64,000 bases of DNA from positions 2,239,501-2,303,500 of the forward strand of contig NZ_CP015583.1 of the NCBI RefSeq assembly GCF_001941945.1, read 5' to 3'. The notes below the pieces were generated by a model. It searched no databases, was not told the DNA's origin, and saw nothing but the letters and a program-made list of their open reading frames with translations. Origin of the DNA: Roseomonas gilardii (GTDB taxonomy: Bacteria; Pseudomonadota; Alphaproteobacteria; Acetobacterales; Acetobacteraceae). Shown here piece after piece: positions 1-64,000 of this stretch. The position numbers and the translations under genes are program-made. Position 1 is the first letter of the stretch. Each line of letters begins with the position of its first letter.

Positions 1-251
1 GCGCGGTCCCAGGACACCGGCACGAAGCGGTCGCGCCCGCGCTCCGACCCCGCGCGCTCGCCGCGCAGCCAGCCCTCCCGGATATGGGGGCGGTCGATGC
101 GGCTGCGGGCATGCACCGCGTCGGGGATGCTGGCCAGCAACGCCCCCGGCGCCGCGTCGCGCGCGAAGGGCCGCGCCTCGCGCAGCCGCCCCTCCTCCGC
201 CACCGCGTCGAAGGCTCCCCAATGCGCGCTGTGCGGGTGGATGCGACTCAT
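1..251 (-). CDS. Molybdopterin-dependent oxidoreductase, N-terminal fragment (BisC/TorA-like)
   Basis: This is a partial gene running off the left edge; only the first 83 codons are present. Reading leftward from an ATG at 251, the protein begins MSRIHPHSAHWGAF, continues with RPFARDAAPGALLASIPDAV, then a RIDRP-x-IREGWLRG stretch and a FVPVSWDRA-type segment. This order is the usual N-terminus of the biotin-sulfoxide / TMAO / DMSO reductase group of bis-MGD molybdoenzymes, where the WD-x-A segment starts the first molybdopterin domain. No Tat signal is visible, which fits a cytoplasmic BisC-like enzyme better than periplasmic TorA. A GAGAG stretch lies about eight bases before the start. It is divergent from the aminotransferase operon. 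The substrate cannot be decided from this fragment. Confidence 0.8.
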   Translation of the reverse strand, partial: MSRIHPHSAHWGAFDAVAEEGRLREARPFARDAAPGALLASIPDAVHARSRIDRPHIREGWLRGERAGSERGRDRFVPVSWDR

Positions 252-333
252 GGCGGGGCTCTCATGGCTGTCGTATTGCGGCGCGGCATGCCCCGCCATG
301 CCGTGTGTGCCACAGCCCGATCGTGGCGTGGAG

Positions 334-439
334 GCGGATCATGCCGTGGATGGGCCTCGTGACGGCATATCGTGCCTCGGGATGGCCGGGTTGGCGGCGG
401 TCCGTGCGGATCATGGGCCCAGGCGCGGAATCATGGGCC
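334..439. repeat. Short direct repeats GCGGA(A)TCATG upstream of the aminotransferase operon
   Basis: Three copies of the motif GCGGATCATG or GCGGAATCATG lie at 334-343, 406-415 and 425-435. The last two extend to ATCATGGGCC and are exactly 20 bases apart (410-419 and 430-439), which places them on the same face of the helix. They sit in the 261-base gap between the divergent molybdoenzyme and aminotransferase genes. A regulator-binding role is an inference. Confidence 0.35.
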
Positions 440-512
440 TTCCCCCCTGGGCGCCCGCGCGGATACGGGCCTAGGATGCCACCTTCCGATCCAGCAGAAG
501 GGCGCCTCCGAC

Positions 513-1907
513 ATGCCTCCCCGCGCGAATTCCGCCGCTGCCCGCGACGCCGCCTATGTCCTGCATCCCAGCACCGAGCTCAAGGCGCAAAGCCAGAACG
601 GCTCGCTGGTCATCGATCGCGGCGAGGGCGTGCGCGTCTGGGACGAGAGCGGCAAGGAATACATGGAGGCGGTCGCCGGCCTGTGGTGCGCCTCGCTCGG
701 CTTCAGCAACGAGCGGCTGCGCGAGGCCGCGGACCGGCAGATGCGCAAGCTGCCCTACTATCACGGCTTCGGCGCCAAGTCGCACGAGCCGATGATCGAG
801 CTGGCCGAGATGCTGGTGCAACGCGCGCCCGTGCCGATGGGGCGTGCCTTCTTCGCCAATTCCGGCTCCGAGGCCAACGACACGGCCGTGAAGATGGTGT
901 GGTACTACAACAACGCCATCGGCCGGCCGCAGAAGAAGAAGATCATCTCCCGTCTGCGCGCCTATCACGGCATCACCGTGGCCGCCGCCTCGCTGACCGG
1001 GCTGCCCACCAACCACAAGCTCTTCGACCTGCCGCTGCCGGGCTTCTTCCACGTCTCCACGCCGCACCACTACCACGGCGCCGAGCCGGGCGAGACCGAG
1101 GAGGCCTTCGCCTCCCGCCTCGTGGACGAGGTGGAGCAGCTGATCCTGCGCGAGGGGCCGGAGACGGTGGCGGCGATGTGGGCCGAGCCGGTGATGGGCG
1201 CCGGCGGCGTCGTCATCCCGCCGCGCACCTATTACGAGAAGCTGCAGGCCGTGCTGAAGAAGTACGACGTGCTCTTCGTCGCCGACGAGGTGATCTGTGG
1301 CTTCGGACGCACCGGCTCCTACTGGGGCTCGCAGACCTTCGACCTGAAGCCGGACATCATCGTCTGCGCCAAGGCGCTCTCCTCCTCCTTCCTGCCCATC
1401 TCCGGCGTGCTGGTGACGCAGCAGGTCTTCGACGGGCTGGCGGAAGGCAGCGCCTCGGTCGGCGTCTTCGGCCATGGCTACACCTATTCCGGCCATCCGG
1501 TCTCGGCGGCGGTCGCGATCGAGACGCTGAAGATCTATGACGAGATGAACATGGTCGAGCATGCGCAGCGCGTCGGCGCGCATATGCAGGCCGAGCTGCG
1601 CCGCCGCTTCGCGGATCATCCTCTGGTGGGCGAGGTGCGCGGCATCGGCATGATCGGCGCGGTCGAGATCGTCGAGGACAAGGCCAGCCACCGGAACTTC
1701 GATGCCGGCAAGAAGCTGGGCTACCGCCTCGCCGCGCTCGGCGAGAAGGAAGGCGTGCTGACCCGTGCCCTGGGCAATGACAGCATCGCCTTCTCCCCGC
1801 CGATCATCGCCACCGAGGCGGAAGTGGACGAGATGCTGGAACGGTTCTCCCGCGCGCTCGACAGCTTCACGGTGGAGCTGCGCCGCGAGAACCTGACGGT
1901 CGTTTGA
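513..1907 (+). CDS. Class III PLP-dependent aminotransferase (omega-amino acid type)
   Basis: The product is 464 residues, a normal size for class III aminotransferases, which move an amino group from an omega-amine or amino acid to pyruvate or another keto acid. Visible landmarks are the FFANSGSEANDTA cofactor-binding segment, VADEVICGFGRTG with the Asp that contacts the pyridine nitrogen, and CAKALSSSFLPISG, whose Lys287 should form the PLP aldimine. The ATG at 513 is preferred over an upstream in-frame ATG at 372 because the protein then starts like its family, and AGAAGGG lies just before it. The gene overlaps the next one by four bases (TTGA), so it is probably translationally coupled to an O-antigen-ligase-like gene. 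That context suggests amino-sugar or glycan work, but ordinary beta-alanine or GABA catabolism is equally possible. Confidence 0.88.
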   Translation: MPPRANSAAARDAAYVLHPSTELKAQSQNGSLVIDRGEGVRVWDESGKEYMEAVAGLWCASLGFSNERLREAADRQMRKLPYYHGFGAKSHEPMIELAEMLVQRAPVPMGRAFFANSGSEANDTAVKMVWYYNNAIGRPQKKKIISRLRAYHGITVAAASLTGLPTNHKLFDLPLPGFFHVSTPHHYHGAEPGETEEAFASRLVDEVEQLILREGPETVAAMWAEPVMGAGGVVIPPRTYYEKLQAVLKKYDVLFVADEVICGFGRTGSYWGSQTFDLKPDIIVCAKALSSSFLPISGVLVTQQVFDGLAEGSASVGVFGHGYTYSGHPVSAAVAIETLKIYDEMNMVEHAQRVGAHMQAELRRRFADHPLVGEVRGIGMIGAVEIVEDKASHRNFDAGKKLGYRLAALGEKEGVLTRALGNDSIAFSPPIIATEAEVDEMLERFSRALDSFTVELRRENLTVV

Positions 1908-3151
1908 CCAGCCTCGCTTCCGCGGGCCTGTCGGGCCGGGCTTCCTGGAGGAGCCCGGCCTTTCCGCTTGCGCTGGGAGCCGCCATCGCGCCCGTCGCGG
2001 CCGTCCTGCAATCCAAGGCGATGGCGCCCATCGCCCTGGTCTGCCTGCTGCTCTCCGTCCTCGCCGCCCGGCGCGAACAGGGCCGCTGGCCCATCCCCCG
2101 GGGGCTGCCCTTCGGGATCGCCCTGGCCCTGGCCCTTTGGGGCGGGCTGTCCGCTCTCTGGGCCGTCGAGCCGCGCCAGAGCCTCGCCGCCGCCGCGCAG
2201 TTCGGCGGGATCGCCCTGCTGGCCGCCGCCGCCGCGCGTGGCGTGGAGGGCGAAGATGCCCGTCCGCTCGCGCGCTGCCTCTTCTGGGGCGTGCTGGCCG
2301 GGCTGGCGCTGGCCACGGTCGACAACCTCACCGGCAATGCCGTCCGCATGGGGGTGCGCGGCCTGCATGACTGGAAGCCGGAGATTACCTTCGGGCTGAA
2401 GCCCGCCGCCTCGGTCATGGCACTGCTGCTGCCGCTGCTGCTGGCCGCCCCCCTGCCCCACGTGCTGCGGATCGGCGGCACGCTGCTGGGCGCCATCGCC
2501 CTGCTCGCCCTGCCGGGGGATACGGCGCGCATCGCCGGGCTGGTGGGCCTCGCCGTGGCGGGGTGCTTCGCCTGGATGCCCGCGCGCCCGGCCCGTGGCC
2601 TCGCCACCGCCGGCGTGCTGGCGGTGGTGCTGCTCGCCCCGATGGCGACCGCGCTGCTGGCCCGGCCGGACGTCGCCGCGCACCTGCCGCTCTCGGCCGT
2701 GCACCGGGTGCTGATCTGGGATTTCGCGCGAAGCCGCGCCGCCGAGCGCCCCTGGCTGGGCTGGGGCATGGAATCCAGCCGCGCCATCCCCGGTGGCCGC
2801 GACAACTTCCCCGAGGAGAACCTCGCCCGGCTGGGCATGACCGGCCCCGAGGCGCGTGCCTTCTTCGACCGGCCGGGCGTGGAGGCGCTGCCGCTGCATC
2901 CGCACAACGCGCCGCTGCAACTGCGGCTGGAGCTGGGCTGGCCGGGGCTGCTGCTCTGCGCCGGGCTCTGGGCGGCGCTGGCCTTCCGGGCGCCGGGACC
3001 GCTGGCGCTGGGCGTGCTGGCTTCCGCCCTGGTGACCTTCCTGTTCTCCTATGGCGCGTGGCAGCCCTGGTGGGTGGCCAGCCAGGCCCTCGCCGTCGCC
3101 ATGGTCTCGGCCCTCGGCCCCACCCGGATTGCGGGAGGGCCGCAGCCATGA
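1904..3151 (+). CDS. O-antigen ligase / polymerase family membrane protein
   Basis: This is a 415-residue polytopic inner-membrane protein with about ten hydrophobic segments, several between residues 20 and 250, then a large periplasmic loop and further C-terminal helices. The loop has the hallmarks of the Wzy_C/WaaL family: a WLGWGMESSR segment near 284-293 and a HPHNAPLQL motif at 332-340, the conserved His region of O-antigen ligases and polymerases. The predicted role is to join or polymerise undecaprenyl-linked glycan in the periplasm. The start is TTG at 1904, overlapping the stop of the aminotransferase; no ATG exists before the first helix. The stop overlaps the next start as ATGA. 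Ligase and polymerase cannot be told apart from sequence alone. Confidence 0.82.
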   Translation: MTSLASAGLSGRASWRSPAFPLALGAAIAPVAAVLQSKAMAPIALVCLLLSVLAARREQGRWPIPRGLPFGIALALALWGGLSALWAVEPRQSLAAAAQFGGIALLAAAAARGVEGEDARPLARCLFWGVLAGLALATVDNLTGNAVRMGVRGLHDWKPEITFGLKPAASVMALLLPLLLAAPLPHVLRIGGTLLGAIALLALPGDTARIAGLVGLAVAGCFAWMPARPARGLATAGVLAVVLLAPMATALLARPDVAAHLPLSAVHRVLIWDFARSRAAERPWLGWGMESSRAIPGGRDNFPEENLARLGMTGPEARAFFDRPGVEALPLHPHNAPLQLRLELGWPGLLLCAGLWAALAFRAPGPLALGVLASALVTFLFSYGAWQPWWVASQALAVAMVSALGPTRIAGGPQP

Positions 3152-4362
3152 ACCGGGTCGAGGGATTGAACATCCGCCACAGCCCGGCCTCCGGCCTGTT
3201 GCAGATCGGCCTGCGGCTGACCGGCCCGATGCCGTCCGGGACGCTGCACGGGCAGTTGCGCGGCCTGCCGCCTCTGGCCAATGCCGCCGTGGAGGTCTTC
3301 CCTTCCTCGGCCGGCGGGACCCGGATCGAGGCCACGGCGGTGCTGCCGCCGGAACTGGGGCCGGAATCCGTGCGGCTTCTGCTCTCCGCCGGCGAGGAGC
3401 CGCTGCTCTCCCTGTCGCCCCTGCCGGCGACCGCGGAGCAGGCCGGGCCGGCCACGCTGGAACCCCTCGATGGAGGCGGCGCCACCGTGCGGGCCTGGGC
3501 CGATCCTGGCCTCCGACCCGGCCTGATGGTGGACCACCGGGCGGAGCCGCTCCAGCCGGCGGGCGGCGGGCTCTGGCAGGCGCGTCTGCCCGAGGCGCCG
3601 CTGCGGCTCGCCGTCACGCTGGGGCCGGACCGGGGGCTCGTCACCAACCCGCTTTCCAACTGGATGGCGCCCAACCCGGACCCGGACCCGCGCCTGGATG
3701 CCCTGCGCGGCCGCCATGCCGGTCAGGTCGCCTGGCTGATCGGCAACGGTCCCTCGGTGCGGTCAGAGGATCTGGACCGCCTCCACGGCCAGCTCAGCGT
3801 CGCCTTCAACCGCTTCCACCTCGCGCACGGCAGCATGCGCTTCCGCCCCGCCTACACGCTGAGCGGCGACGGGCAGGTGATCGGCGATTTCGGCGCGGAG
3901 ATCGCCGAGGAGGCTGGCGGCCCGGTCTTCCTGGCGGCGGAAACGCGGCCGGACCTGCCCGGCGACTGGATCTGGCTGCGCCAGGCCGCCGTCTGGCCGA
4001 CCCTCTTCTCGCTCGATCCCCGGCGGGTGGTGGGGGCCGGGGGCTCCTCGCTCTTCGCTGCCTTCCAGCTTCTCTGGTGGATGGGGGTCCGGCGCTTCGT
4101 GATCTACGGGGCCGATTTCCACTTCGAGGGCGCGGAGCCCGGCGGGGATGGCCTCGCCCATGCCGAGGGCAACCACTTCATCCTCGGCTATCGCGGCGGC
4201 AAGGGCTGGATCCCGCCAGCCTGGCGCGACATCTGCACGGGTTTCCTGCTGGCCCGCCATCTGGCGGAAGCGGAAGGCGGCTGGGTCCGCAACGCCACGC
4301 GCGGCGGGATGCTGGAGATCTTCCCGCGCATCGGCTTCGAGGGCGCGCTGGGCCTGCGCTGA
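3148..4362 (+). CDS. DUF115 (MptE-like) protein, paralogue 1
   Basis: The product has 404 residues. Residues 1-170 are a Pro/Leu/Gly-rich segment that looks like beta-sandwich sequence. The C-terminal half carries the DUF115 / 6-hydroxymethylpterin pyrophosphokinase MptE-like fold, beginning with WLIGNGPSV (196-204). A VAFNRF segment follows, then GVRRFVIYGADFHF. Proteins of this fold include the archaeal pterin kinase MptE and the bacterial Maf proteins that glycosylate flagellin. In bacteria next to glycan genes the second role is the likelier one. The ATG overlaps the stop of the O-antigen-ligase-like gene (ATGA), so the two are co-translated. A second DUF115 gene lies at 14190-15380. The function is inferred from fold and context only. 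Confidence 0.75.
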   Translation: MNRVEGLNIRHSPASGLLQIGLRLTGPMPSGTLHGQLRGLPPLANAAVEVFPSSAGGTRIEATAVLPPELGPESVRLLLSAGEEPLLSLSPLPATAEQAGPATLEPLDGGGATVRAWADPGLRPGLMVDHRAEPLQPAGGGLWQARLPEAPLRLAVTLGPDRGLVTNPLSNWMAPNPDPDPRLDALRGRHAGQVAWLIGNGPSVRSEDLDRLHGQLSVAFNRFHLAHGSMRFRPAYTLSGDGQVIGDFGAEIAEEAGGPVFLAAETRPDLPGDWIWLRQAAVWPTLFSLDPRRVVGAGGSSLFAAFQLLWWMGVRRFVIYGADFHFEGAEPGGDGLAHAEGNHFILGYRGGKGWIPPAWRDICTGFLLARHLAEAEGGWVRNATRGGMLEIFPRIGFEGALGLR

Positions 4363-4431
4363 CACGGGTTCACCCCTGCCCGCCCGGATGCGGGGGAGCC
4401 GGCAGGACCGCAGCGGGCCCGGGCGGTGATG

Positions 4432-5814
4432 TCAGGCCGCGAGGATCACGCGGTTCCGTCCGGCGCGCTTGGCGCGGTACAGCGCGTCGTCCGCCTCCCG
4501 GATCAGCCGGATCGCATCCTCCGCGCCGCCGGGAGCCGGCGTCATGGAGGCAGCACCGACGCTGACCGTCACCGGCTTGTCCGCATTGAAGTCATGCGCA
4601 TGGTCGCTCTCGATGGCCAGGCGGATCGCCTCGGCCACCACGCGCGCGCCCTCGGCATCGGTGCCGGGCAGGATGGCGGCGAATTCCTCCCCGCCGAAGC
4701 GGGCGGCCAGATCCCCGGGACGGCGGATGCTGCTGTCGATGTGACGTGCCACCATCCGCAGGCAGGCATCCCCGACCGGATGGCCGAAGCGGTCGTTGAT
4801 CTGCTTGAAATGGTCGATGTCGATCAGAAGCAGGGAGAGCGGCTGCTGGCTGCGGCCGCCGCGACGGGCCTCCTCCTCCAGCACCGCCTCGAAATGCCCG
4901 CGATTGGCGATGCCCGTCAGCCCGTCGGTGATCGCCATGATGGCGATGCGCTCATAGGCTTCCTGCAACTCCCGCTGCTGCCGTTTCAGAGTGGTGATGT
5001 CGGCATGGCTGACGCAGCTCGTGCCGTCCTCCATGCGCCGTTCGATCACGCGGCGCCAGCGGTCCCCCGGCAGTTCCACCTCGAAGGCGGCGCCGGCGAA
5101 GCGCGCATTGTCGAGGAAGGCATCGAGCGCCGCGCCGGCATGCCCCTCCCAGAGAAGCTGCAGCACCTCCCGGAAGCTGCGGCCGATGGCGACTTCCTTG
5201 GAAGGCAGGTCGTAGAGCTCGACGAATTCCTGGTTGGCGTCGGTGATCCGGCCCTGACGGTCCTGCACCGTGGCACCATCCGCCAGATGCGCGAAGGGAT
5301 CGACCGGCACCCTGAATTCGCTCGCCGGCAGGGCCTCCGCCAGTGCCTTCCAGACCCGCACGCGCCCGCCCTGCGGCAAAGGCAGGGAGGAGACCAGCAG
5401 CCGCCGCCCGCGATGCTCGAAGCTGAAGGGGCGGGTCTGGGCGCGGTGCCGCGCGATGCCGGCCGCGACGAATTCCGGGAGGCGTCCGCGTTCCGGGCCG
5501 GTGAGCCGGACGGCGTAGAAGCGTTCCAGGTTCCTGGCATAGGGTTCCCCGGCATGCACATGGCCGTCATGCTCGGGGAAGAAGCGCAGGAAGGTCCGGT
5601 TCCACAGCAGGGTCCGGTCCTCGGCATCGAAGAGGCAGAGCGCCAGCCCCTGGCTGTCGAGGACCTGGCCGATGACACCGATGGTTTCCATTCCGTCCGA
5701 CACAGCTTTCGCACAGGAAACATCGGTCTGACCGGCCATGATCTGCCGGCGGATATCATGGTCCAAACAGTGCTCCACGAAAGCTCCGGCCTTCCTGTCC
5801 TGATATAGTTGCAT
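4432..5814 (-). CDS. Diguanylate cyclase with two PAS domains (GGEEF)
   Basis: The enzyme makes cyclic di-GMP from two GTP. From the ATG at 5814 the protein has 460 residues: a PAS-like domain at about 40-150 (VLDSQGLALCLFDAEDRTLLWN), a second PAS at about 170-285, a short linker helix and a GGDEF domain at about 290-455. The metal site DIDHFKQINDRFGH and the active-site GGEEF (374-378) are intact. An RPGD at 365-368 lies five residues before GGEEF, the spacing of the allosteric inhibitory site, so product inhibition is likely. No membrane segment is seen, so sensing is cytoplasmic. A TTG at 5826, six bases after AGGAAG, is a rival start. A perfect inverted repeat covers this start region. 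The gene faces the DUF115 gene tail to tail. Confidence 0.9.
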   Translation of the reverse strand: MQLYQDRKAGAFVEHCLDHDIRRQIMAGQTDVSCAKAVSDGMETIGVIGQVLDSQGLALCLFDAEDRTLLWNRTFLRFFPEHDGHVHAGEPYARNLERFYAVRLTGPERGRLPEFVAAGIARHRAQTRPFSFEHRGRRLLVSSLPLPQGGRVRVWKALAEALPASEFRVPVDPFAHLADGATVQDRQGRITDANQEFVELYDLPSKEVAIGRSFREVLQLLWEGHAGAALDAFLDNARFAGAAFEVELPGDRWRRVIERRMEDGTSCVSHADITTLKRQQRELQEAYERIAIMAITDGLTGIANRGHFEAVLEEEARRGGRSQQPLSLLLIDIDHFKQINDRFGHPVGDACLRMVARHIDSSIRRPGDLAARFGGEEFAAILPGTDAEGARVVAEAIRLAIESDHAHDFNADKPVTVSVGAASMTPAPGGAEDAIRLIREADDALYRAKRAGRNRVILAA

Positions 5815-5832
5815 TTCATACGGCAAATGCAA
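5809..5832. promoter_or_regulatory. Perfect inverted repeat over the diguanylate cyclase start
   Basis: TTGCATTT (5809-5816) and AAATGCAA (5825-5832) form a perfect 8-base dyad with an 8-base spacer. It covers both candidate start codons of the diguanylate cyclase and is far more AT-rich than its surroundings. It could be an operator or an RNA hairpin that hides the start; which one is not decided by the sequence. Confidence 0.45.
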
Positions 5833-6023
5833 CTTCCTGGCAGGTGTTTTCTGTTCCGGCCGCCGCCGGTGCGGCTTTCCGCGCGGAGCACGGCACAGGG
5901 CCCGTGACGAAGCCCATGCCGTGGCGTTGAGGCCATGCGACGGCATCGGGGGCGGGAACCTCTCCCCACCGCCGTCCCACGGACATGACGCGGCGCACCG
6001 GCAACGGTCCCGGAGGAGGCGAG

Positions 6024-6767
6024 ATGAGCGACGGCCCGAAGAGCAGCCCGGCCTTTCTGGACCTGCTGGCGCGGCGACATGGCTTCAGCGAGGAGGCGAC
6101 GGAGGAAGCCTATCGCGCGCTGCGGGCCGGCAAAGGGCGGCAGGCGCAGTTCAACCACTCCGAGCTGGGCGGCATGGGCCAGTGGGCCGGGGACGGCATG
6201 GTCATGATCGGCGACATGTTCAATGGCGCGCTCAAGATCAGGGTCGATGCGCTGCTCGGCGATCTCGCGGCCCGGATGCGGGACATGCCGGCGGAGGACC
6301 GGCCTGGGGCCGCCCTGCCGGAAGGATCGGGGCGGAGCTGGTGGCCGGAGGGACTTGGCACGCCCGCGACCAGCGGGGCCCAGGACGGACAGCGCTACGC
6401 CTGGTTCTCCAAGGCGCGGCGGCTGGCCATCGAGACGGCGGGGGCCGTCACTCTTTACGACACGGGGGAGCACCGGATCGGCGGCGTGTCGCAGTCGCAA
6501 TCGGGTTCCGGGCCGGGCCAGCTCCGCTTCAGCAGCCAGCATGGCGAGCTGCGCCTGTCGGAACTGCCGCTGGCCGAGGGGGTGGGCGGCGCCTCCCCCC
6601 GGCCGGAGCAGGCCGCCGGACGTGGGGCCACCCCATCCGGAACGCCGGAAACGGGCACGGATGCGCCTCTTTCCGCCCTGGAAAGGCTGGGCAGGCTCTA
6701 CCAGCAGGGCCTGCTGACCGAGGAGGAGTTCCGGGACAGCAAGGCATCGCTGCTGCGCCGCCTCTGA
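6024..6767 (+). CDS. SHOCT domain-containing protein
   Basis: The 247-residue product has an N-terminal part starting FLDLLARRHGFSEEATEEAYRAL, a Gly/Met-rich middle (GGMGQWAGDGMVMIGDMF) and a C-terminal SHOCT motif near 215-245 reading LGRLYQQGLLTEEEF followed by a KASLLRRL end. SHOCT segments are short helical modules that usually sit at the C-terminus and are thought to aid oligomerisation. The Gly/Met-rich middle together with SHOCT is common in small cytoplasmic proteins of unknown role. The ATG at 6024 follows GGAGGAGG by four bases. It is a single gene between the diguanylate cyclase (divergent) and the hydantoinase genes (convergent). No enzymatic motif was recognised. Confidence 0.7.
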   Translation: MSDGPKSSPAFLDLLARRHGFSEEATEEAYRALRAGKGRQAQFNHSELGGMGQWAGDGMVMIGDMFNGALKIRVDALLGDLAARMRDMPAEDRPGAALPEGSGRSWWPEGLGTPATSGAQDGQRYAWFSKARRLAIETAGAVTLYDTGEHRIGGVSQSQSGSGPGQLRFSSQHGELRLSELPLAEGVGGASPRPEQAAGRGATPSGTPETGTDAPLSALERLGRLYQQGLLTEEEFRDSKASLLRRL

Positions 6768-6781
6768 CGGGAGTGGTTGGC

Positions 6782-6810
6782 CGGGCCGGGAATCGTGCTT
6801 CCCCGGCCCG
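6782..6810. terminator. Hairpin between convergent genes
   Basis: CGGGCCGGG (6782-6790) pairs perfectly with CCCGGCCCG (6802-6810), and the stem can extend through GAA/TTC with one bulge. It lies between the ends of the SHOCT gene and hyuB, which face each other, so it may stop transcription from both sides. No long U tract is present. Confidence 0.5.
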
Positions 6811-6815
6811 CCACT

Positions 6816-8465
6816 TTAGCGGCGTGTTACCAGCCCGTCGGCGATGTCGCGCTCCACCAGCGCCGGGTCGCGATCGGCCGGCTCGCCCATGCCGCCGCCG
6901 CCCGGCAGCTTGAGCAGCAGGCGCCGGCCGGCCGGGATGACCTGGTAGCCTTTGGGCCGCAGCAGCGTGCCGTCATCCAGCCCGACCCAGCCGGGCGCGC
7001 CGTCCTGCCCGCCGTCGCGGCCCTTCGGCGCGTTCTCCACACGGTCGAAGATGGCGTTCACCGCGAATTCCGCCTCGCCCTTCGTGCCGATCTCCATGAC
7101 CTGCCCCATGCCGCCACGGGTGCGGCCGGCGCCGCCGGAATCCGGGCGCAGCTCCTTCTTCCAGAAGATCACCGGGGCGACGTTCTCAGTCGCCTCCACC
7201 GGCATGGTCCGCACGCCGGAGGGGAAGGCGATGCCGTCCAGCCCGTCCCGCGCCGGGCGCGCGCCGGTGCCGCCGGAGTTGAAGGTGATGATCTCGAAAT
7301 CCGGCAGGGCGGCGTTCTGCCCGCTCACCTCGGAGCCGCCGCGCAGCGGGGGGTTCCACAGTGCCGAGGCGCCTTCCGCCGTCACCCGGTCCGGCACGGC
7401 CTGGTGCAGGCAGCCCATCATCAGGTCGGGCAGGAGCTGGCCGATGATGTGCCGCACCGCCACCGGATAGGGGCGCGGCGCGTTCAGGATGCAGCCCTCG
7501 GGGATCACCATGCGGAAGGGCAGCAGGCTGGCCCAGTTGTTCGGGATCTCCGGCGCCACGACGCATTTGATGCCGAAGCAGGCATAGGCGCGGCAATAGG
7601 CGGCCGGAACGTTGATGGCACGCCCCGAGAGTCCCGATGTGCCCTCGTAGTCCACCTCGATATGGTCGCCCGCGACGGTCATCGCCGCGCGCAGCTCGAC
7701 CGGCGCCTCGTAGCCGTCGGAGCGGATGGATGCGCGGTAGGTGCCCTGCGGCAGCTTCGCGATCTCCGCCACCGTGGCGCGCAGGCTGCTGTCGAAGATG
7801 AAGGCGGCGAGTTCGTCCACGCCCTCCATGCCGAACTCGTCCATCATCTCGACGAGGCGCCGCACGCCGGCATCGTTGCAGGCGCAGAGTGAGTAGACGT
7901 CGCCTTCCAGCTCCGCCGGGGTGCGGGTGCCGGCGCGCAGGATGTCGAAGAAGGTCTCGTTCGCCTTGCCCTGGTCGAAGCACTTCACGATGGGGATGTA
8001 GATCCCCTCCTCGAAGACCGAACGCGCCTCCGGCCCCATGCCGCGCCCGCCGACATCGATGACATGCGCGGTGTTGGCGAAGAGGCCGACGATCTTCCCG
8101 CGGCGGAAGGCGGGCGTCACGACCGTCAGGTCGTGCAGGTGCCCGGTGCCCAGCCAGGGATCGTTGGTGATGTAGTGGTCGCCCTCCTTCATGGTCTCGA
8201 CCGGGAATTTCGCGAGGAAATGCCCGACGCTCTCCATCATGGAGTTCACATGCCCCGGCGTGCCGGTCACGGCCTGGGCCAGCATGCGCCCCTGCAGGTC
8301 GAAGATGCCGGCGGACAGGTCGCCCGCCTCCCGCACTGTGGTGCTGAAGGCGGTGCGGATCATGGTCTGCGCCTGTTCCTCCACCACGGCGATCAGGCGG
8401 TTCCACTGGATCTGCCGCTGGATCGCGGCGAGAGGGTTCGCCGCGGCGTTTTGCACCTTGTCCAT
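6816..8465 (-). CDS. hyuB: Hydantoinase B / oxoprolinase family protein
   Basis: The 549-residue product is a HyuB-type subunit. With HyuA it opens a cyclic amide such as a hydantoin, 5-oxoproline or a related compound, at the cost of ATP. The opening QIQWNRLIAVVEEQAQTMIRTAFS, the SAGIFDLQGRMLAQAVTGTPGHV segment and the Gly-rich C-terminus with PGGGGMGEP are standard for the family. The ATG at 8465 overlaps the hyuA stop (TGATG), so the two subunits are co-translated; a GTG directly before it is an alternative. The exact substrate (hydantoin, oxoproline, acetone or acetophenone carboxylation) cannot be read from sequence. The subunit lies downstream of hyuA in the same leftward operon. Confidence 0.88.
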   Translation of the reverse strand: MDKVQNAAANPLAAIQRQIQWNRLIAVVEEQAQTMIRTAFSTTVREAGDLSAGIFDLQGRMLAQAVTGTPGHVNSMMESVGHFLAKFPVETMKEGDHYITNDPWLGTGHLHDLTVVTPAFRRGKIVGLFANTAHVIDVGGRGMGPEARSVFEEGIYIPIVKCFDQGKANETFFDILRAGTRTPAELEGDVYSLCACNDAGVRRLVEMMDEFGMEGVDELAAFIFDSSLRATVAEIAKLPQGTYRASIRSDGYEAPVELRAAMTVAGDHIEVDYEGTSGLSGRAINVPAAYCRAYACFGIKCVVAPEIPNNWASLLPFRMVIPEGCILNAPRPYPVAVRHIIGQLLPDLMMGCLHQAVPDRVTAEGASALWNPPLRGGSEVSGQNAALPDFEIITFNSGGTGARPARDGLDGIAFPSGVRTMPVEATENVAPVIFWKKELRPDSGGAGRTRGGMGQVMEIGTKGEAEFAVNAIFDRVENAPKGRDGGQDGAPGWVGLDDGTLLRPKGYQVIPAGRRLLLKLPGGGGMGEPADRDPALVERDIADGLVTRR

Positions 8466-10555
8466 CACGCGACCTCCCGGTTCAGTTCCAGATAGCCCAG
8501 CCCGTCCATGGCACAGCTCCAGCCCGGGCCGACCAGGGTGCTCGTTTCCGCCTCGGCGACGATGCAGGGGCCTTGCACCACCGCGCCGGGCGGGAAGCCG
8601 GCGCGGTCATAGACCTGCCAGTCCGCGACCTCGCCCGTCACCGTGTCGCGCACACGCTGCGTCCGCACCGGCGCGGGGGCCGGCGCGGCCTCGGCTCGGG
8701 CGGCCGGGGCGGGCTTGTCCGTGAGGGTGGCAACGGTCAGCGCGAAGCTCAGGATCTCCACATCCGAGCCCGGCACCGGCCGGTCGTAGAAGCGGGCGTA
8801 TTCGCTGTCATAGGCGGCGCGGATCGCGGCGATGTCCGCCTCCGCCAGCGCGCGCGCCGGGAGTTCCACGGCGATCTCGTGTCCCTGGCCGACATAGCGC
8901 ATATAGGCGATGCGCTTCTCCTCGGTCGGACGGCCGAAGGCGCCGGGGGCGACCATGGCGCTGGCCTCGCGCGACATCTCCTCCAGCAGCGCGTTCACCG
9001 CGCCGAGGTTGAAGGTGGCGAAGCGCTGGTAGAGCGAGCGCACCACCTCGTAGCCCACCGGCGCGCGCAGGAAGCCAATGGCCGAGCCGACGCCCGCGCC
9101 CGAGGGCACCAGCATCCGGCGGATGCCGATCTTCTCCGCGACGCGGTAGCCATGCACCGGCCCGCCGCCGCCGAAGGCGATCATGGCGCAGCCGTCGAAG
9201 CTCGTGCCCGCCTCGATGGCATGGACGCGGGCCGCGTTGGCCATGTTCTCGTCCACCATCTCGATCACGCCCAGCGCCGCCATCTCCGGGGAGAGGTTGA
9301 GCGGGCCCGCCACATGCGCCTCCAGCGCCGCCGCCGACTTCTGCGGATACAGGGTCAGGTTGCCGCCCGCGAAGCTGGCGGGGTCGTAGCGGCCGAGCAT
9401 CAGGTTGCTGTCCGTCACCGCCGGCCTCTCGCCGCCGCGCCCGTAGCAGGCCGGCCCCGGATCGGCGCCCGCGCTTTCCGGCCCGACCTGGATCAGGCCG
9501 AGGCTGTCGATGCCGGCGAGCGAGCCGCCGCCGGCGCCGATCTCCACCATCTCCAGCACGGGGATGCGCAGCGGCAGGCCGGAGCCCTTCTTGAAGCGGC
9601 CGACGCGCGCGACCTCGAAGCTGCGGCTGGCATGCGGGGCATAGTCCTCGATCAGGCAGACCTTCGCCGTGGTGCCGCCCATGTCGAAGGAGAGCACCTT
9701 CGGCAGTCCGCGTTGCCGCGCCACATGGGCGGAGAAGATCGCCCCGCCCGCCGGGCCGGATTCCACCAACCGGATCGGGAAGCGCGAGGCCGTCTCGAAG
9801 GTGGTGAGGCCGCCGCCCGAGAGCATCATGAAGAGCGGCGCGTCGAGCCCCATCTCCCGCAGCCCGACCTGCAGCCGCGCCAGGTAGCGCGCCATCAGCG
9901 GCTGCACATAGGCATTGGCGACGGTGGTGGAGAAGCGTTCCCACTCCCGCATCTCGGGGCTCACCTCGGAGGAGAGCGAGATGGACAGTTCCGGCCAGAG
10001 GTCGCGCACGATGGCGGCGGCGCGGCGCTCGTGCTCCGGGTTGACGAAGCTGTGCAGGAAGCCGATCGCCAGCGCCTCGATGCCCTGTTCCCGCATCACC
10101 GCGACCTGGGCGCGCACGGCGTCCTCGTCGAGCGGCAGCAGCACCTGGCCGCGATGGTCCAGCCGCTCCGGCACCGGCAGGCGCAGGCGGCGCGGCACCA
10201 GCGGCTCCGGCAGGGCGATGTTCAGGTCGTACTGGTCGTAGCGGCTCTCATTGCCCAGGGCGAGCACGTCGCGGAAGCCCTCGGTGGTCAGCAGGGCCGT
10301 CTTCGCACCTTTGCGCTCGATCACCGCATTGGTGGCCAGCGTCGTGCCGTGCACCAGCAGCGACACATCCGACGCGGCGAGCCCGGCCTTCTCCAGCACC
10401 AGCGCTACGCCTTCCAGCAGACCCTTCTCCGGGGCCGCGGGGGTGGTCAGTACCTTGGCCGTCCAGCGCTCCGTACCGGCTTCCGTGACCCGTTCCACCG
10501 CGAGGTCGGTGAAGGTGCCGCCGATATCGGCAGCCAGGCGGATATCGGCGCTCAT
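8465..10555 (-). CDS. hyuA: Hydantoinase A / oxoprolinase family protein
   Basis: The 696-residue product is the ATP-binding HyuA-type subunit. It begins with RLAADIGGTFTDLAVE, an actin/hexokinase-type phosphate-binding loop, followed by VHGTTLATNAVIERKGAKTALLTTEGFRD. A second nucleotide-binding segment SFDMGGTTAKVCLIE, the GGGSLAGID region and FGGGGPVHGYRVAEKIG are all intact. The ATG at 10555 was chosen because the family signature starts a few residues later; upstream in-frame sequence is low-complexity. It is the first gene of the hyuA-hyuB operon. The dehydrogenase gene upstream on the same strand is 273 bases away and may be separately transcribed. Confidence 0.9.
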   Translation of the reverse strand: MSADIRLAADIGGTFTDLAVERVTEAGTERWTAKVLTTPAAPEKGLLEGVALVLEKAGLAASDVSLLVHGTTLATNAVIERKGAKTALLTTEGFRDVLALGNESRYDQYDLNIALPEPLVPRRLRLPVPERLDHRGQVLLPLDEDAVRAQVAVMREQGIEALAIGFLHSFVNPEHERRAAAIVRDLWPELSISLSSEVSPEMREWERFSTTVANAYVQPLMARYLARLQVGLREMGLDAPLFMMLSGGGLTTFETASRFPIRLVESGPAGGAIFSAHVARQRGLPKVLSFDMGGTTAKVCLIEDYAPHASRSFEVARVGRFKKGSGLPLRIPVLEMVEIGAGGGSLAGIDSLGLIQVGPESAGADPGPACYGRGGERPAVTDSNLMLGRYDPASFAGGNLTLYPQKSAAALEAHVAGPLNLSPEMAALGVIEMVDENMANAARVHAIEAGTSFDGCAMIAFGGGGPVHGYRVAEKIGIRRMLVPSGAGVGSAIGFLRAPVGYEVVRSLYQRFATFNLGAVNALLEEMSREASAMVAPGAFGRPTEEKRIAYMRYVGQGHEIAVELPARALAEADIAAIRAAYDSEYARFYDRPVPGSDVEILSFALTVATLTDKPAPAARAEAAPAPAPVRTQRVRDTVTGEVADWQVYDRAGFPPGAVVQGPCIVAEAETSTLVGPGWSCAMDGLGYLELNREVA

Positions 10556-10717
10556 CGGCCCGGGTCCATCGGGGAAAGGGGTTGCGGCGCAAGGAGGCGC
10601 TGCGGCATCGGTGTCACTCCACGGTTCAGGCCGCGCGCGGGGCAGAGCCGGGGCCCCGGGGCGCGATGCGGATGTGGCCAGCAAGGAACGTGCCGGGCAT
10701 CCGCCGATCCTGCGCCC

Positions 10718-10738
10718 GGCTTTCCCGCGCGGGAAGCC
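10718..10738 (-). terminator. Hairpin downstream of the semialdehyde dehydrogenase gene
   Basis: GGCTTTCCCGC pairs with GCGGGAAGCC around a 14-base palindrome. It lies in the 273-base gap (10556-10828) between the end of the dehydrogenase gene and hyuA. The rest of that gap is C-rich, with GTCGCCCC-type short repeats near 10790-10815. No U tract follows the hairpin, so termination is only plausible. Confidence 0.35.
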
Positions 10739-10828
10739 TCCCCCCTCCCCGCGCGATCATCCCCGCTTCGCCCCCCGGGGCCGCCCCTGGAGTCGCCCCG
10801 GGGGTCGCCCCTTCGGGAGCGGCGCCGT

Positions 10829-12196
10829 TCAGGCGACCGAGACCGCCTTGATGTTCACGAACTCCCGGATACCGAAATGCGAGAGCTCGCGGCCATAGCC
10901 GCTCTCCTTCACGCCGCCGAAGGGCAGGCGCGGATCGGAGACCACGGGCTGGTTGACGAAGGCCGCGCCGCATTCCAACGCCTCGGCGGCGATCCGCTCG
11001 CCGCGCTCTAGGTCCCGGGTGAAGACGCCGCCGCCCAGGCCGAAGACGGAGGCATTGGCCACGGCGATGGCCTCCGCCTCGTCCCGCACCCCGATCACCG
11101 AGGCAACGGGACCGAAGATCTCCTCGTCATGGGCCGGCATCCCCGGCTTGAGATCGGTGAGGACCGTGGCCGGATAGAAGGCACCCGGCCCGTCCGGCAC
11201 CTCCCCGCCCAGCAGCAGCCGCGCGCCCTGCTCGATGCTCTGCCGCACCTGCCCGTGCAGTTCGTCGCGCAGGTCGCGCCGGGCGATGGGGCCGTATTCC
11301 GTGTCCTTGTCGAAGGGATCACCGAAGCGGCCGGCCTTCATCGCCTCCACCAGAAGCGCCTCGAAGCGCTCGCGCACCGGCTCCACCACGATGAAGCGCT
11401 TGGCGGCGATGCAGCTCTGGCCGGAATTGATCAGCCGCCCCTTGGCGCAGGCCGTGGCCGCCGCCTCCAGATCGGCATCCTCCAGGATCAGGTAGGCATC
11501 GCTGCCGCCCAGCTCCAGCACCGTCTTCTTCAGCACCGAGCCCGCCTTGGCCGCCACCTTGCGGCCGGCCGGGCCGCTGCCGGTCAGGGTCACGGCGCGG
11601 ACCAGCGGATGCCCGATCACCGCATCCACCGCGTCGCTGCCGATCAGCAGGGTGCGGAACAGGTCGCGCGGGAAGCCCGCCTCGCGGAAGATCTCCTCGA
11701 TCGCCAGGGCGCAGCCGGGCACGTTGGAGGCATGCTTCAGCACCCCGGCATTGCCCGCCATCAGCCCCGGCGCGGCGAAGCGGAAGACCTGCCAGAAGGG
11801 GAAGTTCCAGGGCATCACCGCCAGCACGACGCCAAGCGGGTTGAAGGCGACGAAGCTCTTGCGTGCCTCCGTCGGAGCGTCCTCCCGGCTCAGGAAGCGC
11901 TCAGCGTTCTCCGCGTAGAAATCGCAGGTCGTGGCGCATTTGCGGGCCTCGCCCTCGCCCGCCGTCACCGGCTTGCCCATCTCGGTCGCCATCAGCCGGC
12001 CGAATTCCGGGGCGCGGTCGCGCAGGATGGCGGCCGCCTTGCGCATCGGCACCGCGCGCTCGGCGAAGCTGGTGTGGCGCCAGTCGAGGAAGGCCCGGTG
12101 CGCCGCCTCCACGACCTGCGCCACCCCGGCGGGCGGCAGGGAGTCGTATTCCCTGACGGTCTGGCCGTTCACCGGATTCACCGAAGCGATTGCCAT
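10829..12196 (-). CDS. gabD: NAD-dependent succinate-semialdehyde dehydrogenase family protein
   Basis: The 455-residue aldehyde dehydrogenase oxidises an aldehyde such as succinate semialdehyde to the acid. The sequence shows the NAD-binding PWNFPFWQ segment (129-136), TGSGPAGRKVA (205-215), the general base in VLELGG (Glu228) and the nucleophile in NSGQSCIAAKR (Cys262). The length matches the short bacterial YneI/GabD-like clade, about 455 residues. The start ATG at 12196 is followed by IASVNPVNGQ, a typical opening. A 455-residue YneI-type enzyme can use NAD or NADP. The nearby hydantoinase genes and a class III aminotransferase 9 kb away hint at amine or lactam breakdown, but this link is an inference. 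Confidence 0.87.
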   Translation of the reverse strand: MAIASVNPVNGQTVREYDSLPPAGVAQVVEAAHRAFLDWRHTSFAERAVPMRKAAAILRDRAPEFGRLMATEMGKPVTAGEGEARKCATTCDFYAENAERFLSREDAPTEARKSFVAFNPLGVVLAVMPWNFPFWQVFRFAAPGLMAGNAGVLKHASNVPGCALAIEEIFREAGFPRDLFRTLLIGSDAVDAVIGHPLVRAVTLTGSGPAGRKVAAKAGSVLKKTVLELGGSDAYLILEDADLEAAATACAKGRLINSGQSCIAAKRFIVVEPVRERFEALLVEAMKAGRFGDPFDKDTEYGPIARRDLRDELHGQVRQSIEQGARLLLGGEVPDGPGAFYPATVLTDLKPGMPAHDEEIFGPVASVIGVRDEAEAIAVANASVFGLGGGVFTRDLERGERIAAEALECGAAFVNQPVVSDPRLPFGGVKESGYGRELSHFGIREFVNIKAVSVA

Positions 12197-12294
12197 GCTG
12201 GGGGCCTCCTCTGTGCTCGCGCGGAGCCGGACAGGATGCCGCGCCGGGCGCCCCGGAAGGGGGCCGGTACGGTCCGGAGGCTTATCTAGGCAGG

Positions 12295-12318
12295 CACCCG
12301 GGCGGATCGGCCCGGGTG
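12295..12318 (-). terminator. Hairpin between the SDR and dehydrogenase genes
   Basis: CACCCGGGC (12295-12303) and GCCCGGGTG (12310-12318) form a perfect 9-base stem with a GGATCG loop, 44 bases after the SDR stop. No U tract follows. It probably separates the SDR transcript from the dehydrogenase gene. Confidence 0.45.
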
Positions 12319-12361
12319 ACGGGCTCGTGATGCGCCATCCCAGCGACGGGCGCCCCGGCGG

Positions 12362-13102
12362 TCAGACGTGCTGCCCGCCGTTGATGTGGATCTCCGCCCC
12401 GTTGATGTAGGAGGAGGCCTGGGAGCAGAGGAAGAGGATGGTCTCCGCCACCTCCCGCGCCTCGCCCAGCCGGCGCATCGGGATCTGTTCCTCGACGATC
12501 TTCTCCGTGCCGGGGGAAAGGATGCTGGTGCGGATCTCGCCCGGGGCGATGGCGTTCACGCGGATGCCATGGGCGCCGAACTCATGCGCCATCTCCCGCG
12601 TCAGGGCGTTCAGCGCCGCCTTGGAACAGGCATAGGCAGGCCCGGCGAAGGGATGCACGCGCGAGCCGACGATCGAGGTGACGTTGACGATGTTGCCGCC
12701 CGCCACGTGCAGTTCCTCGAACAGCCCGCGCGCCAGCAGGGCGATGGAGAAGAGGTTGACGTTGAAGACCGCGTTCCAGGCGGCATAGTCCGTCTGCATC
12801 ACCCCCATGCGGCCACCGCCCGGCCCCTTGGGGGAGATGCCGGCATTGTTCACCAGCGCATGCAGCCGCCCGTCCGGCAGGCGCTGCTTCACCAGGGCGA
12901 TCAGCTCGCCCACCTGCACCGGGTCGGAGAGATCGGCCTGGAGATGGCTTTCCCGCGCCTCGGGCCAGCGGCATTCCTCGGAGAAGGGCTGCCGCGACAC
13001 GGTGAGGATGCGCCAGCCTTCCTCCTGGAAGCGCTTGACCGTGGCGTGGCCGATTCCCCGGCTGGCGCCGGTCAGCAGCATGGTCTTGCGGGTGGTGGAC
13101 AT
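12362..13102 (-). CDS. SDR family NAD(P)-dependent oxidoreductase
   Basis: The 246-residue product is a classical short-chain dehydrogenase. The cofactor loop TGASRGIG is at 11-18, NNAG follows in LVNNAGIS, and the catalytic set is present as a Ser in NVTSIVGS and YACSK with Tyr and Lys. The C-terminus has the common INGAEIHINGGQHV ending. The ATG at 13102 was chosen because the cofactor loop begins ten residues later. The substrate is unknown; SDRs of this subgroup reduce keto groups of sugars, acyl chains or alcohols. It stands between the LprI-like gene and the dehydrogenase on the same strand, with 100-base gaps on both sides, so it may be monocistronic. Confidence 0.88.
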   Translation of the reverse strand: MSTTRKTMLLTGASRGIGHATVKRFQEEGWRILTVSRQPFSEECRWPEARESHLQADLSDPVQVGELIALVKQRLPDGRLHALVNNAGISPKGPGGGRMGVMQTDYAAWNAVFNVNLFSIALLARGLFEELHVAGGNIVNVTSIVGSRVHPFAGPAYACSKAALNALTREMAHEFGAHGIRVNAIAPGEIRTSILSPGTEKIVEEQIPMRRLGEAREVAETILFLCSQASSYINGAEIHINGGQHV

Positions 13103-13209
13103 GCGGGCCCCCTCGGTGCGGCGCACCATCTCTAGAACATTTCCGGTTCCCTGGCCCTGGCCGCGAGGACTCTTGCGCTCCTCGCCGCAGCGGCGCGCCC
13201 CCGGCGGCG

Positions 13210-14040
13210 CTAGCGCCCGGACGGGGAGCGCTGGGAGGGCGAGCGCCGGGACGGACGGTCGCAATCGACCTGCATGGCGGTCTCCGGCCCGAAGACGCCC
13301 GGCGCGTTGCCCTGCCGCGAGCCCGGCGGAAACACCGTCGTTCCATAGAGCACGGCGCCATGGCCCGCCATGCGCTCGCAGCGTGCGCCTTCCTCGGTGG
13401 CGACCGCATAGGCCCCCTCGGCCGTTCGCCGGATCGTCACCACGCAACGTTCCGCCGGGTCGCGGGAGCGCATGCCCGATTCGAAGCGCCAGACCGCCTC
13501 CGGATGCGAGGCGCCCTGGGGAGCCGCCGGCCTGGCGAGCCCGTCCACGGAGAAGTTGCTGCCCCGGCTGGTCCAGGAGCTGAGGACGAAGTCCAGGCCA
13601 CCGCCCGCCCCACTCCGGAGGAGCAGCATGTCCATGCTCGTTCCCGCGCCGAAATTGCAGTACTTCCCGTCCACAGTGCCCCCGGCGGCCGGAGCGGGCA
13701 CCGGGCCGGCTCTCTTCGCCCCCGGAGGCGCGGAGAGCGCCGCGACCCGCTGCTCATAGGCCGCCCTGACGCAGTCCTCCGTGCGGCAGCGGTTGCGCCC
13801 GGCCAACCATTCGCGTTGCGCGGCCTGCAATCCCGGCGCGCCGCCCTGGCGGGCGGACAGGAAGGCGGCCGCCATCTCCTCGTCGAGCCGGGAAAGCCCG
13901 CTGTCGCGGCAGATCATCCGCTCCATGTCGGAGCCCGCCCTGGCGCAGTCGAAACTGGCGGCCTCCGCCTCCGGGGATGGCAGGGCGGACAGGGCGAGGC
14001 ACAGCAGCGGCAGCAGGAGCCGGAGACACGCAGGGGTCAT
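13210..14040 (-). CDS. Secreted LprI-like (DUF1311) protein
   Basis: The 276-residue product starts with a clear signal peptide (CLRLLLPLLCLALSALPSPEAEA), so it is exported to the periplasm. Residues 29-95 match the DUF1311 / LprI pattern: FDCARAGSDMERMICRD, then LDEEMAAAF, then an AQREWLAGRNRC segment and a further Cys in EDCVRAAY. LprI in mycobacteria inhibits lysozyme, but most DUF1311 proteins have no proven role. The rest (about 110-276) holds YCNFGAGTSMDM and two more Cys, with a basic RRSPSQRS end, and is not recognised. It is an isolated leftward gene between the glycan operon and the SDR. Confidence 0.75.
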   Translation of the reverse strand: MTPACLRLLLPLLCLALSALPSPEAEAASFDCARAGSDMERMICRDSGLSRLDEEMAAAFLSARQGGAPGLQAAQREWLAGRNRCRTEDCVRAAYEQRVAALSAPPGAKRAGPVPAPAAGGTVDGKYCNFGAGTSMDMLLLRSGAGGGLDFVLSSWTSRGSNFSVDGLARPAAPQGASHPEAVWRFESGMRSRDPAERCVVTIRRTAEGAYAVATEEGARCERMAGHGAVLYGTTVFPPGSRQGNAPGVFGPETAMQVDCDRPSRRSPSQRSPSGR

Positions 14041-14117
14041 GGTCGCTCTCCCGGGGATGCGGCCCCGGTGCCGCCACGCGGCACCGGGCCTGCCCGGAAG
14101 CTAGGCCATCCCGGCGG

Positions 14118-14144
14118 CCGGCGTGGTGACCGAAAGCACGCCGG
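14118..14144 (-). terminator. Hairpin at the end of the leftward glycan operon
   Basis: CCGGCGTG (14118-14125) and CACGCCGG (14137-14144) form a perfect 8-base stem about 45 bases after the stop of the DUF115 gene. It is the likely end of the 21125-14190 transcript. The flank has no strong U tract. Confidence 0.45.
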
Positions 14145-14189
14145 GATTTCGTTCCGGCATCATTTTCATGTTCCCGGCGCCCCTCCGGC

Positions 14190-15380
14190 TCAGAACAGGC
14201 TCTCGAAGCCCACCTTCGGGAAGGCGTCGAGATGCGTGCCCGGCGTGGCGTTCAGCACCTCCACCCCGTTCGCCGCACCCCAAAGGTTGCAGTAGCTGTA
14301 GCAGACCTCCGACCAGGCGGTGCGCGGCGGCACGAAGATGCGGTTGCTGGTGTAGTTGTTGGTGAAGTGCGTCGGCCCCTGGGCGGTGTTGCCCTCCCAG
14401 AAGTCGAAGCCCAGCCGCGTGCGCTTCACCAGCTCCTCCGGCGGGATATGCGCCGTCGGATTCGGGTCCTGCTCGTCCTGGCCGCGACGCCGCACCTTGG
14501 CGATCGGATAGGAGTGGTCCACGCCCACCAGCACGATCGGGTTGCAGCCCATCATGGCGGCGATCTGGATCAGCACGATCGTCACGGTGAAGCTGTTGAA
14601 CAGCATCGCCGGCGTTTCCCCGAACTGTGGGAAGTTCAGGATCTGCTCGCCCGCCACGATCTCGCCCGGCATCGGCACCGGCACCTGGTTGGGCATGCGC
14701 AGGAAGCCGAGATACTCGAAGGGGATGAACTTGATGGATTCCGCATCCATCCCCGCCTCGTATTCCTCGCGGTACATCTCGATCTGCAGCCGGTCCGAGA
14801 TGGCCCAGTAGGGGAAGGCGAGCCCCCAGTCGGCATAGCCCATGAAGGAGCGGTTGGAGCCGAGGGCGATCTCCCCCTTCAGCCGCCCCATGTCGATCTG
14901 CCGCAGGCTGGGGCCGTTGCCGACCACGAAGGCACGCTTGCCGGCATGGCGGTTGCGGAAGGTGTCCAGCAGCAGCGGCACCTCGATCCGCAGCTCCCGC
15001 GTCCGGCCCAGGAAGTGGAAACGCCGGGCGCCCAGCGCATGCATCACCCGCACCGCCGGATAGCGGTCGTTCCAGGCGGGCTGCTCTTCGCCGCTGAGGA
15101 AGACCATGGACATGCGCGCGGGCTCGCTGAGGATCACCGCCTCCCGCGCCCCCACCGCCCCGAGCAGCGGGCGCAGACGCAGCGCCTCCGGCCGGTCCGG
15201 CGAGTCCGGGATGGCGTGGTGCGCCAGCCCGTGGCGCCGCGCGATGCCGGCGGCGATCGGCGCGTCCTCCTCGTCGGACAGGATGACCGGCGCACCGCCG
15301 CCGAAGAGGCGGTTCGGCGTCGCGCGCAGCCATTCCTCGGCCAGGTCGGCATCCGCCGCGTTCACATGGACGAAGCTCAT
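14190..15380 (-). CDS. DUF115 (MptE-like) protein, paralogue 2; candidate Maf-like glycosyltransferase
   Basis: The 396-residue product has an N-terminal half of unknown fold and a DUF115 / MptE-like domain that begins with AFVVGNGPSLRQID at about 150-163 and continues through LGSNRSFMGY and NPIVLVGVDHSYP near 290. The GNGPSL turn and the VGVDHSYP strand are the features shared with bacterial Maf proteins, which attach nonulosonic acids to flagellin. This copy shares the GNGPS and aromatic-rich C-terminal pattern with paralogue 1 but has a different N-terminus. Its ATG overlaps the stop of the upstream gene (ATGA). It is the last gene of the leftward glycan operon. A role in adding sugars to protein or lipid is inferred. 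Confidence 0.75.
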   Translation of the reverse strand: MSFVHVNAADADLAEEWLRATPNRLFGGGAPVILSDEEDAPIAAGIARRHGLAHHAIPDSPDRPEALRLRPLLGAVGAREAVILSEPARMSMVFLSGEEQPAWNDRYPAVRVMHALGARRFHFLGRTRELRIEVPLLLDTFRNRHAGKRAFVVGNGPSLRQIDMGRLKGEIALGSNRSFMGYADWGLAFPYWAISDRLQIEMYREEYEAGMDAESIKFIPFEYLGFLRMPNQVPVPMPGEIVAGEQILNFPQFGETPAMLFNSFTVTIVLIQIAAMMGCNPIVLVGVDHSYPIAKVRRRGQDEQDPNPTAHIPPEELVKRTRLGFDFWEGNTAQGPTHFTNNYTSNRIFVPPRTAWSEVCYSYCNLWGAANGVEVLNATPGTHLDAFPKVGFESLF

Positions 15381-16108
15381 GCCGCCACCTTCGCCTTCTC
15401 CTTGCCCGTGGGTCGGGCCTCGGGGGGTTTCTTCGCCGGCTCCGCCCCGGCCTCGGGCGCCACGGGCTTCGGCTCGGCCGCTGCGGCCGCCTTAGGGGTC
15501 CCGGCAGGCTTCGCGGGTTTTTCCGCCGTCACGGGTTCTGCTCCGGCCTTGGGAACAGCGGGTTTCGGCTCCGCAGCCTTCGCGGTGCCGGCAACCGGTC
15601 CGGGCTTCGCGTCAGCCACAGAAGCGGCAGGCTCCGTCTTCTCCGCCGGCTTGCCGCCTACCGGGGCCAGCGGCCGGTCCACGGCCAGCAGCAGCGGTCC
15701 GGCGAGGCGGGTGCCGTCCGGATGCGGCAGGCTGCGGGTCAGGCGCAGTTCCAGCCGGCCTGCCCCCGCTCCTTCCAGCGGAGCCTCAAGCGCCACCACG
15801 TCGTCCAGTCCGGCGAATTCCGCCGGAACCGGTACGGGACGCAGCGCCAGCGGCTTGCCCTCCAGCGTCGCGGACAGCGTGCCGAAGGGCGACAGGTCGG
15901 CGGGCGCGAGGAGCAGGCGGAGTCGGCCGACCGGCCCCTCCACCGGCGGCAGGGTCAGCAGGGCCGCCGGGGCCGGGCCGATCCGGCGCGACGGCAGGCC
16001 CTGGAGGAACTCCACCTCCCAGAAGCCGGACAGGGTCAGGTTCTCGCGCAGCAGGATACGGCGCGCCTCCGCCGCATGGGCCAGCGCGACGGGAAGCAGG
16101 GCGTTCAT
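15377..16108 (-). CDS. Hypothetical protein with Pro/Ala/Lys-rich tail, glycan operon
   Basis: The 243-residue product was not recognised. Residues 1-140 have alternating hydrophobic strands (NLTLSGFWEVEFLQG, RLRLLLAP) that resemble a small beta-sandwich. From about 150 to the end the sequence is a low-complexity tail of repeated A-E-P-K, K-P-A and P-E-A units, likely disordered and positively charged. No signal peptide or membrane helix is seen. Overlaps of four bases with both neighbours tie it to the glycosyltransferase and the DUF115 protein, so a scaffold or accessory role in glycan transfer is possible. The tail resembles TonB-like or wall-spanning linkers in composition only. Confidence 0.6.
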   Translation of the reverse strand: MNALLPVALAHAAEARRILLRENLTLSGFWEVEFLQGLPSRRIGPAPAALLTLPPVEGPVGRLRLLLAPADLSPFGTLSATLEGKPLALRPVPVPAEFAGLDDVVALEAPLEGAGAGRLELRLTRSLPHPDGTRLAGPLLLAVDRPLAPVGGKPAEKTEPAASVADAKPGPVAGTAKAAEPKPAVPKAGAEPVTAEKPAKPAGTPKAAAAAEPKPVAPEAGAEPAKKPPEARPTGKEKAKVAA

Positions 16109-19100
16109 GCGGCCTCCGCGGTGGAGAGGGAGAGGGGCTCGGCCGCGTCCCGACCCGCCCGCGCGGGCTCGATGCCCTCCAGCGCCGCATAGGGATCGCC
16201 CGGCGGGACGGGGACCGGCAGCGTGCCGGAGGCCAGTTCCTTGGGCGTCACCAGCGGCCAGGGGCTGCCTGTCGCGGAAGCGCCGGCCAGGGCCAGCACG
16301 GGGACGCCCCGCGCCGCCATGGCGCCGCAGAAGGGCGCGACGCCCCCCGCCGGGGCAAGGTCCACCACGGCCCGGACCGTCGCGGGCGCCAGCAGCAGCG
16401 CGGAGGCCACCCAGGCGACCGGCAGGTCACGCGGCAGGCCGAGCCGGGCGCGAAGGGCCTCGGCGGGCTCCAGCGGCGGCGCATCCACCACGCAGAGCAG
16501 CGACAGCCCCGCCTTGCGCAGCGGCGTGGCAAGGCGTGACAGGGCGTCGCGCAGCACGGCGGGTTCGGCCAGGGTGGCGTCGAGCAGCAGCCACGGCCCC
16601 TCCCCCGGCCCTTCCGGCGGCGTCATGCCGGGCAGGGTCAGGGCGCGCAGCAGGCCCGGCCCGTCCAGGCCGATCACCCCAGGCCCGGGTTGCAGGCCGA
16701 AGCCCAGCCGCCCGGCCCGGAAGGTGCCCAGCTCCGCGCCCGGCAGCAGGGTGGTGGCGCGCAGCCCGTCCGGGATGGCACTGCGCCGCTTGGCGCCGCG
16801 CATGATCACGCGGCCCAGCCCCGGCTCGGCCGCGAGCAGCGCCAGGCTGTGCGCCAGCGCGTCCTCGCCGGGATGCAGGTCGTTCACCAGCAGCAGCCCG
16901 TCACAGAGTTCCTGCCAGCGCGGCAGGTCCGGGGTGAAGCCGTGCGGGTTGCCGTGCAGCAGCAGCAGCAGCGGCCCGCGCCGGCGCAGTTCGGCCAGCA
17001 GCGCCCGCTCCGCCGCGCCGCGCAGGTGATCGAGGGTCGCGCCCTTCTCGATCACCACCAGGGTCGCGTCGGAGCCGGCCTCCTCCAGCAGGCCGGGTGG
17101 CAGCCAGGCGAGGTCGGCGCCGTAGCGCGCGCCCTTGCCACGACGCATCCGCGCCGGCGCGGTGGTGATCGCATGCGCCACCTCCCCGCCCCGGATGAAC
17201 TCCACCCGAACCTCCTCCCCCGGCAGGTTCGGCGCCCGGCCGTTCAGGGCGAAGCCGGAATAGGCGTCGCCATAGGCCCGGTTCTTGTTGTGCAGGCCGG
17301 TCTGCAACCGGTCCGGCAGGGTCTCGCCAAGCAGCTCGCCGTCGAGCAGCACGCGGATCGCCTCCATGCGGGGGCGGGACAGGACATGGCCCTCCACCTC
17401 CAGCACGCCGTACTCGTCGAGGGCGACGCGCTTGAGCTCGGCCAGGATCGGCAGGCTGGTCGGGTCCTCGCCCTGCGCGAGATGCGGCTCCACCGCTCCC
17501 GGCGCCGCCTTCTCCCACTTCGCCGGCAAGGCCTGCACCGCGACGCCGGCACGGCTGTAGCCGACCAGGGTGAAGGCGCCCGCCGCCTCCAGCATCCAGC
17601 TTTCCTCGGGGCCGAGATGGGCGCTGAAGCCCGGCGTCTGCTGCGGGAAGCCTTCCAGCTTGCCCATCACATCGGGCCGCGCCCGGCCGCCCTGCATCCA
17701 GACCCGGCGCGGCCCGGCGAAGCCTTCCAGCAGGAAGGGCACGGGCGCCCCGGCGGCCCAGCCATGCACCAGGCTGCTGCCGGATTCGCGCAGGAACTTC
17801 ATGCCGCCGCTGCGCCACCAGCTCGGCGGCTTGGCCGGCCGTGCCTTGGCCAGCTCCACCAGGTCATAGACCCGCGTGGCATGGTCCAGCACCTCGCCCG
17901 AGGCGGAAAGCACCACGGCGCTGACCTGCACCGCATGGCCCATGGCGACATGCGGGCGGACCAGCCCGAAGCCGCACTCGTCCGTGCCGATCCAGGGATT
18001 CTCCTTGAGCACGTCCTTGCGCACCATGCCGCGCACCGCCTCGCCGAGCAGCTCGCCATCGGCGCGCAGCACCACGCGCGCATCGGGCGGCGCGGCGGCC
18101 CAGCCCTTGATCTCCAGCAGCCAGCCCGGATGCATCACCGCCGCGCCCAGGTTGAGGCGCTTGGGCTCCGGCCGCTTCGGCAGCTTCGCCGGCACCGCGA
18201 TCACCGGCTTCGGCGGCAATGGCCTGGCCAGGAAGCTCTCCAGCGCGGCCAGCGCCGCCTGGCCGCAGCGCTCGACGGAAGAGACCGCCTCCACCACCTG
18301 CGGCAGGTGCGCCCAGTCCTCCGGCGAGGACTTCATCACCCGCAGCACGCCCTCGCGCAGCTTCGCCACGTCGCCCACGGGGGCGGTGATCAGCGCGTCG
18401 CCGCAAACCTCCTTCACCACGTCCAGGTCGTAGCAGACGCAGGGCGTGCCCACGGTCAGCGCCTCGATCGGCGGCAGGCCATAGCCCTCGAACCAGGAGG
18501 GATAGAGCAGCATCCGCGCCCGCCGCAGCTCGACGAATTTCTGCGTGTCGCTGGCCAGCGGATGCACCTCGACCTCGACGCCATAGCGGCGCGCCACCGG
18601 CACCAGCGCGTCGCGATAGGCCTCGTCCAGCTTCGGGCTGCCGACGATCAGCGACAGCGTCCAGCCGCGCATCTCCTCGCAGAGCACGTCGATCAGGTCG
18701 CCCGCGCCCTTGTGCGGGTCGCGCGGCCGCACGAAGCTCAGGATGCGCTTCTCGCGGTACTGCACCGCCGCCCGCGCCGCCGCGTCGAGGTTGATCGGCT
18801 GGTGCCAGTGGCCGAATTCCAGCCGTTCGTCATCGTACCAGAGGCGCGCGTACTTCTCGGATTCGCGGGAATTGCTGAGGATCAGCACGCCGTTCTCGGC
18901 GACATCCTCGGTGGCCAGCTTCCATTCGCGCCACAGCACCTCGTCGCGCGGCACCGGCACGGCGGCGTTGAACCAGTTCGGCGTCTCGAAGTTGAAGATG
19001 CACATCCGCGCCCCGCGCCGCTGCGCGAAGCCGCGCGCGCCGACATAGACCATGCGGTCCAGCGACTGCGTCGGGATCAGCACCACCACGTCGAAGCGCC

Positions 19101-19317
19101 CTTCCGGCAGTGCCGTCAGGAAGTCCTTGGTGACATGGATACCGATCTTGCCCGGCCGCCCGAAGGCGTGCAGGTCCTCGTGGAAGACGGGGACGTGGTT
19201 GGTGACGAAGGCCACCTCGGCCCCGGCGCGCGCGAGGCACTGCGCCAGCACATAGGCCGCGAGCCGGCCGCCGCCGTAGTTGCCGGGGGCGTTGGTGACG
19301 AAGATCGCGACCCGCAT
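16105..19317 (-). CDS. Large GT4-type glycosyltransferase with three internal beta modules
   Basis: The 1070-residue product has a GT-B glycosyltransferase at 1-365: MRVAIFVTNAPGNYGGG opens the N-lobe, FVRPRDPHKG starts the C-lobe near 195, and PSWFEGYGLPPIEAL (273-287) is the GT4 nucleotide-sugar motif with its second Glu. Residues 392-480, 517-600 and 636-720 are three related modules, each with a G-W/H-x turn, a hydrophobic strand with a Leu/Gly pair, then a DV or LQ segment and a GF/SGF turn. Residues 730-1070 form a Rossmann-like region of unknown role. The long upstream frame to 20205 is a shadow of the neighbour; the ATG at 19317 overlaps the upstream stop as ATGA. The predicted role is sugar transfer in surface glycan assembly. 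Confidence 0.82.
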   Translation of the reverse strand: MRVAIFVTNAPGNYGGGRLAAYVLAQCLARAGAEVAFVTNHVPVFHEDLHAFGRPGKIGIHVTKDFLTALPEGRFDVVVLIPTQSLDRMVYVGARGFAQRRGARMCIFNFETPNWFNAAVPVPRDEVLWREWKLATEDVAENGVLILSNSRESEKYARLWYDDERLEFGHWHQPINLDAAARAAVQYREKRILSFVRPRDPHKGAGDLIDVLCEEMRGWTLSLIVGSPKLDEAYRDALVPVARRYGVEVEVHPLASDTQKFVELRRARMLLYPSWFEGYGLPPIEALTVGTPCVCYDLDVVKEVCGDALITAPVGDVAKLREGVLRVMKSSPEDWAHLPQVVEAVSSVERCGQAALAALESFLARPLPPKPVIAVPAKLPKRPEPKRLNLGAAVMHPGWLLEIKGWAAAPPDARVVLRADGELLGEAVRGMVRKDVLKENPWIGTDECGFGLVRPHVAMGHAVQVSAVVLSASGEVLDHATRVYDLVELAKARPAKPPSWWRSGGMKFLRESGSSLVHGWAAGAPVPFLLEGFAGPRRVWMQGGRARPDVMGKLEGFPQQTPGFSAHLGPEESWMLEAAGAFTLVGYSRAGVAVQALPAKWEKAAPGAVEPHLAQGEDPTSLPILAELKRVALDEYGVLEVEGHVLSRPRMEAIRVLLDGELLGETLPDRLQTGLHNKNRAYGDAYSGFALNGRAPNLPGEEVRVEFIRGGEVAHAITTAPARMRRGKGARYGADLAWLPPGLLEEAGSDATLVVIEKGATLDHLRGAAERALLAELRRRGPLLLLLHGNPHGFTPDLPRWQELCDGLLLVNDLHPGEDALAHSLALLAAEPGLGRVIMRGAKRRSAIPDGLRATTLLPGAELGTFRAGRLGFGLQPGPGVIGLDGPGLLRALTLPGMTPPEGPGEGPWLLLDATLAEPAVLRDALSRLATPLRKAGLSLLCVVDAPPLEPAEALRARLGLPRDLPVAWVASALLLAPATVRAVVDLAPAGGVAPFCGAMAARGVPVLALAGASATGSPWPLVTPKELASGTLPVPVPPGDPYAALEGIEPARAGRDAAEPLSLSTAEAA

Positions 19318-21125
19318 CAGGCGGCCCTCCTCCGATCGCGTGCGATGACCCGGATGCCCTCCGCCTCCAGCCGACGGAGCGCGGGGGCCAGGGCGGCCTC
19401 CTCGGCCGGCGGGATGGCCAGGCGCAGCGACACGCAGCCGGCATGCAGCACGAAGGCCAGCAGCGGCAGCAGCCGGAACGGCAGGCCCGGCGTTCCGGAG
19501 AACAAGGGAGCGGCCAGATCCTCCCCATAGCCGATCGTCGCCCCCATGCCCCGCGCCGGCGGCCTGCCCCAGAAGGCGGGCGCCCGCGCATCGAACAGGC
19601 TGGCGAGGCGTCCCCGGCGCGGATCGCCGGCCCAGCCGAGTTCCACCACATCCGCCTCCAGCCCCGCCTCGCCGCCAGCGAGGAGCACCAGGTCCTCCTC
19701 GCTGGGCGAGGGACGGTACACGGCCGCATCGGCCAGCAGCGCGATCCCGCCTGCCCGGATGCCACGCAGCGCCGCCAGGGCGCGCCGGTCGGCGGTCGAG
19801 GGACCCGGCAGCAGCGGAACGGCTTCCAGCCCCCATTCCTCGACGATGGCGCCGAGCGCCTCCCCCTCCGCGCCGATGGCCGGCACCAGAAGGCGCTCCA
19901 CGCCGTCGCGCATGGCGCGGGCCAGCGGCTTCACGCCGGGCGCCGTGCCGCCGCCCAGGGCATAGAGGCACCCCTGGGCCAGCCTCGAAAGTTCCCCGGT
20001 CAGGGCGTCGCCTTCCGTGCCGTCCACCAGCAGGCCTGTCCGGCCCTTGCCCTCCGGATCGGCGAGGCGCGCCTCCAGCACCAGATGGCGCAGGGCGCGG
20101 TCCAGAGCCTCGGCTGAGGGGCTCGCCATGGGCAGGCCCAGCCCGCGCGCCAGTCCCGTGGCCGGTGCCCCGTCCCGCAGCACGAGGGTCTGCACCTCCG
20201 GACAAAGGCGGGAAAGGCTGGCCCGCAGGGGCTCGGAGGACAGGATGACCCTGATGCCGCGCAGCCTGTCGCGCATCTGCCCCACCAGCTTCTGCCGGTG
20301 CTGCGGGATGTAGATCAGCCGTGGCGCCGTCACCGCCTCGGCGGGCAGCAGGCAGGCGCGCGGGAAAGCCAGCGCGGGCTTGCCGAAGCGTTGCAGCAGT
20401 TGCGGGGTCTCAGCCAGCAGCAGCGCGGGCAAGCGCACACCTTCGGCGGGCTTGGCGATGCGCTGCATCACCTGTTCCAGCGCCGGATCGCCGGGGAACG
20501 GCTCCCACTCGGAGGCCGGCAGGCCACGGGCCGGAACGGCCAGCATCGCCAGATCGAAATGCGCCAGCATCCGAGCCGTGGCGCCGGCGAAGCCCGCGGC
20601 ATCGGAGACCAGCAGGAGCCAGGGGGAATGCCCCTCCCCGCGCAAGCCCCCGGCCAGCGCGCAGAGCCGGTCCCAGCCCGGCCCCTCGGCTTCCGTGGCG
20701 AGGAACAGCACCACCGCACCCGGTCCCTCGCGCAGGGCCGCCATGGCATCGGGGCGGCGGGACACCAGCGCGGGCGACGGGCGGTTCGCGGCCAGCGGTC
20801 CCAGGCAGCCATGCGGACGCAGGACGAGGTCGTGCCGTCCATCCTTCGTGGTGACGGTCAGCACCGGCGTGGCGTCACGCTCCGGCAGATGCAGCCGGGC
20901 CTCGAACTGGCCCCCGCCCAGCGGATGCACCGCCTCCGGTGGACCCTGGCCGGTATCGAGCAGGACGCTCCCGATCTCCGCGGCCGTCACGTTCATCCGC
21001 AATGTGAAGAAGCCGGCCTCGTCGAGGCTGGCCTCGATGACCTGCCCTGGCATGGCTGTATCGGGGCAGCCCTCACCCTCTGAGTCGTAAGTGGTCATGT
21101 CCGGTTGTCGGTGCTCGCGGAACAT
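19317..21125 (-). CDS. Unknown protein, first gene of the leftward glycan operon
   Basis: The product has 602 residues from the ATG at 21125, which lies ten bases after GAAAGG; ATG codons at 21158 and 21098 are alternatives. No family was recognised with confidence. Residues 10-110 look like a beta-rich module (FFTLRMNVTAAEIGSVLL). The remainder alternates hydrophobic strands and helices in Rossmann style (PGAVVLFLATEAEG, LAMLAVPARGLP, RLIYIPQHRQKLVGQ, RGIRVILSSEPLR), resembling the C-terminal region of the adjacent glycosyltransferase, so a diverged GT-B-like enzyme is possible. It has no signal peptide or clear transmembrane helix. The stop overlaps the glycosyltransferase start (ATGA). The function is unknown. 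Confidence 0.6.
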   Translation of the reverse strand: MFREHRQPDMTTYDSEGEGCPDTAMPGQVIEASLDEAGFFTLRMNVTAAEIGSVLLDTGQGPPEAVHPLGGGQFEARLHLPERDATPVLTVTTKDGRHDLVLRPHGCLGPLAANRPSPALVSRRPDAMAALREGPGAVVLFLATEAEGPGWDRLCALAGGLRGEGHSPWLLLVSDAAGFAGATARMLAHFDLAMLAVPARGLPASEWEPFPGDPALEQVMQRIAKPAEGVRLPALLLAETPQLLQRFGKPALAFPRACLLPAEAVTAPRLIYIPQHRQKLVGQMRDRLRGIRVILSSEPLRASLSRLCPEVQTLVLRDGAPATGLARGLGLPMASPSAEALDRALRHLVLEARLADPEGKGRTGLLVDGTEGDALTGELSRLAQGCLYALGGGTAPGVKPLARAMRDGVERLLVPAIGAEGEALGAIVEEWGLEAVPLLPGPSTADRRALAALRGIRAGGIALLADAAVYRPSPSEEDLVLLAGGEAGLEADVVELGWAGDPRRGRLASLFDARAPAFWGRPPARGMGATIGYGEDLAAPLFSGTPGLPFRLLPLLAFVLHAGCVSLRLAIPPAEEAALAPALRRLEAEGIRVIARDRRRAA

Positions 21126-21361
21126 TGAAGTTGCACCTTTCAGCATGCCCACAACCATAGCAAGGGTTAATCATGTGTAACTAAAGAGACGACCGCATAC
21201 TGTGGGTTTGTCTCAACTTATGAGAAGCGTTATAAAGGTTTTACACACTAAATGGTTGTATCATGCAATCTTGCGGTGCAAAATAACCCTTAGTTTACCT
21301 ACCCATGGTTGTCGCCCCCCGGGTCGTCAACCCGGGCAGCCACCAAAAAGGGACTCACCGC
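21126..21361. promoter_or_regulatory. AT-rich divergent control region of the glycan island
   Basis: This stretch separates the two divergent glycan operons and is strikingly AT-rich for the window, especially 21159-21310. ACAACCAT at 21151-21158 recurs inverted as ATGGTTGT at 21254-21261 and 21305-21312. AAGGGTTA (21163-21170) has its complement TAACCCTT at 21286-21293. Just before the Gfo/Idh gene, CCCGGGT (21318-21324) and ACCCGGG (21330-21336) make a stem with a 5-base loop in the 5' leader. The repeats look like binding sites for a shared regulator; no exact sigma-70 promoter is claimed. Confidence 0.55.
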
Positions 21362-22396
21362 ATGAAAGTGGGGATCATCGGCTACGGGAAGATGGGGCAG
21401 ATCCGCGCCACCGCCATCGAAGGCGGACGGCACGCGGAAATCGCCACCGTCTTCGACACGGTACGCCTGCCGGACTGCCCGTATCCCTATGCCGCCTCGG
21501 CCGAGGAGATCATCGCCGACCCCAGCCTCGACGCGGTCTTCGTCTGCACGCCGAACTGGCTGAACCGCCCGCTGACCATCGCCGGGCTGCGCGCGGGCAA
21601 GCACGTGTTCTGCGAGAAGCCGCCCTGCTTCAACGGCACCGAGATGCGCGAGATCATCGGTGTCGAGCGGGAATGCGGCCGGGTGCTGATGTACGGCTTC
21701 AACCATCGCCACCACGGCGCGATCCTGCGCATGAAGGAGATGATCGAGGAGGGCGAGTTCGGCCGGATCCTCTGGATGCGCGGCCGCTACGGCAAGAGCG
21801 TGGACGGCGACTACCTGAAGGGCTGGCGCGCCGACCGGAAGCTCGCCGGCGGCGGCATCCTGCTCGACCAGGGCATCCACATGCTCGACCTGCTGCTGCA
21901 CCTGAACGGGCGCCCGTTCGACGAGGTGCAGGCCATGGTCTCCAACCTCTACTGGAAGACGCCGGGCATCGAGGACAACGTCTTCGCCCTGATGCGCGAC
22001 AGCGCCACGGGCTGCGCGGTCTCCTTCCACTCGACCATGACCCAGTGGCGGCACCTCTTCTCGCTCGAGGTCTTCCTGGAGCGTGGCTACCTCACCCTGA
22101 ACGGCCTCAAGACCTCCTCCGGCACCTATGGCGAGGAAGTCCTGACCATCGCGCGCAACCGCGCCACGGCGCCGGCCGCGAGCTTCGACAGCGAGGAGAA
22201 GATCCACTTCGAGGTGGATGCCTCCTGGCAGCGCGAGGTGGACGCCTTCTTCGAGTCGGTTCGCGCCGGCTCGCCCGTCACCTACGGCTCCTCGGCGCAG
22301 GCGCTGCAGGTGCTCGACCTGATCGACCGCATCTACGCCCATGAACGGCACGAATCCGCCGATCTGCGCGAGATGCTCCTGGGACATGCGGACTGA
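21362..22396 (+). CDS. Gfo/Idh/MocA family sugar dehydrogenase
   Basis: The 344-residue NAD(P)-dependent oxidoreductase is predicted to act on a nucleotide sugar or sugar phosphate in glycan precursor synthesis. The N-terminal Rossmann fold shows VGIIGYGKMGQIR at 3-15, and the conserved catalytic Lys lies in KHVFCEKPPCFNG. The GGGILLDQGIHMLDLLLHL segment carries the family Asp and His. The ATG at 21362 follows a GGGACTCACCGC leader. It is the first gene of a three-gene operon with a SIS isomerase and a cytidylyltransferase, 13 bases before the next start. Related enzymes oxidise or epimerise hexosamines, but the exact substrate cannot be given. Confidence 0.85.
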   Translation: MKVGIIGYGKMGQIRATAIEGGRHAEIATVFDTVRLPDCPYPYAASAEEIIADPSLDAVFVCTPNWLNRPLTIAGLRAGKHVFCEKPPCFNGTEMREIIGVERECGRVLMYGFNHRHHGAILRMKEMIEEGEFGRILWMRGRYGKSVDGDYLKGWRADRKLAGGGILLDQGIHMLDLLLHLNGRPFDEVQAMVSNLYWKTPGIEDNVFALMRDSATGCAVSFHSTMTQWRHLFSLEVFLERGYLTLNGLKTSSGTYGEEVLTIARNRATAPAASFDSEEKIHFEVDASWQREVDAFFESVRAGSPVTYGSSAQALQVLDLIDRIYAHERHESADLREMLLGHAD

Positions 22397-22409
22397 GGGG
22401 AAGAGAGTG

Positions 22410-23006
22410 ATGGACACCAACGTCAAGGACGCCATCGTGACCAATGACTGGCACGGCTGGCTCGAGAACTACTTCCAGCGCTACACGTCGGAGGCCTTCG
22501 ACGAGAAGCACTATCCGGCGCTGATCGCCTTCCGCGATCTCTGCCTCAAGATCCGCGCCAGCAAGAACAAGCTGCTCTTCGCCGGCAACGGCGCCTCGGC
22601 CTCGATCTCCTCGCACGGCGCGGTGGACTTCACCAAGCAGGGCCGCGTCCGCGCGGTGGACTTCAACGAGCCCAACCTGATCACCTGCTTCGCCAACGAC
22701 TACGGCTACGAGAACTGGATCTGGCGCGCCATGGAGCGCTATGCCGATCCGGGCGACGCGGTGGTGCTGATCTCCGTCAGCGGCACCTCGCCGAACGCCG
22801 TGAAGGCCGCCGAATGGGCCCGCAGGAACGACGTCAGCGTCGTCACCTTCACCGGCAAGTCGCCGGAGAACCCGCTGAAGGCGCAGGGCGACATCAACTT
22901 CCACATCCCCTCCGGCGCCTATAACGTGGTCGAGGGCGTGCACAACATCTGGCTGACCACCGTCGTCGACATGCTGGTCGGCGAGGCCGAGTACAGCGTG
23001 GTCTGA
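22410..23006 (+). CDS. SIS domain sugar-phosphate isomerase (GmhA-like)
   Basis: The 198-residue product has one SIS domain of the phosphoheptose isomerase group. The phosphate-binding segment LLFAGNGASASISSHGAVDF and a second Ser/Thr loop ISVSGTSPNAV are intact. GmhA turns sedoheptulose 7-phosphate into D-glycero-D-manno-heptose 7-phosphate, but here the neighbours are a dehydrogenase and a CMP-sugar synthetase, and no heptose kinase is in view. The enzyme may isomerise another ketose phosphate. The ATG at 22410 is preceded by GAGGGGAAGAGAG. Four bases separate its stop from the next ATG. Confidence 0.82.
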   Translation: MDTNVKDAIVTNDWHGWLENYFQRYTSEAFDEKHYPALIAFRDLCLKIRASKNKLLFAGNGASASISSHGAVDFTKQGRVRAVDFNEPNLITCFANDYGYENWIWRAMERYADPGDAVVLISVSGTSPNAVKAAEWARRNDVSVVTFTGKSPENPLKAQGDINFHIPSGAYNVVEGVHNIWLTTVVDMLVGEAEYSVV

Positions 23007-23010
23007 CGCC

Positions 23011-23706
23011 ATGCGCATCCTGGCCATGATCCCTGCCCGCATGGGCAGCCAGCGCCTGAAGCAGAAGAACCTCAAGGAGATCCGTGGCGCGCCGCTGATC
23101 GCGCATGCGATCCGCAAGTGCCAGGAGGCCGGGGTCTTCGACGAGATCTGGGTGAATTCGGAGCATCCGGCCTTCGGGCCGGTGGCGCTGGCCGAAGGCG
23201 CCCGCTTCCACCAGCGTCCGGAGCATCTCGGCTCCAACACCGCGACCTCCGAGCAGTTCGTCGCGGAGTTCCTGGAAAAGCGGACCTGCGACGCGGTGGT
23301 GCAGGTGCACTCCATCGCGCCGCTGCTGACGGCGGAGGAGGTCCGCTCCTTCGTCACCCGGCTGCGCGAGGGGCAGGAGGACGCTCTGATGAGCGTCATC
23401 CACGAGAACCTGGAATGCATGCATCGCGGCGCACCGGTGAACTTCACCCTCGCCGAGAAGACCAACAGCCAGGACCTGCTGCCGGTCGAGCGGATCACCT
23501 GGTCGATCACCGGCTGGCGGCGCGACACCTATCTGGAGGCCTTCGCCGCCGGACGCTGCGCCACCTATTCCGGCCGCATCGGCACCTGGCCCGTGGGCCG
23601 GATGGCCGGGCACGTGATCAAGACGCAAGAGGATTTCGACATCGCCGAGGCGCTCTGGGACACGGTGCACCGTCCCGCCGCCGCCATGGATGCCGCCGCC
23701 GCCTGA
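23011..23706 (+). CDS. Cytidylyltransferase (CMP-sugar synthetase family)
   Basis: The 231-residue product resembles acylneuraminate and KDO cytidylyltransferases, which activate a keto-sugar acid with CTP. The N-terminal ILAMIPARMGSQRLKQKNL contains the CTP-binding A-R-x-G-S-x-R-x-x-x-K-N pattern. VQVHSIAPLLTAEEV sits where P-x-x-P/R-T-A binds the base, although it has IAPLLT instead of the commoner TSPLR. The C-terminus lacks the usual long extension, so the length is near the minimum. As the last gene of the operon with a Gfo/Idh dehydrogenase and a SIS isomerase, it probably makes a CMP-activated sugar for the glycan genes on the other side. The identity of the sugar is unknown. Confidence 0.82.
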   Translation: MRILAMIPARMGSQRLKQKNLKEIRGAPLIAHAIRKCQEAGVFDEIWVNSEHPAFGPVALAEGARFHQRPEHLGSNTATSEQFVAEFLEKRTCDAVVQVHSIAPLLTAEEVRSFVTRLREGQEDALMSVIHENLECMHRGAPVNFTLAEKTNSQDLLPVERITWSITGWRRDTYLEAFAAGRCATYSGRIGTWPVGRMAGHVIKTQEDFDIAEALWDTVHRPAAAMDAAAA

Positions 23707-23729
23707 CGGCGCGGCGCATCGCCTGACAG

Positions 23730-23761
23730 GAAGCGCCGGGAGGGAGACCTCCCGGCGCTTC
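23730..23761. terminator. Strong hairpin terminator between convergent genes
   Basis: GAAGCGCCGGGAGG (23730-23743) pairs perfectly with CCTCCCGGCGCTTC (23748-23761) around a GAGA tetraloop, followed by GTCGTTCC. It lies between the end of the cytidylyltransferase gene and the end of the hydratase gene and can act for both directions. Confidence 0.8.
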
Positions 23762-23772
23762 GTCGTTCCGGC

Positions 23773-24558
23773 TCAGGCCGGAACCCGCATCTCCACCGTA
23801 CCGAAGCGGCCGAAGGAGGCCCGCACCAGCCCGGGGCGCGGCGGCTGCAGGCAGCCGGTGCAGGAACCGGTCAGCACGTACTGCCCCGCCTGGACCGTGT
23901 AGCCACGCGCATTGGCCAGGGCCACGAAAGCCACGGTGGCACCGAAGGGCCCGCCCTCCACCAGCGCCCCGGTGCCAGAGGCCGCCTCGGCCCCGTCGAA
24001 GCTGACCGAGACCCGCAGGTCCAGCAGCTCCTCCGGTGTCCAGTCCGCGACTCCATCCCCGACGATGCCGAGGCCCGAGGCGCCGTTGTCGGCGATCAGC
24101 CCGAAGGCACCGAACTGCCCCAGCGCGGCGAAGCGCGTCTGCGGCACCTCGATCGCGGGATGCACGCCGGTGATCGCCGCCCGCACCTCCTCCGCCGACC
24201 AGGGCGCGCCGCGTGGATCGAGGTCGCGGCCGAATCGGAAGGCGATCTCGCTCTCCACCCCGGCCTGCGGCAAGTCCGACGCGGCAGGCTCGGCACCGGA
24301 GGGCAGAACGCGCTCCGCCGGCAGCACGCCGAAGAAGCCGCGCTCCAGCCCGAAGCCCTCGCGCACCGACTTCACCGTGGCGCCCAGCTTCCAGGCCCCG
24401 ATCCCGCGGATGGTTCCTGCCACCACCGCGTCCTGCACCGCTTCGGCTTCCGCCAGGCTGGCCGGGATCTCGGTTGGCTGCGGCGCCAGGACGGCGCGGT
24501 CGCGCACCGCCGCGATCAGCTTCGCCGCCAGCGCGCGGCGCTCTGCCACATCGCTCAC
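23773..24558 (-). CDS. 2-keto-4-pentenoate hydratase / fumarylacetoacetase-fold protein
   Basis: The 261-residue product has the MhpD-like fold that hydrates 2-hydroxypenta-2,4-dienoate or acts on similar keto acids with a divalent metal. GAWKLGATVKSVREGFGL, GVESEIAFRFGRDL (the metal-binding E-S-E-I-A-F turn), ITGVHPAIEVPQTRF and the late SCTGCLQPPRPG turn follow the family. It ends with RASFGRFGTVEMRV. The ATG at 24558 overlaps the stop of the inositol-phosphatase gene (ATGA), so the two form an operon. Such hydratases often belong to aromatic or homoprotocatechuate pathways, but none is in the window, so the substrate is open. Confidence 0.82.
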   Translation of the reverse strand: MSDVAERRALAAKLIAAVRDRAVLAPQPTEIPASLAEAEAVQDAVVAGTIRGIGAWKLGATVKSVREGFGLERGFFGVLPAERVLPSGAEPAASDLPQAGVESEIAFRFGRDLDPRGAPWSAEEVRAAITGVHPAIEVPQTRFAALGQFGAFGLIADNGASGLGIVGDGVADWTPEELLDLRVSVSFDGAEAASGTGALVEGGPFGATVAFVALANARGYTVQAGQYVLTGSCTGCLQPPRPGLVRASFGRFGTVEMRVPA

Positions 24559-25283
24559 GAGGGTGCCCTCCCCGACACGGCGCGTACATGCATCGGCCCG
24601 CCGACCTCGCCGGCGATGGCGATCTCGCCGCCTGCGGCCTCCACCAGCGCGCAGCCGGCGGCGACGTCATACCAGTTGATGCCTTCCTCCTCGTAGCCAT
24701 CGAAGCGCCCGCAGGCGACCCAGGCCAGGGAGAGCGCGGCACTGCCGATCATGCGGATCTTGGTCCAGCCCTCGAAGCGGCCGATCACCCGCGCCAGACC
24801 CTCGGGCGAATGGTCCGCCTTGGCGGGCAGGCCGGTGGAGAGCACCGCGCGCGGCCGGGCCGGCGGCTCGACCAGCATGCCGTCCTGCCGGAAGCCCAGC
24901 CCCGGGCCGCCCGAGAAGAGCTCGTCGCGGTTGAAGTCATAGATCGCGCCGAGCACCGCCTTGTCATCGCGGCACAGCGCCACCGAGACGCAGCACAGCG
25001 GCACGCCACGGAAGAAGTTCCACGACCCGTCCAGCGGGTCCACCGCCCACCAGGCCTCGCCCGGCGCCGGCTGGCCGCCGATCCAGCCGGCCTCTTCGCT
25101 GAGCACCGGAAAGGGCGCGGCCTCGCGTAGCGCGGCGATGATGAGGGCCTCGGAAGCCTTGTCCTGCTGGAGCTTGATGTCCCGGCCGATGGCGGATTCC
25201 GCCACGCCGCCCCCGGCGCGCAGCAGATCCCGGCTCACCCTTGCGGCCGATTCGGCCAGGGCGAGAGCTGTCAGGTTGTCCAT
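24555..25283 (-). CDS. Inositol monophosphatase family protein
   Basis: The 242-residue product is a Mg-dependent sugar-phosphate or inositol-phosphate phosphatase. The three family sites are present: LSEEAGW (metal Glu), WAVDPLDGSWNF with DPLDG, and NWYDVAAGCALVEAAGG near the C-terminus with the second-metal Asp. Members include SuhB, CysQ and HisN-like enzymes. An ATG at 25283 after GGAG fits the start of the first helix; an upstream ATG at 25301 is possible. Its stop overlaps the next start (ATGA). The gene is divergent from a DUF457 membrane protein. No pathway partner is visible, so histidinol phosphatase or inositol phosphatase are both open. Confidence 0.82.
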   Translation of the reverse strand: MDNLTALALAESAARVSRDLLRAGGGVAESAIGRDIKLQQDKASEALIIAALREAAPFPVLSEEAGWIGGQPAPGEAWWAVDPLDGSWNFFRGVPLCCVSVALCRDDKAVLGAIYDFNRDELFSGGPGLGFRQDGMLVEPPARPRAVLSTGLPAKADHSPEGLARVIGRFEGWTKIRMIGSAALSLAWVACGRFDGYEEEGINWYDVAAGCALVEAAGGEIAIAGEVGGPMHVRAVSGRAPS

Positions 25284-25460
25284 GCGCGCAGTCTGCTCCA
25301 TCGCAGCGCGCAAAGACAGTGTGGAACACGCGGGCACCGGAATCGCATGACCGGGCAGGCCAATTGTACGGTTCCGGTGAAAAACGGTGGGATTCAGCCT
25401 TGTAGAGCGATTCTCTGACACCTAATCTCAAGCAGTTTCAACAAGGACGCAGCCACTGGC

Positions 25461-26072
25461 ATGATGGCGGGGTCGCATATCGCGCTCGGCGCCGCGGCCT
25501 GGCTGGTGGCCGCGCCGAAATTCGGCCTTCCCGCCGTGGATGCCGCCTCGCTCGGCCTCGCCGTGCTCGGTTCCCTGTTGCCGGATATCGACCACCCGAA
25601 ATCCTGGGTCGGCAAGCGAACGCGGCCGCTCTCCAATGTCGTCGGCTGGATCTTCGGCCATCGCGGCATCACCCACTCCGCCCTGGCGGTGGCGGCCTGC
25701 TTCGCGCTGCTGTTGCAGACGGATCTGCCGCGCTGGGTCATGGCACCCCTGCTGGTCGGCTACCTCTCGCATCTGGTGGCGGACCTGCTGACGCCCGGTG
25801 GGCTGCGCCTCGCCTGGCCGCTGAGGGGCACATGGTCCCTGCCCCTCTGCCGCACCGGCTCCGCCTTCGAGCCGCTGGTGGTGGCGCTGATCCTGAGTTG
25901 CGCGGGCTGCGGGACCTTCGGCAAGCCGGATCTTGCATCCGGCTGGCGCGCCGCCGGGCTGTGCCGGGTCTGGCAGGGCTATGACGGCTTCCGCCCCTGT
26001 GCGCCGGAGCGGGAGCAGCGCGCCCATCCTGCGGAGCGGACGCTGGCCGGCCGCTTCGCCAACCGTTCCTGA
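25461..26072 (+). CDS. Inner-membrane DUF457 / YdjM-like metal-dependent hydrolase
   Basis: The 203-residue product shows the DUF457 (YdjM) pattern. It begins MMAGSHIALGAAAWLV, then LGSLLPDIDHPKSWVGKR with the acidic metal site, then WIFGHRGITHSALAVAA with paired His, and further LLVGYLSHLVADLLTPGG. These give four to five membrane segments. The family is called metal-dependent hydrolase, but activities are poorly known; E. coli YdjM is LexA-controlled. The C-terminal third (about 140-203) is Cys/Arg-rich and does not match the family, and may be a degenerate extension. An AAGGA lies about 15 bases before the start. It is divergent from the inositol-phosphatase gene. Confidence 0.75.
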   Translation: MMAGSHIALGAAAWLVAAPKFGLPAVDAASLGLAVLGSLLPDIDHPKSWVGKRTRPLSNVVGWIFGHRGITHSALAVAACFALLLQTDLPRWVMAPLLVGYLSHLVADLLTPGGLRLAWPLRGTWSLPLCRTGSAFEPLVVALILSCAGCGTFGKPDLASGWRAAGLCRVWQGYDGFRPCAPEREQRAHPAERTLAGRFANRS

Positions 26073-26175
26073 AGCAACCCCGCGCGGCGATTCGCGCGGC
26101 GGCCAAACCCTGCCGCGGGGCCGGGCGTTCCAGGGGGTGGAGCGCCGCTCAACCTCCACGCCCGAGGAAGGCCAC

Positions 26176-26517
26176 ATGACGCCACAGCCGCCGAGCATAC
26201 CGAGATCCCCGTGGTGTCGCCTGCCTGGGCTCGCCGCGCTCCTGACGCTTCTTTCCGGGCCGGTCCTGGCACAGGCCCCCTCACCCACGTCACCCGGCAA
26301 TCCCTCCACCCCTGTACCGGCGCCCTCCACTCCCGAGCAGGGCACTTCGCCCGATCGTTCTGCTCCCCTGCCGCGCAGCGGGGTGATCCAGCCGCCCGCG
26401 ACCAGCCGGGTGGACCCCGGGATCCAGACCACCGTCCCCGATCCCCGGCCCAACACCATGCCGGTGATCCCGCCGCCCGGCACGCCCGGCGGGAACCCGC
26501 AGATCCAGCCGCGCTAG
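26176..26517 (+). CDS. Small secreted proline-rich protein
   Basis: The 113-residue product has a signal peptide (LPGLAALLTLLSGPVLAQA) with a clear cleavage site after VLAQA near residue 33. The mature part is almost all Pro, Ser, Thr and Gln, with SPTSPGNPSTPVPAPST and PPPGTPGGNP-type stretches and no Cys, so it is probably disordered and periplasmic. The ATG at 26176 is preceded by GAGGAAGG. No family was recognised. It ends six bases before the flavoprotein gene, so the two may be co-transcribed, but a functional link is not evident. Confidence 0.65.
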   Translation: MTPQPPSIPRSPWCRLPGLAALLTLLSGPVLAQAPSPTSPGNPSTPVPAPSTPEQGTSPDRSAPLPRSGVIQPPATSRVDPGIQTTVPDPRPNTMPVIPPPGTPGGNPQIQPR

Positions 26518-26523
26518 GACGCC

Positions 26524-27459
26524 ATGCCGGACCCTGAGCCCGTGGAACCGGAGGAGACCTGGGAGGTCGTGGTGGTCGGCGCCGGGCCTGCGGGGCTTAG
26601 CGCCGCGCTGGTCCTGGGGCGGTGCGGACGCCGCACGCTGGTCTGCGATTCGGGCGAGCACCGCAACGCGGCCGCCAAGGCGATGCGCGGCTATCTCGGG
26701 CGTGACGGCACACCGCCCGCCGAGATGCTGCGAATCGCCCAGGAGGAGATCGGCCGCTATCCCAGCATCTCCGTGCAGCGCGTGACGGCGGTGGAGGCCG
26801 TGCGACGGGATGACGGCGCCTTCCGCGTCGATCTCTCCGATGGCCGCGCGGTTCTGGCGTCGAAGCTGATCCTCGCCACCGGGGTGGTGGACCAGTTGCC
26901 GTCCCTGGAAGGGCTGGACGCGGTCTGGGGCCGTAGCGCCTGGCGCTGTCCCATCTGCGATGGCTGGGAGCACCGCGACCGCCCGCTGGCCGTCTATGGC
27001 AACAGCGAGGACGCGGCGCGCTTCGCCCTGGAGATCCGGCACTGGACGGCGGACCTCGTGCTCTGCACGGATGGGCCGCCGGAATACCCGGAGCGCTGGC
27101 GGCAGCGCCTGGAGGGCCAGGGCATCGCGATCAGGACGGATCGCATCGCACGCCTCGAATCGGATGCGGGAGCCCTTTCGGCCATCCATTTCGCGCAGGG
27201 CGACAGGCTGCCGCGGAGCGGGCTCTTCCTCGCCACGCCCTGGCGTCAGCGCTGCGATCTCGCCGAGGCGCTGGGCTGCGAGATGACGGAGCACGACACC
27301 GCGCGCACCGGACGGCACGAGGCCAGCACGGTTCCCGGACTCTATCTCGCGGGCGACATCGCCGGGGGCTACCAGCTTGCCATCGTCGCCGCCGCGCAGG
27401 GCGCGACGGCCGCCGTCGCCGTCAACACGGAGCTGATTCGCGACGGGCTGCGCGGCTGA
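26524..27459 (+). CDS. Thioredoxin-reductase-like FAD/NAD(P) oxidoreductase
   Basis: The 311-residue flavoprotein has the FAD loop VVVGAGPAGLSAAL (15-28) and an ATGVVDQLPSLEG segment. Next comes WRCPICDGWEHRD, where the CxxC (near 143-146) sits at the place of the redox-active Cys pair of thioredoxin reductases. The C-terminal VPGLYLAGDIAGGYQLAIVAAAQGA is the second FAD site. The pair has Pro-Ile between the Cys, unlike the CATC/CAVC of standard TrxB, and matches a side branch that is often called ferredoxin/thioredoxin-reductase-like. The NADPH loop (GNSEDAARFAL) lacks a standard GxGxxA. A thiol-disulfide or unknown redox role is likely. Confidence 0.82.
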   Translation: MPDPEPVEPEETWEVVVVGAGPAGLSAALVLGRCGRRTLVCDSGEHRNAAAKAMRGYLGRDGTPPAEMLRIAQEEIGRYPSISVQRVTAVEAVRRDDGAFRVDLSDGRAVLASKLILATGVVDQLPSLEGLDAVWGRSAWRCPICDGWEHRDRPLAVYGNSEDAARFALEIRHWTADLVLCTDGPPEYPERWRQRLEGQGIAIRTDRIARLESDAGALSAIHFAQGDRLPRSGLFLATPWRQRCDLAEALGCEMTEHDTARTGRHEASTVPGLYLAGDIAGGYQLAIVAAAQGATAAVAVNTELIRDGLRG

Positions 27460-27471
27460 CCGCGATCGTCG

Positions 27472-27490
27472 CTTTTGCAGTGCACAAAAG
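27472..27490. promoter_or_regulatory. CTTTTG-N7-CAAAAG inverted repeat upstream of the HU gene
   Basis: CTTTTG (27472-27477) and CAAAAG (27485-27490) form a dyad around CAGTGCA, just after the flavoprotein stop. A second imperfect stem, GGGAACGCG with CGCG-A-TTCCC, lies at 27526-27552. They may be operators for the HU-type gene or a weak terminator of the flavoprotein gene. Confidence 0.35.
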
Positions 27491-27627
27491 GCATCCCGCC
27501 CATTCCCGCCCCGCCGCAGGGGTTTGGGAACGCGATGGAAAACGCGATTCCCTTGCTGTTTACTCGCATCTGGCCGAGACAGCGTGAAACGGCTGCGTTA
27601 TGGAAGCCGCACTACTGGAGGGGTTGC

Positions 27628-27957
27628 ATGAGCAAGAAGTTCCTCACTGGCGTGATCGTGGAGTCCAGCGAGATGACCGGCGTCGCCGCCAACCGGCTGG
27701 CGACCGACCTCATCGAGGCGATCAAGAAGGAGATCATCGAGACCGGCCGCTTCTCGCTGCCGGAATTCGGCTCCTTCATCGTCCGCGAGACGCCCAAGCG
27801 CACCGCGCTGAACCCGCGCACCGGCGAGAAGGTCGCCGTGAAGGCCGGCGCCACCGTGCGCTTCAAGCCTTCGCCGGCGCTGAAGGAATCGGCGCTGGCC
27901 GGGCTGAAGAAGGCCAAGCGCAAGGCCGCGCGCAGCACGGGCAGCAGCGCGAGCTGA
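27628..27957 (+). CDS. HU-family DNA-binding protein with basic tail
   Basis: The 109-residue nucleoid protein shows the HU/IHF fold: SKKFLTGVIVESSEMTGVAANRLATDLIEAIKKEI as helices, then GRFSLPEFGSFIVRETPKRTALNPRTGEKVAVKAG with the beta-arm tip R-N-P-x-T-G represented by LNPRTG, and the closing VRFKPSPALKESAL. After the fold there is a Lys/Ala/Arg tail (KKAKRKAARSTGSSAS), longer than the typical 90-residue HU, which probably binds DNA non-specifically. GGAGGGG precedes the ATG at 27628. It is a single gene with its own promoter region. HU-alpha/beta and IHF-type roles cannot be separated. Confidence 0.9.
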   Translation: MSKKFLTGVIVESSEMTGVAANRLATDLIEAIKKEIIETGRFSLPEFGSFIVRETPKRTALNPRTGEKVAVKAGATVRFKPSPALKESALAGLKKAKRKAARSTGSSAS

Positions 27958-28012
27958 ACCCGGCAGCCGCCGGCGGGGCTTCTCCTGGAGACGCCCTGTC
28001 CGGCGGCCGCCC

Positions 28013-28031
28013 GTCCCGGCATGGCCGGGAC
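28013..28031. terminator. Hairpin between the HU gene and lpxI
   Basis: GTCCCGGC (28013-28020) and GCCGGGAC (28024-28031) form a perfect 8-base stem with an ATG loop. Outer arms GGCAGCCG (27962-27969) and CGGCTGCC (28037-28044) can close a larger structure. It lies between two converging genes. Confidence 0.5.
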
Positions 28032-28066
28032 AGCCCCGGCTGCCACGCAGGGGCGGACCGGCGGGC

Positions 28067-28903
28067 TCAGCCGCCGGCGTAGTCCCCAGGCCTGATGGCC
28101 AACAGGAAGATCCCGTTTCCGTCCGCCAGGCGGATCATCTCCTCGCGCTGGATCACCAGCGCCCCCTGAGCCTCGAAGGCGATCCCCGCCAGCCCGACCT
28201 GGATCGCCATCCGCACCGTCGCCGGCCCCAGCGAGGGCATGTCCAGGTTGCGGTCCTGCTCCGGCTTCACCAGCTTCACCAGCACACCGCCCCGGCCTTC
28301 CCGCTGCAACGCGCCGCAGCGGGCGATCAGCGCATCCGTGCCCTCGATCCCCTCGACCCCCAGCACGAGGCCCTGCTGCACCACGGCCCCCTGCCCCACA
28401 TCAAGCCGACCCAGCGCCTGAACCACGGTGACGCCGCGGCGGATGTCCTCCAGATGGTCCGCATCCGGGGCGACATGGCCCAGCAGGCCCGGCGGCACCT
28501 GCAACCCGTCCAGCACCGAATCCGGCCCGACCAGGGAAAAGCCTTCCTCCATCAGGACCTTCCGCAGCGCGCTCAGCAGCCCGTCATCGCCGGAGAAGGC
28601 GCGCGCGCCGATCCGGGCGAGGTAGCGCGCCGTCGCCGCATCCGGCCGCAGCGACAGCAGCGAGGGGCGGCGCACATGGCCGCAGAGCACCAGCTCGCGC
28701 ACGCCCTCGTTTCGCAGCCAGGGAATCGCCGAGCCCAGGGCACCGAAACGCAGCCGAAGGGACGGATAGCCGGCCCAGGCTGCGGGATCGGCGAAGCCTT
28801 CCAGCAGCACGGGGCGCACCTCCCGCCCCGCCGCCCGCGCGGTGGCGGCGACGCGGAGCGGCAATTCCCCTCCCCCGGCGAAGATGCCCAATGGGGGAGC
28901 CAT
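28067..28903 (-). CDS. lpxI: UDP-2,3-diacylglucosamine diphosphatase, LpxI type
   Basis: The 278-residue product hydrolyses UDP-2,3-diacylglucosamine to lipid X in lipid A synthesis, the step done by LpxH in E. coli. It opens with LGIFAGGGELPLRVA and contains LVLCGHVRRPSLLSLRPD, FSLVGPDSVLDGLQVPPG, then LVKLVKPEQDRNLDMPSLGPAT, which carries the LpxI-specific D-M-P-x-x-G-x-x-T motif. It is last in the lpxD-fabZ-lpxA-lpxI order. The ATG at 28903 lies 11 bases after the lpxA stop; a TTG at 28918 overlapping that stop is an alternative. The usual next gene, lpxB, is absent here: an HU gene on the opposite strand follows instead. Confidence 0.9.
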   Translation of the reverse strand: MAPPLGIFAGGGELPLRVAATARAAGREVRPVLLEGFADPAAWAGYPSLRLRFGALGSAIPWLRNEGVRELVLCGHVRRPSLLSLRPDAATARYLARIGARAFSGDDGLLSALRKVLMEEGFSLVGPDSVLDGLQVPPGLLGHVAPDADHLEDIRRGVTVVQALGRLDVGQGAVVQQGLVLGVEGIEGTDALIARCGALQREGRGGVLVKLVKPEQDRNLDMPSLGPATVRMAIQVGLAGIAFEAQGALVIQREEMIRLADGNGIFLLAIRPGDYAGG

Positions 28904-28914
28904 GGCCGGCGAGG

Positions 28915-29748
28915 TCAAGCCGCCTCGCCCGGGGCCTCGTCCTCGCGCAGCCCATGCACGCGGGCCCGCATCAGGCCACGCCGGCTGTGCGTGTCCACGA
29001 AAGCCAGGATCTCGGCCACCGCCGGGTCTTCGCCCCAGCTCGCCCGGGTGCGGGCCAGGCGTTCGGAGAAGACACCGTCGCTGGCGAAGAGACTCCGCAC
29101 CGCCGCCCGCAGGGCGTGGATGCGCGGCCGGGAGAAGCCGCGGCGTTTCAGCCCGATCAGGTTCAGCCCGGTCAGCCTCGCCCGGTCGCCCAGGCAGGCA
29201 CCATAGGGGATCACATCCGCCTCGATGCCGCTCATGCCGCCGATCACCGCCTGCCGGCCGATGCGCACGAACTGGTGCACCGCCGCGCCGCCGCCGACGA
29301 AGACCGTGTCGCCGATCTCCACATGGCCACCCAGCATGACATTGTTGGCCAGGATCACGTTGTCCGACAGCGTGCAGTCATGGCCCACATGGGCGCAGGC
29401 CATGATCAGGCAGTTGTCGCCGATGCGGGTGAGGCCATGGCCGCCGACGCTGCCGCGATGGATCGTCGAGTGCTCGCGGAAGGTGCAGCGCGCGCCGATC
29501 TCCACGCGCGTGGGCTCGCCCTTGTACTTCAGGTCCTGCGGCGGCAAGCCGACCGAGGCGAAGGGCATGAGCTTCGTGCCCGGCCCGATCCGCGTGTCAC
29601 CGTCCACGACGGCATGGGAGACGAGCTCGACGCCCTCCTCCAGCACCGCCTGGGCGCTGACGCTGCACCAGGGGCCGATCTTGACGCCGGCGCCCAGCCG
29701 GGCACCCTCGGCGACGATAGCGCTGGGATGGATCTCTGCCACGCTCAC
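28915..29748 (-). CDS. lpxA: UDP-N-acetylglucosamine acyltransferase
   Basis: The 277-residue enzyme adds the first 3-hydroxyacyl chain to UDP-GlcNAc in lipid A synthesis. The left-handed beta-helix shows many hexapeptide repeats (IHPSAIVAEGARLGAGVKIG, VVDGDTRIGPGTKL), the PPQDLKYKGEPT substrate loop and ACAHVGHDC with the catalytic His. The C-terminal helices begin NLIGLKRRGFSRPRI. The start is GTG at 29748, overlapping the fabZ stop (GTGA); a second GTG lies two codons later. Its place directly after fabZ is the standard order, and lpxI follows. The length is near the usual 260-270 residues. Confidence 0.93.
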   Translation of the reverse strand: MSVAEIHPSAIVAEGARLGAGVKIGPWCSVSAQAVLEEGVELVSHAVVDGDTRIGPGTKLMPFASVGLPPQDLKYKGEPTRVEIGARCTFREHSTIHRGSVGGHGLTRIGDNCLIMACAHVGHDCTLSDNVILANNVMLGGHVEIGDTVFVGGGAAVHQFVRIGRQAVIGGMSGIEADVIPYGACLGDRARLTGLNLIGLKRRGFSRPRIHALRAAVRSLFASDGVFSERLARTRASWGEDPAVAEILAFVDTHSRRGLMRARVHGLREDEAPGEAA

Positions 29749-30224
29749 TTGTCCAGAATCATCGCGGCATAGGTGGCCTCGGCCACGACCGTGCCATCGA
29801 CCTTGGCTTCCGCATTGAACTTCCACACGTTCCCGCGCTGCCGCTCCTTCACCACGTGGATGCGGAGCTGGTCGCCAGGGACCACGGGGCGGCGGAACTT
29901 CGCGCCCTCGACACTCATGAAATAGACCAGCTTGCCATTCGCGGAGGGCCCCAGCGTGCGCACCACCAGCACGGCCGCCGTCTGCGCCATGCTCTCGATG
30001 ATCAGCACGCCGGGCATCACCGGATGGCGCGGGAAATGGCCCTGGAAGAAGTTCTCGTTGACCGTGACATTCTTGATGCCGATGGCGCGCTCGCCCAGCA
30101 CCACTTCCACCATGCGGTCCACGAGGAGCAGGGGATAGCGATGCGGGATCGCCTCCATGATCTGCGCGATATCGAAAGTCTCGAAGGTCTCGCCCTCGGC
30201 CCGCGGCTCTTCCTGCCCGCTCAT
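29745..30224 (-). CDS. fabZ: 3-hydroxyacyl-ACP dehydratase FabZ
   Basis: The 159-residue enzyme removes water from 3-hydroxyacyl-ACP in fatty acid elongation and so competes with LpxA for the same pool. The IPHRYPLLLVDR motif, the catalytic His in FQGHFPRHPVMPGVLIIE and its Glu in the IIESMAQ segment are intact. An extra acidic N-terminal segment of about 16 residues precedes the core. The ATG at 30224 overlaps the lpxD stop (ATGA), and the stop overlaps the lpxA start, so the three genes are translationally coupled. It is cytoplasmic and works as a hot-dog-fold dimer or hexamer. Confidence 0.95.
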   Translation of the reverse strand: MSGQEEPRAEGETFETFDIAQIMEAIPHRYPLLLVDRMVEVVLGERAIGIKNVTVNENFFQGHFPRHPVMPGVLIIESMAQTAAVLVVRTLGPSANGKLVYFMSVEGAKFRRPVVPGDQLRIHVVKERQRGNVWKFNAEAKVDGTVVAEATYAAMILDK

Positions 30225-31258
30225 TCTGTCCTGTCCGTTGAAACCTTCTTGGCGGCCAGGCGGCGCACCGCCGCGAAGCCGCGCATCGCGTCGCGTACCG
30301 GCTCCGCCGGGCTGCCCAGAACGTCCATGCCCGCGGGCACGTCGTTGATGACACCCGCCTGCGCGCCGATCCGCGCCTTTGTTCCGATTGTGATATGGCC
30401 CGTCAAGCCCGCCTGCGCCGCCACGGTCACGTAGTCGCCAAGGATCGTAGAGCCGGAGATCCCGGCCTGTCCCACGATGACGCAGCCGCGCCCGGTGCGG
30501 ACGTTATGGCCGATCATCACAAGATCGTCGGTCCGCGTCCCATCGCCCAACACCGTGTCTCCCGCAGCACCGCGATCGACGCAGGAATTCGCCCCGATCT
30601 CGACGCGGTTTCCCAGAACCACCCGCCCCAGTTGCGGGACGGTGACGAAGTTCCCGGCGCCATCCGGCACGAAGCCAAAGCCCTCGTTGCCCACCCGAGC
30701 ACCCTGGTGCAGCACAACCCCGTCCCCGGCCAGGCAGAAATAGGCGCTGGCCTGGGCATGGATGCGGCAGTTGGCGCCGAAGGCGCAGTTCGGGCCGATC
30801 ACCGCATGTGGCCCGACGATGCAGCCGGGCCCGAGCTTCGCCCCCTCGCCGATCACGGCATGGGGGCCGATCTCGGACCCTTCGCCGATCTCCGCGCCCT
30901 CCCCCACCACGGCAGTCGGGTGGATGCCCGGGCGCGGCGGCGGCGGCGGATGGAACAGCCCGGCGATCCTGGCGAAGGCTAGCTGCGGCGAGCGTGCCAG
31001 CAGCACGGCAGCCTGCTCCGGGACATCCGCCTGCATCGAGGCGGCGACGATCACCGCCCCCGCCCGCGTTGCCTGCAGGGCATTGCGGTTGCGCCGCCCC
31101 TCGGCGAAGGCGATCTCGCCCGGCCCTGCCTGGTCCAGCGGGGCCACCTCCGTCAGGGAGAGGGCGGGGTCGCCACGCAGGATCTCGGCGCCTCCGACGC
31201 GCGCAACCTCCTCCAGCGTCCGCTTTCCGGCATGGATATGGAAGCGCGGGTCCGCCAT
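30221..31258 (-). CDS. lpxD: UDP-3-O-acylglucosamine N-acyltransferase
   Basis: The 345-residue enzyme adds the second 3-hydroxyacyl chain, on the amino group, in lipid A synthesis. The N-terminal uridine-binding part ends near 105; the hexapeptide beta-helix starts at GIHPTAVVGEGAEIGEGSEIG and runs to about 310, with MIGHNVRTGRGCVI containing the catalytic His. The RVGNEGFGFVPDGAG loop is a family mark. It follows skp with a three-base gap and overlaps fabZ. The C-terminal helix is KARIGAQAGVINDVPAG-linked, a normal ending. Confidence 0.94.
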   Translation of the reverse strand: MADPRFHIHAGKRTLEEVARVGGAEILRGDPALSLTEVAPLDQAGPGEIAFAEGRRNRNALQATRAGAVIVAASMQADVPEQAAVLLARSPQLAFARIAGLFHPPPPPRPGIHPTAVVGEGAEIGEGSEIGPHAVIGEGAKLGPGCIVGPHAVIGPNCAFGANCRIHAQASAYFCLAGDGVVLHQGARVGNEGFGFVPDGAGNFVTVPQLGRVVLGNRVEIGANSCVDRGAAGDTVLGDGTRTDDLVMIGHNVRTGRGCVIVGQAGISGSTILGDYVTVAAQAGLTGHITIGTKARIGAQAGVINDVPAGMDVLGSPAEPVRDAMRGFAAVRRLAAKKVSTDRTE

Positions 31259-31261
31259 GGT

Positions 31262-32035
31262 CTAGCGGCGTTGCTGCGCCGGCTTGGCCGCCTGCGGCTC
31301 GGCCTGCGCCGCGGGCGCGGCCTCTTCCTTGGCGAGCGTCACGCTGCGCAGAACCTTGTTCAGCTGCTGGCTGATCTCGTCCGTCAGGTCGAAGGGCGGA
31401 TCGTTGTAGATCACCAGCGGCCGCGGCAGGACGAGGTTCACCTTGTGGTTCGCCGCCACCTGACGCACCACCCCGGCCAGGGACCGCTCGATCTCGTTCA
31501 GCGCAGTCTGCGCCGCCTGCTCGATGGCCCGCGAACGGTCGCGGAAGACGCGCTGGCTCTCGGTGATCTTCTCCTGAAGCTCGCGCTCGCGGTTGCGCAG
31601 CGCCTCGGGCGGGTTGCGCTGCTGGTCCGGCGTCAGGGCCGCGCGCTCCTGCTGCAGCTGCTGCTGCGCGTCGCGCCAGCCCGTCTGCTCCTTCTGCAGG
31701 TCCTCGTTCAGCTTCTGCCGGCGGCGCTCGATCTCCTCCCGCACGCCGTTGAAGGCGGTGGAGTTGCGCTGGACCTCCGGCACGTCCACCACGCCGATGA
31801 CCGCATCGGGTGGTGCCTGGCCGGGGCCGAGTGCGGCACGGTTCGCCGCCGGCTGGGCCGGGCGCTGCGCCGGCTGCTGCTGCTGCGCCGGGCGCTGCTG
31901 CTGCGCCGGCTGGGCGGGACGGGTCTGTTGCTGACCCTGCGGAACGAACCAGTCCTGCGCCTGGGCCGGCATGGCCCATTGGGTGGCAGGAATCAGGACG
32001 GCCAGGGCGGCGAGAGCGGTGCGCGCCTTCATCAT
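31262..32035 (-). CDS. skp: OmpH/Skp family periplasmic chaperone
   Basis: The 257-residue protein is a Skp-type holdase that carries outer-membrane beta-barrel proteins to the BAM complex. A signal peptide ends at QWAMPAQA near residue 26. Residues 28-68 are an unusual Gln/Pro/Ala linker (QQQRPAQQQQPAQRP) before the family core, which starts with AVIGVVDVPEVQRNS and continues as long coiled-coil arms (EEIERRRQKLNEDLQKE and on) and a closing NLVLPRPLVIYNDPPFDLT. E. coli Skp is near 161 residues, so this one has long extra segments at both ends. The first of two ATG codons at 32035 is six bases after GGAG. It sits 17 bases after bamA. Confidence 0.9.
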   Translation of the reverse strand: MMKARTALAALAVLIPATQWAMPAQAQDWFVPQGQQQTRPAQPAQQQRPAQQQQPAQRPAQPAANRAALGPGQAPPDAVIGVVDVPEVQRNSTAFNGVREEIERRRQKLNEDLQKEQTGWRDAQQQLQQERAALTPDQQRNPPEALRNRERELQEKITESQRVFRDRSRAIEQAAQTALNEIERSLAGVVRQVAANHKVNLVLPRPLVIYNDPPFDLTDEISQQLNKVLRSVTLAKEEAAPAAQAEPQAAKPAQQRR

Positions 32036-32052
32036 CGATACTCCGGAAATTC

Positions 32053-34410
32053 TCAGAAACGGGTGCCGAAGCCGAAGCGGAACACCTGCGTCTTGTCGTA
32101 GGACTTCTTCACCACGGGCGCGGCGAAGTCGAGGTTGATCAGGCCGAAGGGGCTGGCCCAGGAAATGCCGGCGCCGGCGCCCACGCGTGGGGAGCTGTCA
32201 TCCACCACCCCGTCGCCCTTGGAGGACTGGCTCAGGGCGCCGACATCCACGAAGGTCCGGCCGGTGATGCCCAGCTCGTCCGGGATCGGCAGCGGGAAGC
32301 GGAACTCGGTGGACTGGGTCCAGAGGAAGCGGCCGCCCAGGGATTCGTCGTTCTGCACGCCGCTCACGATGGAACGGTCGCGCGGGCCGACGCCCGCCAC
32401 CTCGAAGCCACGCAGGTTCTCGCCGCCCAGGAAGAAGCGGTCCACGATCAGGTCCTTGCCGCCGCCCCAGGTCTGCAGGTAGCCGGCGCTGCCGCTGACC
32501 GCGAGGACGTATTTCGGGTCGCCCAGCAGCTTCTCGAAGGGGACATAGACGGCGGCGTCCCCGCGCCAGCGGACATATTTCGCGTCGCCGCCGAGGCCGG
32601 CGAAATCCGTGCCGAAGCGCAGCACGTAGCCGCGCGTCGGATCGAGACGGGAGTCGCGCTTGTCCCAGGTCAGGGTCTGGCCCACCTGCGACAGCAGCGT
32701 CTTGCCCTTCTGCTCCAGGATGTACTTGCTGGTGACGTCGTTGCTGATGTCGAAAATGTTTCGCTGCGACAGGGTATAGGTCCAGGACTGGCGCAGGAAC
32801 TCGTTGAACTCGTAGCCGGCGCGCAGCGCGAAGCCGTAGCGGCGCTCCTCGTAGCCCGAATAGTCGCGCAGGTCGCGCGTCACGTAGAAGATGTCCGCGC
32901 CCACGGCGAGGTTGCGGTCCAGGAAGGACGGGTCGGTGACCGAGGCGTCGATCGAGGAGCGGCGCTGCGCGATGGTGCCGTTGATGCGCGCGTCGATGCC
33001 GGTGCCAAGCAGGTTGCGCTCGCGCAGGCCGATATCGGCCAGCGCGCCGGCATCCGTCGAGTAGCCACCGCCGAGGCTGATCTCGCCCGTGGCCTTCTCC
33101 GAGACCGCGGCGTTGACGATCACCCGGTCCGGCGCCGAGCCGGGCGAGGTGGTGATGTTCACGTCGTTGAAGTAGCCGAGGTCACGGACGCGCTGGCGGG
33201 AGCGGCGGATCTGCGCGGCGTTGAAGGGATCGCCCTCGGCGACGCGGAACTCGCGGCGGATGACCCGGTCCTGGGTGCGCGTGTTGCCGGTGATGTCGAT
33301 GCGGTCGACATAGAGCCGCTCGCCCTCGCGCACGTCGAAGGTGATCTCGACCGTGCCCTTCTCGCGGTCGCGCTGGATGCGCGGCTGGGCCTCGGCGAAG
33401 GGCGCGCCCAGCTCGTTGGCGCGGTCCTGGATCGCCTGGACGGCGTTCTCCACCGCCTCTCCGTCATACCAGTCGCCGGGGGAAAGGCTGATCTCCGGGC
33501 GGAGCTGCTCCGGCTTGATGTTGCGCAGCTCCGAGGTCAGGTCGATCTTGGAGACGCGGTAGCGCTTCCCCTCGTTGATCGTATAGGTGACGAAGAAGCC
33601 GGAACGGTCCGGCGCCAGCTCGGCCGTCGCGGCCGTCACCTGCACGTCGGCATAGCCGTGGCGGAGGTAGTAGCGGCGCAGCAGCTCGCGGTCGAAGTTC
33701 AACCGGTCCGGATCGTAGGAGTCCGAGGAGCTGAAGGGACGGTACCAGGCGGCCTCGCGGCTGGCCACGATCTCCTTCAGCCGGCTGTCCGAGAAGGCCT
33801 CGTTGCCGACGAAGTTGATCCGGCCGATCAGCGCGGTCTCGTTCTCCTTGATCTCGAAGACCACATCGACCCGGTTCTGCGGCAGCTCGATGACCTTGGG
33901 CTCCACCGTGGCGGCGAAGCGGCCGCGGCGGGCATAGAGCTCCAGGATCTTCTCCCGGTCGGTCTGGGCCGCCTGGGGCGTGAAGACCGCCCGCGGACGG
34001 ATGGAGACCAGGGGCTGCAACTGGTCGTCGGAGATCTTGCGGTTGCCCTCGAAGGCCACCCGGTTGACGATCGGGTTCTCCTGCACCCGCACCACGATGC
34101 GGTCGCCCTGGCGCCCGACCTGGACGTCCCGGAACAGGCCGGTGGCGAAGAGGGTGCGGAGCGAGCGGTCCAACTGCTCCGAATCGAAGCGGTCGCCCGG
34201 CTGGAGCAGCATGTAGGAGCGGATGGTATCCGCCTCGATGCGCTGGTTTCCGACGACATCGATGCCACTGACGGTGCCCTGCCCCGCACCCTGTCGGGGA
34301 GCGGCGGCCGGGGTGCCGGTGCGACCGCGCTGCGGCTGGGCGCTGGCAGGGGTCACGAGCACGGGGACGAGGCAGGTAGCAGCGAGAAGCAGGGCGCGTG
34401 TGGCGTTCAA
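32053..34410 (-). CDS. bamA: Outer membrane protein assembly factor BamA
   Basis: The 785-residue protein is the core of the BAM machine that folds beta-barrel proteins into the outer membrane. A signal peptide ends near ASAQ at 25. Five POTRA domains follow, about 45-425, opening with GIDVVGNQRIEADTIRSY and including VRVQENPIVNRVAFEGN. The beta barrel starts near 430, with FFLGGENLRGFEVAGVGPRD carrying the V/I-R-G-[FY] lid motif; the last residue is Phe, as needed for outer-membrane sorting. The start is TTG at 34410. The order rseP-bamA-skp-lpxD matches the usual sigma-E-linked envelope cluster. Confidence 0.95.
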   Translation of the reverse strand: MNATRALLLAATCLVPVLVTPASAQPQRGRTGTPAAAPRQGAGQGTVSGIDVVGNQRIEADTIRSYMLLQPGDRFDSEQLDRSLRTLFATGLFRDVQVGRQGDRIVVRVQENPIVNRVAFEGNRKISDDQLQPLVSIRPRAVFTPQAAQTDREKILELYARRGRFAATVEPKVIELPQNRVDVVFEIKENETALIGRINFVGNEAFSDSRLKEIVASREAAWYRPFSSSDSYDPDRLNFDRELLRRYYLRHGYADVQVTAATAELAPDRSGFFVTYTINEGKRYRVSKIDLTSELRNIKPEQLRPEISLSPGDWYDGEAVENAVQAIQDRANELGAPFAEAQPRIQRDREKGTVEITFDVREGERLYVDRIDITGNTRTQDRVIRREFRVAEGDPFNAAQIRRSRQRVRDLGYFNDVNITTSPGSAPDRVIVNAAVSEKATGEISLGGGYSTDAGALADIGLRERNLLGTGIDARINGTIAQRRSSIDASVTDPSFLDRNLAVGADIFYVTRDLRDYSGYEERRYGFALRAGYEFNEFLRQSWTYTLSQRNIFDISNDVTSKYILEQKGKTLLSQVGQTLTWDKRDSRLDPTRGYVLRFGTDFAGLGGDAKYVRWRGDAAVYVPFEKLLGDPKYVLAVSGSAGYLQTWGGGKDLIVDRFFLGGENLRGFEVAGVGPRDRSIVSGVQNDESLGGRFLWTQSTEFRFPLPIPDELGITGRTFVDVGALSQSSKGDGVVDDSSPRVGAGAGISWASPFGLINLDFAAPVVKKSYDKTQVFRFGFGTRF

Positions 34411-34535
34411 GTTCCAGGTTCCGAGCCGGCATTCCCCGTCCGGCGCCGGGAAGGGCCGGACGGGGGCGGGCGCAAACTAGCGGCAAGCCCCCGGGAACGC
34501 CAACCCCGTCTCAACAACCAAGGCGAAGCGTATGG

Positions 34536-35648
34536 TTATCCAGCCAGACCTGTGATCCATCGGACAACGCCCAGATGGCTCAGGTCGTTCCAGGTCGAGA
34601 AGATGAACAGGGCCGCCAGCACCGCCAGCCCCGCCCGCAGCCCGTAATCCATGGCCCGGGCGGAGAGCGGCCGGCCGCGAATCGCCTCCGCCGCGTAGAA
34701 GACCAGATGCCCGCCATCCAGGACCGGGATGGGGAAGAGGTTGATCAGCCCCAGATTCACCGAGAGCACGGCGATGAAGGTGATCAGGCTGGGCAGGCCC
34801 AGCGCGGCCGCCTGCCCGGAGATCTGCGCGATCCGCAGCGGGCCGCCGAGATCGTCCGTCCCGCGCTGCCGGGTGATCATCTGCCAGACCCCGACCAGGG
34901 TCTGCTTCGAGACCTCGTAGGTGTTGGCGACCCCGCCCCAGAGCGCCGCGGCCGGATTCATCCGCTCGAAGCTCGGCGCCCCGGCCGCGATGCCCAGCAC
35001 CCCGACCGGCGCCGCCCCGTCGCGCTGCCGCGATTCGGGGGTGGCGGAGACGGTCAGATCCTCCATCCCGCGCCGGACCGACAGGGTGATCGGTTGGTCG
35101 GGATGCGGCTCGATCCGGCTCTGCAGGTCCGTGAAGCGGCTGACCGGCTGGCCATCCACCGCGAGGATCGTGTCCCCGGCCTGCAGCCCCGCCCGCTCGG
35201 CCGCGCTGCCGGCCACGACGGTGCCGACATTGGCGTTCATCACCGGCTGGCCGACGGTCATGAAGAGCCCGGCGAAGAGCACCGCCGCCAGGGCGAAATT
35301 GGCGATGGGCCCGGCCGCCACCACGATGGCCCGGTCGCGCACCGGCTTGTCGTGGAAGGTCTCGCCCGCGCGCCACGCGGCCCGCACCGCCGGGTCCACA
35401 TCCCCCGGCTGCTCCTGCCCATGCAGCTTCACATAGCCGCCCAGGGGCAGCCAGCCGATGCGCCATTCCGTGCCGCGCCGGTCGGTCCAGCGGGCCAGGG
35501 CCTGGCCGAAGCCGATCGAGAAGCGCTCGACATAGACCCCGCGCCAGCGTGCGGCCCAGTAGTGCCCGGCCTCATGGATGAAGACCAGCACGCCCAGCAC
35601 CACCACGAAGGCCAGGATCGTCCGGCCAGAGCCCAGCAATGCGTCCAA
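34536..35648 (-). CDS. rseP: RseP family site-2 zinc protease
   Basis: The 370-residue inner-membrane protease cleaves anti-sigma factors and leftover signal peptides within the membrane. HEAGHYWAAR at about 25-34 holds the zinc His pair and Glu; a PDZ domain (GLQAGDTILAVDGQPVSRF) lies at about 125-205, and NLFPIPVLDGGHLV is the third metal-ligand LDG site. Four membrane segments are expected. It has one PDZ domain, as is usual in alphaproteobacteria, not two as in E. coli. The start is TTG at 35648, seven bases after GAGGA. It lies between dxr and bamA. Confidence 0.93.
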   Translation of the reverse strand: MDALLGSGRTILAFVVVLGVLVFIHEAGHYWAARWRGVYVERFSIGFGQALARWTDRRGTEWRIGWLPLGGYVKLHGQEQPGDVDPAVRAAWRAGETFHDKPVRDRAIVVAAGPIANFALAAVLFAGLFMTVGQPVMNANVGTVVAGSAAERAGLQAGDTILAVDGQPVSRFTDLQSRIEPHPDQPITLSVRRGMEDLTVSATPESRQRDGAAPVGVLGIAAGAPSFERMNPAAALWGGVANTYEVSKQTLVGVWQMITRQRGTDDLGGPLRIAQISGQAAALGLPSLITFIAVLSVNLGLINLFPIPVLDGGHLVFYAAEAIRGRPLSARAMDYGLRAGLAVLAALFIFSTWNDLSHLGVVRWITGLAG

Positions 35649-35702
35649 CTCAGTGTCCTCTCAGGGTCTTGCCCCCGAAATCCTCATATGGTCCGGCCCC
35701 GC

Positions 35703-36872
35703 CTAGGCAGCCATCCCCATCCGTTCCGCCTCGGCCTCGGCCGCCCGCCGCGCCTCCCCGTCCAGCGCCAGCACGGCCTCCAGATCGGGAATCGCCGGCG
35801 CACCGAGCCGTTCCATCACCGCCTCGACCACCCGGGCGATGCCCAGGAAGCTCAGCCGGCGGCCCAGGAAGCGCGCCACCGCGACCTCGTTGGCGGCATT
35901 CAGGATGGTGGGAGCGCCACCGCCCGCGGACAAGGCTTCCCGCACCAGCCGCAGCGCCGGGAAACGTTCCGGATCGGGCGGAAAGAATTCGAGACGTCCC
36001 AGCGCGGCCAGATCCAGGCGACCCACATCCACGTGGCGGCGCCCTGGCCAGGACAGCGCATGGGCGATCGGGGTCCGCATGTCCGGCGTGCCGAGCTGGG
36101 CGATCAGCGAGCCGTCAGCATACTGCACCAGCCCGTGCACGGCGGATTGCGGGTGCACCAGCACCTCGATCCGCTCATGCGGCACGGGGAAGAGATGCGC
36201 CGCCTCGATCACTTCCAGCCCCTTGTTGAACATGGTGGCGCTGTCGATGCTGATCTTGGCGCCCATGCTCCAGACAGGGTGGCGGACTGCCGCCTCCGGG
36301 GTCGCGGCGGCCATCTCGGCCAGGCTGGCCTGGCGGAAGGGGCCGCCCGAGGCGGTCAGGATGATCTTCTCCGGCACCGAGGGCTGCCGCGCGTCCAGCG
36401 CCTGGAAGATCGCGTTGTGCTCGGAATCCACCGGCAGCAGCAGCGCCCCGGCCTCCCGCGCCACCCGCATCACGATCGCCCCGGCGCAGACCAGGCTTTC
36501 CTTGTTCGCCAGCGCCAGCGTGCCGCCCCGGCGCAGCGCCGCGAGGGTCGGGCGCAGCCCCGCCGCCCCGACCACCGCCGCCATGGTCCAGTCCGCCGGG
36601 CGGGAAGCCGCCTCCAGCACCGCGGCCTCGCCGGCGGCACAGGCGATGCCGCTACCCGCCAGGGCTTCGCGCAGGGCCGGCAGGCAGGTCTCGTCGGCCA
36701 GCACGGCGATGGCGGGGCGCAGCCGGCGTGCCTGCTCCGCCAGGGCGCGGGCGTCGCGCCCAGCCACCAGGGCCTCGACCGCGAACTCGCCTGGCGCGGC
36801 CGCCTCCAGCAGCGCCACCGTGCTCTTTCCCACCGAGCCCGTGGAGCCCAGAACCGTGATCCGTCGCGTCAT
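35703..36872 (-). CDS. dxr: 1-deoxy-D-xylulose-5-phosphate reductoisomerase
   Basis: The 389-residue enzyme makes 2-C-methyl-D-erythritol 4-phosphate from DXP with NADPH, the committed step of the MEP isoprenoid route. Visible marks are ITVLGSTGSVGKSTVAL (NADPH loop), ALANKESLVCAG, LPVDSEHNAIFQAL with the metal Glu, the flexible loop LTASGGPFR, and KISIDSATMFNKGLEVIEAAHLF-type segment with substrate Ser/Asn/Lys/Glu. The gene is between cdsA and rseP. The length is the usual 385-400 residues. The ATG at 36872 is followed at once by the NADPH loop. Confidence 0.95.
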   Translation of the reverse strand: MTRRITVLGSTGSVGKSTVALLEAAAPGEFAVEALVAGRDARALAEQARRLRPAIAVLADETCLPALREALAGSGIACAAGEAAVLEAASRPADWTMAAVVGAAGLRPTLAALRRGGTLALANKESLVCAGAIVMRVAREAGALLLPVDSEHNAIFQALDARQPSVPEKIILTASGGPFRQASLAEMAAATPEAAVRHPVWSMGAKISIDSATMFNKGLEVIEAAHLFPVPHERIEVLVHPQSAVHGLVQYADGSLIAQLGTPDMRTPIAHALSWPGRRHVDVGRLDLAALGRLEFFPPDPERFPALRLVREALSAGGGAPTILNAANEVAVARFLGRRLSFLGIARVVEAVMERLGAPAIPDLEAVLALDGEARRAAEAEAERMGMAA

Positions 36873-36914
36873 CGCCCCTGCGTCACCACTTCTTCTTGCT
36901 TCGCCGCCGTGGCG

Positions 36915-37766
36915 TCAGCGCCACAGCGGAACCCCGTAGCCCACCCCCAGCGCCAGCAGTGCCGCCACCGGCGCCGCCGCCAGCAGGCCGTCCAGCCGGT
37001 CCAGCAGTCCGCCATGGCCGGGGATCAGGCTGGACGTGTCCTTCACCTTGAAATGCCGCTTGATCGCGCTTTCCAGCAGGTCGCCCGCCTGGGTAGCCAC
37101 GGCGAGGATCGCGGCCACCGCCGCCGCCCGCGCCATGGAGCCGGGGGCCAGGACCAGGGTCAGCAGCGCGCCCACCAGCATGGCGAAGACGAGGCCGCCA
37201 ATGGCGCCGGACCAGGTCTTGTTCGGCGAGACCTCGGCCCAGAGCTTCGGCCCGCCGAAGACCCGACCGGCCATGTAGGCCCCGATGTCGCTGGCCCAGA
37301 CCGCGAAGAGGAGGAAGAGGATGTTGTCCCGCCCGGCCTCGTTGTCGTGCCGCAGCTCGATCAGGCAGAGGCCGGCGATGCCGATATAGAGCACGCCGAG
37401 GGCCAGGCTCAGCGCCGGCTGCTGCGGCACGCCCCTGCGCCCGCGCGAGCGCTCCGCGCCCATCCAGGCCAGGAAGAACCCCGCCACCAGCACGACCCAG
37501 GACAGGGCCGAGTGCTCGATCACCGCGACGATGCCGGCGAGAAAGATGGCGATCGGCACGCCCAGGCCGGGGAAGGCCCGCGTCCGCATGCCGCAGAGAT
37601 GCACCCATTCCCAGGTCAGGATGGCGATGCAGATGGCGATCAGAAGGGTGTAGAGCTCGGCCCCCAGCCAGACGCAGAGCAGCGCCGTGGGGCCCAGGAC
37701 CAGGGCGGAGAGGAAGCGCTTGCGCAGGTCGCGCCAGCGCTTCTCCTCGGTCTTCGCTTCCGCCAT
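36915..37766 (-). CDS. cdsA: Phosphatidate cytidylyltransferase
   Basis: The 283-residue inner-membrane enzyme makes CDP-diacylglycerol from phosphatidate and CTP. About eight hydrophobic segments are seen, and the family signature near the C-terminus is present as IKRHFKVKDTSSLIPGHGG with a following D-R-L-D. VWASDIGAYMAGRVFGGPKL and SPNKTWSGAIGG are further conserved motifs. The ATG overlaps the uppS stop (TGATG). The position after uppS and before dxr is the standard alphaproteobacterial order. Confidence 0.94.
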   Translation of the reverse strand: MAEAKTEEKRWRDLRKRFLSALVLGPTALLCVWLGAELYTLLIAICIAILTWEWVHLCGMRTRAFPGLGVPIAIFLAGIVAVIEHSALSWVVLVAGFFLAWMGAERSRGRRGVPQQPALSLALGVLYIGIAGLCLIELRHDNEAGRDNILFLLFAVWASDIGAYMAGRVFGGPKLWAEVSPNKTWSGAIGGLVFAMLVGALLTLVLAPGSMARAAAVAAILAVATQAGDLLESAIKRHFKVKDTSSLIPGHGGLLDRLDGLLAAAPVAALLALGVGYGVPLWR

Positions 37767-38509
37767 CAGCCCGCGACGGCGCCGTAGCGGCGCTCCCGCC
37801 GCCCGAATTCCTCCAGGGCCGCCCGGAGGTGGCCCACGTTGAAATCCGGCCAGAGCACGTCGGTGAAGTACAGCTCGGCATAGGCCGACTGCCAGAGCAG
37901 GAAGTTCGACAGCCGTTGCTCGCCGGAGGTGCGGATGATCAGGTCCGGGTCCGGCATCCCGGCGGTGGAAAGGTGGTGGGAGAACTGCTCCTCGTCCAGC
38001 GCCGCCGGGTCCAGCCGCCCTTCGGCCACGGCCTGGGCCATGGCGCGGGCGGCGGCCAGGATCTCCGCCCGGCTGCCATAGGACAACGCCACGTTCAGGT
38101 TCAGCCGCGTGCCGCCGGCGGTGTCGCGCTCCGCCCGCAGGATGGCCTCCCCGGTCTCCGCGCCGAAGCGCGCCCGGTCGCCGATCACTCGCAGCCGCAC
38201 ACCGTCGCGTACGAGCTGCGCGACCTCATGCCGCAGGTAGTGCCGCAGCAGGCCGGTCAGTTCCAGCACCTCCTGTGCCGGGCGCCCCCAGTTCTCCGAG
38301 GAGAAGGCAAAGAGCGTGAGCCAGGGTATGCCGGCCTGGGCCGTGGCCTCGATGGCGCGCTTGGTGGCCTCGGCCCCGGCGCGGTGGCCCATGGCGCGGG
38401 GCAGGCCCCGCGCCGCGGCCCAGCGGCCATTGCCGTCCATGATGATACCGATATGGGTCGGCATCGCGGCCGACGCCGGTTCGGGCCGACGTTCGGGCGC
38501 CGCACTCAT
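37766..38509 (-). CDS. uppS: Isoprenyl transferase (undecaprenyl diphosphate synthase)
   Basis: The 247-residue enzyme elongates farnesyl diphosphate to the C55 carrier lipid used for peptidoglycan and O-antigen. GIIMDGNGRWA (catalytic Asp), FAFSSENWGRP and the C-terminal RTSGEQRLSNFLLWQ-type segment followed by AELYFT are conserved. About 15 residues precede the core; a second ATG at codon 16 (MPTHIG) may be the true start. It is followed by cdsA with an overlap and preceded by frr with a 33-base gap. Product length C55 versus C50 cannot be told from sequence. Confidence 0.94.
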   Translation of the reverse strand: MSAAPERRPEPASAAMPTHIGIIMDGNGRWAAARGLPRAMGHRAGAEATKRAIEATAQAGIPWLTLFAFSSENWGRPAQEVLELTGLLRHYLRHEVAQLVRDGVRLRVIGDRARFGAETGEAILRAERDTAGGTRLNLNVALSYGSRAEILAAARAMAQAVAEGRLDPAALDEEQFSHHLSTAGMPDPDLIIRTSGEQRLSNFLLWQSAYAELYFTDVLWPDFNVGHLRAALEEFGRRERRYGAVAG

Positions 38510-38542
38510 CCGCTGGTCTTCATCCTGTGCAAGGCCGTCCGA

Positions 38543-39115
38543 TCAGACCGCCTTGATATCCTTTTCCTTCTCCGCGAGCGCCTCGTCCACCCGCTTGACC
38601 GCCTGATCGGTCAGTTTCTGGATCTCGTCGGAATGGCGCTTGGCATCGTCCTTGGAGATCTCGGACTTGGTTTCCCAGCCCTTCACCGTCTCCATGCCGT
38701 CGCGGCGCACGCCACGCACCGCCACCTTGGCAGCCTCGGCATAGCGGGAGGCCTGCTTGGCCAGTTCGTTGCGGCGCTCCTGGGTCAGCGGCGGCAGCGG
38801 CACGCGGATCACCTGCCCCTCGGCCTGCGGGTTCAGGCCCAGATTGGAATCCCGGATGGCGACTTCGACGGCCTTCACCACCGACTTGTCCCAGACCTGC
38901 ACCGAGAGGAGCCCCGGCCCGGCCACCGAGACATTGGCGACCTGGCTCAACGGCTGGTTGGCGCCATAGGCCTCGACCCGGATCGGCTCCAGCAGCGCCG
39001 GGCTGGCGCGGCCGGTGCGCAGGCCGGTGAACTCCTTCTTCAGCGTGTCCAGGGCCCCGTCCATGCGGCGGATGAGGTCCTGCTTGAGATGATTGAAATC
39101 CGGGACGGCGGCCAT
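38543..39115 (-). CDS. frr: Ribosome recycling factor
   Basis: The 190-residue factor frees ribosomes from mRNA after termination with EF-G. The core begins NHLKQDLIRRMDGALDTLKKEF and contains GLRTGRASPALLEPI, the hinge region IRVPLPPLTQERRNELAKQ, and a KSEISKDDAKRHSDEIQKLTD-type helix. Size and order are standard. Its start follows the pyrH stop by 13 bases, so the two are co-transcribed. Confidence 0.96.
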   Translation of the reverse strand: MAAVPDFNHLKQDLIRRMDGALDTLKKEFTGLRTGRASPALLEPIRVEAYGANQPLSQVANVSVAGPGLLSVQVWDKSVVKAVEVAIRDSNLGLNPQAEGQVIRVPLPPLTQERRNELAKQASRYAEAAKVAVRGVRRDGMETVKGWETKSEISKDDAKRHSDEIQKLTDQAVKRVDEALAEKEKDIKAV

Positions 39116-39128
39116 GAAACGGTATTCC

Positions 39129-39848
39129 TCAGTTCTCGACGACCGTGGTGAATCGCCCCTCGCCCTTCATGACGGCGGTGAAGGCACCCGGCTCGTGGAT
39201 GTTGAAGACGACGATCGGCAGCTTGTTCTCGCGCGCCAGGCTGATCGCGGCGGCATCCATCACCGCGAGGTCGCGGGCCAGGACGTCCAGATAGGTCAGG
39301 GTCTCGTAGCGCTCGGCCTGCGGGTTCTTGCGCGGGTCGGCGGAATAGATGCCGTCCACCTGCGTGCCCTTCAGCAGCGCGTCGCAGCTCATCTCCGCGG
39401 CGCGCAGGGCGGCGGCGGTGTCGGTGGTGAAATAGGGGTTGCCGGTGCCGGCGGCGAAGATCACCACCCGGCCCTTCTCCATGTGCCGGATCGCGCGGCG
39501 GCGGATGAAGGGCTCGCACAGGCTCTGCAGGGGAATGGCGCTCTGCACCCGCGTCGTCACGCCCTGGCGTTCCAGCGCGCTCTGCATGGCCAGGGCGTTC
39601 ATGACGGTGGCGAGCATGCCCATCCCGTCCGCCTGCACCCGGTCCATGCCCGAGGCAGCTCCGGAGATGCCGCGGAAGATGTTGCCCCCGCCGATCACCA
39701 GGCAGACCTCGACCCCCAGCGCCACGACGTCGCGCACGTCCTGCGCGATGGCTTTCAGCGTCGAGGTGTCCAGGCCGTAATCCCTGGACCCCATCAGGGC
39801 CTCCCCGGACACTTTGAGCAGGACGCGCTTGTAGGTCGGGGAGGACAT
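39129..39848 (-). CDS. pyrH: UMP kinase
   Basis: The 239-residue enzyme converts UMP to [25 protein letters not shown] and [19 protein letters not shown] are the conserved amino-acid-kinase-fold segments, and the C-terminal [15 protein letters not shown] is normal. It is the start of the pyrH-frr-uppS-cdsA-dxr-rseP-bamA-skp-lpx run, with its own promoter region upstream; 191 bases separate it from tsf. The upstream gap contains only GC-rich hairpins. Confidence 0.96.
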
Positions 39849-39994
39849 CGGCGGGCTATCCTTGAAGGTCGGGGAAGTTACTCAACGGCGCCCTTGCCCG
39901 GCAAGGGGGCCGGGCAAGGGTCGCCCGGCCAGCGGCCCCGGGCCGGAGGATGCATGCCCCCCTGGAAGAAGGCAGGCGTATCCTCCGGAACACA

Positions 39995-40020
39995 CCGGAC
40001 CCGGCCATGGCCGGGTCCGG
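39995..40020 (-). terminator. 26-base perfect palindrome after tsf
   Basis: CCGGACCCGGCC (39995-40006) and GGCCGGGTCCGG (40009-40020) with AT in the middle make a self-complementary 26-base sequence, 20 bases after the tsf stop. It is probably the terminator of the rpsB-tsf operon, although no U tract follows. Confidence 0.6.
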
Positions 40021-40039
40021 CGGGAAGCCATGGGAGGCT

Positions 40040-40954
40040 TCAGCCGCCCACGCCGGCCGCCGCGGCGACCTCGGCGGCGAAGTCGCCGGCCTGCTTCTCG
40101 ATGCCCTCGCCGAGCTGGAAGCGGGCGAAGCCCGTCAGCTTGGCGCCGGCCTTCTCGACGACCTTGCGCACCCGGCTCTCGCCGTCATGCACCCAGACCT
40201 GCTCCAGCAGCACCACTTCCTCGTAGTACTTGCGGATGCGGCCCTCGACCATCTTCTCGATGATGTTCTCGGGCTTGCCGGAGGCGCGGGCCTGCTCGGA
40301 CAGCACCGCCTTCTCGCGCTCCAGCGCCGCCGGATCGACCGCGTCGATGTCCAGCGCGTCCGGGCGGGTGGCGGCGATGTGCATGCCGACCTGCCGGCCC
40401 AGGGTCTCCAGCGCGGCGACCTCCGAGGCGCTCTCGACGGCCACCAGCACGCCGATCTTGCCCAGGCCCGGCTTCACCGCGTTGTGCATGTAGGTCGCGA
40501 CCGCGCCCTGCGACACGGAGAAGGTCTTGGCGCGGCGGATCGACATGTTCTCGCCGATCGTGGCGATCAGGCGGGTCAGCTCGTCGGCCACCGTGCCCTC
40601 GCCGCCGGGATACGGGGCGGCCTTGATGGCCTCCACATCCTCGCCGACTTCCAGGGCGACCTCGGCCACCTGGGCGACGAAGTTCTGGAACTGCTCGTTG
40701 CGGGCCAGGAAGTCGGTCTCGGCGTTCACCTCGACCATGGCGGCCTTCAGCGGCGCGGAGGCAACGGCGACGAGGCCCTCGGCGGCCACGCGGCCGGACT
40801 TCTTGGCAGCGGCGGAAAGGCCCTTCTTGCGCAGCCAGTCGATGGCGGCTTCCATGTCGCCATTCGCCTCAACCAGCGCCTTCTTGCAGTCCATCATGCC
40901 CGCACCGGTCTTCTCGCGAAGGTCGCGGACGAGGGCAGCCGTGATCTCGGCCAT
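40040..40954 (-). CDS. tsf: Elongation factor Ts
   Basis: The 304-residue factor recycles EF-Tu by exchanging GDP for GTP. The N-terminal UBA-like part [31 protein letters not shown], the core with [18 protein letters not shown]-type segments (here [17 protein letters not shown]) and the coiled-coil part are clear. The ATG at 40954 was chosen since MAEITAALV is the family start. It follows rpsB with a 91-base gap that holds a hairpin. Confidence 0.96.
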
Positions 40955-40982
40955 GGTGTTCTCCTCAACTTGGCAAGGCAAA

Positions 40983-41010
40983 CGCGCGGGGCGCATCGAA
41001 GCCCCGCGCG
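40983..41010 (-). terminator. Hairpin between rpsB and tsf
   Basis: CGCGCGGGGC (40983-40992) and GCCCCGCGCG (41001-41010) form a perfect 10-base stem with an 8-base loop. It lies in the intercistronic gap, followed on the minus strand by GTTTGCC. It may act as a partial terminator or as an RNA-processing site that sets the rpsB to tsf ratio. Confidence 0.5.
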
Positions 41011-41045
41011 TCGCCCGTTTTCCAGTGGATCAGGCGACCCCGGCC

Positions 41046-41927
41046 TCAGCCGGCGCGGCTGTCTTCCTCGGCCTTGGCCTCGGCCTCGATCTCGGCGCTG
41101 GGCAGACCGCTGGTCGGGCTGGACTGGACTTCGCCCTCCAGGGCCACGTCGCCGGCCAGCTCGGCCGGCAGGGTCTCGTCGGGCAGGCCCTCTTCCGGCA
41201 GCTCCTCGACAGCGCCCAGATCCATGCCCGAGGCCTGCAGCTCGGCGCTGATGCCATCGAAGACGGCGCCGGCGACCATGTCGCAGTACAGGTTGATGGC
41301 GCGGATCGCGTCATCGTTGCCCGGGATCGGATAGGTCACGCCCTGCGGGTCGGCGTTGCTGTCGCACACGGCCACGACCGGGATGCCGAGCTTGTTGGCC
41401 TCCTCGATCGCCAGCTTCTCCTTGATGGTGTCGATCACGAAGATGATGTCGGGCAGGCCGCCCATCTCCTTGATGCCACCCAGGGCGCGGTCCAGCTTCT
41501 CCTTCTCGCGCGTCAGCATCAGGACCTCTTTCTTCGTGAGGCCCGCGGTGTCGCCGGCAAGCTGCACTTCCATCTGCTTCAGGCGCTTGATGGAGCCGGT
41601 GATGGTCTTCCAGTTGGTGAGCATGCCGCCCAGCCAGCGGTGGTTCACGTAGTACTGGCCGCAGCGGGTCGCGGCCTCGGCCACGTATTCGGCGGCGGAC
41701 TTCTTGGTGCCCACGAAGAGCACGCGGCCACCGGCGGCGACCACGTCGCGCACGGCCTTCAGCGAGCGCTCCATCATCGGCACGGTCTGCTGCAGGTCCA
41801 GGATATGCACCTGGTTGCGCACGCCGAAGATGTAGGGCGCCATGCGCGGGTTCCAGCGCCGCGTGTGGTGACCGAAGTGGACGCCGGCCTCGAGCAGGCC
41901 GCGCAGGGAAACTTCCGGCATCGCCAT
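41046..41927 (-). CDS. rpsB: 30S ribosomal protein S2 with acidic C-terminal extension
   Basis: The 293-residue protein is ribosomal protein S2. Core segments include [52 protein letters not shown] and [22 protein letters not shown]. After about residue 240 there is an acidic Glu/Pro/Ala tail ([30 protein letters not shown]), so the protein is longer than the usual 240-260 residues. The ATG at 41927 follows AGGAA by nine bases; a second ATG two codons later is possible. The promoter region lies in 41928-42290. Confidence 0.95.
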
Positions 41928-42290
41928 GATTGGCGTTCCTTTCCTTCCGATGGAGTCCGGTTGAACCTCCGCGGCGCCGAGCCCCCGTTTCGAGGGGAGC
42001 ACCGGACCCTTGCCGCGTATCTCGGAAGGGCGCGCCGCGTGCGGATTTGCCGCCGGCAGGACGCTCCCGCCGGCGGCGTGGGGCACATGGCATAGTCATG
42101 CCGCCTGCGCAAGGGGCAGCGGCCGCGCAGGGGCCTGCCATGCCGCGCCGGCACCTCTCCGGCGCAGCGCCGCGGGATGCACGGGCCGATTAAGACAATA
42201 CCGTTAAATCAGGGCGTTAACATCGAAGCGCGGTTGTTCCGCGATCCCCGGCGCCGCTATGCCGCAGCCGCCGACGACCTCAAGGGATCA
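41928..42290. promoter_or_regulatory. rpsB / PhoX-family divergent intergenic region
   Basis: The 363-base gap has no credible gene. CCGCCGGC (42050-42057) and GCCGGCGG (42069-42076) form a perfect 8-base stem that would lie in the rpsB leader, and a weaker C-rich/G-rich stem lies at 41980-42000. S2 often represses its own leader, so these are candidate targets. Near the PhoX-family gene, AT-rich sequence at 42188-42225 holds CGTTAA at 42202-42207 and again at 42215-42220. Confidence 0.45.
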
Positions 42291-44291
42291 ATGGGACCCA
42301 TGTCCATCACCGTGGAGCAGCCGCTCGCCGCGGCGGATGCCGATCTCGACGAGATCGGCGTGAACGCTTCCCCCGAGCCCGACTTCCAGGCCGTGCTGGG
42401 GCGCCGTCTGGTGCGCCGCTCCTTCTTCCGGGGCGTGCTGGGCGCGGCCACGGTGGCCACCCTCGGCTCCGCCCTGCCCGGCTCGCGCCCCGCGATGGCC
42501 GCGGGCAGTGCCCCCATGGGCCAGGGCCGCGGCCTGTCCAGCCTGACCTTCCCCGAGATCCAGCACGGGCCGCGCCCGGACCTGGCCGTCGCCGAGGGCT
42601 ACGAGGCCCGGGTGCTGATCCGCTGGGGCGACAAGGTCCTGCCGGGAGCGCCGGAATTCGACCCGCATCGCCAGACCGCCGCCGCCCAGGCGCAGCAATT
42701 CGGCTACAACAACGACTTCCAGGCCTTCCTGCCGCTGCCGCGCGGCTCGGCCTCCCCGGACCATGGGCTGCTCTGGGTGAACCACGAGTATCCCGAGGCG
42801 CAGATGATGTTCCCCGGCCTGGACGCGAAGACCATGGGCGATGCCCTGACGCGCGAACAGGTGGACGTCACCATGCAGTCGATCGGCGGCAGCGTGGTCG
42901 AGGTCCGGCGCCAGGATGGCGTCTGGCAGACCGTGCTGGGTCAGCACAATCGCCGCGTCACCGCCACCACCCCGATGCGGGTCTCCGGCCCCGCCGCCGG
43001 CGACTCCCGCCTGCGCACCGGCGCCGATCCGGAGGGGCGCAACGTCCTCGGCATGATCGGCAACTGCGCCGGCGGGGTCACGCCCTGGGGCACGATCCTG
43101 ACCTGCGAGGAGAATTTCGACACCTACTTCTCCGGCGACGCCACCAAGGGGCCGGAAGCCGCCGCCTGGAAGCGCATGGGGCTGAACGGCAAGTCCAACC
43201 AGGGCTGGGGGCGCTTCCACGACCGCTTCGACCTGGGCAAGGAGCCGAACGAGCCGAACCGCTTCGGCTGGGTGGTCGAGATCGACCCCTATGACCCGGC
43301 CTCCACGCCGGTGAAGCGCACCGCCCTCGGCCGCTTCAAGCACGAGGCCGCCACCACGGCCCTCACGCCGGACGGCCATGTCGTCGTCTATACGGGCGAC
43401 GACCAGCGCTTCGAGTACCTCTACCGCTTCGTCAGCCGCGACCGCTACGACCCGAAGGACCGCGAGGCGAACCGCGACCTGCTGGACCACGGCATCCTCT
43501 CCGTCGCCCGCTTCGGCGATGACGGGCAGGTGGAATGGCTGCCGCTGGTCTTCGGCCAGGGCCCCCTCACCCCGGAGAACGGCTTCCGCTCCGCCGCCGA
43601 TGTCATGATCGACGTCCGCCGCGCCGCCGACCTGTTGCGGGCGACGCCGATGGACCGGCCGGAGGACGTGGAGCCGAACCCGGTGACCGGTCGGGTCTAT
43701 GTGGTGCTGACCAACAACAACCAGCGCAAGGCGGACCAGACCGACAAGGCCAATCCCCGCGCCCGGAACCTCCATGGCCAGATCCTGGAGATGACGCCCC
43801 CGGACCGCAACGGGCGGCCGGACCACGGCGCCACCCGCTTCGCCTGGGAGATGTTCATCATGGCCGGGAACCCCGAGATCGAGGAGCACCAGGCCTCCTA
43901 CGGCGCCGGCGTCACCCGTTCCGGCTGGTTCGCCTGCCCGGACAACATCGCCTTCGACGGCCAGGGCCGGCTCTGGATCGCCACCGACCAGGGCGAGCAG
44001 CAGGCGGCGAACGGCATCGGCGACGGCATCTGGGCCTGCGACACCACCGGGCGCGGCCGTGCTGTCACCCGCATGTTCTTCCGCACCCCGACGGGCGCGG
44101 AGATGTGCGGCCCGGTCTTCACGCCGGACAGCCGGAGCTTCTTCGTGGCGGTGCAGCATCCGGCCAATGACGACCCGACCACGACCTACGCCGCGCCGAC
44201 CACCCGCTGGCCGGATTTCCGCGACGACATGCCGCCCCGCCCGTCCGTGGTGAGCATCGTCCGGAAGGATGGCGGGATCATCGGGAGCTGA
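42291..44291 (+). CDS. PhoX-family (DUF839) alkaline phosphatase, Tat-exported
   Basis: The 666-residue product belongs to the DUF839 / PhoX group, calcium-dependent periplasmic phosphatases that release phosphate from organic esters. A twin-arginine signal is present: VRRSFFRG near 41-48 followed by a hydrophobic stretch ending AMA near 70. The core has LLWVNHEYPEAQMMF, GNCAGGVTPWGTILTCEENFDTYF, RFKHEAATTALTPDGHVVVYTGD, GRVYVVLTNNN and PDNIAFDGQGRLWIATDQ, typical of PhoX. Folding before Tat export fits its metal cofactor. The ATG at 42291 follows AAGGGATCA; ATG at 42300 is an alternative. The name PhoX is by family. Confidence 0.88.
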   Translation: MGPMSITVEQPLAAADADLDEIGVNASPEPDFQAVLGRRLVRRSFFRGVLGAATVATLGSALPGSRPAMAAGSAPMGQGRGLSSLTFPEIQHGPRPDLAVAEGYEARVLIRWGDKVLPGAPEFDPHRQTAAAQAQQFGYNNDFQAFLPLPRGSASPDHGLLWVNHEYPEAQMMFPGLDAKTMGDALTREQVDVTMQSIGGSVVEVRRQDGVWQTVLGQHNRRVTATTPMRVSGPAAGDSRLRTGADPEGRNVLGMIGNCAGGVTPWGTILTCEENFDTYFSGDATKGPEAAAWKRMGLNGKSNQGWGRFHDRFDLGKEPNEPNRFGWVVEIDPYDPASTPVKRTALGRFKHEAATTALTPDGHVVVYTGDDQRFEYLYRFVSRDRYDPKDREANRDLLDHGILSVARFGDDGQVEWLPLVFGQGPLTPENGFRSAADVMIDVRRAADLLRATPMDRPEDVEPNPVTGRVYVVLTNNNQRKADQTDKANPRARNLHGQILEMTPPDRNGRPDHGATRFAWEMFIMAGNPEIEEHQASYGAGVTRSGWFACPDNIAFDGQGRLWIATDQGEQQAANGIGDGIWACDTTGRGRAVTRMFFRTPTGAEMCGPVFTPDSRSFFVAVQHPANDDPTTTYAAPTTRWPDFRDDMPPRPSVVSIVRKDGGIIGS

Positions 44292-44298
44292 CCCGCAC

Positions 44299-44327
44299 GC
44301 CCCCGGTGCTGCCCAGACACCGGGGGC
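44299..44327. terminator. Bidirectional hairpin between PhoX-family gene and dnaE
   Basis: GCCCCCGGTG (44299-44308) and CACCGGGGGC (44318-44327) form a perfect 10-base stem with a 9-base loop, placed between two converging genes. It can stop both transcripts. Confidence 0.65.
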
Positions 44328-44342
44328 CGCGCGCCGGCCGGC

Positions 44343-47300
44343 TCAGGCCGCCCGCACATCCGTCACGCCGGGCAGCACGCGCAGCCGCTGCGTCAGGCGC
44401 GGCGAGACGTTCCAGGTGCCCGGCACGGTGATCTCCACCTCCTGCGTCTCGCCCAGACAGGGCACGAGCACCACCTTGCTCTTGCCCCGGCCCTCGCCGC
44501 GCAGGATTTCGGCGACGCTGTGCACCGCCTCCTCCTCCGCCACCAGGATGCGGATGCCGGTGGCGACCGCCGAGGCCGCCTGATCCAGCGATTCGCAGGA
44601 ACTCGCGGTCAGGCGCAGCGCATCGCCATCCATCCGCACATCGGCGGCGAAGATGACCGCCATGCCTTCCTTCAGGATCTCGCGCGACTTGGACAGCACT
44701 TCGGAGAAGCAGGTCACCTCGGTGCTGCCGCTGGAATCGGAGATCCGGACCCAGGCCATGCGGCTGCCGGTCTTGGTGGTGCGCTCCTTGGTGCCGACCA
44801 CGGTGCCGGCCAGCTTGATGACCCCCGCCCCGCCGCGCGCCGCCGCCTCCATCCGGGCGATCGGCGTGACCCGCAGCTTGGCCAGCACCTCCTTGTAGCT
44901 GTCCAGCGGATGCGCCGAGAGGTGGAAGCCGATCGCCTCCGCCTCCTCCGCCAGTTTCTCCAGCGTCGGCCAGTCGGGGCGCTCGGGCAGGCGCAGCGGC
45001 GCCTCCTCCGCCGCCACGCCGCCGAAGAGCCCGATCTGGTCGCTGGTCCTCTCTTCGGCCGAGGACTGGGCGCGGCGCAGGATCGCCTCCGCCCCATACA
45101 TCACCCGGGCTCGGTTCCGGTCGAGGCTCTCGAAGGCCCCGGCGCGGGCCAGGTTCTCCAGCTGCATCTTGTTCAGCAGCTTGGGATCGACGCGGGAGGC
45201 GAAATCCACCAGGGAGCGGAAGGGGCCGCCCTGCTTGCGCGAGGCCACGAGGTCGCGCATGGCCCCAAGCCCGACGCGCTTCACCGCCGCCAGGGCGAAG
45301 CGGATGGACTTCTTCCCGTCCTCGGCGATCTCGACGTTGAACTCGGCCTCGGAGCGGTTCACGTCCGGCGGCAGCACCTTGATGCCGAGGCGCGAGGCCT
45401 CGCCCATATGCCCGGCCAGCTTGTCCGTGTTGCCCAGGTCGAGCGACATCGAGGCCGCCAGGAACTCCTCCGGGTGGTTCGCCTTCAGCCAGGCGGTCTG
45501 GTAGGCGACCAGCGCATAGGCGGCGGCGTGCGACTTGTTGAAGCCGTATTCCGCGAACTTCTCCATCAGGTCGAAGATCTCGCCGGCCTTGTTCTCCGGC
45601 ACACCGTTCTTCGTGGCGCCCTCGACGAAGATCTTGCGCTGCGCCTCCATCTCGGCGCGGTTCTTCTTGCCCATGGCACGGCGCAGCAGGTCGGCGCCGC
45701 CGAGCGAATAGCCCGCCAGTTCCTGCGAGATCTGCATGACCTGCTCCTGGTAAACCAGGATGCCATAGGTTTCCTCGACCAGCGCCCGCATCTTCGGATG
45801 CGGCGCGTCCCAGGCCTCGCCATGCTTGCGCTGGCAATAGGCGGGGATATTGGCCATCGGCCCCGGCCGGTAGAGCGAGACGGCGGCGATCAGGTCCTCG
45901 AACCGGTCGGGCCGCATCATCCGCAGGACGTCGCGCATGCCCTGGGATTCGAACTGGAACACCGAGGCGGAATCGCCCCGCGCCAGCATCTCGTAGGTCC
46001 CCCTGTCATCCAGCGGGATGCGCGCGAGATCGACCTCGATGCCCTGCTTCGCCAGCATCTGCACCGCACGCTGCAGCACGGTGAGCGTCTTGAGGCCCAG
46101 GAAGTCGAACTTCACCAGCGAGGCGCTCTCCACGTACTTCATGGAGTACTGCGTCACCAGGTCCGGAGCCCGCGGGTCGCGGTAGAGAGGCACGATGTCG
46201 ATCAGCGGCTTGCGCCCGATCACCACGCCGGCGGCATGGGTGGAGGCGTTGCGGTACAGCCCCTCCAGCTCCAGCGCCGTCTCCATCAGCCGCGCCACGG
46301 TCTCGTCCGCCTTCTGCATCTCCTGCAGCCGGGGCTCCCCATCGATCGCCTGCCGCAGGCTGACCGGCTTGGCGGGGTTGAAGGGGATCAGTTCGGCGAT
46401 CTTGTTCACCTGGCCATAGGGCATGCCCATGACCCGGCCCACGTCGCGCACCACCGCCTTGGCCTGAAGGCGGCCGAAGGTGATGATCTGCCCCACCCGG
46501 TCCTCGCCATATTCGCGGCGGACGTAGTTGATCACCTCGTCGCGCCGGTCCTGGCAGAAGTCGATGTCGAAATCCGGCATCGAGACACGTTCCGGGTTCA
46601 GGAAGCGCTCGAACAGCAGCCCGAACTGCATCGGGTCGAGATCGGTGATGGTCAGCGCCCAGGCCGCCACCGAGCCGGCGCCCGAGCCGCGCCCCGGCCC
46701 CACCGGGATGTCCTGCGCCTTGGCCCACTGGATGAAGTCGGCCACGATCAGGAAGTAGCCCGCGAAGCCCATCTTCTCGATGATGTCGAGCTCGAAGGCC
46801 AGGCGCTCGCGATAGGGCTCGCGGTCCGTGGTGCCCTGCGCGTCCAGCCGCGCCTCCAGCCCGCGCTTCGCCATGTCGCGCACCGTCTCGGCCTCGGTCA
46901 TGCCCGGCTGCACCTTGGGGCAGATCGGCAGTTCCGGCTTGCGCGTTTCCGCCATCACCGCGCAGCGTCGGGCGATGGCCAACGTATTGTCGCAGGCTTC
47001 CGGCAGGTCGGCGAAGAGCTTGCGCATCGCCTCGGGCGGCTTGAACCAGTGCTCCGGCGTGCAGCGCGGCCGGTCCGGCTCGGCCAGGGTGCGGCCATGC
47101 GCGATGCAGAGCAGCGCGTCATGCGCCTCGTACATCCGCGCCTCGGCGAAATGCACGTCGTTGGCCGCCACCAGCGGCATCCCGACGAGATCGGCCAGCG
47201 CGATCAGCCCCGGCTCCGCCGCGCGGTCGCGGTCGGTGCCATGCCGGGTCAGCTCCACCGCCAGCCGGTCGCCGAAGGCCTCGTGCAGTGTCCGCAGCAG

Positions 47301-47777
47301 ATGCTCCGCCGGATCGCGCCGCCCTTCCAGCAGCAGCCGCCCGAGCGGCCCGCGCGTGCCGCCGGTCAGCAGCGTCACGCCCTCGCTGCATTCGCGGAGC
47401 TGGTCGAGATCGATGCAGGGCAGGCCCGAGATGTCCTCGCCCAGCCAGCCGAGCGAGGAGAGGCGCTGCACGTTGACCAACCCCTGGCGGTCCATCGCCA
47501 GCGCCACCACCGGATCGGGCTGGCAGCGCATCGGCTCCGGCCGTTCCTCCGTCGCACGGCGGGAGAGCCAGAGCTGGCAGCCCATGATCGGCTGCACATT
47601 CTCCTTCGTGGCGTACTGCGCGAATTCCAGCCCGCCGAACATGTTGGAGGTATCGGTCAGGGCCACCGCCGGCATGCCCAGCTTGCGGGCGAGGCCGGGG
47701 AGCTTGTCGGCCTTGATGGCGCCCTCCGCGAGGGAATAGGCGGAATGGACGTGGAGATGGACGAAGCTGCCGGACAT
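44343..47777 (-). CDS. dnaE: DNA polymerase III subunit alpha
   Basis: The 1144-residue protein is the replicative polymerase. It starts with the PHP domain FVHLHVHSAYSLAEG. The catalytic palm has GPGRGSGAGSVAAW and MPDFDIDFCQDRRDEVI with the aspartate triad. The fingers include AVSLYRPGPMANIPAY and ILVYQEQVMQI. Near residue 970-1060 an OB-fold reads IKLAGTVVGTKERTTKTGSR. The length is typical of DnaE1 (1140-1160). It has its own start at 47777 and is convergent with the PhoX-family gene. Confidence 0.96.
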   Translation of the reverse strand: MSGSFVHLHVHSAYSLAEGAIKADKLPGLARKLGMPAVALTDTSNMFGGLEFAQYATKENVQPIMGCQLWLSRRATEERPEPMRCQPDPVVALAMDRQGLVNVQRLSSLGWLGEDISGLPCIDLDQLRECSEGVTLLTGGTRGPLGRLLLEGRRDPAEHLLRTLHEAFGDRLAVELTRHGTDRDRAAEPGLIALADLVGMPLVAANDVHFAEARMYEAHDALLCIAHGRTLAEPDRPRCTPEHWFKPPEAMRKLFADLPEACDNTLAIARRCAVMAETRKPELPICPKVQPGMTEAETVRDMAKRGLEARLDAQGTTDREPYRERLAFELDIIEKMGFAGYFLIVADFIQWAKAQDIPVGPGRGSGAGSVAAWALTITDLDPMQFGLLFERFLNPERVSMPDFDIDFCQDRRDEVINYVRREYGEDRVGQIITFGRLQAKAVVRDVGRVMGMPYGQVNKIAELIPFNPAKPVSLRQAIDGEPRLQEMQKADETVARLMETALELEGLYRNASTHAAGVVIGRKPLIDIVPLYRDPRAPDLVTQYSMKYVESASLVKFDFLGLKTLTVLQRAVQMLAKQGIEVDLARIPLDDRGTYEMLARGDSASVFQFESQGMRDVLRMMRPDRFEDLIAAVSLYRPGPMANIPAYCQRKHGEAWDAPHPKMRALVEETYGILVYQEQVMQISQELAGYSLGGADLLRRAMGKKNRAEMEAQRKIFVEGATKNGVPENKAGEIFDLMEKFAEYGFNKSHAAAYALVAYQTAWLKANHPEEFLAASMSLDLGNTDKLAGHMGEASRLGIKVLPPDVNRSEAEFNVEIAEDGKKSIRFALAAVKRVGLGAMRDLVASRKQGGPFRSLVDFASRVDPKLLNKMQLENLARAGAFESLDRNRARVMYGAEAILRRAQSSAEERTSDQIGLFGGVAAEEAPLRLPERPDWPTLEKLAEEAEAIGFHLSAHPLDSYKEVLAKLRVTPIARMEAAARGGAGVIKLAGTVVGTKERTTKTGSRMAWVRISDSSGSTEVTCFSEVLSKSREILKEGMAVIFAADVRMDGDALRLTASSCESLDQAASAVATGIRILVAEEEAVHSVAEILRGEGRGKSKVVLVPCLGETQEVEITVPGTWNVSPRLTQRLRVLPGVTDVRAA

Positions 47778-47837
47778 GTTCCCCCTGTAGCACAGGCCGG
47801 CGATTCGGGCCCGGTGGGAGGCGGCGCCTCCGCCGCC

Positions 47838-49409
47838 TCAGCGCCCCCGCATCGGCCCGGCCGGCATGCCCTGGCCATCGCCCCCACCGGACGGTCCCTC
47901 CGCCGGCATGCCCTGTCCTGAACCCTGCCTCGGCTCGCGGCCCTGGTCCCGCATCAGGGGCCCGCCCTGGCCGCGGCCGCCACCCACCCCTGGACGACCG
48001 CCATCCCGGTTCAGGTCGTTCGCGTCGCGGCCACCCGGCACCGGCGCCGGTTCCCAGCTTCCGCCCGCCCGGCCGGCGCCGCCCACCGGGTCGGCGCCAC
48101 CTCCGGCTCCGGCCCGTGCCGCGCCCGGAACGCCGCGAGGCGCCGCCTGCCCCGACGGCCCCGCGGGAGCCATGCCCGGCCCTCCGCGTGCGCCGGCCGC
48201 GCCGCCGCCCATGCCGCGCCCCATCCCGGGACCCATGGCCGGGGATTGCGGGCCCAGCGGCGCCCCGGCCCCTGCCCTCGCGCCGAAGGGCGCGCCCCGC
48301 AACCCGGCCGCGACGATCCCGCGCCCCGGTTCCCGGCGCAGGTCCAGCACGCCCCGCCCCGCCGCCCCGCCCCGCAGCGGCGGCGCGAGCGGCCCAAGCC
48401 CATAGCCGGGGCGCAGATAGCTGCCATCCCAGCCGATATAGGACTCGATCACGAAGCGCCCGACGCCAGGGCCGAAGCTGGCCGGCAGGTCCGTCAGCAG
48501 CCGATCCGCCTCCACCGAGCGCGCCAGCATCCGGCCGCCGGACAGGGGGCCGCTGGCCACCACATAGCTGCCCGGCCGCAGGTCGATGCCGGCGCCCGGG
48601 CTGACCGGCAGCGCACCGATCCGCAGGCTGCCATCCGCGTCGCGCGCCAGCAGGCCATGCACGGTGACCGGCCCGGGCGCCCGGCGGTCGATGCGCGTCG
48701 CCACGATCGTCCCGCTGGGATCGCGCAGCCCGCTCACCGTGATCCAGTCGCCCGGCGCCCAGTCGGTGCCGCCCCGCGTGGAATCGTCCAGGCGCACGCG
48801 CTGGCCCGCGACGGTCAGGGCACGGCCTCCATCGCCTTCCGACACGCTGCCGACCGGCCCCGAGACCTCGTGGCGGACGGCCATGCGCCGCGCCCGCAGC
48901 ACCTGGCCCTCGCCAGCCGCCTCCAGCACCACGACCTGGCCGACGCGCAGCGAATCCGGCCGCATCCAGCCATCCTCCAACGCCACGGGCAGGGCGTCGT
49001 CGTAGAGCACCTCCAGCCCGTTCACGCAGACGCTGGCGAAGCCGGTAACGGTGCCGACGATCCCGGTGCCGCCGATGCCACGGTCCTGGCCGCCGGTCTG
49101 CGACCCCGTCTGGCTGGAGTCCGCGACGGCGCCGGTCCCGCCGATGCCGCGGTCCTGCGCGGCCGCGATCGCGCCCGTGCCGCCGATGCCCCGGTCCTGG
49201 CCGCCGGATGGTGTTCCGGCGATGGCCCCCGTGCCGCCGATGCCGCGTTCGGCCAGGACCGGCCCGTCATCGGGGCCGATCCGGCAGAAGCCGGGACGCG
49301 GTTCCCCGTCGCGGGCGGCGGACCCGCCGGCATCCTGCCCGGCGGGCGGCGCATTCGCGCAGGCCGCCAGCAGGAACGGAAGAGCGACAGCCCAACGCAT
49401 GCGTGTCAC
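47838..49409 (-). CDS. DUF5666-domain lipoprotein with GIGGTGA repeats and a Gly/Pro tail
   Basis: The 523-residue product begins MTRMRWAVALPFLLAACANA, with a lipobox (LLAAC) so that Cys17 should be lipidated. Residues 52-125 hold four copies of R-G-I-G-G-T-G-A/I. The middle (about 125-330) resembles DUF5666 modules: GTVTGFASVCVNGLEVLYDD, LRVGQVVVLEA, ITVSGLRDPSGTIVATRI. The last 170 residues are Gly/Pro/Met-rich (GMGRGMGGGAAGARGG), likely disordered. The GTG start at 49409 overlaps the stop of the DUF6502 gene (GTGA), so the two are co-translated. DUF5666 modules occur in exported proteins of unknown role; an envelope or secreted structural function is inferred. Confidence 0.78.
   Translation of the reverse strand: MTRMRWAVALPFLLAACANAPPAGQDAGGSAARDGEPRPGFCRIGPDDGPVLAERGIGGTGAIAGTPSGGQDRGIGGTGAIAAAQDRGIGGTGAVADSSQTGSQTGGQDRGIGGTGIVGTVTGFASVCVNGLEVLYDDALPVALEDGWMRPDSLRVGQVVVLEAAGEGQVLRARRMAVRHEVSGPVGSVSEGDGGRALTVAGQRVRLDDSTRGGTDWAPGDWITVSGLRDPSGTIVATRIDRRAPGPVTVHGLLARDADGSLRIGALPVSPGAGIDLRPGSYVVASGPLSGGRMLARSVEADRLLTDLPASFGPGVGRFVIESYIGWDGSYLRPGYGLGPLAPPLRGGAAGRGVLDLRREPGRGIVAAGLRGAPFGARAGAGAPLGPQSPAMGPGMGRGMGGGAAGARGGPGMAPAGPSGQAAPRGVPGAARAGAGGGADPVGGAGRAGGSWEPAPVPGGRDANDLNRDGGRPGVGGGRGQGGPLMRDQGREPRQGSGQGMPAEGPSGGGDGQGMPAGPMRGR
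49066..49253. repeat. Four in-frame repeats encoding GIGGTGA units
   Basis: Copies of GTGCCGCCGATGCC followed by RCGGTCCTG-like sequence lie at 49066-49088, 49135-49157, 49177-49199 and 49231-49253. They encode the RGIGGTGA repeats in the DUF5666 lipoprotein. The spacing is irregular (69, 42 and 54 bases), so linkers of different lengths separate the copies; all are multiples of three. Confidence 0.7.
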
Positions 49410-50260
49410 CCTTCCGCGCGGTTCCCGTCATCCTCGGCATAGAGATATACGCCGAGATTGAAACGGCGTGTCAGGGTCCCGGCCGCAGCCTCGCCCTTTT
49501 CCTCCAGCATGGCCAGCGCCAGGCGGTTGATCTCGACCAGGAGCCGCTGCGCCGATTCGCGTCCGGCCGTCTCCAGCGCCGCCACGACCTCCGGGCTCAG
49601 CCCATCGTAATGCACGCTGCGATCGAGGAAGGGCGCCGGCCCGGAGGCCACGACATTCGCCGTGGCCGCCGCGAGGTGATCGTGGAGATTGCGGGCGAAG
49701 AAGAAGAGCTGCTCCTCCTTGCCCGGCGCCGGCAGGAAGGCCGCCGCCAGCAGGTGCACGCGGTCCTCCTCGTCCAGCCGCACGATTCCCTGGGCGATCC
49801 AGTCATCCAGCACCGCCCTCGGCCGGACATCGGTGGTGACCGAGGCGACCAGCGCCTCGAAGGACGGCACGCCCTCCGGCGCGCTGCGCGGCAGGGGCAG
49901 CGGCCGTCCGTCCGGGCCGGTATGGGTGGGCTGCCCCAGCCAGCGCGCGATGATCCCGGTGGCCAGCGTCACCACGACCGGCACCTCCGCCACGTCGGCG
50001 CCTTCCTCGCGCAGCCGGCGGATCTCCTTCCGGTGCACGCCGGTCATCAGGCTGATCCGGCTGTCCGTGCGGCTCTTCGGGTCCGTGAGCAGTTCCTGGC
50101 CCGCGACCTCCACATAGAGGCCGCGCAGCAGGTCGGCGAGCACCGGGAAGGTCACGCCGCTGCGGATCAGCAGCCGCACGAGGGGGCGCAGGAGGCGGCG
50201 CAGGGGCTTGGTCAGGCTGTCCGGCAGAGGCAGGTCGGCGCGGTCGGGAACAACTGGCAT
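49406..50260 (-). CDS. DUF6502 family protein with HTH-like segment
   Basis: The 284-residue product matches the DUF6502 type: PLRRLLRPLVRLLIRSGVTFPVLADLLRGLYVEVA-like opening (18-52), then SRTDSRISLMTGVHRKEIRRL at 63-83, which fits a helix-turn-helix, and a longer C-terminal domain with VLDDWIAQGIV, FFFARNLHDHLAAATANV and RRFNLGVYLYAED. The last part has no catalytic motif. The ATG at 50260 was chosen over 50308 because the latter is inside an inverted repeat and has no ribosome site. The gene overlaps the DUF5666 gene. The HTH and the dyads upstream suggest a DNA-binding regulator of this operon; this is not proven. Confidence 0.72.
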   Translation of the reverse strand: MPVVPDRADLPLPDSLTKPLRRLLRPLVRLLIRSGVTFPVLADLLRGLYVEVAGQELLTDPKSRTDSRISLMTGVHRKEIRRLREEGADVAEVPVVVTLATGIIARWLGQPTHTGPDGRPLPLPRSAPEGVPSFEALVASVTTDVRPRAVLDDWIAQGIVRLDEEDRVHLLAAAFLPAPGKEEQLFFFARNLHDHLAAATANVVASGPAPFLDRSVHYDGLSPEVVAALETAGRESAQRLLVEINRLALAMLEEKGEAAAGTLTRRFNLGVYLYAEDDGNRAEG

Positions 50261-50307
50261 CCGGAGGGATGGGTCCTTGGGCTCCCCTCTTATTAGCACG
50301 CTTCTCA

Positions 50308-50364
50308 TGTGGGAAAAATGCCCACAAATGCCTGTTTCGCTGTTGACGTGGGTTTTTTTCCCAC
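50308..50364. promoter_or_regulatory. Tandem GTGGG-N7-CCCAC dyads in the DUF6502/kinase promoter region
   Basis: TGTGGG (50308-50313) pairs with CCCACA (50321-50326), and GTGGG (50348-50352) with CCCAC (50360-50364). Both have a 7-base spacer made mostly of A or T and both are followed by AAAT. The centres are 39 bases apart. They lie between two divergent genes and look like two operator copies. Confidence 0.55.
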
Positions 50365-50403
50365 AAATACTCCGCCCATCACACCACTCCCTGGAGCGGT
50401 TCC

Positions 50404-51078
50404 TTGTCCCTCGACGTTTCCGACCCTTCCCTGATCCCGTCCCTGACCCGGATGATGCACCGGCCCCGGCACGACGCCGGCGACGACGCGCTCCGGCAGC
50501 TCCGTCACCACTCGAAGAACGCGTTGCAGCGGATTTTGGCCCAGCTCTGGCATTCGGAGGATCTGCAGGCGACCCCGGAAGGGCGGCGACTGGTGCGGGA
50601 CCTGGAAAACCGGATCAGCCTTTCCGCCGGGATCTCGGACGATCTCTTCGGCTTCACCCGGGAGCCCCGGCCGCTGGATGAGCGTCTCCGCTCCCTCTGC
50701 GAGAAGGTGGTCGGCCTGATGGCCGATCCGGACCAGCGCATCGCCCTGACGCTGCAAATCGACGGTGCCTGCCCGGATCACCTGGAGAACGTCGTCCTGC
50801 GTATCGCGCACGAGATGGTGGGAAACGCGGTGAAGCACGGCCTGCATGTCCGCCTGTCCGGCCGGATCACCGTCGAGTTCGGCTGGCGCGGACAGGGCTG
50901 GCAACTCCGCGTCACCGATGATGGGTGGGGCCCCTCTCCCGGTGCCGTGGATGGCGATGGCATGCAGCTCATGCGGAGCCTGTCCGAACCCTATGGCGGC
51001 CGGATCGTGATGAGCCGCCAGGACAGCACGACCGGCGTCACACTCGACCTGCCAGCCGCCGATTTCGGAAGCCACTAA
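50404..51078 (+). CDS. Orphan cytoplasmic sensor-less histidine kinase
   Basis: The 224-residue product has a HisKA_2/HWE-type dimerisation segment with RHHSKNALQRI at 34-44 (the phospho-acceptor is one of the two His) and an ATPase domain with HEMVGNAVKHG (136-146), DDGWGPSPG (172-180) and GDGMQLMRSL. There is no membrane helix or sensor domain, and no response regulator is next to it. The start is TTG at 50404, seven bases after GGAG; ATG at codons 17 and 18 are alternatives. Kinases of this form often serve general stress or blue-light signalling. It is divergent from the DUF6502 operon and may share its control region. Confidence 0.8.
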   Translation: MSLDVSDPSLIPSLTRMMHRPRHDAGDDALRQLRHHSKNALQRILAQLWHSEDLQATPEGRRLVRDLENRISLSAGISDDLFGFTREPRPLDERLRSLCEKVVGLMADPDQRIALTLQIDGACPDHLENVVLRIAHEMVGNAVKHGLHVRLSGRITVEFGWRGQGWQLRVTDDGWGPSPGAVDGDGMQLMRSLSEPYGGRIVMSRQDSTTGVTLDLPAADFGSH

Positions 51079-51133
51079 GGCGCATGTCCCGGAGCGGGCC
51101 ACGAAGATTTAATGATGGATGTGGAATCAGATT

Positions 51134-51182
51134 CATGCCCGCCGGGGCATGATCTTCCTTCGCGAGCATGCCGACCGGCATG
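51134..51182. promoter_or_regulatory. Two adjacent CATGCC...GGCATG dyads after the kinase gene
   Basis: CATGCCC (51134-51140) and GGGCATG (51145-51151) with a GCCG loop are followed by TTCCTTC. CATGCCG (51167-51173) and CGGCATG (51176-51182) with an AC loop follow. The centres are 32 bases apart, close to three helix turns. The first could be the kinase-gene terminator; the pair could also be operators for the small gene at 51208. Confidence 0.4.
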
Positions 51183-51207
51183 TGGAACCTCAGCCGTTGG
51201 CCCCAAA

Positions 51208-51489
51208 ATGCCTGATACGGGAATACTGACCGGACTGTTCAGCGGAGCAGCCAGACAAAGGAAGTCTAATTCCGGAGAGCCCGTCTTCCAGCGAGGCTAC
51301 CCGACCCGCGCTCCCTTTCCGGGCGAAGGCAGGGCCGGAGCCGGCGCCCTGCCTTCCCTCGCCTCGGGGGCACCGCTGCCCCTGGCGCCCGGCCGCTGGC
51401 GGGCGCGGGACATCCTGGCCGTTTTCCTGATCGCTCTGGTCAGCCTCGCCATCGCCGACAGCTTCGGCCAGATGGACCTGTTGCGATAG
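51208..51489 (+). CDS. Small hypothetical single-span membrane protein
   Basis: The 93-residue product starts at ATG 51208 ([11 protein letters not shown]). The first 60 residues are Gly/Pro/Arg-rich with no family match; the C-terminus has one hydrophobic segment, [19 protein letters not shown], which can span the membrane, and a short LLR end. The region before the gene is more AT-rich than the surroundings. A start at 51112 would add 32 residues. It is convergent with lolD. Its reality is uncertain, but the clean C-terminal helix supports it. Confidence 0.45.
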
Positions 51490-51513
51490 GACGCCGCGGC
51501 GGCCGAGGCTGGT

Positions 51514-52195
<682 letters not shown>

Positions 52196-52203
<8 letters not shown>

Positions 52204-53449
52204 TGCGCAGCGCCACCACGGGATCGGTCTTCGCCGCCCGCCAGGACGGATAGAGCGTCGCCAGCAGCGACAGGCCGAGGCCCATCAGCACCACCTGCGC
52301 CACCTCGTGCGGGTTCACCACCGCCGGCAGGCGGGTGAGGAAATAGACCTCCGGGCTGAACAGCTCCGTCCCCGTCAGCGCCTGCAAGGCCTCGCGGATG
52401 CGCTCGATATTGGCGCAGAAGACGATGCCGATCAGGAAGCCGATCAGCGTCCCCGCCACGCCCACGCTGGCGCCGCAGAGCAGGAAGATCCGCATGATCG
52501 CGCCGCGCGTGGCCCCCACGGTCCGCAGCACCGCGATGTCCTTGGTCTTGTCCTTCACCAGCATGATCAGCGAGGAAACGATGTTGAAGGCCGCCACGAC
52601 GATGATCAGGGTGAGGATCAGGAACATCACGTTCCGCTCCACCTGCACCGCGTTGAAGAAGGAGGAGTTGGCGCTCTGCCAGTCGAGGATGCGCACGCGG
52701 GTCGGCATCAGCGCGGCGTAGATCTCCCGCGCGATGGTGCCGACACGATCGGGGTTGTCCACGAAGACCTCGATCTGCGAGGCCGCGCCCTGCGTCTGGA
52801 AATAGATCTGCGCCGCCTGGAAGGGCATGAAGACGTAGGAACTGTCGTACTCGTTCATCCCCGCCTCGAACATCGCCACGACCTCGTAGGATCGCAGGCG
52901 CGGCACGGTGCCGATGACGGTGGTGCGCCCCTGTGGCGAGACCAGGGTGATGCGGTCGCCCAGGCGAAGGCCCAACTTCTGCGCCAGACGCGTGCCGACG
53001 ACGATGGTGTCGTCGCCGCCGAAGCGCTCCAGGCTGCCGAGGCGGATATTGCCGGCGATCAGCGGACGGGCGCGCAGGTCCTCCGGCCGGATGCCGCGGG
53101 CGATGCCGCCCGAGGCGCCGCCGGCATCGGAGGTGAAGAGCACCTGCCCCTCCACGATGGGAGTTGCCGTGACCACGCCGGGCACGGCACGCACCTTCGC
53201 GGCGATGTCGTCGAAATCGGGCAGCTTGCCGCCCTCGGCGGAATAGACGCCCATATGGCCGTTCAGCCCGAGGATGCGCCCCAGCAGCTCCTGGCGGAAG
53301 CCGTTCATCACGCTCATCACGATGATCAGCGTCGCCACGCCGAGGGCAATGCCCACCAGCGAGAAGATCGCGATCACCGAGACGAAGCGCTCGCCCTTCC
53401 GCGCCCTCAGGTAGCGGAAGGCGACGGCACGCTCGAAGGCATTGAACAT
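52196..53449 (-). CDS. lolC: Lipoprotein-releasing ABC transporter permease (LolC/LolE family)
   Basis: The 417-residue FtsX-type permease has four membrane helices and a large periplasmic domain between helices 1 and 2. [21 protein letters not shown] at 28-48 and [13 protein letters not shown] are typical of LolC/E, and [25 protein letters not shown] marks the FtsX core. Only one permease gene is present, as in most alphaproteobacteria, so it probably works as a homodimer (LolF type). The ATG overlaps the proS stop (TGATG). Confidence 0.93.
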
Positions 53450-54765
53450 CAGGCGCGGAGCTTGGCCAGTGCGTCCTCGAGCGACAGTTCCTCGCGCTCC
53501 CCGGTCATGCGCCGCTTGATCTCGACCTTGCCGGCCGCCGCGCCGCGCGGGCCGACCACGACCTGCCAGGGATAGCCCATCAGGTCGGCATCGGCGAACT
53601 TCACGCCGGCGCGTTCGGGGCGGTCGTCATAGACCGCATCCTGCGGGAAGGCGGCATAGACCTGCTCGCAGACCGCGTCGCAGGCGGCATCGCCGCTCTT
53701 CAGGTTCAGGATGGCGAGCTTGTAGGGCGCGATGGCATCCGGCCACTTGATGCCGTTCTCGTCGTGGTTAGCCTCGATCGCCGCGGCCACGAGGCGCGAA
53801 ACGCCGATGCCGTAGGAGCCCATCTCCGGATGCACCGGGCTACCTTCCGGCCCCGTCACCTGGAAGCCCATCGCCGCCGAGTACTTGGTGCCGAAATAGA
53901 AGATATGGCCGACCTCGATGCCGCGCGCCGAGACCTGCTCTTCCGCCGCGACGGCGTTCCAGGCGGCCTCGTCATGCATCTCGTCGGTGGCGGCGTAGCG
54001 GCTGGTCCAGAAATCGACATGCGGCGTCAGGTCGCCGTCATAGTCCGGCGCCTGGGCCAGCGGGTCATAGGCCAGCAGGTCGCGGTGCAGGAAGACCTGG
54101 CTCTCGCCGGTCTCCGCCAGGATGATGAACTCGTGGCTCAGGTCGCCGCCGATCGGGCCGGTATCCGCCCGCATCGGGATCGCCTTCAGCCCCATCCGCG
54201 CGAAGGTCCGCAGATAGGAGACGAACATCCGCTGATAGGACTTCCGCGCCGCTTCCGGCGAGATGTCGAAGGAATAGCCGTCCTTCATCAGGAACTCGCG
54301 GCCGCGCATCACGCCGAAGCGGGGGCGCACCTCGTCCCGGAACTTCCACTGGATGTGGTAGAGGTTGCGCGGCAGATCCCGGTAGGACTTGGCGAAGCCC
54401 TTGAAGATGTCGGTGACCATCTCCTCGTTGGTCGGGCCGAACAGCATCTCGCGGTCGTGCCGGTCGCGGAAGCGCAGCATCTCCTTGCCGTAATCGTCGT
54501 AGCGCCCGCTCTCCCGCCACAGATCGGCGGACTGGACCGTGGGCATCAGGATCTCCTGCGATCCGGCCCGGTCCTGCTCCTCGCGCACGATCTGCTCGAT
54601 GTTGCGGAGCACGCGCAGGCCGAGCGGCAGCCAGGCATAGATGCCGGCGCTGGTCTGGCGGATCAGCCCGGCGCGCAGCATCAGGCGGTGCGAGGCGATC
54701 TGCGCCTCGGCGGGCGTTTCCTTCAGCGTGGGCAGGAAGGCGCGGGACAGGCGCAAGGCAATCAT
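53449..54765 (-). CDS. proS: Prolyl-tRNA synthetase, short alphaproteobacterial type
   Basis: The 438-residue enzyme charges tRNA(Pro). Motif 1 region [23 protein letters not shown], motif 2 ([21 protein letters not shown]) and motif 3 ([16 protein letters not shown]) are present. The large editing insertion of the E. coli enzyme (572 residues) is absent, as usual in alphaproteobacteria, so mischarged alanine must be handled in trans. The C-terminal anticodon domain ends SLEDALAKL. The ATG at 54765 was chosen because the family start is here. It overlaps the next gene. A structured segment lies 83 bases upstream. Confidence 0.95.
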
Positions 54766-54847
54766 ACTCCCCAGGGACCGCAGCGGAGGCGGATTCAGGC
54801 GGCGCAACCTAGATCGGATCGCGGCGCGGCGAAACGGCCCGGAAAGC

Positions 54848-54884
54848 CACAAAAAGAAAGGGCCGCGCCAGGAGGCACGGCCCA
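54848..54884 (-). terminator. Rho-independent terminator upstream of proS
   Basis: A GC-rich stem (54860-54883, one G-U pair) is followed on the minus strand by TTTCTTTTTG. This is the best intrinsic terminator in the window. It ends about 83 bases before the proS start codon and about 190 bases after the DUF1467 stop. Confidence 0.8.
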
Positions 54885-54945
54885 AAGTTTAGGGAGGAAA
54901 CGCCAGTCACACGGCAGGAAGAGGACCAACCCTCTTCCTGTCCCT
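54848..54945 (-). ncRNA. Candidate small RNA or leader with two CCUCC motifs and intrinsic terminator
   Basis: On the minus strand CAGGAAGAGG pairs with CCTCTTCCTG around a six-base loop (54940-54915). A linker with TTTCCTCCCT (54900-54891) follows. Next comes GGGCCGTG, a CCTCCT-containing loop and a CGCGGCCC stem side (54883-54860), ending in TTTCTTTTTG. Exposed CCUCC matches the Shine-Dalgarno consensus, the mark of several alphaproteobacterial regulatory RNAs such as the CcsR/cuckoo and alpha-r14 types. It could also be a proS attenuator or just the end of the rnj-DUF1467 transcript. Confidence 0.45.
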
Positions 54946-55074
54946 GAATCTGACCGCATCGGTCCGTCTTCGCAACCGCAGAAGAGATATTCCAGGGCAA
55001 AAATTGGGCTCCCATAACCCGGAAAGCCCGCTTTCTTGGCTAACAGTCACGGATTTCACGCAAAATGCACAAAT

Positions 55075-55332
55075 TCAGTGCATCGCCAGCCAGCCGTGGC
55101 GGAAGGAGAGGTAGTCGCTGCGGATCACCACCTCCAGCCCGACCCAGATCACGGCCGAAATGGCCGTGGTCAGGAGGGCCTTCCGCCCGATGCGGGGCGC
55201 CAGCGGCGCGCCCCGCCAGCCACCGGGCGTCGCCTCCGCATCCGTGTCCGGCCTCACCCCGAGCGGCAGGGTGACGAAGAGCACGGTCCACCAGACCAGG
55301 AAGAAGACCACGACACCGGTGACGACGCCCAT
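55075..55332 (-). CDS. DUF1467 family small membrane protein
   Basis: The 85-residue product has two membrane helices, at about 3-25 (VVTGVVVFFLVWWTVLFVTL) and 50-70 (LLTTAISAVIWVGLEVVI), joined by a charged loop with RPDTDAEATPGGW. This is the usual DUF1467 pattern, found across alphaproteobacteria next to rnj. The role is unknown. It follows RNase J with a three-base gap and is probably co-transcribed with it. Confidence 0.88.
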   Translation of the reverse strand: MGVVTGVVVFFLVWWTVLFVTLPLGVRPDTDAEATPGGWRGAPLAPRIGRKALLTTAISAVIWVGLEVVIRSDYLSFRHGWLAMH

Positions 55333-55335
55333 GGC

Positions 55336-56982
55336 TCAGACCCGCAGCAGATGGACATCCACCATCGGCCGCTTGCGCAGCCGGCGGCCGAGCGCCCGGC
55401 GCAGGATGGCTCGGGCGGCCTCACGCAGCGGATCGTCGTCCCGCCGCAGGTTGAGTGGCAACTCCTCCACCGCCCGTGCCAGTTCGGCAGCGATCTGCCC
55501 GGGGGCCGCGTCGAGCTGCTCGAACAGGCCGGGCGCGGAAACCTGCGGCTCCCCTCGCACACGCCCGTCCCGGTCCACGGCCAGGGAGGCGACGATCACC
55601 CCGTTGAACAGCATCCGCCGGCGCGCCGAGAGCACCCCACCCTCCAGCGGCAGGAGCCGGTCGCCATCGATGGCCAAACGCCCCGTGGGGACGGAATCCA
55701 CCACATCCGGCTTGTTGCCCGACAGTTCCAGTACGTCGCCATCCTCGATCAGGATCGGCGTCGCTCCGATGGCGCGGGCCAGCTCGGCATGCTGCTCCAA
55801 ATGACGCCACTCGCCATGCACCGGCACGGAGAAGCGCGGCCGCACCAGCTCGTAGAGGCGCTTCAGCTCCCCCTTCGCCGGATGGCCGGAAACATGGACC
55901 TGCCGCTCGTCGGCCGTCACCACGCGGCAACCGGCGCGGCGGAGCTGGTCCTGCACCCGGGCGATGGCGCGCTCGTTGCCGGGGATCTGGCGGGAGGAAT
56001 AGATCACCGTGTCCCCCTCCCCCAGCGAGATGTTGGGATGGGTGTCGGCGGCGATCTTGGACAGAGCCGAGCGTGGCTCGCCCTGGCTGCCGGTGCAGAC
56101 GATCAGCAATTCCTCGTCCGGCAGGTAGCCCGCCTCGTCCTCGCTCAGAAAGGGCGGCGTGTCCTTCAGGTAGCCGCATTCCCGTGCCGCCGCATCGGCA
56201 TTGCGGAGCGAGCGCCCGAACAGCGCCACCTGCCTGCCATTGGCCCGCGCGGCATGGGCGATGCTCTCCACCCGCGCCACATTGGTGGCGAAGCAGGTCA
56301 CCGCCACCCGGCCGCGCAACTCGCCGATCAGCGCCGTCAGCTCGCGCCGGACATCCGCCTCGCTGCCGGAATAGCCCTCGACCAGCGCATTGGTGCTGTC
56401 GCAGACCATGGCCAGGACGCCCTCGCGCCCCAGCGCCTCGAAGCCCGCCTCGTCGGTGGGCAGGCCCAGCAGCGGGTTCGGGTCCAGCTTCCAGTCGCCG
56501 GTGTGCAGCACCGTGCCATAGGAAGTGCGGATCGAAAGCGCCTGTGCCTCCGGCACCGAATGCGCCACCCGGAGGAAGCGCATGGCGAAGGGGCCCAGTT
56601 CCAGGCTGCCACCCAGGGGAATGGTGTGGAGCTCCGCCTGGTGCAGCAGACCGGCCTCGCCCAGCTTCCGCCGCAGCACCGCCGAGGCGAAGGGGCTGGC
56701 ATAGATCGGGCAGCGAAGCTGTGGCCAGAGCGGTGCCACGGCGCCGAGATGATCCTCATGCGCGTGGGTGATGACCAGCCCGACCAGCTTGTCGCGCCGT
56801 TCCGCCAGCCAGCCGGCATCGGGGACCATGACCTCGGCCTCCGGCGTGTCGGTGCCGCCGAAGCCGATGCCGCAATCCACCGCGAGCAGGGCTCCGTCGC
56901 AGCGGTACACATTCAGGTTCAGGCCGATCTCCCCGGTCCCGCCGAGCGGGATCAGGGCGAGGTCGGAGGTGGGTTCTGTCAT
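55336..56982 (-). CDS. rnj: Ribonuclease J
   Basis: The 548-residue enzyme is a metallo-beta-lactamase-fold 5'-3' exonuclease and endonuclease for RNA processing. HAHEDHLGAV (zinc motif), LHTGDWKLDPNPLLG and CDSTNALVEGYSGSE are intact, and the KGELKRLYELVRPRFSVPVHGEWRHL segment is the beta-CASP region with its His. Alphaproteobacteria use RNase J together with RNase E. It starts at 56982, 23 bases after coaX. Confidence 0.94.
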   Translation of the reverse strand: MTEPTSDLALIPLGGTGEIGLNLNVYRCDGALLAVDCGIGFGGTDTPEAEVMVPDAGWLAERRDKLVGLVITHAHEDHLGAVAPLWPQLRCPIYASPFASAVLRRKLGEAGLLHQAELHTIPLGGSLELGPFAMRFLRVAHSVPEAQALSIRTSYGTVLHTGDWKLDPNPLLGLPTDEAGFEALGREGVLAMVCDSTNALVEGYSGSEADVRRELTALIGELRGRVAVTCFATNVARVESIAHAARANGRQVALFGRSLRNADAAARECGYLKDTPPFLSEDEAGYLPDEELLIVCTGSQGEPRSALSKIAADTHPNISLGEGDTVIYSSRQIPGNERAIARVQDQLRRAGCRVVTADERQVHVSGHPAKGELKRLYELVRPRFSVPVHGEWRHLEQHAELARAIGATPILIEDGDVLELSGNKPDVVDSVPTGRLAIDGDRLLPLEGGVLSARRRMLFNGVIVASLAVDRDGRVRGEPQVSAPGLFEQLDAAPGQIAAELARAVEELPLNLRRDDDPLREAARAILRRALGRRLRKRPMVDVHLLRV

Positions 56983-57005
56983 TCTGTTCTCGTTCTGATA
57001 AGCAT

Positions 57006-57824
57006 CTAATCGGGGTCCGGTTTCAGGGCGTCGGGCAAACTGGTGCGGTGGAAGATGGGCGTGGGGTTACGATCCGCCAACAGCCGCAGCCCCTCCAGGG
57101 TGATATCGGGGTCGGTCTTCTCGATCACGGCCGTGCCCTCGGCAAAGAGCGGCGCCAGCCCGCCAGTGGCCACGACCTTCATCGGTGCGCCGAACTCGGC
57201 GCGGATCCGCTCCACGATCCCCTCGATCAGCCCGACATAGCCCCAGAAGATCCCGGACTGCATGGCCGGCACCGTGTCCCGCCCGATCACCGATTGCGGC
57301 CGGCCGATGCCGATCCGCGGCAGGCGGGCGGCGGCCCGGTGCAGAGCCTCGATCGACAGGCTGATGCCGGGCGCGATCACGCCACCGAGATAGCTGCCCT
57401 TCCCGTCCACGACGTCGAAGGTGGTGGCGGTGCCGAAATCCACCACCACCAGCGGCCCGCGATAGTGGTGATGCGCCGCCAGGGCGTTCAGCAACCGGTC
57501 GGCGCCGACCTCCTTCGGGCGGTCCACCAGGATCTGGAAGCCCCACTCCACCGCGGCCCGGGCCACCAGCGGCTCGCAGGAGAACCATTCCCGCGACAGG
57601 CGGCGCAGGTTGTACAGGGCCGCCGGCACCACCGTACCGATGGCGCAGCGGTCGATGGCGGATGGGTTCAACCCCGCATGGCGGAACAGGGCCAGGAGCC
57701 AGACGGCGTATTCGTCGCTGGTCCGGTCGTCCCGCGTGGCGATGCGCCAGCGGCCGCGCCATTCCTGGCCGTCGTGAACCGCGAAGACGACGTTGGTGTT
57801 GCCTGCGTCGATGGCCAGCAACAT
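57006..57824 (-). CDS. coaX: Type III pantothenate kinase
   Basis: The 272-residue kinase makes 4-phosphopantothenate, the first step to Co[20 protein letters not shown] at 1-19 is the ATP/phosphate loop with the catalytic Asp, [14 protein letters not shown] is the second site, [15 protein letters not shown] the third, and [14 protein letters not shown] closes the active site. The type III form is insensitive to CoA feedback and needs a monovalent cation. It lies between birA and rnj with 15-base and 23-base gaps. Confidence 0.94.
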
Positions 57825-57839
57825 GGATCTCGACCTCCC

Positions 57840-58583
57840 TCAGCCCGCCAGTTCACCCGCGACAATGGTGTGAACGCGTTCCTCCGTCGCTATCAGGAGA
57901 GCCCCGTCCTCGGCCAGCCCCCCGAAACGACCCGTGATCGATCCCTGCGGGCGCCGGACCGTCAGGACGGTGCCGGGCGCCGGCCCGCGCTCCATCCAGG
58001 CGGCCCGGACCGGGGCGAAGCCTTCCGCCGCCCGCCGCGCCCGCCAATGCCCCAGGCAATCCAGCAGCCGCCAAGCGAAGGTTTCCGGCCGGGGTGGCGC
58101 CTCGCAAACATCGGCCAGACATGTCACGGGCCGGTCAGGAAGCTGGGGCGCATAGGAGAGGTTCACCCCGATCCCCAGCACGATCCACGGCATCCCCGTC
58201 TCGTCCAGGCCGGAGTTCAGCAGGATGCCCGCGCATTTCGCGCCGTTCAGCAGCAGATCGTTCGGCCATTTGACGGAAAGCGGAGCACCGCCGGGAAGGA
58301 AGCCCGACATGGCATCCGCCAGGGCCACCGCCGCCAACAGCGAGTACTGCGGCAGTTGCCGCGGCGCCTCGCGCGGCCGCAGCAGAAGCGAGAGATGCAG
58401 GTTGCCCGACAGGGACTGCCAGACGCGGCCATACTGGCCCCGCCCCGCCGTCTGGCGGAGCGCCAGGGCGGCCGCCCCTTCGGGCTCGCCCGAGGCCGCC
58501 AGGGCCAGCAGGTGGTCCTGCGTGCTGGGAAGGCTCTCATGCACCTGGAGCCGCCAGCCGAAGCCGGCGGCCCCGGGTGTCAT
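57840..58583 (-). CDS. birA: Biotin--[acetyl-CoA-carboxylase] ligase
   Basis: The 247-residue ligase attaches biotin to carboxylase carrier domains. The adenylation loop is present as TAGRGQYGRVWQS, and SVKWPNDLLLNGAKCAGILLN carries the K-W-P-N-D motif. GIGVNLSY follows, and a C-terminal SH3-like domain closes the protein. There is no N-terminal DNA-binding domain, so this is a class I enzyme without repressor function. The ATG at 58583 lies eight bases after GGTGAG; a GTG at 58595, overlapping the nuoN stop, is the alternative. Confidence 0.93.
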   Translation of the reverse strand: MTPGAAGFGWRLQVHESLPSTQDHLLALAASGEPEGAAALALRQTAGRGQYGRVWQSLSGNLHLSLLLRPREAPRQLPQYSLLAAVALADAMSGFLPGGAPLSVKWPNDLLLNGAKCAGILLNSGLDETGMPWIVLGIGVNLSYAPQLPDRPVTCLADVCEAPPRPETFAWRLLDCLGHWRARRAAEGFAPVRAAWMERGPAPGTVLTVRRPQGSITGRFGGLAEDGALLIATEERVHTIVAGELAG

Positions 58584-58591
58584 CGGCTCGC

Positions 58592-60022
58592 TCACCCGGC
58601 CAGGGCGGCCACGGCGGCCTGTGCCGCCGCGAGCAGCGGCGCGGCGAAGAAGACCAGCGCCACGTTCAGGATGCCCGCGCCGGCCAGCAGCACCGACACG
58701 CCGGTCGCGCGCGGCTCCAGCGCCTCCGCCGCCTCGTCGAAATACATCACCTTGACGATGCGCAGGTAGTAGTAGGCCGAGACCACCGAGGTCAGCACGC
58801 CGATCACCGCCAGGGTCCAGTACCCCGCCTGCACCGCCGCCAGGAAGACGTAGAGCTTCGAGAAGAAGCCGGCCAACGGCGGGATGCCGGCCATGGAGAA
58901 CATGAAGATCGCCATGGCGAGCGCCATCGCCGGGTCCGTCTTGCCGAGGCCGGCGAGGTCGCTGATCCCCTCCACCGAGCGGCCGTTGCGGCGCATGGAG
59001 ACGAGCACGGCAAAGACGCCGATGTTCATCACCAGGTAGATGGCCAGGTAGAAGAGCAGGCCGCGCACGCCCGTGCCGGTGCCCACCGCCAGGCCCATCA
59101 GCGCGTAGCCGACATGGCCGATGGAGGAATAGGCCATCAGCCGCTTGATGTTGCGCTGACCGATCGCGGCGAGCGAGCCCAGCAGCATGGACAGGATGGA
59201 GACCACCACCATCACCTGCCCCCACTGCGCCACCAGCTCGCCGAAGGGGCCGACCACCACGCGGGTGAGCAGCGCGAGGGCCGCCACCTTCGGCGCCGAG
59301 GCGAAGAAGGCCGTCACCGGGGTCGGCGCGCCCTCGTAGACGTCCGGCGTCCACATGTGGAAGGGCACGGCCGAGATCTTGAAGGCCAGGGCGGCGATCA
59401 CGAAGATCAGGCCGATCACCACCCCCGCCGAGACGCCGCCGGTGCTGCCCATCGCGGCGGCGATGCGGGTGAAGTTCGTGGTGCCGGTGAAGCCGTAGAT
59501 CAGGCTCGCACCATAGAGCAGCAGGCCGGAGGCCAGCGCGCCCAGCACGAAGTACTTCAGCCCCGCCTCCGCCGAGCGGACATTGTCGCGGTCGAAGGCC
59601 GCCACGACGTAGAGCGAGAGCGAGAAGAGCTCCAGCCCCAGATAGAGCATCATCAGGTCGTTGGCCGCGAGCATGATCAGCATGCCCAGCGTCGCGGTCA
59701 GGATCAGGATCGGGAACTCGAAGCGGGCGATGCCCTCCTTCGCGTTCCAGTTCAGCGCCAGGATCATGGTCGCCAGGCTGCCCAGCAGCACCAGCAGCTT
59801 GGTGAAGCGGGCGAAGGCGTCGGAGACGTACTGGCCGAAGAAGCCCGTCCCGTCCGCCTGCCCGAGCACCAGCGCCGCCGTCACCAGCAGGGCGCCGACG
59901 CCGCCCATGGTCACCGCGAAGCTGGTGTCGCGCTTCGGCAGCACGCCGCAGACCAGCAGCACCAGAACCGAGACCGCCAGCACGATCTCCGGCAGCGAGA
60001 GGGTCCAGTTGATCGGGTTCAT
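58592..60022 (-). CDS. nuoN: NADH-quinone oxidoreductase subunit N
   Basis: The 476-residue complex I subunit has 14 membrane helices and belongs to the antiporter-like proton channels. [40 protein letters not shown] with its Lys and the [18 protein letters not shown] segment are conserved. The ATG at 60022 ([15 protein letters not shown]) follows the nuoM stop by four bases. It is the last nuo gene; birA follows directly. Confidence 0.95.
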
Positions 60023-60026
60023 GCTG

Positions 60027-61538
60027 TCACATCCCGGCCAGGCGCGGCAAAGCCAGAGCGGCCTCATGCCGCTCGATCAGCGCCGCCACGCTGGCCTCGA
60101 AGAACTGAAGGAAGGAGGACGGATACACGCCGAGCCAGATCGTCAGCAGGATCAGCGGCGCGAAGGTCACGTATTCGCGCGGGCTCAGGTCCAGGAGCGA
60201 GCGCAGGTCCTCACGCGTGATGCGGCTGAAGATCACCCGGCGGTACAGGTACAGCATGTAGCCCGCACCCAGGATCATGCCGAGTGCACCACCGAAGGCG
60301 GCCCAGGGATTTGCCTTCCAGGCGCCGACCAGCACCAGGAACTCGCCCGGGAAGCCGGCCAGGCCGGGCAGCGCTACCGAGCCCATGGTGAAGAACATGA
60401 AGACCAGCGCATAGGCCGGCATGATCTTCGCCACGCCGCCATAGCGCGCGATCTCCCGCGAATGCACCCGGTCGTAGAGCACGCCGACACAGAGGAAGAG
60501 CGCCCCCGACACCACGCCATGCGAGATCATCTGCAGCAGTGCGCCGGAGATGCCCTGCTGGTTGAAGGTGAAGAGGCCGAGCGTGACGATGCCCATATGC
60601 GCCACGGAGGAATAGGCGATCAGCTTCTTCATGTCTTCCTGCGCCATGGCGACGAGGCTGGTGTAGACCACCGCCACCACCGACAGCACGAAGATCAGCG
60701 GCGCGAAGAACACCGCAGCCTCCGGGAAGAGCGGGATGGAGAAGCGGATGAAGCCATAGGCCCCCATCTTCAGCAGCACGCCCGCCAGGATCACCGAGCC
60801 CGCCGTCGGCGCCTCCACATGCGCGTCCGGCAGCCAGGTGTGCACCGGCCACATCGGCACCTTCACCGCGAAGGCGGCGAAGAAGGCCAGGAACATCCAG
60901 ATCTGCGTCGAGCGCGGTAGGTTCAGCTGCATGATCGCGCCGATGTCGCTGCTGCCGGCATTGTACCAGAGCGCGAGGATGGCGAGCAGCATCAACACCG
61001 AGCCGAGCAGCGTGTAGAGGAAGAGCTTGAAGGCCGCATAGACGCGGCGCGGCCCGCCCCAGACCCCGATGATCAGGAACATCGGGATCAGCACGCCCTC
61101 GAAGAAGACATAGAAGAGGACGATGTCCAGCGAGCTGAACATCCCCACCATCATGGTCTCCAGCAGCAGGAAGGCGACCATGTACTCGCGCACCCGGTTC
61201 TGCACGGACTCCCAGGAGGCCAGAATGCAAAGGGGCGTCAGCACGGTGGAGAGCAGCACGAAGAGGACGGAGATACCGTCCACCCCCATGTGGTAGCCGA
61301 GGCCGAATTCCGGCAGCCAGCGGAGCTGCTCCTCGAACTGGTAGGCCGCCGAGGCGGTGTCGAAGCGAAACCAGAGCAGCAGCGACAGGGCCAGCACGAT
61401 CAGGCTGGTCCAGAGCGCCGTCCAGCGGGCGTTGGAGGCGACGACCGCCTCATCCCCCCGCACGCACATGATGACCGCCGCCCCTGCCAGCGGCAGGAAG
61501 GTCAGCAGGGAAAGGAGGGGGAACCCGGCCGCGTTCAC
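60027..61538 (-). CDS. nuoM: NADH-quinone oxidoreductase subunit M
   Basis: The 503-residue complex I subunit is an antiporter-like proton channel. [38 protein letters not shown] with the key Glu, [20 protein letters not shown] with its Lys, and [14 protein letters not shown] are conserved. The start is GTG at 61538, overlapping the nuoL stop (GTGA); no ATG lies near. Confidence 0.95.
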
Positions 61539-63451
61539 CGCATGACTCCCAGCAGGAAGATGGACACGAAGAGCGCGAGCCCGATGATCATCGCGAAGGC
61601 GTAGTTGGCGAGCTTGCCGGTCTGGAGCTTCACCGCGCCGCGAGACGCCTCGACCGTCAGGCTGGCCGCCCCGTTGGGCATGCCGTCGATGATCTGCGCG
61701 TCGCCCACCTTCCACAGGGTGCGGGCCAGGCGCTGGCAGGGGCGCACGAAGAGGAAGTCGTACAGCTCGTCGAAGTACCACTTGTTCAGCAGGAACAGGT
61801 AGATCGGGTGGAAGGCGCTGGCCAGCTTGCCCGGCAGCGACGGCACGAACATGTACATGATGTAGGCCAGCGCGATGCCGGACAGGCCCATCACGGTTGG
61901 TGCCAGCGGCACCCATTCGGGCACCTCGTGCATCGCATGCATGATGTGGTTGGTCTCGGCGTTCACGATGGAGCCGTTCCAGAACTCCTCCCAGTGATGC
62001 CCGACCATCAGGTCGAAGAAGGCATAGCCGGTGAAGACCGCGCCGATCGCCAGCAGCACCAGCGGGATCAGCATCACCGGCGGGCTCTCATGCACGTGCT
62101 CCATCACGTGGTGATCCGCCCGCGGCTTGCCGTGGAAGGTCAGGATCGTCAGGCGCCAGGAGTAGAAGGCGGTCAGGAAGGCCGCGATCATGGTCATGAC
62201 GAAGCCGTACATGCCGACCGCGCTACCCGAGGCGAAGGCCGCCTCCATGATCGCGTCCTTGGAGTAGTAGCCGGCGAAGAAGGGAATGCCGGCCAGCGCC
62301 AGGTTGCCGATCCAGAACACCACGTAGGTGACGGGGATCTTGGTCCAGATCCCGCCCATGCGGCGGATGTCCTGCTCGTCGGACATGGCGTGGATCACCG
62401 AGCCCGCGCTCAGGAAGAGCAGCGCCTTGAAGAAGGCGTGCGTGAAGAGGTGGAACACCGCCGCCTGATAGGCGCCGACGCCCACCGCCACGAACATGTA
62501 GCCGAGCTGCGAGCAGGTGGAGAAGGCGATCACCCGCTTGATGTCGTTCTGCACGCAGCCCACCGTCGCCGCGAAGAAGGCGGTGGTGGCGCCGACGACG
62601 GTCACCAGCATCAGCGCATGCGGCGCCATCTCCATCAGCGGCGACATGCGCGCCATCAGGAAGACGCCGGCCGTCACCATGGTGGCGGCGTGGATCAGCG
62701 CGGAAACGGGGGTCGGGCCCTCCATGGCGTCCGGCAGCCAGGTGTGCAGCACGAGCTGCGCCGACTTGCCGCAGGCGCCGGCGAAGAGCAGCACGCCGAT
62801 CACCTCGATGGAGGAGAAGCCGAAGATGGTCTGGCCCTGCGCCTCCGGCAGCGCGGCGAAGATCTCGTTGAAGCCGAGCTCTCCGAAGGTCCAGAAGGTG
62901 AGCGCCATGCCCATCATGAAGAACAGGTCGCCCACGCGGTTGACGATGAAGGCCTTCATCGCCGCGCGGTTTGCGCTTTCCCGCTCGTAATAGTAGCCGA
63001 TCAGCAGGTAGCTCGCGAGGCCCACGCCCTCCCAGCCGAAAAAGAGCTGCACGAGGTTGTCCGCCGTCACCAGCATCAGCATGGCGAAGGTGAAGAGCGA
63101 GAGATAGGCGAAGTACCGCGACGGCGTCTCGTCATGGGACATGTAGCCCACGCTGTAGAGATGGATCAGCGTGGAGATCAGCGTGATCATCCCGACCATC
63201 ATGGCCGAGAGCGTGTCGTAGCGGAGCGCCCAGTCCACGCTGAGCGAGCCGGCCTCGATGAAGTTGGCGACCACCACCGTGGCGGGCTGGCTGTGCAGCC
63301 CGACCTGCCAGAAGGCGGAGATCCCGCAGACCGCAGCCAGCGCCATGCAGATCACGGTGGACCACTGGGCGGCCTTGTCGCCGATCCAGCGGCCCAGGAA
63401 GCCCGAGATGGCGGAGCCCAGCAGGGGGAAGAAGACAGCGCCGACGAACAT
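61535..63451 (-). CDS. nuoL: NADH-quinone oxidoreductase subunit L
   Basis: The 638-residue complex I subunit, the most distal proton channel, has about 16 helices with a long lateral amphipathic helix at the C-terminus. LVQLFFGWEGVGLASYLLIGYYY, KSAQLVLHTWLPDAMEGPTPVSALIHAATMV and DIKRVIAFSTCSQLGYM are diagnostic. The ATG at 63451 follows the nuoK stop by five bases. The stop overlaps nuoM. Confidence 0.96.
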   Translation of the reverse strand: MFVGAVFFPLLGSAISGFLGRWIGDKAAQWSTVICMALAAVCGISAFWQVGLHSQPATVVVANFIEAGSLSVDWALRYDTLSAMMVGMITLISTLIHLYSVGYMSHDETPSRYFAYLSLFTFAMLMLVTADNLVQLFFGWEGVGLASYLLIGYYYERESANRAAMKAFIVNRVGDLFFMMGMALTFWTFGELGFNEIFAALPEAQGQTIFGFSSIEVIGVLLFAGACGKSAQLVLHTWLPDAMEGPTPVSALIHAATMVTAGVFLMARMSPLMEMAPHALMLVTVVGATTAFFAATVGCVQNDIKRVIAFSTCSQLGYMFVAVGVGAYQAAVFHLFTHAFFKALLFLSAGSVIHAMSDEQDIRRMGGIWTKIPVTYVVFWIGNLALAGIPFFAGYYSKDAIMEAAFASGSAVGMYGFVMTMIAAFLTAFYSWRLTILTFHGKPRADHHVMEHVHESPPVMLIPLVLLAIGAVFTGYAFFDLMVGHHWEEFWNGSIVNAETNHIMHAMHEVPEWVPLAPTVMGLSGIALAYIMYMFVPSLPGKLASAFHPIYLFLLNKWYFDELYDFLFVRPCQRLARTLWKVGDAQIIDGMPNGAASLTVEASRGAVKLQTGKLANYAFAMIIGLALFVSIFLLGVMR

Positions 63452-63456
63452 GCCGC

Positions 63457-63768
63457 TCAACCCTTCAGGGTGGACACGTCTTCCACCTCGATGCTGCCAC
63501 GGTTGCGGAAATAGATGACGAGGATCGCGAGGCCGATCGCGGCCTCGGCCGCCGCCACCGTCAGGATGAACAGGGCGAAGACCTGCCCGGTCAGGTCGCC
63601 CAGGGCCGAGGAGAAGGCCACCATGTTGGTGTTGACCGAAAGCAGGATCAGCTCGATCGACATGAGCAGCACGATGACATTCTTCCGGTTCATGAAGATC
63701 CCGAAGATGCCAAGCAGGAAAAGGATCGCCCCTACCGCCAGGTAGTGGCCAAGCCCGATGGTGAGCAT
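63457..63768 (-). CDS. nuoK: NADH-quinone oxidoreductase subunit K
   Basis: The 103-residue complex I subunit has three membrane helices. The helix-2 Glu in [13 protein letters not shown] and the helix-3 Glu in [11 protein letters not shown] are the proton-path residues. The ATG overlaps the nuoJ stop (TGATG). The length is typical. Confidence 0.96.
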
Positions 63769-64000
63769 CAGTGGTGGCCCCCCCCGTGGCCATGATCTGC
63801 GTGGTGGATCGCCTTGGGCTTGTCCTTCGGCTCCGGCGGCAGCGGCCGCAGGATGCCGATCTCGCCCAGCCCGGCGCCGCTCGGCACCTTCTGCATCTCC
63901 ACCTTGCCCACGCGCGCGATCTGCTGGGCGATGTTCTGCCGGCGCGACGGCCCGGTCTTCTCCCGGTGGGTCAGGACGATGGCGCCGATCATCGCCACCA
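63768..64000 (-). CDS. nuoJ: NADH-quinone oxidoreductase subunit J, C-terminal part
   Basis: The right edge cuts this gene; about 77 codons at its 3' end are present. The end of the last helix ([20 protein letters not shown]) and the polar tail are visible, as expected for the C-terminus of NuoJ, directly before nuoK. The tail ends in a His/Gly-rich run ([12 protein letters not shown]), which is unusual and may bind metal or be structural. It is a membrane subunit of complex I. Confidence 0.88.

Follow-up and report, generated by a model that had tools for sequence, protein, structure and literature searches.

A recurring gene set around an atypical cytidylyltransferase in Roseomonas gilardii, a candidate way of making an activated 2-keto sugar acid without a NeuB-type synthase

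What kind of sugar might be activated and attached by a locus that pairs putative glycosyltransferases with a cytidylyltransferase, in a genome where no NeuB-type synthase is found? The question is raised by a stretch of 64,000 nucleotides from Roseomonas gilardii (GCF_001941945.1, NZ_CP015583.1, forward strand 2,239,501-2,303,500; hereafter the window), which belongs to a 5.41 Mb assembly with a completeness of 100. The initial annotation had placed a surface-glycan island at 14190..23706, with a leftward and a rightward operon diverging from a shared AT-rich region, and this layout, the gene families and the overlaps were borne out by ORF coordinates, profile searches and GC bins. The AT-rich gap between the operons occupies 21126..21361; the bin at 21100-21399 has a GC fraction of 0.497, against 0.62-0.80 in the remaining 42 bins of 300 bases (13000-25899). 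No sigma-70-like site was found in 21000-21450, and no RNA family reached its gathering score in 13000-26500. The extent given to the island was too small, as two further genes described below, h and i, are also members.

The leftward operon consists of four ORFs on the reverse strand, with successive overlaps of 4, 4 and 1 bases. A (14190..15380, 396 aa) is a DUF115/MptE-like putative glycosyltransferase which carries a PF01973 domain (40.5 bits, cut-off 34.6, E 3.2e-10) and matched nothing among solved structures at E 1. B (15377..16108, 243 aa) has a Pro/Ala/Lys-rich tail and fits no family. C (16105..19317, 1070 aa) is a GT4 protein in which an N-terminal Glycos_transf_1 domain (PF00534, 44.2 bits, cut-off 26.4, E 1.9e-11) is followed by a long uncharacterised C-terminal part. 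D (19317..21125, 602 aa, in an ORF that opens at 21158) matched neither Pfam nor NCBIfam, and its AF2 model was too poor for use (pLDDT 45.9).

Two comparisons link these genes to the rest of the island. In Rhodovarius crocodyli (locus L026), a syntenic D-C-B-A run adjoins the cluster around a homolog of the cytidylyltransferase G, which supports the pairing of the two operons; there A is 56% identical across residues 1-299, at which point the locus ends, the N-terminal part of B is conserved (41% across residues 5-131), the counterpart of C is 44% identical over 98% of its length, and D corresponds to a syntenic 749-aa gene at 30% identity. When the gene set was sought in other Acetobacteraceae, as the initial annotation had proposed, all nine genes from A to i were found in R. 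mucosa (G102) at 74-99% identity. The nine genes kept in R. mucosa, together with the recurrence of the rightward set across many phyla, point to more than a chance assembly. Among 200 genomes of the family, A had a full-length match in two, R. gilardii itself and R. mucosa, and D was likewise matched in two. The island may be an insertion whose site is vacant in sister species: the genomes G003 and G159 are devoid of G, D and A, but to the left of lpxI their genes are arranged quite differently from those of R. gilardii. Two flagellin genes lie 1.2 Mb from the island.

Outside the island, the window also encodes an O-antigen-ligase-like protein (1904..3151, forward strand; PF04932, 40.7 bits, cut-off 31.7) and a second A-related protein, DUF115b (3136..4362, forward strand), which itself matches nothing in Pfam at E 0.01 and is 39% identical to A over 51 aa (E 1.1e-7). 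The order of both genes is preserved in R. mucosa, and a 45% relative of DUF115b occurs about 10 kb from the G cluster of Humitalea. These two proteins are possible partners of the island.

The rightward operon begins with E (21362..22396, forward strand), a Gfo/Idh/MocA dehydrogenase with PF01408 and PF22725 above cut-off, and F (22410..23006, forward strand), a SIS-domain sugar-phosphate isomerase-like protein with PF01380 and PF13580 above cut-off; their likely starts were picked by eye within ORFs that open at 21305 and 22341, respectively. The closest solved relatives of F are phosphoheptose isomerases, and it scored 62.2 bits against the gmhA model, below the curated cut-off of 209.45. 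G (23011..23706, forward strand) is a CTP_transf_3 cytidylyltransferase of the CMP-ulosonate-synthetase fold (PF02348, 82.2 bits). On the reverse strand, h (23773..24558) is related, by its solved relatives and by profiles below cut-off, to the 2-keto-4-pentenoate hydratases and 4-oxalocrotonate decarboxylases of the FAH superfamily (TIGR03218, 64.5 bits, cut-off 350.55; PF01557, 21.6 bits, cut-off 23.9), and i (24555..25421, likely start near 25283, picked by eye) is an inositol-monophosphatase-family (IMPase) phosphatase (PF00459, 126.1 bits).

The genes around G recur widely. Using two short peptide patterns, which do not amount to a census, we collected 50 loci from GTDB genomes of several phyla that encode a protein at least 40% identical to G. 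Within 5 kb of G, a PGDH-like 2-hydroxyacid dehydrogenase was present in 45 of the 50, an IMPase in 36, a Gfo/Idh protein in 35, a SIS protein in 27 and a methyltransferase-like protein in 22. DUF115-type genes occurred in 26/50, with queries that included a 722-aa Leisingera protein falling just under Pfam's cut-off, and this proximity supports the surface-glycan context proposed initially. An h-type gene was found in 28/50 with three queries, one of them a diverged form from Rhodobacteraceae that has no Pfam match and weak NCBIfam matches to the same hydratase models, and in 16/50 with the h of the window alone. SMP-30 lactonase-family and methyltransferase genes belong to part of the loci, and a YhcH-type anomerase is present in six. 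In 14 control segments, among them loci L070-L079 (kept out of the 50 at 24-30% identity to G; L072 is 14.5 kb long) and two stretches from the window that overlap by 3 kb, each neighbour family had 0-2 matches, and a G-type match, expected from KdsB, occurred in 6/14. We found no account of this gene set in the open-licence text of PubMed Central, where the O-antigen papers retrieved do not include Roseomonas; on the glycans that carriers make, the portion of an S. fredii review consulted does not mention SMH12 (PMC4881576). The set is thus recurring but seemingly undescribed.

The initial annotation had also reported that no NeuB-type synthase lies in the window. A search of the whole R. gilardii assembly returned no PF03102 match, so the edges of the window do not account for its absence; the same search found matches in 9 of 14 control genomes. 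Neither NeuB nor KdsA relatives were detected in the 50 loci.

With these observations in hand, we tentatively favour, at somewhat below even probability, the reading that this island is one variant of a widespread but uncharacterised route in which an activated 2-keto sugar acid is made without a PEP-dependent synthase of the NeuB/KdsA type and added to a surface glycan. The 2-keto acid probably arises by oxidation rather than by PEP condensation. We infer the reactions, their order and the product as follows. The SIS protein F would isomerise a sugar phosphate, and E could oxidise the resulting aldose phosphate at C1 to an aldonolactone; the lactone would then open, perhaps with the help of the SMP-30 lactonase-family gene in some loci. 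Oxidation at C2 by the PGDH-like 2-hydroxyacid dehydrogenase would give the 2-keto acid, i would remove the phosphate, and h may act on the 2-keto acid, perhaps by removing or inverting a hydroxyl. The anomerase, where present, could set the ring form before G activates the 2-keto acid with CTP and the DUF115 and GT4 proteins transfer the activated sugar.

G is predicted to have the fold of CMP-ulosonate synthetases. Its AF2 model (pLDDT 92.4) matches CMP-NeuAc, Kdn and Pse synthetases best, in a fold also common to KdsB, and the N-terminal motif IPARxGS...KN is present (P8, A9, R10, G12, S13, K19 and N20 in 51/51 members). The nearest NCBIfam model is that of PseF (TIGR03584), which G matches at 76.8 bits, below the cut-off of 205.7. 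The Mg-binding Asp pair of the class (D209 and D211 in Neisseria meningitidis NeuA, equated by sequence alignment and not by coordinates) is replaced by V/I/A202 and K204 in 51/51 aligned members, G itself having V202 and K204, a Lys-type active site; these tallies exclude L069, which has a stop inside G, and in L067 residues 150-169 fall in a gap of the alignment. Asp stands at both positions in two relatives, and Gly/Glu with Asp in ten KdsB-like proteins. A reading of G as simply IspD-like was rejected, as the register of the lysine differs. With the 50 loci of at least 40% identity, G is the founder of a distinct cytidylyltransferase family.

In CMP-Neu5Ac synthetase, D209A lowers activity below a measurable level and D211A reduces kcat 15,000-fold (PMC2901514). 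Because this required pair is missing, G may not make a CMP-sugar at all. The proposal of a CMP-activated sugar thus stands as far as the keto-sugar-acid class of the cytidylyltransferase is concerned and is weakened by the loss of the catalytic pair of the CMP-sugar class. Instead, G could convert a phosphorylated acid or polyol to a CDP compound, in the manner of IspD or TarI, for a phosphodiester-linked substituent, which we regard as unlikely. The favoured route may be drawn more sharply: bacteria of several phyla would oxidise a sugar phosphate twice, rather than use PEP condensation, to reach the ulosonic acid, and would activate it with a branch of CMP-sugar synthetases whose metal site has been rebuilt on K204, H100 and H201. 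This fuller version is possible and, in our view, somewhat doubtful.

Known pathways offer partial parallels. In the KDO pathway (KdsD, KdsA, KdsC, KdsB), an isomerase and a phosphatase act before the free 2-keto acid is coupled to CMP, a logic which the island resembles, except that no PEP aldolase was found in its set. GDP- and ADP-heptose pathways share a SIS protein nearest to GmhA, whereas F falls under the gmhA cut-off and neither a heptose kinase nor a GDP/ADP transferase was recognised by eye in the island set. The ordinary KDO or heptose alternative with unlinked glycosyltransferases is not what we find: F and G score below the gmhA and PseF cut-offs, and the single KdsA-like and single KdsB-like genes of R. 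gilardii both lie away from the island. Those two genes, the fold that G shares with KdsB and the suitability of h for keto-acid chemistry would allow KDO from the housekeeping KdsA route to be modified by E, h and others, with G activating the derivative. We hold this to be distinctly improbable, however, because finished KDO needs no SIS protein, IMPase or PGDH-like dehydrogenase to be altered, KdsA relatives are absent from the 50 loci, and the carriers include a bin titled Chloroflexi, with a relative of the set in Paenibacillus, groups which are not known for KDO-type LPS.

The oxidation at C2 raises a separate point, as no 2-hydroxyacid dehydrogenase was found in the island of R. gilardii or R. 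mucosa. The R. gilardii genome encodes 18 relatives, with top identities of 39% to the Humitalea enzyme and 43% to that of Leisingera; no ortholog of the cluster enzyme was seen among the 8 of these 18 placed on a tree, none of which fell inside a cluster clade. In R. gilardii, this step would depend on a dehydrogenase encoded elsewhere or proceed differently. PdxB and SerA, of the vitamin B6 and serine pathways, oxidise a phosphorylated 2-hydroxy acid at C2, and the keto acid is then aminated; the cluster enzyme belongs to the same superfamily, whereas the keto acid of the island would be activated with CTP. The PGDH-like enzyme could instead supply 3-phosphohydroxypyruvate. Should this serve as a C3 donor that h or another enzyme condenses with an aldehyde, a non-deoxy ulosonic acid would result; PGDH was indeed the best family fit in all three cluster members tested, and the family of h works on 2-keto acids. 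Such a condensation seems quite improbable, given that no aldolase was recognised by eye among the recurrent clusters, part of which were put to family search, that h-type genes lie near G in little more than half of the loci, and that the island of the window lacks the PGDH-like gene.

Returning to the favoured PEP-independent route, its closest analogues in context are the nonulosonic acid (Neu, Pse, Leg) pathways, which share the cytidylyltransferase fold, the surface-glycan setting and DUF115 neighbours (NeuA/PseF with Maf/DUF115), and which differ in that R. gilardii has no NeuB, has Gfo/Idh, SIS and IMPase genes, joined in its relatives by a 2-hydroxyacid dehydrogenase, and encodes a G devoid of the Mg-binding Asp pair. 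A conventional pathway of this kind with an overlooked NeuB, perhaps diverged or frameshifted, is very improbable: G is closest to PseF and 23 of the 50 carriers have NeuB matches above Pfam's cut-off (9 strong and 14 weak), but R. gilardii and 27 of the 50 carriers have no match. The same 23 carriers also speak against the favoured route, as do the NeuB that in Paenibacillus lies in the same region as the relative of the set and the patchy presence of SMP-30 and methyltransferase genes among the loci.

If the favoured reading is true, genomes scored negative for sialic-acid-like sugars for want of NeuB could nonetheless present ulosonic acids, and a function would be gained for an operon in which the genes have only generic names. 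Acidic surface sugars can influence contact with hosts and phages. The Lys-type active site of G offers a natural variant for probing the mechanism of a long-studied class of nucleotidyltransferases.

The gene set around the cytidylyltransferase G, its recurrence and the absence of NeuB are well supported. All of the genes claimed for the island by the initial annotation are present at the positions it reported: leftward D (19317-21125, 602 aa), C (16105-19317, 1070 aa, GT4), B (15377-16108, 243 aa) and A (14190-15380, 396 aa, DUF115), a run with overlaps of 4, 4 and 1 bases, and rightward E (Gfo/Idh), F (SIS) and G (CTP_transf_3), ending at 23706. The region between the two operons has a GC content of only 0.497, whereas the remaining 42 bins, each of 300 bases, range from 0.62 to 0.80. 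E, F and G (21400-23499) have a GC content of 0.62-0.68, for the most part below that of the leftward operon and of the genes on their right side. By NCBIfam models, F falls below the gmhA cut-off (62.2 vs. 209.45 bits) and G below that of PseF (76.8 vs. 205.7 bits).

Scanning GTDB genomes with three aligned G proteins returned 60 loci, 50 of them (L020-L069) at least 40% identical to G and ten at 24-30%. Among the 50 loci are ones from Acetobacteraceae, Rhodobacteraceae, Methylobacterium, Sphingobium and Solimonas, and from bins of metagenomes labelled Hydrogenedentota, Verrucomicrobia, Pirellulales, Chloroflexi, Aminicenantes and SAR324. Matches at E 1e-8 and 40% of the query placed a 2-hydroxyacid dehydrogenase no more than 5 kb from G at 45 of the 50 loci (33 of the 35 with full 5-kb flanks), IMPase at 36 (27), Gfo/Idh at 35 (28), an h-type gene at 28 (24; 16 of the 50 with the window's h as sole query), SIS at 27 (21), DUF115 at 26 (20), the methyltransferase-like MT6 at 22 (17), the GT4 domain of C at 7 (6) and YhcH at 6 (2). 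Of the four core genes (Gfo/Idh, SIS, IMPase and dehydrogenase), three or more accompany G at 25 of the 35 full-flank loci. Among 14 control segments (the ten loci at 24-30%, two stretches of the window and two just left of it), the dehydrogenase was matched in two, Gfo/Idh in one and the other seven neighbor types in none; G itself matched six, as expected near KdsB genes. From these counts, the island therefore extends to h (2-keto-acid hydratase family, 23773-24558) and i (IMPase-family phosphatase, 24555-25421), just right of the boundary drawn in the initial annotation. In Humitalea, h and i are divergently arranged next to G and a D-2-hydroxyacid dehydrogenase, and i is followed downstream by E. 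SMP-30-type genes, one confirmed as PF08450, make up a cluster found at 16 of the 50 loci. No published description of this gene set was found in the portion of the literature searched.

A NeuB-type synthase, sought genome-wide as first proposed, is absent from the window's own genome (5.41 Mb, completeness 100), which gave no match to PF03102 in a search that was positive in 9 of 14 control genomes. Two proteins of that genome match CTP_transf_3, namely G and one that is KdsB-like and has the QGD and VDTP motifs; PF00793 has a single match there, KdsA-like by eye, and the genome's two flagellin genes lie 1.2 Mb away. Relatives of the Paenibacillus cellulosilyticus NeuB or of the own KdsA were found at none of the 50 loci, with one query each, which distant forms could escape. 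Across the 50 carrier genomes (completeness unstated), PF03102 was missing in 27, strong in nine and weak only in 14 (E 4e-4 to 1e-11, still above the Pfam cut-off).

CMP-Neu5Ac synthetase of N. meningitidis carries two Mg-binding Asp residues, whereas G has V/I/A202 and K204 at these positions in all 51 aligned members (the 50 loci without L068 and L069, plus the window, Sinorhizobium fredii and the Leisingera plasmid). Gln98 and His100 are likewise invariant across the 51, His201 is conserved in 49, and a tree groups the Lys-type proteins, 51 in all, in a single clade (support 0.79). At the two Asp positions, ten KdsB-like proteins show Gly or Glu and Asp, and they also contain QGDEP. For the meningococcal enzyme, PMC2901514 gives D209A as too weak in activity to measure and D211A as reduced 15,000-fold in kcat. 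Given the changed Asp sites and these losses, G may not be a typical representative of the CMP-Neu5Ac-synthetase class. Two relatives at 36-40% identity, L068 and that of P. cellulosilyticus (L093), have Asp at both metal positions and, because the latter occupies a nearly identical operon, this likeness argues for a substrate of the same kind despite the change of site. The Paenibacillus order, YhcH-G-SIS-dehydrogenase-IMPase-MT6-Gfo/Idh, stands between secA and a gene of the S30AE family (hpf-type), on whose far side lies a NeuB. An IspD/TarI-type gene in the same glycan region (L093 8615-9331) passes the cut-off set for D-ribitol-5-phosphate cytidylyltransferase.

The initial annotation raised the question of whether the glycosyltransferase operon is unlinked from the rightward genes in other genomes. 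In Rhodovarius crocodyli, the biosynthetic set is followed within a few kb by D (30% identical), C (44% over 98%), B (41% over 127 residues) and A (56% over 299 residues, where the locus ends), order unchanged, which favors linkage, although no more than three genomes, those of the window strain, Roseomonas mucosa and Rhodovarius, were seen to have the D-C-B-A run. In S. fredii SMH12, a dehydrogenase, Gfo/Idh, SIS, an h-like gene, IMPase and G stand together, accompanied by Capsule_synth, ManC-type and GT4 proteins. The set of Leisingera aquaemixtae (L092 11505-16606) lies on a 93-kb plasmid with rfbF nearby, so extrachromosomal elements can carry it. A sulfotransferase-like gene follows G in L030, L031, L042, L059 and L017 (10294-11559), which suggests a sulfated glycan.

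Among 200 genomes of the family, sampled from a larger group, G was matched in six, three at 64% identity or more (own, R. mucosa and Humitalea rosea) and three at 29-38%; D was matched in two and A in three, the third a weak match to a relative of the second A-related protein, DUF115b. Of the four genus members listed, the own strain and R. mucosa have G, D and A, and G003 and G159 lack all three; comparison of the site with the latter two was not possible, since the gene order beside lpxI differs. Together with the patchiness of the set within the genus, the mostly lower GC of E, F and G hints at acquisition from elsewhere. At 1904-4362, an O-antigen-ligase-like gene lies immediately upstream of an A-related protein. 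Both are retained as a pair in R. mucosa; in Humitalea, the G cluster has a relative of the second one about 10 kb away.

The product is likely an activated 2-keto sugar acid and, reasoning from PdxB and SerA as precedent, we infer that the 2-keto acid may be reached by an oxidative route. The clustered 2-hydroxyacid dehydrogenases (L020-L069, L091 and L093) fall into three separate tree groups, as if such an enzyme had been recruited more than once for one step. With cluster proteins as queries (E 1e-10), the window contains no relatives of MT6, SMP-30, YhcH or 2-hydroxyacid dehydrogenase; the one dehydrogenase match was an artefact overlying G. Three SMP-30 family genes lie elsewhere in the genome, and dehydrogenase relatives at 31-34% occur in the 38 kb left of the window. 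The genome holds 18 dehydrogenase relatives, the best 39% identical to the Humitalea enzyme; of the eight examined, the best is 43% identical to that of Leisingera, and none of these eight, when placed in a tree with the cluster enzymes, falls inside a cluster clade. In Roseomonas, therefore, either an unlinked dehydrogenase serves or a different variant is made.
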